Virus record (IMG/VR): IMGVR_UViG_3300030102_006624
Span: 21,382 to 41,792 of that record
Length of the DNA: 20,411 bases
Source of the DNA: a virus
Direction: 5' to 3' (one strand)
Shown: positions 1-20,411 of the stretch, piece after piece
Layout: every line of letters starts with the position of its first letter
Numbering within the stretch: position 1 is the stretch's first letter
Notes under the pieces: generated by a model
What the model saw: the letters and a program-made list of their open reading frames with translations, nothing else
Told to the model about the DNA's origin: nothing
Database searches by the model: none
Program-made: the position numbers and the translations under genes

Positions 1-1494
1 ATTGCACTTGCTACGGCAGGTCTAGGATTGATTGCACCAATAGCACTACTAGGAGCAGCTGCCCTTATCATAATAGCAGGAGCAACATTAGTTTTTGCAA
101 AAGCCTTCGCAATGATGGCCGGTGTAAAACCAAAGGCTATTGATATTTTGGGTAAAGGTATAAAAAAGATGATAAAAATTGTTGGCGATCTTGGACTTGT
201 AGAATCAGGAAAGCTAATAATAAAAGCTGCAGCCTTAAAGAAAGTTGGAAATGCAGTAAAACCATTTGGCCAGGCAATTGCAGCAGCTGGAAAAGGAGAC
301 GCGTCAGGATTATTGAAATCAGTTAAAGGTTTCGCAAAAATAAAACAAAAAGGTATGGCAACCGCGGCTATAGGTCTTGCTATGTTAGCAGGTGGATTCA
401 AAGCATTTATGCCAGTTTTTCCATTTTTGCCAGCAATGGCTGAGGCTCTTTCTACAATGATTCCTCAACTTGCGGTATTAGCACCGCTAGGAGAACAGTT
501 GTTATTAGCTGGTCTAGGAATGTTAGGACTAGGATATGGAATGCTTCCATTTGGTATAGGACTAATGATAGCTGCGCCATTTATACCTCTCATGCCATTA
601 CTTGCTGAGGGTATTATGCTTATGACACCTCCACTTATAGAATTATCAACAATAGCTCCAATAATGCCACTCATGGGATTTGGTATGATGATGATTGGGT
701 TTGGTTTGAATACTCTTGGTCTAGGTTTAATGATGATATTTCCATTCCAAGCCGTATTACCAATATTAGCACAGGCACTTATAGACATGGCGCCACCACT
801 ATCTATATTGGCTCCACTAGGACCACAAATTATGTATCTAGCATACTCTATAGGAGCACTTGGAGCTGCTATGGGATTTGCATTTTATCCTGTATTTGCA
901 TTTGGAATGGCTGCATACTTTACAGCTCCAGCGGTATATCTATTAGGTGAAGCTAGCAAAGTTTTAGGAGCAGGATTAGAAGCAGTTAGAGTACCTTTAA
1001 TGGCAATGGCTCAACAGTTTCCAATGATTATGGCTCTATCAGGTTCAATAACTATGTTAGGACTATCACTCTTGTTTGCGGCACCAGGAGTATTCTCATT
1101 TGGAGCAGCAGCATTTTTTGCAATGGTGCCAGTATTAGCACTAGCTGCAGGACTATCATTGATGGTATCAACTGCTGGTGGATTAACTGCTGTAGGAGCA
1201 GGATTAAGTTCAATAGCAGCAGGATTATCAGAAGTATCTGAATATAAAGGAACAATTGCACTACTAGCCGTAGCCGCTCCAGCATTAGCACTACTTGGAG
1301 GAGGTGGTTTAATTGGAGGTGCTTTTGGTGGTGGAGGAAATAAAGAAGGTGGTAATGAAGCTCTAATGGCTAAGATAGATGAACTAATAGCTGTAATAGA
1401 TTCTAAAGATTATGAACCAGTATTACAAATAGATGGTAGAAAAGTTGGAACAGCAGTAGCTAGAAAACGAGCACCAAGAGGAATGGGGACGTAA
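1..1494 (+). CDS. Tail tape measure protein, C-terminal part (5' end outside window)
   Basis: The reading frame is open from base 1, so the TTG at 28 is not a real start and the gene is cut by the window edge; 497 codons are visible. After a basic, alanine-rich start the protein becomes a long, nearly uncharged hydrophobic stretch built of loosely repeated glycine/methionine-rich helical modules separated by proline turns such as LAPLG and APIMPLMG. A glycine-rich linker follows, then a short polar C-terminus (VLQIDGRKVGTAVARKRAPR). A 'DGR.V....AR' ending and long hydrophobic segments are typical of phage tape measure proteins, which set tail length, sit inside the tail tube and can insert in the host inner membrane at DNA entry. 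The baseplate genes immediately downstream support this. A different tail-associated membrane-active protein is the main alternative. Confidence 0.7.
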   Translation: MALATAGLGLIAPIALLGAAALIIIAGATLVFAKAFAMMAGVKPKAIDILGKGIKKMIKIVGDLGLVESGKLIIKAAALKKVGNAVKPFGQAIAAAGKGDASGLLKSVKGFAKIKQKGMATAAIGLAMLAGGFKAFMPVFPFLPAMAEALSTMIPQLAVLAPLGEQLLLAGLGMLGLGYGMLPFGIGLMIAAPFIPLMPLLAEGIMLMTPPLIELSTIAPIMPLMGFGMMMIGFGLNTLGLGLMMIFPFQAVLPILAQALIDMAPPLSILAPLGPQIMYLAYSIGALGAAMGFAFYPVFAFGMAAYFTAPAVYLLGEASKVLGAGLEAVRVPLMAMAQQFPMIMALSGSITMLGLSLLFAAPGVFSFGAAAFFAMVPVLALAAGLSLMVSTAGGLTAVGAGLSSIAAGLSEVSEYKGTIALLAVAAPALALLGGGGLIGGAFGGGGNKEGGNEALMAKIDELIAVIDSKDYEPVLQIDGRKVGTAVARKRAPRGMGT

Positions 1495-1497
1495 TAA

Positions 1498-4400
1498 ATG
1501 AAAAAAGCAGGAAATAGATTTAGTACAAGGGCACTTTCAGATTTAATAGGAGAAGATCGTTCACCTAAAAAGTTTGAAGCAACGCCTGAAAAACCAACAC
1601 CAGAGGTAAATACTCTATCTTCTACACCAGGTAAAATATCACCTGATGTAAATGCTTTACCTCCTACACCTGAAAAACCTACACCTGATATACCAGGTAT
1701 AAGTGTAAATATAGAACCAACTTCTCCAGTAGAAACATCAGCTTTCGCAGAAACTCCAGAAAAACCTACACCTGATGTAAATGCATTGGCACAAACACCA
1801 AATAAACCTACTCCAGAAATAGAGCCTTCAGCTGCAACCCCTGAAAAACCTACTCCAGAAATAGAGCCTTTAGCGGCTACACCAGAAAAACCAACAGCTG
1901 ATATAACAAGTTTAGAAGCTACTCCAGAAAAACCAACAGGAGAAACTTCAGTAATAGAACCAACACCTGAAAAACCAACTCCTGAATTAAGTAGTCTTTT
2001 AGATACTCCAGAAAAAACAACTGTAGAGGTTAGTAGTTTACTCGATACACCTGAAAAAACAACACCAGATATTAGTGGTTTAGAATCTACTCCAGAAAAA
2101 CCAACTGCGGATATTAGTGGATTAGAAGCTACTCCAGAAAAGACAACACCAGATATAACAGGATTAGAAGCTACACCAGAAAAAATAACACCTAATATAA
2201 CAAGTTTAGAGGCTACACCTGAAAAAACGACACCAGATATTAGCGGTTTAGAAGCTACTCCAGAAAAGACAACACCTGAAATTTCAGCTTTATCTGATAC
2301 ACCAGAAAAGACAACTCCTGAAGTTGCATCATTAGAAAATACACCTGAAAAAACAACACCAAATGTAACAGGTTTAGAAGCTACTCCTGAAAAAACAACT
2401 CCTAATGTTGTTGGACCAGAAGCAACACCGGAGAAAACTACTCCAGATTTAAGAACTATGAGCTCAGTTGAAAAAACAATGCCTGAGCCTGTACCTTTTG
2501 AACCAACTCCAGAAAAAACAGTACCTGAGCCTGTACCTTTTGCTGCAACACCAGAAAAATCAGCGCCAGATGTAATAGGTCCTGAATCTACACCGGAAAA
2601 GTCTGCACCAGATGTAAGTGCATTGGCTGCTACATTAGAAAAAACAACACCAGAACCAATACCATTTGCGGCAACTCCTGAAAAAACTACAGCAGAGTTA
2701 GAAGTTAGAGATGGATTTGCAAATCTAGATGCAAGAGGTTTCATGACTGGAAAAGCTAGTGGTAAAGGTTTACTAACAGATTTTGTTGGAATAAGTGGTT
2801 TACCAACTATTGGGACAGGACAATATGAACATACTGGTAATCAAGGTTTAGGTTTACTTGCAATAAACGATAATATATTAAATGTAGATGCTAACGGTTT
2901 CACACCAGATAAACAACACTTAGGAGAAAGTGATTTAATAGGAATAGCCGGTAGTCCTGGTAATTTTACATATACAATACCTGATGGACCTTCTCCAAGA
3001 GCATCATATAGATATACAAAAGAAAATTATTCTAGAATCACAGGAGCTCCTCAAACATTTACTACTCCTGGTGGTTTCTTAGTTACAGGAGCAGGACCAA
3101 GTGGAACATTAACAGATGATGGAATAGACACTACTAGAAATAGTATATCTTCAGGTAAAAGTCAACTATTAGAACAATATAATAAATTTGACCTTAGAGC
3201 AGAAGCATTTCATAGATTTGATGGATTCACTTCAGAACTAGGCCAACCATATATAAATAGTAAAGTTATAGCAAATGACAATGTAGCTGCAAGAAGTTTC
3301 AAAGGTCAAGATGGTTTGGTTAGAGGTGGTATAGTATCTAGGGTAATTAGAACTGCAAATGATGCACTAAGAATAGGTAAATTCTTAATAAGTCCTACAG
3401 GTCTTTTATTTATAGCTAAAAATATTGGACTACAACTAACCAATCCTAAGGTAGAAACTGTAGCAGGAATAAACAACGTTGGATTTGCAAGAACAACAAG
3501 AATATATCCTTTAGGACTATCTACACTTGCTCAAATAGTTGCAAACGTTGCACCAGTTGGTACTATAGGACTGATAAGACATGGACTTGGACCACTAGAG
3601 CCTGATGCAAATTATTATGAAAATGTGGTTAGTGAGACTAAAAAACTTGGTGGATTTGAAGTAGCTAAAAATGCTGGTGCACCAACTGGAAATAGACTTG
3701 TAAAATTACATAGAGACCTAGAGGTAGGAATTAGTGATGGAGATGGACTAAATATATTAGAAGATCCAAAGGCTGCATTAGGAGCAATCTTAGGTGGAGC
3801 CGGAGGTGCTCTATCTGGATTCTTTAATAGTAAAATAGTAGGAGCTGCACAGGATAAGTTAGGTGTTCTAGAAAACTTTATACCTGGTATTGTACCTTCT
3901 GGTGAAATAGATCTTTTAAGTGGACTTGCAGGACCTAACTCAATATATGGTATAGGTAGAACTACAATTAGACGTTCAACTTCCGGTATACCTTTAGGTC
4001 AGCATAGTGAAACTAATGGAACTTGGGCACAATCAAAAATAGTTCTTACAAATTATGAAAAAGGTGTTGGTTCTCTAATTGCTGACGTAGATGATACACA
4101 TAAAGGATTAAAGTCAAATCCTAACAATGCAGTCATGGTTTCATCACCATCTGCACCATATTCTGACCAAATAAATACAAGCGAAAACGACAACTCTATA
4201 CATACAGCAGGCGATAATCCTGCAGCCAACTATAATGATATGGCTACTTTTGAAAGAGACTTAGGTGGTTCAAACATGGTTGCAGGTAATGCATACTTTA
4301 CAGAAGCTGGATATGCTGATGGTCAAAGAGTTGGTGGAGGAGATAATCCAGCTGGTCAAAATAACAGAGATAAAATAGTTGTAGATAGGTTTCCTCTAAA

Positions 4401-5463
4401 TGCAGCTTCAGATTTATATGTAGATAATACAAATAGAGACACTCTTGAATCTTCTAGGCTGGCAAAAATACTAGATGAACATAAAGATGATATAACACCT
4501 GCAGGATTAAAACGATATAATGATTTACCTGGAGATAAAGTAGAACAAGTAGTAACTCCATTTGTAGAAAAAGATAGTACAGATCCTTATGGTCCTACGT
4601 TTGGTAACATTGGTAGTTATGAAGTATATGCTTACGGTGATATACCAAAAGACCAATTAGCACATAACTCAATTAGAGACTTTAGAGAAGACTTAGATAA
4701 TACAAATAAAACATTTCAACAAGACAGTGATTATTCAACTGCTCCTAGGGAGTCTAAAATAGGTCAAAACTATGGTGAAAGAGGAATAGATAGAAGTGAT
4801 AGAACAGTAGTTCTAAAAGATTTGACAGATAATGAGATTGGTGATAAAATATTACTAAATGCATTTACAGAACCAGGTAAGTCTACCCCTGACCAATTAG
4901 AAGTTGCAGATGGAGAAGACTTCTGTAGATTAGTTATCGCAGGTATACAATTTAGATCTTATCTAAAAGCTTTCTCACACAATATTAAACCAGAATTTCA
5001 AAATGTTGAATATATAGGAAGATTAACCGATGTTAAATTGATGAGTAAATTTGCAGTAGACTTTTCTCTTGAGTTTTCAGTTGCTGCATTTACAGCTAGA
5101 GAACTTGAGGCAATGTATCTTAAACTAAATAGGTTAGCTCAAAAAACGGCACCTGAATATTCATCAGCAGGTCAACCAAAGGGACCTTTAAACAAGATAA
5201 CTGTGGGTAATTACTTTATGGACCAAATATGTTTTATCAATAGTGTTGGCTTTACAGTAAATGAGCAATCTCCATGGGATATAGATCCTGGCAGACAATT
5301 ACCATATTACATAGATGTAAGTATAGCTGGAGATATAATAACTTCACAATATGATAATCTATTATCTAAAGATTCTGACTTCTTTGGAATTGTTAAAACA
5401 GATAATGGACAAGTTGAACTAATAGGTAGAGATGGTTCTGAAATGCCATTTAGAACTCCGTAG
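1498..5463 (+). CDS. Giant baseplate/tail protein: 14-residue repeats plus gp48-like tail-tube-cap C-terminus
   Basis: This 1321-residue protein starts 3 bases after the tape measure stop, with GGGGA upstream. Residues 29-403 are about 26 degenerate tandem repeats of 14 residues (consensus TPEKTTPDISGLEA), probably extended and disordered. Next come two related motifs (NLDARGF...LLTDFVGISG and NVDANGF...SDLIGIAGSPG) and a long polar middle region. The C-terminal part, about residues 1110-1285, has the layout of T4 gp48/gp54-type baseplate proteins that cap the baseplate and start the tail tube: MYLKLNRLAQ, a P.Y stretch, a 'GP...ITVGNYF' segment, SPWDI and QLPYYIDVSIAGDII. T4 gp48 is only about 360 residues, so this protein is strongly enlarged. 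The gp53-like and hub genes downstream agree with a baseplate role. The baseplate call is fairly firm; the exact gp48 equivalence is inferred from remembered family patterns. Confidence 0.65.
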   Translation: MKKAGNRFSTRALSDLIGEDRSPKKFEATPEKPTPEVNTLSSTPGKISPDVNALPPTPEKPTPDIPGISVNIEPTSPVETSAFAETPEKPTPDVNALAQTPNKPTPEIEPSAATPEKPTPEIEPLAATPEKPTADITSLEATPEKPTGETSVIEPTPEKPTPELSSLLDTPEKTTVEVSSLLDTPEKTTPDISGLESTPEKPTADISGLEATPEKTTPDITGLEATPEKITPNITSLEATPEKTTPDISGLEATPEKTTPEISALSDTPEKTTPEVASLENTPEKTTPNVTGLEATPEKTTPNVVGPEATPEKTTPDLRTMSSVEKTMPEPVPFEPTPEKTVPEPVPFAATPEKSAPDVIGPESTPEKSAPDVSALAATLEKTTPEPIPFAATPEKTTAELEVRDGFANLDARGFMTGKASGKGLLTDFVGISGLPTIGTGQYEHTGNQGLGLLAINDNILNVDANGFTPDKQHLGESDLIGIAGSPGNFTYTIPDGPSPRASYRYTKENYSRITGAPQTFTTPGGFLVTGAGPSGTLTDDGIDTTRNSISSGKSQLLEQYNKFDLRAEAFHRFDGFTSELGQPYINSKVIANDNVAARSFKGQDGLVRGGIVSRVIRTANDALRIGKFLISPTGLLFIAKNIGLQLTNPKVETVAGINNVGFARTTRIYPLGLSTLAQIVANVAPVGTIGLIRHGLGPLEPDANYYENVVSETKKLGGFEVAKNAGAPTGNRLVKLHRDLEVGISDGDGLNILEDPKAALGAILGGAGGALSGFFNSKIVGAAQDKLGVLENFIPGIVPSGEIDLLSGLAGPNSIYGIGRTTIRRSTSGIPLGQHSETNGTWAQSKIVLTNYEKGVGSLIADVDDTHKGLKSNPNNAVMVSSPSAPYSDQINTSENDNSIHTAGDNPAANYNDMATFERDLGGSNMVAGNAYFTEAGYADGQRVGGGDNPAGQNNRDKIVVDRFPLNAASDLYVDNTNRDTLESSRLAKILDEHKDDITPAGLKRYNDLPGDKVEQVVTPFVEKDSTDPYGPTFGNIGSYEVYAYGDIPKDQLAHNSIRDFREDLDNTNKTFQQDSDYSTAPRESKIGQNYGERGIDRSDRTVVLKDLTDNEIGDKILLNAFTEPGKSTPDQLEVADGEDFCRLVIAGIQFRSYLKAFSHNIKPEFQNVEYIGRLTDVKLMSKFAVDFSLEFSVAAFTARELEAMYLKLNRLAQKTAPEYSSAGQPKGPLNKITVGNYFMDQICFINSVGFTVNEQSPWDIDPGRQLPYYIDVSIAGDIITSQYDNLLSKDSDFFGIVKTDNGQVELIGRDGSEMPFRTP
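1582..2706 (+). repeat. Tandem 42-bp (14-codon) degenerate repeats, about 26 units
   Basis: This in-frame array encodes residues 29-403 of the gp48-like protein. Most units read T-P-E-K-[PT]-T-[PA]-[DE]-[IV]-x-x-L-x-[AD]. Period 14 holds almost throughout; one double-length unit lacks its second TPEK, and one unit is 13 residues long (VEKTMPEPVPFEP). The units differ at synonymous sites, so the array is old or under protein-level selection rather than a fresh DNA expansion. The central units (TPEK[TP]T[PA][DN]I[ST]GLEA) are the most alike. Confidence 0.92.
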
Positions 5464-5470
5464 GTAAAAT

Positions 5471-5821
5471 ATGAAAAGATATAATACACAATCACAGAAG
5501 AAACTAAAAGATAAAAGGTCTAGACTTGTAGGTGAGTTTGATAAAAGAGTGCCTTTTCCAGAAAGGCAAGTTTATACTACAACAGTATATCCTAAGATTG
5601 AAAGACAGTCTGATGACATTTTTATAGAAACTAGAATAGGTGACAGATTTGATAATTTAGCTCATGAGTTTTACGGTGACGTTACTATGTATTGGATAAT
5701 AGCAAAGGCAAATAATTTAATACATGGAGGTATTGCTGTTGAACCTGGAATTAGGTTGAGAATACCTATAAATACTGATGTTATAGTTCAAGATTTTAAT
5801 CGATTAAATTCGGAGAGATAG
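5471..5821 (+). CDS. 53: Baseplate wedge protein, gp53-like with LysM-type domain
   Basis: This is a 116-residue protein. The first 45 residues are basic and polar. Residues 54-100 form a LysM-like module: IGDRFDNLAHEFYGDVTMYW, then IIAKANN, a glycine turn and EPGIRLRIPI. That order (G-D....L....YGD...YW.I..AN.......I..G..L.IP) is typical of T4 gp53-like wedge proteins and of LysM tail proteins in general. T4 gp53 joins wedge sectors to the central hub. At 116 residues it is shorter than T4 gp53 (about 196), so the extra parts of the T4 protein are absent. It begins 7 bases after the stop of the large baseplate gene (AGGT ahead of the ATG) and ends 1 base before the hub gene, so it belongs to the baseplate operon. 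Confidence 0.8.
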   Translation: MKRYNTQSQKKLKDKRSRLVGEFDKRVPFPERQVYTTTVYPKIERQSDDIFIETRIGDRFDNLAHEFYGDVTMYWIIAKANNLIHGGIAVEPGIRLRIPINTDVIVQDFNRLNSER

Positions 5822-5822
5822 A

Positions 5823-7859
5823 ATGGCAAATACAGGTTACGGTGCATGTCAAGATGTAGACTCAATAACTTTAGACGCAATTGAAAACAGATCTAAAGCA
5901 AATAAAAATGTTGGAGGTGGTCAAACAGCCGGTCAATATTTAGATTGGATGACAAAAAGAAAGCCTTGGGTAAGAGCATACTCTTGTGCTTCAACTGGTG
6001 GTGTTTTAGGAGATACTGGTAACATTGCAAATATAAGTGATTTATATCACTCATCTAACAGGCCAAAGCCAGGAATAACAGACTTATCTTCAACAGAGGA
6101 AGGTACACATGGAGGATTCAAAGAAATAAAGGTAAAATTTGTTTGTTGGACAAAGGATGACTTTGCAGACCTAGCACCTCAATTTTTAACCTATGGAAGA
6201 ACAGTAACTTGCGAGTGGGGATGGACAGTAGATACCTCTGGAACATCTGTAAAGGCTGGAACATTTCAAGATTCAAGATGTGTAAAAAATGATGGAGACT
6301 TTAGTGATTTAGTAAAAAAACATAGAGACCAATATGAAGCCTGTATGGAGGTAGTAAGAGGTCAAGTTACAGATTTTAGTTGGGCATTAGCTGCGAATGG
6401 TTCATTTGAATGTGAGTTTACTCTAACTTCAATGGCAGGAAATACTGCAAAAATGCCAGCAAAAGTTGCAACAAAAGATTGTAGTTGTCCTGAAGATAAA
6501 AAAGAAGATGAAGCAGAAAAAGGACCAACATTTAATATACTCCAAACTTTAGATTCTATGAAAGAAGTATGCATGCAGATAAAGACCTCCCGAACTCTAA
6601 AAATAGATGGAAAGGTATGTGGAGTAGGAATGACATCAGATGCAGCAGATGACCAATCTGGAGCAGAAAAGTCAAAATGGCCATTTGGATTAGGTTCTAA
6701 AGTTGTTGAACTCCAATTTATTACTTTTGAATGTTTTGAAGAATATGTTGTTAATCATAACATTATGCCTTTGAGTGGTGACGGAGATGAAGGTACAGAT
6801 AGAGCTGCTGCAAAAGCTATATGTGGAGAAGGATATGGTGACGTAGCAAATAGTGGAAATGAGTACTCGGGATTGTTTTATTCAAATCACTCTGTTTGTA
6901 GACCTGGTGTAACGGCAGTTGTAAGTGGAGATCCTACAGTTTGTCTCATTCCTGGTGAATCACTAACAGACCAAACTGTTTCTCATTTTAATTTAGTTGG
7001 AGGTGGATTCGACAATCTTGATGCTACAACAAGTGATGGTGTATACTTAGGCGGAATTCTTTTGAATATAAAAATGTTGGAAGATGAATTTAACTCATTA
7101 GGTAAAGATGATGGTGCAAATGTATATGTAAAAAAAGTATTAGACAGAGTTTCTGAAGCATGTGGTGGATTTTGGAATTTTACACAAGTACCACATTCAA
7201 AAGCAGAAAACATAGTACAGTGGTTAGATATTGACCAAAAACCAAAGGCAGGATCTCCTGCTGTATTAACAATACCTTCATACGGAAAAGATAGTATAGC
7301 TAGAGGAGTTAGTACACAAACAGAATCAGATCCAGATTTTCAAGCTCAAATCATGTATGGTTCAAATAATACTAATGGTAAAGGTGGAGGAAATAAAAGT
7401 GGTGGTATATCACTATGGACTGCAGGAGTTACTGACACGTTCCATCAAAACACTAGAACTTCATCAGAATGTGCTGAACAGGATACAAAAGACAATTGTA
7501 ATCCTCCAACAGACCAGCAAAATACTGAACCTGATCCAGTTGATATTGAAACTGTTTTTAGAAATTTAGGTAAAGAAGTAAGTCCGAAATCAACATCTGC
7601 AGCTAAAAGATGCGCAAGAACTTTAGCTTTAGGAGAAACAGACAATGAAGCAGGACCAAGGGTTATACCTATTCCAATAACACTAGATGTAGAATTAGAT
7701 GGTATAGGTGGATTCGTATTTGGAAACTTAATAACCGTAGATTATCTTCCATCATCATACGATGGTTGGTGTTTTCAAGTAACAAAGGTAGAACATAATG
7801 TAAGCAACGCAGATTGGAAAACTAAATTAGCTTGTGGTTTCATGAGACTAATTCCATAA
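5823..7859 (+). CDS. Cysteine-rich baseplate hub protein (gp27-like)
   Basis: This is a 678-residue protein starting 1 base after the gp53-like gene. Around residues 97-134 it has a beta-rich block ending in 'YGRTVTCEWGWTVD'; a charged 'G.....EWGW' motif is a recurring feature of hub-like proteins in marine myoviruses. The C-terminus (ITLDVELDGIGGFVFGNLIT, then WCFQVTKVEHNVSNADWKTK and LACGFMRLIP) matches the closing beta-barrel of gp27/gpD-type hub proteins, which typically ends 'F.V..V.H......W.T.L'. Hub trimers carry the central spike and connect to the tail tube. It is odd in having 21 cysteines, including CSC at about residues 220-222 in a charged loop; the neighbouring gp53-like and 256-residue proteins have none. 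The call rests on motif patterns and operon position; a different central baseplate component is possible. Confidence 0.6.
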   Translation: MANTGYGACQDVDSITLDAIENRSKANKNVGGGQTAGQYLDWMTKRKPWVRAYSCASTGGVLGDTGNIANISDLYHSSNRPKPGITDLSSTEEGTHGGFKEIKVKFVCWTKDDFADLAPQFLTYGRTVTCEWGWTVDTSGTSVKAGTFQDSRCVKNDGDFSDLVKKHRDQYEACMEVVRGQVTDFSWALAANGSFECEFTLTSMAGNTAKMPAKVATKDCSCPEDKKEDEAEKGPTFNILQTLDSMKEVCMQIKTSRTLKIDGKVCGVGMTSDAADDQSGAEKSKWPFGLGSKVVELQFITFECFEEYVVNHNIMPLSGDGDEGTDRAAAKAICGEGYGDVANSGNEYSGLFYSNHSVCRPGVTAVVSGDPTVCLIPGESLTDQTVSHFNLVGGGFDNLDATTSDGVYLGGILLNIKMLEDEFNSLGKDDGANVYVKKVLDRVSEACGGFWNFTQVPHSKAENIVQWLDIDQKPKAGSPAVLTIPSYGKDSIARGVSTQTESDPDFQAQIMYGSNNTNGKGGGNKSGGISLWTAGVTDTFHQNTRTSSECAEQDTKDNCNPPTDQQNTEPDPVDIETVFRNLGKEVSPKSTSAAKRCARTLALGETDNEAGPRVIPIPITLDVELDGIGGFVFGNLITVDYLPSSYDGWCFQVTKVEHNVSNADWKTKLACGFMRLIP

Positions 7860-7868
7860 GGATAAATT

Positions 7869-8639
7869 ATGACTATATATAGAAGACCAAAACAAATGAA
7901 GTTAAAAGAGAATCTCTACGCTCAAAGTGGAGAATTCTTTTATGGTGACGGTACCGCTTTCGAAGGTTATTATCACATGTTTGACCAAAGAAAAAAGAGA
8001 TTCTTTGAAGGCGCTATATATTCATACAAAGCAGAAGAAATATATCCAGACCAAAAGTTAGAGTTTAGTGTAGAACTAAATAGAGAATATACTAATATTT
8101 GGAGAGAAGTTGGAGATAAAACTCTTGAAATAAAAATGATAAATGCACCACAAGCCTTCGTTCCTCAACCTTCAGAAAAAGATATTGAAAAGGGTGAATT
8201 AACTCGATATCTTCTATTACAAAGTAATTCTCGTAATGTTTATGAAATAAACGAAGACCAGTATAAGTTGTATTCAAAAGGTAATAATCCATATAATTCA
8301 AATTACAAAGTTGCAAAAACATCTTGGTTCATAACTGGACCTCTATTTTCAATATACGGTCCAGGTCAAGTAGAGATAAAGAAGGGAATATATGAGAGGA
8401 ATCTTCAACAAGCAAATATAGTTTTGGATGAGATACCTCAACTATTTCCATTATTGCAGGACTTATTACAGTATACAGCCCCAGATGTAGCAGAAGACTT
8501 ATATTCTGATGGTTCATATTTATTTTTACCAGATGGCCAGAGATATGTTGGTAAGTATCATGTTCATCCAACCAAAGGACCTATGGCCGGATCTAAACAT
8601 GGACCAAACAAACATCCTGTATTAAAAGCTTTACTATAA
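7869..8639 (+). CDS. Putative virion structural protein with terminal 'Y.G.YH.H' motifs
   Basis: This 256-residue protein follows the hub gene by 9 bases (AAGGA ahead of the ATG) and is the last gene of the tail operon. It has no cysteine. Near the N-terminus (about residues 26-38) it has GDGTAFEGYYHMF; at the C-terminus (about 218-243) it has LPDGQRYVGKYHVHPTKGPM, continuing AGSKH. Both are versions of the motif 'DG..[YF].G.YH', the second with the fuller 'H.HP.KGPM.G..H'. I associate that pattern with structural proteins of marine phages, but its function is not established. The histidine cluster at the C-terminus could bind metal. No enzyme fold is recognised. Position makes a baseplate or tail-fibre attachment role likely; that is inference. 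Confidence 0.5.
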   Translation: MTIYRRPKQMKLKENLYAQSGEFFYGDGTAFEGYYHMFDQRKKRFFEGAIYSYKAEEIYPDQKLEFSVELNREYTNIWREVGDKTLEIKMINAPQAFVPQPSEKDIEKGELTRYLLLQSNSRNVYEINEDQYKLYSKGNNPYNSNYKVAKTSWFITGPLFSIYGPGQVEIKKGIYERNLQQANIVLDEIPQLFPLLQDLLQYTAPDVAEDLYSDGSYLFLPDGQRYVGKYHVHPTKGPMAGSKHGPNKHPVLKALL

Positions 8640-8640
8640 T

Positions 8641-8669
8641 TTTACCATGTCAAATATTTTGTTTATATT
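8641..8669 (+). promoter_or_regulatory. Conserved promoter-like element, copy 1 (ahead of polymerase-like gene)
   Basis: TTTACC at 8641-8646, a 17-bp spacer beginning ATGTCAAAT, and TATATT at 8664-8669 give a bacterial sigma70-like layout. The element begins 2 bases after the stop of the structural operon. The ATG of the next gene (8676) is only 6 bases beyond the -10-like hexamer, so the expected transcription start falls on or next to the start codon and the mRNA would be leaderless. Confidence 0.75.
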
Positions 8670-8675
8670 AACTAC

Positions 8676-9944
8676 ATGATAGTAGACAAAAGATTATATG
8701 GTAAAGTTATAGAAATAATAGAAACAAGACCTGTAATATTAGTACCTGTACCACTTAATTATTCTCTACATCCAAAAAATACAGGCATATGTGTATTATA
8801 TATTAGAGATTTACAAAATGAAAAGTCTTATCTAATACCAATAAACCATCCAGATTCAGAATGTTATGAAATACCATCTAAAATATTTAGAGCCTATGTA
8901 CCGAGTATAAAAGATGCAATACATTTAGGAATAAAATCTAAAAATTTAATTGACTTAGAACTATTACACTACTATAATACAGGTAAAAAATTAAGTTTTA
9001 GTAAGACTCAATCTCAACATTTTATTGAAAGAAAATTTTGGAAGTATCCTGAATGTAATACACTTGTGCCAATACTAAAACTATTAGAATATTGCAAAAA
9101 TAACAGAAAAACATATATAGAAACTATAGGCAATATAGATACACTTTCAACCGAGTTTATCGAATACAATAGAGATATGTCTGAAGCATATTTTTACTTA
9201 GAATCTAATGGATTATATACACCTGAAGGTATAGAATATACACAATATAATCTATTTACTTCAACCGGAAGACCATCCAACACTCATAATGGTATAAATT
9301 ATGCAGCACTTAATAAAGAAGATGGTAGTAGAGATAGATTTACTAGTAGATTCAATAATGGTATGTTAGTTGAAATGGACTTTGATGCATATCACCTTAG
9401 ATTGATAGCAAATCTTGTTGGATATAAATTACCTAATGATAGTGTACATACTTATCTTGGAAAGTATTATTTCGGCAAAGATGAACTGACAGAAAAAGAA
9501 TATCAAGAAGCAAAACAGATAAACTTTAAGATTCTATATGGTGGTATACCTGAAGAATTTAAGAATATTGAATTTTTTAGTCTTATTAGTAAATTTATTG
9601 GAAAACTTTGGCATGAATGGAAGTCAAAAAATAGCGTAACTACATATTTATATAAGAGACGTATGACAAAAGAACGTCTTGGAGAAATGAATCCTCAAAA
9701 GCTTTTTAACTATTATATTCAAGCTTATGAAACAGAATATAATATACAAGTAATAAAGAGGTTCAAGAAGGTTTTGAATGACAAACAAACAAAGGTTGTA
9801 TTATGTACTTATGATAGTTTTCTATTTGACTTCGATATATCTGATGGTTTAGATACCTTAAAACAATTAAAGAATTCAATGAAAATTCAATCAAAAGTTT
9901 CAATAGGTGCAAATTATGGTACTATGATTGATAAGTCGCTCTAG
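8676..9944 (+). CDS. Short divergent family-A DNA polymerase-like protein
   Basis: This 422-residue protein carries the ordered family-A polymerase motifs. TSTGRPSN at about 195-202 matches the Pol I TGRLSS segment (R199). Motif A, MDFDAYHLRLIANL (234-247), has aspartate D235. Motif B, AKQINFKILYGG (279-290), keeps K280, F284 and Y288. N345 and Q349 in LFNYYIQAYETE match the Pol I N...Q pair. Motif C, TYDSF (378-382), has D380. So both catalytic aspartates are present, but the usual motif B arginine is Y276, motif A glutamate is H240 and the HDE of motif C is YDS. The first 160 residues look like a worn 3'-5' exonuclease fold (ICVLYIRDLQNEKSYLIPIN, then HPD) without clear catalytic acids. T4-like phages normally use a family-B replicase, so this may be a second, specialised polymerase. 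No Shine-Dalgarno precedes the ATG, and the next methionine is residue 168, past conserved sequence. Confidence 0.7.
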   Translation: MIVDKRLYGKVIEIIETRPVILVPVPLNYSLHPKNTGICVLYIRDLQNEKSYLIPINHPDSECYEIPSKIFRAYVPSIKDAIHLGIKSKNLIDLELLHYYNTGKKLSFSKTQSQHFIERKFWKYPECNTLVPILKLLEYCKNNRKTYIETIGNIDTLSTEFIEYNRDMSEAYFYLESNGLYTPEGIEYTQYNLFTSTGRPSNTHNGINYAALNKEDGSRDRFTSRFNNGMLVEMDFDAYHLRLIANLVGYKLPNDSVHTYLGKYYFGKDELTEKEYQEAKQINFKILYGGIPEEFKNIEFFSLISKFIGKLWHEWKSKNSVTTYLYKRRMTKERLGEMNPQKLFNYYIQAYETEYNIQVIKRFKKVLNDKQTKVVLCTYDSFLFDFDISDGLDTLKQLKNSMKIQSKVSIGANYGTMIDKSL

Positions 9945-9950
9945 ACCCTT

Positions 9951-9966
9951 ATATTTATATATAGTA
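9951..9966 (+). promoter_or_regulatory. Shared AT-only upstream element, probably late-type promoter
   Basis: ATATTTATATATAGTA lies 13 bases before the ATG of the 764-residue gene. The same 16 bases with one change (A to G) recur at 12675-12690 before the 473-residue gene. The core TATTTATA is the reverse complement of the T4 late promoter box TATAAATA, so orientation argues against a simple T4 match; a variant late box is possible. CCCTT (9946-9950) and AAGGG (9969-9973), the latter part of the ribosome binding site, are complementary and flank it. Confidence 0.4.
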
Positions 9967-9979
9967 GAAAGGGATACGT

Positions 9980-12274
9980 ATGAATTTTAACAGATTAGTT
10001 TCAGAGTGGGCATGGCGTGTAAATGATGGAATGCCAGATCCACAAAATAGAACACATGTAGAATTACTTAGACAAGTGCTTATAGAGTCAGGCTATGAAG
10101 AAGATTGGGTTCTAGAGTATACTCAAAATCTTTTTGAAGTTAATGATGATACAGTGATTAAGTATAAGGAAGACGGTGAAACAAAAACTATGAAAGCCGG
10201 TTCTGCAAAAACAATGCCTAATGAACATCCTGCAAAAAGGGCTTGGGATAAACTTCAAGATAAAGGTGGTTCTGATTCTGAATCTGATGAAAAAGAAAAA
10301 GAAGTAGACGACACAAAACTTTCTGCAAAAGACGGAGACTTCATAAGAAAGGCTGGTGAAAAAGACGATACAAAAGTCAAAACTTCAATTGAAGACAAGA
10401 ATAAAGAAAAACCTAAGGAAAAGGAAACAAAAGGAACTGCAATTGAAGGAAATCAAGAACAAATAATTTCAACAATAGCTTCAAGGCAAACAAACTTAGG
10501 AGAAGACAGAAAAATAGGTTTAGCAGGAGCTGGTGGAGCAAAGGCAAGTGAAGGAGAATCAGTATACACCTCAGCGGTAAAAGAAGCTAAAGTGACTGAG
10601 TCAACAAACGAAGAAAAAGAAGCTTTAAGAAATAGAAAAGATGGAAGAGGAAGAGCAAATTATCCAAATAGTGAAGAAAAGCTAATATTAGAAGATTTAG
10701 GATTAGAGTCAAATAGCGATGAGGCAGCAGATTATCTTATATCTAGAGAAAAGTATGCAAAGGCAAGACTTGAAGAGGTAAAAAATTACAAATTATCTGA
10801 AAGACAACAACAAAGAAAACAAGAATTAGAATCAAAGGAAAAACTAAATAAGAAAGAAAAGTCAGAATTAAAAAAACTTAATAGCAACGTATTTGAAAGC
10901 AAATCTGGATTCAATGGTAAAGAAGGAGACTATTTAGACTGGGCTAAAACAGCGTATGATGGCGGTATACGTACTTTGGAATTATTAGAAGATAGTAGAA
11001 TGGATACGTCAAAACCCCTTGAAATGGTTCAGTCTACGAGAGAAATAGATGATGATGTTGAAGCTACAATATTATCAAAAAGAGATAGTTTTGAACCTGG
11101 CAGCGATGACTATAAATATTATGATAAAGAGTTAAAATCGTTTCAAAAATTTAGAACATACCATGATACTTATGCTGTTGGTCAAGATGAAAAAGGTAGA
11201 ATGTTTGTTGTTCATGTAACTAATAAAAAGGCTAGTGATTTGGCTGACCCGCATTTTAATACAACCGTATCAAAAAGGTTTAGGTCTCTTAAAGAAAATG
11301 AAGACCCAGAATCAGAAAAAGTAATACAAGTATTAGAAAACGCTATTGATAAAACAACAAACTTTAAGCAAAATACTGTTGATAGTGTAGCTACAATAGA
11401 GGTTGATGATAATTTTACAAAACTAGCAGAAGAAGCAATACCTAAAAGATTAGAAGAAATTAAAGAGAGAGGATTAAAGAAAAAGGACAAGTTAAATAAC
11501 TGGCTAACAGACAATGGAATTTCTTCAAAAGATTGGGAAGGCATGAATACTAAAACACGCCTTCAAACAGTACAAAAATTTACTGGAGATATGGATTGGC
11601 ATAAAAATAATGGTAATGTAGAAACAGATGAAGATGGAAATACTTATCCAAAGCTTGCATATGACCCTTATGGAAGAATGTTTGTTAAAGTTGGTGAAGA
11701 AGCTAAATTAAAAAAACATGCAGAACTAGTATCTAATTCTCAAGGATTACAAAAAGCTATAGAAATAAAAAGACAAGAGGCAGATGTTGTTTCAATACAA
11801 CATAAAGCAGTTGTAGATGGAATAGCAGAGGCAGATAAAGAAAAAGGTTATCCAAAAACTGATGAAAATGGAAATGTAATAGAAAATGGACCACACACTA
11901 AAAGATATATTGAAAGAGTAATGGAAGATATTCATTACACTACATATATAGATATGGACGAAGAAGATGATGATAAAGTGATAGCTCAGATGGGAATAAA
12001 AGGGGCAAAACCTAGCCATATACGAAATTGCTTAGCGAAACAAAGTGGATATGAAGGAGACCCATCTGATAAAAATGCACTTAAGTCTCATATAATAAAT
12101 ACGGCGTCTATATCAGAAGATAGAAAATTTATTACGATTGGTAAAGATAAAAAAGAACTAATAAAAGACGAATACAGATTAGCTGCTCCAGGAACAAAGG
12201 CAGTTTCTTATTTTGGAAAATCTATTAAAGATTGCGTAAGTAAGTCTGTTGCAGCAAGTAGGAGCGGTAAATAA
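9980..12274 (+). CDS. Large acidic phage protein of unknown function, with AGSAKTM module
   Basis: This 764-residue protein is highly charged and has no recognised enzyme motif. Residues 1-52 form a small helical unit with the pattern L..EW..R..DGMPDP.N..H...LR.VL.E.G...DW...Y..NL, which I associate with other marine phage proteins. Residues 59-95 are the module shared with the 473-residue protein (IKYKEDGETKTMKAGSAKTM, then HPAKRAWD). A lysine/glutamate-rich, likely disordered stretch follows at about 96-235. Then comes a helical, probably coiled-coil region (about 255-310) and a more globular part with KGRMFVVHVTNKKASDLADP and, further on, DPYGRMFVKVGEEAKLKKHA. AAGGG lies 7 bases upstream of the ATG. 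It overlaps the next gene by one base (TAATG). A virion or injected internal head protein is one reading, based on the AT-only upstream element and the N-terminal units; it is unproven. Confidence 0.6.
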   Translation: MNFNRLVSEWAWRVNDGMPDPQNRTHVELLRQVLIESGYEEDWVLEYTQNLFEVNDDTVIKYKEDGETKTMKAGSAKTMPNEHPAKRAWDKLQDKGGSDSESDEKEKEVDDTKLSAKDGDFIRKAGEKDDTKVKTSIEDKNKEKPKEKETKGTAIEGNQEQIISTIASRQTNLGEDRKIGLAGAGGAKASEGESVYTSAVKEAKVTESTNEEKEALRNRKDGRGRANYPNSEEKLILEDLGLESNSDEAADYLISREKYAKARLEEVKNYKLSERQQQRKQELESKEKLNKKEKSELKKLNSNVFESKSGFNGKEGDYLDWAKTAYDGGIRTLELLEDSRMDTSKPLEMVQSTREIDDDVEATILSKRDSFEPGSDDYKYYDKELKSFQKFRTYHDTYAVGQDEKGRMFVVHVTNKKASDLADPHFNTTVSKRFRSLKENEDPESEKVIQVLENAIDKTTNFKQNTVDSVATIEVDDNFTKLAEEAIPKRLEEIKERGLKKKDKLNNWLTDNGISSKDWEGMNTKTRLQTVQKFTGDMDWHKNNGNVETDEDGNTYPKLAYDPYGRMFVKVGEEAKLKKHAELVSNSQGLQKAIEIKRQEADVVSIQHKAVVDGIAEADKEKGYPKTDENGNVIENGPHTKRYIERVMEDIHYTTYIDMDEEDDDKVIAQMGIKGAKPSHIRNCLAKQSGYEGDPSDKNALKSHIINTASISEDRKFITIGKDKKELIKDEYRLAAPGTKAVSYFGKSIKDCVSKSVAASRSGK
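10190..10217 (+). repeat. 28-bp near-identical dispersed repeat, copy 1 (AGSAKTM codons)
   Basis: The codons for MKAGSAKTM differ from those at 12824-12851 by one base in 28 (AAA versus AAG lysine). Flanking codons of the same module differ freely, so this core is the most conserved nucleotide block shared by the 764- and 473-residue genes. Confidence 0.9.
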
Positions 12275-12675
12275 TGAAAACCCAATTACTATGTACGTTT
12301 ACTAACCATCGTTCACTATCTAAGACTGTAGATAAGATAATAGATGCTTACGATATTTTGTATAATAAAATGTTTGTTCTAAAGAATGAAAATGATACTA
12401 GAGAATTGATGTGTACCTATAATATAGATGCATCAGGTAGGGTAGAAATATTTCCAGAAACTATATCTCTACATAGAAAGAAACAAACAAATACTCTTTA
12501 TACTATTAACGCCTTAAATGAAACTATAAAATTGTGCAATAATGGAGTCTTAGATACAACCTTTCAAGTAGATTGGGAAAATTATAGAAACTGTATCATG
12601 GTCACAAATGAAGATGGACTAAGACGAATAGATACTTCTGTTAAAGAAATTATACATATTAAGGTAAAACGCTGA
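12274..12675 (+). CDS. Conserved-looking marine phage protein of unknown function
   Basis: This 133-residue protein has no signal peptide or membrane segment. It begins MKTQLLCTFTNHRSLSKTVD and contains short, evenly hydrophobic strands and helices typical of a small globular alpha/beta domain: YDILYNKMFVLKN, ELMCTYNID, TISLHRKKQTNTLYTINALN, DTTFQVDWENYRNCIMVTNE. I recognise the overall pattern (LCTFTN ... ELMCTYN ... HRKK.TNTLYTINALN ... VDW.....I.VTN) as recurring in marine T4-like phages, but no function is attached to it. Its ATG shares an A with the TAA stop of the preceding gene (TAATG), and AGGAG lies about 10 bases upstream, so translation is probably coupled. It sits between the two genes with the shared AGSAKTM module. 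Confidence 0.7.
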   Translation: MKTQLLCTFTNHRSLSKTVDKIIDAYDILYNKMFVLKNENDTRELMCTYNIDASGRVEIFPETISLHRKKQTNTLYTINALNETIKLCNNGVLDTTFQVDWENYRNCIMVTNEDGLRRIDTSVKEIIHIKVKR

Positions 12676-12690
12676 TATTTATATATGGTA
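12675..12690 (+). promoter_or_regulatory. Shared AT-only upstream element, second copy
   Basis: ATATTTATATATGGTA matches 9951-9966 at 15 of 16 positions. It begins on the last base of the preceding stop codon and ends 22 bases before the ATG of the 473-residue gene, which has its own CGGAG ribosome binding site at about 12701-12705. Two near-identical copies before two sibling genes suggest a common promoter or operator, most likely late-type. Confidence 0.4.
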
Positions 12691-12712
12691 AACTATCGCA
12701 CGGAGACTAAAA

Positions 12713-14134
12713 ATGATTAGACTAAAAGCATTATTGAATGAACAACCTGAAGTAAAAGAATCAGAGTATGTCGATGATAATGAAATAATTAAATATAAAG
12801 ATGCAGACGGAAAACCAGCAGAAATGAAGGCCGGTTCTGCAAAAACAATGCAAAAAGGTCATCCAGCTAAAGTTGCTTGGGATCAGGCAAACGAAAAAGG
12901 AATGAAGGCTGCACAAGGTGGAGATGATGACGACAAAAAAGGTTCACAAGTTTCATTTAAGAGAACTGCAGATGATGCAGCTTCAAAGTCAGATGATGCA
13001 GCTTCAAAGTCAGATGATAAAGGTCAAAAAGTTGTTGATGGAAAGATTACTGTAGGAGATGGTGATAAAAAAGAAGAAGTTGGCGTAGAAGAGATAGCAG
13101 ACACGCTTGACCTTCCAGGAATAGATGCAGAAACCCTAGCTAAAAAGTTTGAGTCAGGAGACGCAACTATGGATGCAAATGATTTTGGAAGAATATCTTT
13201 TTCATTTAATGATGATAAGTTAGGATATGTAAACGCTGAAATAGAAGATGACGGTACTTATTTTTTCGATGGAGATGATTTAGATATAGACGAATATGAC
13301 AAAGAATTTTTGGAAGATTCATTAAGAGGTACACTTGACTATTACCATGACCAATTCAAATCAGAAGATGAAGATCCGACTGACGACGATGGTGAAGACG
13401 ATGAAGAACCAACAACTGATGATGATAGTAGAAAAAGAATAGCAGCTTCTTTTGATGATAAAGGTCGACCGACGAAAAGAACTGAATATAAAGGATCCCT
13501 TGAATATAAATTTGAAGACTCAGCCGTAGAAGTAGATGGTGAAACATGGGATGTATATAAAGTCGACCAATATGGTGATGAAGAACGAGATAAGCAGAGA
13601 GAACTACTTCCAAAAAGCTATACAAAAGGCAAATTTGCAAATCAATTTGGAATTATGCATCCTAAGAAAAAACTACAACAAGTTGCTTCATTTCTTAAAA
13701 AAGGATTGAACAACTTTAACAGTGTAGAAGACATATCTGACGAAGATTTAGAATTTGTAAGAAATACTTTTTCCTTTAGCTCACCATCCGCAGGCTACAA
13801 TGTATCAGATAATTTTGGAGCTGGACCGAAAATGAAAAACATAAGTGATGAACGATTAAGAATAGGTATTATCAACGACTTAGACCTTTATGCTGATGGT
13901 AAAGAAATGAGGGTTATGATGCACATTATGGAACCTGATGCTGTAGGTAGGGCTGAAAAGAAGGATACTGGAAAATTTAAGATGTTTAAGGATGATGGTA
14001 ATCCAACATATGTTGGTAAAGCGTTTGTTACAAGGGGTGAACTATACCATAAAGAGGGTGACCCTTTGCCACAAGATGAATTTCCTTCTAAAAAAGAAGG
14101 CATGATTAAATTAAAAAGCCTACTAAAAAAATAA
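12713..14134 (+). CDS. Acidic phage protein of unknown function, sibling AGSAKTM module
   Basis: This 473-residue protein starts MIRLKALLNEQ, and its last eleven residues, GMIKLKSLLKK, repeat that amphipathic motif. Residues 25-63 hold the module shared with the 764-residue protein (IIKYKDADGKPAEMKAGSAK, then HPAKVAWDQ). An acidic, low-complexity part follows with a short SDDAASK tandem repeat and DED-rich runs (about 64-245). A more ordered C-terminal domain (about 255-460) includes GKFANQFGIMHPKKKLQQVA, MRVMMHIMEP and PTYVGKAFVTRGELYH. No catalytic motif is recognised. CGGAG precedes the ATG by 7 bases. T4 internal head proteins use a short N-terminal targeting peptide of broadly similar helical character, so a packaged protein is a reasonable guess only. 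The gene overlaps the following one by one base. Confidence 0.6.
   Translation: MIRLKALLNEQPEVKESEYVDDNEIIKYKDADGKPAEMKAGSAKTMQKGHPAKVAWDQANEKGMKAAQGGDDDDKKGSQVSFKRTADDAASKSDDAASKSDDKGQKVVDGKITVGDGDKKEEVGVEEIADTLDLPGIDAETLAKKFESGDATMDANDFGRISFSFNDDKLGYVNAEIEDDGTYFFDGDDLDIDEYDKEFLEDSLRGTLDYYHDQFKSEDEDPTDDDGEDDEEPTTDDDSRKRIAASFDDKGRPTKRTEYKGSLEYKFEDSAVEVDGETWDVYKVDQYGDEERDKQRELLPKSYTKGKFANQFGIMHPKKKLQQVASFLKKGLNNFNSVEDISDEDLEFVRNTFSFSSPSAGYNVSDNFGAGPKMKNISDERLRIGIINDLDLYADGKEMRVMMHIMEPDAVGRAEKKDTGKFKMFKDDGNPTYVGKAFVTRGELYHKEGDPLPQDEFPSKKEGMIKLKSLLKK
12824..12851 (+). repeat. 28-bp near-identical dispersed repeat, copy 2 (AGSAKTM codons)
   Basis: This is the partner of 10190-10217, with 27 of 28 bases the same, lying at the matching place in the shared protein module. 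Confidence 0.9.
12969..13018 (+). repeat. 21-bp tandem repeat, two copies plus a partial third
   Basis: The 21-base unit starting CAGATGATGCAGCTTCAAAG occurs identically at 12969 and 12990, and its first 8 bases recur at 13011. It encodes SDDAASK-SDDAASK-SDD inside the disordered part of the 473-residue protein. Perfect identity points to a recent slippage duplication. Confidence 0.9.
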
Positions 14135-14325
14135 TGGCAGATCAAAATTTAATATTAGGTAAAGACAAGAATGGTAATACTATATCTTATCATGGTAAGA
14201 AGCTAGGTATTAAGTCAGATCCTGATGCACACAACAAGAGACGTGAAAAAGACGAAGAAGAGTTAAGAGTCCTTTTACGTGACTTGATAGCAAAAGAAGT
14301 AAAAAATCTATTTGTAAAAAAATAG
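14134..14325 (+). CDS. Small charged protein of unknown function
   Basis: This 63-residue protein has its ATG overlapping the upstream TAA (TAATG), so translation is probably coupled. The N-terminal half is polar and glycine-rich (LGKDKNGNTISYHGKKLGIK). The C-terminal half is a strongly charged amphipathic helix (DEEELRVLLRDLIAKEVKNL). It may be an accessory or partner of the 473-residue protein. No family is recognised. It is the last gene before promoter-like copy 2. Confidence 0.6.
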   Translation: MADQNLILGKDKNGNTISYHGKKLGIKSDPDAHNKRREKDEEELRVLLRDLIAKEVKNLFVKK

Positions 14326-14345
14326 TGAAAATAATTGGCCTGGGT

Positions 14346-14374
14346 TTTACCATGTCAAATATTTTGTTTATATT
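14346..14374 (+). promoter_or_regulatory. Conserved promoter-like element, copy 2 (ahead of small membrane protein)
   Basis: TTTACC at 14346-14351, a 17-bp spacer starting ATGTCAAAT, and TATATT at 14369-14374. It is identical to copy 1 across all 29 bases of the box-spacer-box core. The ATG is 43 bases downstream of the -10-like hexamer, with an A-rich leader and no clear Shine-Dalgarno. Confidence 0.75.
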
Positions 14375-14417
14375 TATACTAAATAACAAATAACTGAAAA
14401 TAACTAAAAATTAGCAA

Positions 14418-14762
14418 ATGAATCAATTAGTAATAGCTATTCTATTATTCACACTAGGCCAGGCTCTCATCTGGATTCAAACGAACGGGCAATTTCTTTG
14501 GAAATGGTTCGACAAAAACCCACTAATCTTATCAATCGCATTTGGAACTATAATTTCCTACATCTTTATTTATGCAACAAAATTTGTTGTAAATTATTTT
14601 GATGGTCTTTTATGGCCAGGCAGATTTATAGGTTTTGGTACGGGTATGATATCGTTTGTAATACTAACTTGGATATTTATGGGTGAAGGTATAAGTACGA
14701 AAACTGCAATATCTCTTGTTTTAGCAACAACATTGGTTTCAATACAAATTTTATGGAAATAA
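14418..14762 (+). CDS. Small integral membrane protein, four predicted helices
   Basis: This 114-residue protein shows four hydrophobic segments: about 4-20 (LVIAILLFTLGQALIWI), 37-58 (PLILSIAFGTIISYIFIYAT), 68-87 (FIGFGTGMISFVILTWIF) and 95-112 (TAISLVLATTLVSIQILW). The loops are short, with a polar loop FVVNYFDGLLWPGR between helices 2 and 3. It would sit in the host inner membrane. There is no signal-peptidase site and no recognised family; the layout is broadly transporter-like, but too little is conserved to name a substrate. It is the only membrane protein in the DNA metabolism block and has its own promoter-like element upstream and another directly after it, so it is probably a single-gene early unit. 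A holin-like role cannot be excluded. Confidence 0.65.
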   Translation: MNQLVIAILLFTLGQALIWIQTNGQFLWKWFDKNPLILSIAFGTIISYIFIYATKFVVNYFDGLLWPGRFIGFGTGMISFVILTWIFMGEGISTKTAISLVLATTLVSIQILWK

Positions 14763-14763
14763 T

Positions 14764-14792
14764 TTTCACATGTCAAATAAATTTATTATATT
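14764..14792 (+). promoter_or_regulatory. Conserved promoter-like element, copy 3 (ahead of uvdE)
   Basis: TTTCAC at 14764-14769 (two changes from TTTACC), a 17-bp spacer starting ATGTCAAAT, and TATATT at 14787-14792. The uvdE ATG (14800) lies 7 bases past the hexamer, so the predicted transcription start coincides with the start codon, as for copy 1. Confidence 0.7.
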
Positions 14793-14799
14793 ATAGAAT

Positions 14800-15816
14800 A
14801 TGGCAAAACAACTAGGATACGCATGTATAAATATGACTCTTGCAAAGCAAGGCATATCATGTAACAGAAGTATGATACGTAGAACCTTTGACGCAAAAGG
14901 TGTAGCGTATGCATCAGAACTTATATTAGAAAACTTACGAAATCTAACAAAAATTGTAAGTTGGAATAATCAAAATGGAATAAAAGTATATCGAATGTCG
15001 AGTAACATGTTTCCATGGATGTCTGAATATGAATTTACAGATTTACCAGATTATGATAAAATTTGTAATTTACTAAAAGGTATCGGTACATTGGCAATGG
15101 AGAATGGTCAGCGTTTATCATTTCATCCAGGTCAATTTTGTGTACTAGCTTCACCAAACGAAGAAGTAGTACTCAATGCTATGAATGAACTTGACAAATC
15201 TGCACAGATTATGGACCTCATGGGTTTACCAGAATCTCGTATGGCAAAAATTAACATTCATGTCGGTGGTGCTTATGGTAATAAAAAAGCTGCACTAGAA
15301 AGATTTTGTAAAAACTTCTTGCGATTACAACCTTCAGCACAAGCTCGTCTAACCGTCGAAAATGACGATAAAGCAAACATGTACTCTGTAAAAGACTTAT
15401 ATGAAGGTGTATATAAAGTAGTTGGTATACCTATTGTATTCGATTATTTTCATCATAAATTTTGCACAGGTGATATGACTGAAGAAGAAGCACTCAAACT
15501 TGCAGCTTCTACATGGGGTGATATAAAACCTTGTACTCACTATTCAGAATCAAGACGTGCAGAAAAGAAACTTGTAATAGAACAAATATGTAAGAATAAT
15601 AATATTACAATAGAACAAATGCAAGATTGGCCAACACTAGCTGCACATTACAAAGAGTTCAGTAAAATAAAAGAACAAGCTCATTCAGACTATATTAAAG
15701 AAGAAATTAAAGATTATGGTCTAGATATTGACGTTGTCGTAGAAGCTAAAGCTAAAGAATTAGCTTTTATGAGTGAAGAGTATAAAAAAGTTTTAACAGA
15801 AGTTTTACCATGTTAG
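14800..15816 (+). CDS. uvdE: UV damage endonuclease (UvdE/UvsE family)
   Basis: This 338-residue TIM-barrel, metal-dependent endonuclease nicks DNA 5' to UV photoproducts and starts excision repair. The sequence opens LGYACINMTL and shows the family signatures in order: YRMSSNMFPW (64-73), FHPGQF with H109, NIHVGG with H154, LTVENDD with E187, FDYFHHKF with D215, H218 and H219, THYSES with H247, and AHSDYI (294-299). These are the metal-binding residues of the family. A roughly 40-residue helical, basic stretch lies between HYSES and AHSDYI. No Shine-Dalgarno is visible, but conservation begins at residue 5, so the ATG at 14800 is needed. Arginine codon use is unlike the neighbours: 8 of 12 are CGN rather than AGA. 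Promoter-like copy 4 overlaps the gene's last four codons. Confidence 0.95.
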   Translation: MAKQLGYACINMTLAKQGISCNRSMIRRTFDAKGVAYASELILENLRNLTKIVSWNNQNGIKVYRMSSNMFPWMSEYEFTDLPDYDKICNLLKGIGTLAMENGQRLSFHPGQFCVLASPNEEVVLNAMNELDKSAQIMDLMGLPESRMAKINIHVGGAYGNKKAALERFCKNFLRLQPSAQARLTVENDDKANMYSVKDLYEGVYKVVGIPIVFDYFHHKFCTGDMTEEEALKLAASTWGDIKPCTHYSESRRAEKKLVIEQICKNNNITIEQMQDWPTLAAHYKEFSKIKEQAHSDYIKEEIKDYGLDIDVVVEAKAKELAFMSEEYKKVLTEVLPC

Positions 15817-15832
15817 ATTTTTTTATTATATT
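15804..15832 (+). promoter_or_regulatory. Conserved promoter-like element, copy 4 (embedded in uvdE 3' end, drives gp32-like gene)
   Basis: TTTACC at 15804-15809, a 17-bp spacer starting ATGTTAGAT, and TATATT at 15827-15832. The TTTTACCATGTTAG stretch also encodes uvdE's last residues LPC and its stop codon, so promoter and coding sequence share bases. The leader to the gp32-like ATG is about 26 bases and carries a strong ribosome binding site. Confidence 0.75.
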
Positions 15833-15853
15833 AAGTAATAATTAACAATTAAA

Positions 15854-15858
15854 AGGAG
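15854..15858 (+). promoter_or_regulatory. Strong ribosome binding site of the gp32-like gene
   Basis: AGGAG stands 7 bases before ATG 15866, within AAAAGGAGAGAAAAAATG. Among the genes with a promoter-like copy upstream, this is the only one with a full Shine-Dalgarno, consistent with a highly made ssDNA-binding protein. Confidence 0.8.
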
Positions 15859-15865
15859 AGAAAAA

Positions 15866-16654
15866 ATGGCTATTGATTTAGATGCAATTAGACGTAAACT
15901 CGGAGATTTACAATCTCAAACGACTAGGACTTCACATTTGTGGAAGCCAAGTCCAGGAAAAAATCAGGTAAGAATTGTACCTTACCAGTATAACAAAGAC
16001 AACCCTTTTCAGGAATTGTTTTTTCACTATGACTTAGGTAAAAAGAACTATCTTTCACCAGTTACATTTGGAGAAGCAGATCCAGTTGTTGAATTTTCTG
16101 AAAAGTTAAAAGCTACAGGAAATTCAGATGATTGGAAACTTTCTAAAAAGCTTGAACCAAAAATGAGAACTTATGTTCCAGTATTGGTAAGAGGTGCAGA
16201 AGGAGAAGGAGTAAAGTTATGGGGATTTGGTAAACAAGTATATACAGAATTACTAGGCTTTATTACTGACCCTGACTATGGTGATATTACAGATCCATCA
16301 AGTGGTAGAGATATCGTTGTTGAATTTACACCTTCAGAAGGAGCAGGTTCATATCCAAAAACTACTATTAGAGTAAAACCAAATCAAACACCAGCTACTA
16401 CAGATAAAGCTATCGCTGATAAAATTATGACTGGTCAAGAGGATATTTTTAACATATTCAAGAAAGTATCTTATGATGATTTGAAAGTTGCTCTAGAAGA
16501 ATGGTTAGACCCAAGTAATGATGGTGAAGAATCTACAGGTGATTTACCATGGGAAACTAAAAAAGAAGAAACAAAGGCACCAGCTGCAGCTGCAACTACA
16601 GCAAAAACAACTGATGATATATCAGCAGCTTTTGATGATTTATTTAACCAATAG
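15866..16654 (+). CDS. 32: Single-stranded DNA-binding protein, gp32-like, lacking zinc ligands
   Basis: This 262-residue protein has the T4 gp32 layout. A basic N-terminal part (residues 1-20, RRKLGDLQSQ) serves cooperative binding in the family. An OB-fold core follows with HLWKPSPGKNQVRIVPYQYN, FFHYDLGKKNYLSP and VPVLVRGAEGEGVKLWGFGK. An acidic linker and tail end in DDISAAFDDLFNQ, the typical docking tail for replication partners. It coats ssDNA at the fork and during recombination. T4 gp32 holds a structural zinc through one histidine and three cysteines in the core; this protein contains no cysteine at all, and the corresponding segment reads YLSPVTFGEADPVVEF, so the zinc site is lost. 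It is first in a gp32-48aa-recA run with short spacers. Confidence 0.9.
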   Translation: MAIDLDAIRRKLGDLQSQTTRTSHLWKPSPGKNQVRIVPYQYNKDNPFQELFFHYDLGKKNYLSPVTFGEADPVVEFSEKLKATGNSDDWKLSKKLEPKMRTYVPVLVRGAEGEGVKLWGFGKQVYTELLGFITDPDYGDITDPSSGRDIVVEFTPSEGAGSYPKTTIRVKPNQTPATTDKAIADKIMTGQEDIFNIFKKVSYDDLKVALEEWLDPSNDGEESTGDLPWETKKEETKAPAAAATTAKTTDDISAAFDDLFNQ

Positions 16655-16665
16655 GAGAGATTAAA

Positions 16666-16812
16666 ATGGATAAAGACTTATTGAAAAGAAAGATTGAAAA
16701 TCCAGTTAGAGCTTTAGCAAAAGAATTGGAAGGTAGAGGACAAATGAACGGAATTATTGCAGAAATTGTCAGCAATCTTCTAAAAAACGTTAAAGAACTT
16801 GGAGAAAAATAG
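16666..16812 (+). CDS. 48-residue charged helical protein between gp32 and recA
   Basis: This short gene starts at ATG 16666 and ends at TAG 16810-16812. The ribosome binding site GGAGAG sits right after the gp32 stop, and the product reads MDKDLLKRKIENPVRALAKE onward, predicted as one or two amphipathic helices. It lies 11 bases after the gp32-like gene and 1 base before the recombinase ATG, and the recombinase's own GGAG is inside its last codons, so translation of the three is likely linked. No family is recognised. A small partner of gp32 or of the recombinase (as UvsY is in T4, though there is no visible similarity) is a guess. Confidence 0.7.
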   Translation: MDKDLLKRKIENPVRALAKELEGRGQMNGIIAEIVSNLLKNVKELGEK

Positions 16813-16813
16813 T

Positions 16814-17932
16814 ATGGGTAATCAAGAGAAAGACCAATTAGCACAAATCCTTGCAACATCTCTGAATAAAAAATTCAAAGATTATAAGGTTGCATATTTT
16901 TTAGATGGATCTGAAGAAACACCTACAGATTTATCAGAGTGGATAAGTACTGGTTCTTCAATGCTTGATTTAGCTATATCGAATAGACCTGATGGTGGAA
17001 TACCAGTTGGTAGAATTACCGAAATAACTGGTCTAGAGGCTTCTGGAAAGTCTCTAATAGCTGCACAAATACTAGCTAACACTCAGAAAATGGGAGGTTT
17101 AGCAGTCTATATTGATACTGAAAATGCAATCAACGAAGAATTTTTACAAGCTCTTGGTATAGATATTTCAAAACTATTATATGTACAATTGGAAACAGTT
17201 GAAGATATATTTGAAGTTATGGAGAATATTATACTAACAGTAAGAGAAGGTGAAAAAGATAGATTAGTTACCATTGCAGTAGATTCAGTAGCAGCAGCCA
17301 CAACCAAAGTAGAACAGTCTGCAGACTATAGTAAAGATGGTTGGGCAACTAGTAAAGCCATAGTTCTTTCGAAAGCAATGCGTAAGATAACTCAAATGAT
17401 TGGTAGACAGAGAATAGCTCTAATATTTACAAATCAATTGAGACAAAAAATGGGAGTTATGTTTGGAGACCCTTGGACAACAAGTGGTGGTAAAGCAATT
17501 GCATTTCACTCTAGCTGTAGACTAAGATTAAAAGCTGCAGGTCAGATAAAAGCAACTGTAAATGGACAAGCACAAACCATTGGTATAAAAACAAAGGCGC
17601 AAGTAGTTAAGAATAGAATGGGACCACCTTTAAGAACTGCTGAATTTGATATTTACTTTGATAGTGGAATTGATGATTTTGGTGGATGGTTACAGGTATT
17701 AAAAGCTTACAAGCTTATTAAACAAGGTGGATCTTGGTATACCTTTACTCGAGCGGATGGAACTGAATTAAAATGCACGTCAAAAACTTGGAAAGATAAG
17801 TTAGCCGAAAATGAAGAACTTAGAACAGAAGTTTATGACCTCATTTGCAAAACCCTGGTTATGGATTACAAGACAGAGAATTTGGGTATTGACGATGTAG
17901 AGCATTCTGATGAACCAGTTCCTGAAGGTTAG
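16814..17932 (+). CDS. uvsX: RecA/UvsX-family recombinase
   Basis: This 372-residue ATP-dependent strand-exchange protein forms filaments on ssDNA for recombination-dependent replication and repair. Walker A is GLEASGKS (73-80), the catalytic glutamate is E103 in DTENA, and Walker B is LVTIAVDS (151-158). The DNA-binding loop region is NQLRQKMGVMFGDPWTTSGG (207-226), and KAQVVKNRMGPPLRTAEFDI (261-280) is close to the bacterial RecA KVVKNK..P....AEF block. These features look nearer to bacterial RecA than to T4 UvsX, although the gene takes the uvsX place between gp32 and the gp41-like helicase. The tail is acidic. A TTG at 16799 is in frame, but GGAG at 16801-16804 sits 9 bases ahead of ATG 16814, which decides the start. 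Confidence 0.93.
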   Translation: MGNQEKDQLAQILATSLNKKFKDYKVAYFLDGSEETPTDLSEWISTGSSMLDLAISNRPDGGIPVGRITEITGLEASGKSLIAAQILANTQKMGGLAVYIDTENAINEEFLQALGIDISKLLYVQLETVEDIFEVMENIILTVREGEKDRLVTIAVDSVAAATTKVEQSADYSKDGWATSKAIVLSKAMRKITQMIGRQRIALIFTNQLRQKMGVMFGDPWTTSGGKAIAFHSSCRLRLKAAGQIKATVNGQAQTIGIKTKAQVVKNRMGPPLRTAEFDIYFDSGIDDFGGWLQVLKAYKLIKQGGSWYTFTRADGTELKCTSKTWKDKLAENEELRTEVYDLICKTLVMDYKTENLGIDDVEHSDEPVPEG

Positions 17933-18064
17933 CAGTTGAAGATGGCGTGGTGACCCCATCAACAACAAATAATAGTGAGACTTTTGTCATTGTGTGAAGC
18001 TGATACCAATGTTTTTGGAGCGTCACCGTAAGAAAACTAGAAAACACACTACACTATTAGCATT
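17933..18064 (+). ncRNA. Structured non-coding stretch after recA, candidate 3' UTR or small RNA
   Basis: About 130 bases without a plausible gene and somewhat richer in G+C than the surroundings. Two stem-loops can be drawn. At 17935-17963, GATGG pairs with CCATC, with an inner GG-TGA-CC and outer GTT/AAC. At 17994-18026, GTGA pairs with TCAC, GCT with AGC, and CCAA with TTGG around loop TGTTT. A strong terminator follows directly. It is not a tRNA: no T-arm or cloverleaf can be fitted. No dedicated promoter was found, so processing from the recA transcript is the simplest reading. Confidence 0.35.
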
Positions 18065-18101
18065 GCAAGGGCTTCTGAGAAATTGGGAGTCCTTGCTTTT
18101 T
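18065..18101 (+). terminator. Strong intrinsic terminator
   Basis: A 14-bp stem (18065-18078 with 18083-18096, including several G-T pairs) closes a GAAA tetraloop and is followed at once by five T (18097-18101). The outer six pairs GCAAGG/CCTTGC are perfect. It ends the gp32-recA transcript and separates it from promoter-like copy 5, 25 bases downstream. Confidence 0.93.
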
Positions 18102-18125
18102 GTTAACAACTTTTTTACCCAGAAT

Positions 18126-18154
18126 TTTACCATGTCAAAAAATTTGGTTATATT
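18126..18154 (+). promoter_or_regulatory. Conserved promoter-like element, copy 5 (ahead of 5' nuclease and helicase)
   Basis: TTTACC at 18126-18131, a 17-bp spacer starting ATGTCAAAA, and TATATT at 18149-18154. It follows the terminator, so it should drive the 5' nuclease and the helicase. The leader is about 14 bases, A-rich, with no Shine-Dalgarno before ATG 18175. Confidence 0.78.
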
Positions 18155-18174
18155 TAACATATAAAAATAAAAAT

Positions 18175-19209
18175 ATGAAAGACAGATATAAAGAAATACT
18201 AGAAGGTCTAAGTGAAGATACTGCACCTAAAGATAAGAATGATAGAATTCTAATAATAGATGGACTAAACACATTTATTAGAAGTTTTGCAGTTAATCCA
18301 AGTGTAAATGAAGATGGTATACATGTTGGTGGTATGACTGGCTTTTTACATTCTATAGGATATGCAATTAGAAATATTAAACCTACTAGAGTTATTATAT
18401 GTTTTGATGGTAAAGGTGGTAGTCAAAGACGTAGAAAGATATATCCAGAATATAAGCAAAATAGAAGAGTTAGAAAGCACTTAACAAGAGCAAATACATT
18501 TCAGTCTATAGATGATGAAAGAATATCTATGGGTCAGCAAATAAATAGACTAACTGAATACTTAGAAACTCTTCCAATAACAGTATTGGCCACAGAAAAT
18601 ATAGAAGCAGATGATGCAATGGCATACATTTGCCAGCAAGTATATCCTACAAGTCAATGCATTTTAATGTCTACAGATAGAGACTTTTTACAACTTGTAG
18701 ATAGTAGAGTACAAGTTTGGTCACCAACCAAGAAAAAGTTTTATGATTCAGAATCAGTGCAACAAGAATTTTTAATAAATTCTAAGAACTTTATTTTATT
18801 AAAATGTATAACTGGTGATGGTTCAGATAATATTCCTGGTATAAGAGGTGCAGGAATAAAATCTTTACAAAAAAGACTTCCATTATTATTTGAAAACAGA
18901 AAGGTTGAATTATCAGAAGTTATTGATTATGTAAAAAATAATAGTGATGCAACAAAACTAGGACAAGCACTTAAAGACTCAGAAGATTTACTAAATACAA
19001 ATTATAGATTGATGCAACTAGAAGATGTAGAAATATCTGGTCACGCTAAAGAATCTATTATGAATATTGTACATGCAGATATTAGTAGATTAAATAAAAG
19101 AAAATTTGAACAAATGGTATTAGAAGATAATATAAATGGAATATTTAAGAATCCATCTCTATGGTTAAGAGAATCTTTTTTACCTTTAGACAATATTATA
19201 GGACAATAG
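18175..19209 (+). CDS. rnh: 5'-3' exonuclease / RNase H (T4 Rnh-like FEN family)
   Basis: This 344-residue flap-endonuclease-type nuclease would remove RNA primers and 5' flaps during lagging-strand processing. Acidic metal ligands appear in the family order: D29 in ILIIDG, D78 in ICFDGKGG, E144-D146-D147 in IEADDAMAY, D168 and D170 in STDRDF, and D215 and D218 in GDGSDNIPG. The helix-hairpin-helix GSDNIPGIRGAGIKSLQK follows. A basic arch region (SQRRRKIYPEYKQNRRVRKH, 83-102) lies where FEN enzymes thread the 5' end. An in-frame ATG at 18100 would add 25 residues, but it lies upstream of promoter-like copy 5 and next to the terminator, so ATG 18175 is chosen. The gene abuts the helicase ATG with no gap. 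Confidence 0.9.
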   Translation: MKDRYKEILEGLSEDTAPKDKNDRILIIDGLNTFIRSFAVNPSVNEDGIHVGGMTGFLHSIGYAIRNIKPTRVIICFDGKGGSQRRRKIYPEYKQNRRVRKHLTRANTFQSIDDERISMGQQINRLTEYLETLPITVLATENIEADDAMAYICQQVYPTSQCILMSTDRDFLQLVDSRVQVWSPTKKKFYDSESVQQEFLINSKNFILLKCITGDGSDNIPGIRGAGIKSLQKRLPLLFENRKVELSEVIDYVKNNSDATKLGQALKDSEDLLNTNYRLMQLEDVEISGHAKESIMNIVHADISRLNKRKFEQMVLEDNINGIFKNPSLWLRESFLPLDNIIGQ

Positions 19210-20411
19210 ATGCAAGAAAAATTTCAATATGGTTATAGTTTTCAAACTAAGTTAATAGCCTGTTTATTCAAGGATAGAGCATTTTTACAACAAATTATGG
19301 ATATTTTAGATCCAGTCTACTTTGAGTCAGAGGCTAATATAACTATTGTTGACAATATTAAAGAATATTTTCAAGAATATAAGCAGCCACCAACAATGGA
19401 AGTAATGTCTGTTAAGGTAAAAGAACTTGAGAATGATATGTTAAGAACTCAAGTTGTAGAACACTTAAAAGATTCATATAAACAATTAGATGCACCAGAC
19501 TTAGACTTTGTAAAAGAGCAAACAATTAAGTTTTGTAAAAACCAAGTTCTAAAGTCTGCAATAATGGAATCAGTTCAACTTCTTGAAAGAGGAGAATACG
19601 AACAGATAAAAATGACCATTGATGATGCAATGAAAGCTGGTCTAGAAAGAGCTATTGGTCATGAATATATAGAAGAAATTGACCAAAGATACTTAGAATC
19701 AGTTAGAAATACAGTGACAACTGGTTGGGATATAGTAGATGATATAGCAGATGGTGGATTAGGTAAAGGTGAACTTGGAGTATTTGTTGCACCATCTGGT
19801 ATTGGTAAGTCTTGGGCACTAGTAAATGTAGGAGCAGCCGCAGTAAAAGCAGGTTTGAATGTAATTCATTACACATTAGAACTAAATGAATCTTATGTAG
19901 GATTAAGATATGATGCAGTACTTAGTGGAATACAAGCTCAAGAATTAAAATACCATATAGAAGAAGTAAAAGATATAGTTGGTAAGTTAAAAGGTAAACT
20001 TATCGTAAAGTATTATCCAACAAAAGGTGGAACTGTAAATACTCTAGCTAGTCACATAGAAAAATGTAGACTACAAGGTTTTGACCCAGATCTAATAATT
20101 GTAGACTATGCAGATTTGTTGCGTGGTCATGGTAAAGAAGTAAGACATGAACTTGGTAATATTTATGAAGATTTAAGAGGACTAGCTGGTGAACATGAAA
20201 TACCAGTTTGGACTGCATCACAAGCAAACAGGTCTGCATTAAGTGACGATATTATTGGAGCAGAAAAAATTGCAGAATCTTATGCTAAAATTATGACAGC
20301 TGATTTTGTAGTTTCATTAAGTAGAAAGATAGAAGATAAGTTGGCAAATACAGGTAGATGGCATATAATTAAAAACAGATTTGGTCAAGATGGTATAACA
20401 TTTTTCTATGT
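19210..20411 (+). CDS. 41: Replicative DNA helicase, gp41/DnaB-like (3' end outside window)
   Basis: 400 codons are visible before the right edge; the ATG follows the nuclease stop directly, so the two are one operon. A helical N-terminal domain (about 1-165) has LIACLFKDRAFLQQIMDILD and resembles the DnaB N-terminal domain. The RecA-like motor domain has Walker A APSGIGKSW (194-202), the catalytic glutamate in HYTLEL (E224), Walker B DLIIVDYADLL (D299), motif H3 VWTASQAN (Q338) and an arginine-finger-like KNRFGQDG (R390). Such hexamers unwind the fork 5' to 3' and pair with a primase. T4 also has uvsX followed by 41, so the order is largely kept, with the 5' nuclease inserted between. The 3' end must continue with the motif after GITFFY. 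Confidence 0.94.
   Translation, partial: MQEKFQYGYSFQTKLIACLFKDRAFLQQIMDILDPVYFESEANITIVDNIKEYFQEYKQPPTMEVMSVKVKELENDMLRTQVVEHLKDSYKQLDAPDLDFVKEQTIKFCKNQVLKSAIMESVQLLERGEYEQIKMTIDDAMKAGLERAIGHEYIEEIDQRYLESVRNTVTTGWDIVDDIADGGLGKGELGVFVAPSGIGKSWALVNVGAAAVKAGLNVIHYTLELNESYVGLRYDAVLSGIQAQELKYHIEEVKDIVGKLKGKLIVKYYPTKGGTVNTLASHIEKCRLQGFDPDLIIVDYADLLRGHGKEVRHELGNIYEDLRGLAGEHEIPVWTASQANRSALSDDIIGAEKIAESYAKIMTADFVVSLSRKIEDKLANTGRWHIIKNRFGQDGITFFY

Follow-up and report, generated by a model that had tools for sequence, protein, structure and literature searches.

Promoter-like sites ahead of DNA-copying genes suggest an early promoter class in a family of mostly uncultured marine T4-related phages

A 20,411-nt stretch of an uncultured virus record (IMGVR_UViG_3300030102_006624, positions 21,382 to 41,792; hereafter the window) carries five copies of a promoter-like sequence, which raises the question of what would read them and when. 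A sequence-only reading had reported the five copies, and their coordinates, strand, and letters were confirmed by re-reading the sequence. An upstream hexamer, TTTACC in four copies and TTTCAC at 14764, is followed in all five by an exact 17-bp gap and TATATT. The spacer holds a box that reads ATGTCAAA in four sites and ATGTTAGA at 15804. A search of both strands of the window for TTTACCATGTCAAA-N9-TATATT with up to three mismatches returned five matches, exactly these sites, where shuffles expect 0.01. A sixth copy lies beyond the window in the same record (G000:6248-6276), upstream of the gene for ribosomal protein S21 (bS21). An Rfam search of the window found no RNA.

All five sites and the genes behind them are on the plus strand. 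Perfect copies precede a DNA polymerase family A-like gene (site 8641–8669; gene 8676–9944; Pfam DNA_pol_A, 2e-10), a gene for a 114-aa protein (site 14346–14374; gene 14418–14762), and a 5'-3' exonuclease/RNase H-like gene (site 18126–18154; gene 18175–19209, 344 aa if counted from the ATG that follows the promoter, the program-made ORF starting at 18100). Copies with two mismatches precede a UV-damage endonuclease gene, uvdE (site 14764–14792; gene 14800–15816; Pfam, 1.2e-56), and a gp32-like single-stranded DNA binding protein gene (site 15804–15832; gene 15866–16654; Pfam gp32, 5.9e-13). The ATG lies 6 nt past TATATT in the polymerase gene and 7 nt past it in uvdE, predicting leaderless mRNAs for both; the other leaders would be 43 nt (114-aa gene) and 20 nt (exonuclease), both without a Shine-Dalgarno sequence, and 33 nt (gp32) with AAAGGAG. 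The proposal that the class is confined to DNA metabolism genes holds for four of the five sites. It does not hold at 14346, where the 114-aa protein has no Pfam match and is conserved with its class promoter in G001, G003, G005, and G006, or in relatives, where bS21, Nudix, sugar-nucleotide (GDP-mannose dehydratase-like), and other genes also carry a site.

A position-matrix scan of relatives, as the earlier reading had proposed, showed that the class recurs. Five related uncultured records have 12–24 sites each versus 0–1 in shuffles (6–24 per record overall), counts that are not independent events because the records are related and incomplete. Nearly all matches lie between genes, in the coding orientation and immediately upstream of an ORF, and a random scatter of matches inside genes did not occur. 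The common architecture, TTK-N20-TATATT ahead of early and replication genes, is found 8–35 times per genome in ten family genomes, with a sharp peak of the TTK-to-TATATT spacing near N20. TTK stands at N20 from an intergenic TATATT at 8, 14, 13, 22, 23, 15, 13, and 10 sites in G000 to G007, at 15 in Mel-JY01, at 35 in the cultured phage immuto, and at 2 in Pelagibacter phage HTVC008M. In immuto, which was isolated on Flavobacterium, the replication genes follow the same order as in the window. In this phage, TTG-N20-TATATTTA occurs 23 times in sense and 0 times in antisense orientation (two or fewer at neighbouring spacings), and TATATTTA itself has 30 intergenic sense copies versus 3 antisense. 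The family is large, with at least 596 IMG/VR stretches encoding a gp32 relative. From their sequence and distribution, the five sites look like genuine promoters of early DNA-copying genes in this large, mostly uncultured family of marine T4-related myophages. They behave as a promoter family and a putative temporal (early/prereplicative) class, as the earlier reading had it, and no separate early class was seen beside it.

The two hexamers suggest which sigma factor would be used. The claim that they fit sigma70 stands for the −10, as TATATT matches TATAAT at 5/6 positions with a 17-bp gap (range 16–18 bp), but not for the upstream box as an E. coli −35: TTTACC matches TTGACA at 4/6 at best, and relatives have TTTTAT, TTTGGA, and others. 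In relatives the −10 is preceded at N20 by TTTG or TTG, as in the Bacteroidota −33/−7 plan (TTTGGA in G003 and G004, TTG in immuto), or the poorly TTGACA-like TTTTAT. The N20 spacing to a −33-type element is present in all, with the letters TTTG/TTG in G003, G004, and immuto and TTTA/TTTC in the window. TAnnTT is present in every class site; the full TAnnTTTG is not enriched in six uncultured records. By these comparisons E. coli sigma70 appears to be a poorer match for the class plan than the primary-sigma promoters of Bacteroidota, with TTTG at −33 and TAnnTTTG at −7 (PMC6847099). The −33 element of F. johnsoniae is a weak one. The reverse complement of ATGTCAAA contains TTGACA and minus-strand matches were listed; an antisense promoter was rejected on inspection, as TTGACA is broken in the boxes of other clades.

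Within one genome the box (about −35 to −21) is uniform, and between clades it forms three sets, ATGTCAAA in the window and GGATAAGTC or ATATGTCGGA elsewhere. It carries 12–21 bits (as much as 21 bits in 15 bp) and scores 10–20 bits within its own clade and mostly far lower in others, while the −13 to −7 element scores 8.5–10.6 among uncultured records with any of their matrices. Box-bearing clades share GTC-N12-TATATT, which agrees with the spacing of the T4 MotA box, 12±1 bp upstream of the −10 (PMC2988021). The suggestion that the conserved spacer hints at an added activator is strengthened by box sets that shift by clade beside a constant −10. Given this homogeneity, clade specificity, and MotA-box position with a common −10, we favour a co-diverging, probably phage-encoded DNA-binding protein as the reader of the box. 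Box homogeneity could alternatively come from optimised host contacts or other non-protein constraints. Immuto has no conserved box, so an extra factor is not a family-wide need. The box sequence is unrelated to the MotA box TGCTTTA. There was no MotA (phrog_1345) match in nine incomplete records and no significant single-sequence match to MotA or AsiA, and the search for a box reader gave no MotA, AsiA, or Sigma70_r4 match. A ribbon-helix-helix protein encoded in G001–G006 and in immuto, which has it without the box, is a lead for the reader. A palindromic operator was rejected, as the TTT..CATG..AAA symmetry of the window is absent in other clades.

Start-codon distances bear on where transcription would begin. 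An ATG lies 5–8 nt past the −10 in 27 of 77 sites, with a mode at 6 nt and none at 12–17 nt; this sharp mode fits a transcription start at that point. About a third of the family's sites should accordingly yield leaderless mRNA starting at the start codon itself, and four GenBank-annotated starts in immuto fit this geometry. Hairpins are predicted on the plus strand over the box of the 14346 promoter (14328–14365; TTGGCCTGG/CCATGTCAA pairing, −12.2 kcal/mol for the 57-nt stretch), overlapping the gp32 promoter (15783–15825; terminator-like, TTTAACA...TGTTAGA followed by a T-tract, kept in 30 relatives), and just upstream of the 18126 promoter (18065–18096; terminator-like GC hairpin and T-run). 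Pairing is stronger than with swapped arms at class sites (−5.92 vs −4.65 kcal/mol, 0/100), gp32 sites (−7.62 vs −4.25, 0/300), and immuto sites (−5.29 vs −3.18, 0/200). Several sites seem to overlap a predicted intrinsic terminator, a stable stem with a T-tract being present in a subset only: the bS21 sites (−16 to −18 kcal/mol), the gp32 sites, and about ten immuto sites. The box as a mere terminator arm was rejected, as hairpins are absent from many sites.

A second motif, GATATTTATA, stands ahead of virion genes, with 74 sense copies versus 1 antisense in ten genomes. The window has a copy of this putative late motif at 12674–12683 (+), upstream of an acidic-protein gene (12713–14134) with a GGAG Shine-Dalgarno sequence. 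The family also conserves a divergent Sigma70_r2-like protein, found in six relatives, with a Sigma70_r2 match in 5 of 18 members (best 2.4e-5) and a nearly invariant, helical C-terminal region (NKKAxYxxIREMT..KTQxIT). A fold search gave nothing at E ≤ 0.001, although the top three matches listed were sigma factors, and a PDB profile search gave no match. There was no match to the gp55 family (phrog_234) in nine records, in which the control likewise matched nowhere. This protein is likely a divergent phage sigma factor acting as the late factor: its C-terminal region is nearly invariant and the box clade-variable, so the invariant late motif is its better partner. It was rejected as the box reader for the same reason. 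In G003 a class promoter opens the gene run that contains, further downstream, the gene for this protein.

Hosts of this family are probably Bacteroidota, given the synteny with immuto and the TAnnTTTG of Mel-JY01. Bacteroidota ribosomes normally ignore Shine-Dalgarno sequences, their anti-Shine-Dalgarno being masked; the Shine-Dalgarno sequences on virion genes of uncultured records, the absence of TAnnTTTG enrichment in these records, and a permuted tmRNA in G003 and G005 point away from this host. A SAR11 host was rejected, as HTVC008M, a real SAR11 phage, has another promoter class. A look-up of the tRNA-Arg in GTDB genomes found two MAG contigs; one (L174) has phage-type genes and the other (L173) is alike, so these matches say little about the host. 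The same look-up led to the sigma candidate.

We put the model that joins these observations at slightly better than even as a whole. Host RNA polymerase with its primary sigma, most likely of Bacteroidota, would recognise the −10 (−7) TATATT and TTT/TTG 20 bp upstream, while in uncultured clades a clade-specific, probably phage-encoded factor, placed like MotA on T4 middle promoters, would read the box. Transcription would start about 6–7 nt past TATATT, giving a leaderless mRNA where an ATG lies exactly there, and at several sites the upstream half would double as a hairpin and T-tract terminating the preceding transcript. Virion genes would pass to the separate GATATTTATA class, for which the divergent sigma encoded by the phage would probably be used.

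Other explanations account for parts of this pattern. The sites may need no added factor and be ordinary promoters of the host primary sigma, the box being an optimised −33/spacer or DNA shape for strong early promoters. With no other early class seen, there must be something for host polymerase to read at time zero, the basic TTG-N20-TATATT plan suffices in immuto, and the extra consensus regions of T4 early promoters are read by host polymerase alone (PMC2988021). Clade-specific boxes of such high information beside a constant −10 are nevertheless unexpected for one conserved sigma surface, and we regard this account as possible but doubtful. Less likely still are sigma70 promoters of the E. 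coli type in a proteobacterial (e.g., SAR11-like) host, which the 17-bp gap, the near-consensus −10, the Shine-Dalgarno sequences on virion genes, and the permuted tmRNA would allow; TTTTAT and TTTGGA as upstream elements resemble TTGACA poorly, HTVC008M has a different canonical class and only two sites of the TTK-N20-TATATT plan, and Flavobacterium is the host of immuto, the cultured relative that shares the replication gene order.

Direct reading of the class by the phage's own alternative sigma draws on that protein's conservation, Sigma70_r2 matches, and C-terminal helical region. We consider it improbable in view of the invariant C-terminal region set against a variable box, the non-significant fold search, and the position of its gene behind a class promoter in G003. 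It is very improbable that the repeats serve as operators or terminators and not as promoters: several do form terminator-like hairpins with T-tracts, but many without a stable hairpin (0.0 kcal/mol at 8641) keep the motif, spacing, and start-codon distance, and the box is not consistently palindromic across clades.

The promoter model leads to a more tentative idea, a two-step expression switch in which class promoters form the early half. Early mRNAs, leaderless or lacking Shine-Dalgarno sequences, would be readable by Bacteroidota ribosomes with a masked anti-Shine-Dalgarno. A class promoter would drive a phage bS21 without the masking Tyr54, which would enter ribosomes and unmask the anti-Shine-Dalgarno, favouring GATATTTATA-class virion mRNAs with strong Shine-Dalgarno sequences. 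Position 54 of the phage bS21 is Ala or Arg, and the Y54A change in F. johnsoniae bS21 raises Shine-Dalgarno translation (PMC9976891). Shine-Dalgarno sequences precede 12 of 74 class-first genes versus 251 of 501 others (p=1.7e-8). The figures for virion genes are 34/49 in G003 and 16/29 in G000 but 3/60 in immuto, in which no bS21 turned up; only this one relative is without it, which limits the contrast. HTVC008M uses them without an early/late difference (33/70 vs 14/28). Counter to a switch, Mel-JY01, which has bS21, has them in early genes too (17/39), and the host may simply be a Shine-Dalgarno-using bacterium.

Promoters of marine T4-like phages outside cyanophages had resisted prediction (PMC7029224, PMC9004378): in pelagimyophages, the middle and late ones have been described as unpredictable (PMC7029224), and the paper on Melnitz allowed that middle promoters might be too divergent to detect (PMC9004378). 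Here a spacing rule plus a clade box would give a large family its defined early class, with a late class given by the second motif. The sites seem to follow a known bacterial promoter plan, to which a box changing as a set between lineages is added; the leaderless geometry, terminator overlap, GATATTTATA virion class, and divergent sigma candidate appear to be new here. The clade-specific boxes can serve as bait for finding their reader, cultured immuto makes timing, leaderless translation, and terminator-promoter overlap testable, and the bS21/Shine-Dalgarno contrast does so directly for a phage-driven ribosome switch.

Compared with known systems, the class shares with Bacteroidota sigma ABfr promoters (PMC6847099) the −7 TA..TT core, the N20 spacing, the −33-type TTG/TTTG of immuto, G003, and G004, and full TAnnTTTG copies in Mel-JY01 that align with the G003 class; it differs in losing the TTTG end of the −7, in the window's TTTA/TTTC in place of TTTG, and in the added box. 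HTVC008M and other pelagimyophages are likewise T4-related, AT-rich, marine, and encode bS21, but HTVC008M has a canonical TTGAC/TATAAT class (GCTTGAC...TGTGATATAAT) and a late motif of the T4 type, TATAAATA, with 20 copies on one strand and a single copy on the opposite one. T4 early promoters also occur in many copies with extra conserved stretches ahead of early genes, but, unlike the class, they match sigma70 excellently in their −35, TGn, −10, and UP elements. T4 middle promoters resemble it in a box that replaces the standard −35 and lies 12 bp before the −10 hexamer, and in the genes served (replication, recombination, and nucleotide metabolism); unlike T4, the class has a box unrelated to TGCTTTA, no detected MotA/AsiA homologue, and no separate early class. 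As with T4 late promoters and gp55, the second class is short, AT-rich, and without a visible −35 ahead of virion genes, and the phages encode a divergent sigma-like protein; that protein does not match the gp55 family, and GATATTTATA in the sense direction is the reverse complement of T4's TATAAATA.

Five promoter-like sites, at 8641-8669, 14346-14374, 14764-14792, 15804-15832 and 18126-18154 in the window, have exactly the positions and letters given in the sequence-only reading, which described them as a sigma70-like TTTACC-17 bp-TATATT family confined to DNA metabolism. When as many as three mismatches to TTTACCATGTCAAA-N9-TATATT are allowed, a search of the window returns these five sites and no others (0.01 expected). 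In order, the genes behind them encode a PolA-like protein, a protein of 114 aa that has no Pfam match, UvdE, gp32, and a 5'-3' exonuclease. The window forms the end of a 41.8-kb IMG/VR virus record (G000), and a sixth copy lies outside it at G000:6248-6276, before a gene for ribosomal protein S21 (bS21).

Whole or large records of related phages were read in successive stretches; the uncultured ones have mechanical gene calls and are incomplete and mutually related. A position weight matrix scan seeded with GTC-N11-TTATATT identified 24 sites in G003, 14 in G001, 13 each in G002 and G005, 12 in G006, and six in G000, against 0-1 in shuffled genomes. Nearly all are intergenic and on the coding strand with an ORF directly behind. 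Because the scan was seeded, an unseeded test of intergenic TATATT was added. It revealed a TTG/TTT peak at N20 in every family member (8-35 sites each), often broadened to N19-N21 by T-runs. The SAR11 (Pelagibacter) phage HTVC008M has no such N20 peak (2 sites) and carries a class of its own, GCTTGAC...TGTGATATAAT. At least 596 gp32 relatives are present in IMG/VR. Isolates are distant, with gp32 identities of 51% in Mel-JY01 (PP395634, deposited as a Microcystis phage) and 40% in immuto, which was isolated on a Flavobacterium; the PolB-type polymerase reaches about 26% at most among the isolate matches listed. A TTATTATATTAA-like stretch is kept 5' of gp32 in most relatives having a promoter there, unlike the upstream half, which differs between clades; in some relatives no such site was found before gp32.

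The upstream TTTACC had been taken for an E. coli -35 element, a reading not supported by comparison with immuto, Mel-JY01, and G003. Immuto and the window have a common replication gene order (PolA, two genes, gp32, RecA, exonuclease, DnaB), and TTG-N20-TATATTTA occurs in immuto 23 times in the sense and never in the antisense direction, with two or fewer at any adjacent spacing. Mel-JY01 has full Bacteroidota -7 boxes, such as TTGCATACGTTGAAAAGATTTCGTAAATTTG, that align with TTTGGATAAGTCGAAAAAATTTCTTATATT of the G003 class. Given these motifs and the Bacteroidota consensus of -33 TTTG and -7 TAnnTTTG (PMC6847099), TTTACC probably corresponds to the -33 element of that plan rather than to an E. 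coli -35. The repeated TAnnTTTG promoters in Mel-JY01 also suggest that its true host may be a member of the Bacteroidota rather than Microcystis. For the uncultured phages, host evidence is indirect and points both ways, including permuted tmRNA genes (Rfam RF04321) at L164:13393-13687 (a stretch of G003) and L145:876-1171 (of G005), with tags GKQVEYAMAA and GEQVEMAMAA. Two phage-like contigs of the family's kind, L173 (CALBOT010000155) and L174 (NZWA01000013), come from GTDB MAGs that bear the labels Nitrosopelagicus and Flavobacteriales, and look like misbinned or infecting phage DNA.

Across six records, the class serves gp32, UvdE, exonuclease, PolB, PolA-like, DnaE/PHP, primase, DprA-like, Nudix, nucleotide kinase-type, bS21, sugar-nucleotide, and many small unknown genes, with several of these names assigned by reading the sequence. 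No major virion gene was seen among them. Judged by this range of genes, the class is early or prereplicative, in keeping with the temporal class first proposed, and not strictly one of DNA metabolism. A phage-encoded GroES and GroEL pair is also kept across the family (G003:46145-48062 and orthologues; immuto 40251-42193). One class promoter, G003:91967, has no close gene behind it; a DUF805b cis-regulatory RNA match lies downstream (L164:12513-12548, G003 ~92113-92148).

An ATG follows 77 sites, and in 27 of these it comes 5-8 nt after TATATT (exactly 6 nt in 15); the other distances are 11 nt once, none at 12-17 nt, and otherwise 18-45 nt. At the 5-8 nt sites, with TATATT at -12 to -7, +1 would fall on or beside the A of the ATG, predicting leaderless mRNA. 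UvdE in the window has no in-frame ATG, GTG, or TTG farther upstream, and four GenBank-annotated immuto genes have equal geometry (starts 16431, 20739, 29811, and 52362). In F. psychrophilum the share of leaderless mRNAs is only 5.5% (PMC9723704).

Shine-Dalgarno sequences precede 12 of 74 genes directly behind class promoters versus 251 of 501 other genes (p=1.7e-8). With virion and early gene sets chosen by position or annotation rather than expression, they precede 34/49 virion genes in G003, 16/29 in G000, and 3/60 in immuto. Phage bS21 is encoded in G000 (6312-6650), G003 (10035-10370), G004-G007, and Mel-JY01, its gene following a class promoter in G000, G003, G005, and G006; it was not found in immuto or in the incomplete G001 and G002. 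Virion genes of these bS21-encoding phages use Shine-Dalgarno sequences, and those of immuto do not. No phage copy has Tyr54; A, R, or K stands in its place, in a column set by a PDB chain alignment and the presumed F. johnsoniae numbering. Tyr54 masks the anti-Shine-Dalgarno in Bacteroidota ribosomes, and its change to Ala in F. johnsoniae increases Shine-Dalgarno translation (PMC9976891). A phage translation switch acting through bS21 is a possible hypothesis, with a single relative without bS21 for comparison and an indirect host assignment.

Some class sites also overlap terminator-like hairpins. Folding 5' of TATATT averages -5.92 kcal/mol across the class sites versus -4.65 (sd 0.22) when 5' arms are exchanged within genomes (0/100). 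For the gp32 promoters of 30 relatives the values are -7.62 versus -4.25 kcal/mol (0/300), and pairing is preserved although the sequence varies. The clade-specific box is itself the 3' arm in the bS21 promoters, where the 5' arm tracks it and folding gives about -16 to -18 kcal/mol (G000, G003, G005, and G006). Immuto has a hairpin and T-tract in about 10 of 34 spacers; some class sites, such as 8641, gave no hairpin.

The sequence-only reading had seen a hint of an added activator or a modified polymerase. Leave-one-out matrices of -35 to -21 separate clade sets {G003, G004}, {G005, G006}, and {G000, G001, G002}, with immuto outside all three, and the G003 box holds up to 21 bits. Promoters of orthologous genes (UvdE, gp32, exonuclease, the 114-aa gene) stay in position but carry a box of the clade's type, and the -13 to -7 element scores similarly among uncultured records with any of their matrices. 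At 12 bp upstream of the -10, the box occupies the position that the MotA box has in T4 middle promoters (PMC2988021). Together these features favour a factor that would read the box and co-diverge with it. No match to MotA, AsiA, or Sigma70_r4 was found in family records. With no third promoter class in evidence, at least some class promoters must work with host polymerase at infection onset, so reading by host polymerase alone is a serious rival. As a separate lead, a small ribbon-helix-helix-like protein (G003:49967-50146; also G001, G002, G004, G005, G006, and immuto) is a candidate DNA-binding regulator, with a near-constant KLTSVKV strand that is KLTSVNV in the G003/G004 clade.

A second motif, GATATTTATA, is intergenic in ten family genomes (74 sense versus 1 antisense), with a copy at 12674-12683 in the window before the acidic-protein gene. 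In uncultured records the genes behind it mostly have Shine-Dalgarno sequences, and many lie in the virion region. A divergent sigma-like protein of ~250 aa, found in G003 (L164:17748-18500), G004, G005 (L145:5444-6241), G007, Mel-JY01, and immuto (78106-78825), may serve this putative late class; the L174 member (5642-6454) has no PHROG match. Sigma70_r2 (Pfam) matches five of 18 aligned members (best 2.4e-5), and a fold search with the protein's model (pLDDT 80, pTM 0.50) placed three sigma factors on top, none significant. HTVC008M, which lacks GATATTTATA, shows TATAAATA, the late promoter motif of T4, 20 times on one strand and once on the other. Read in the sense direction, GATATTTATA contains the reverse complement of that T4 motif.
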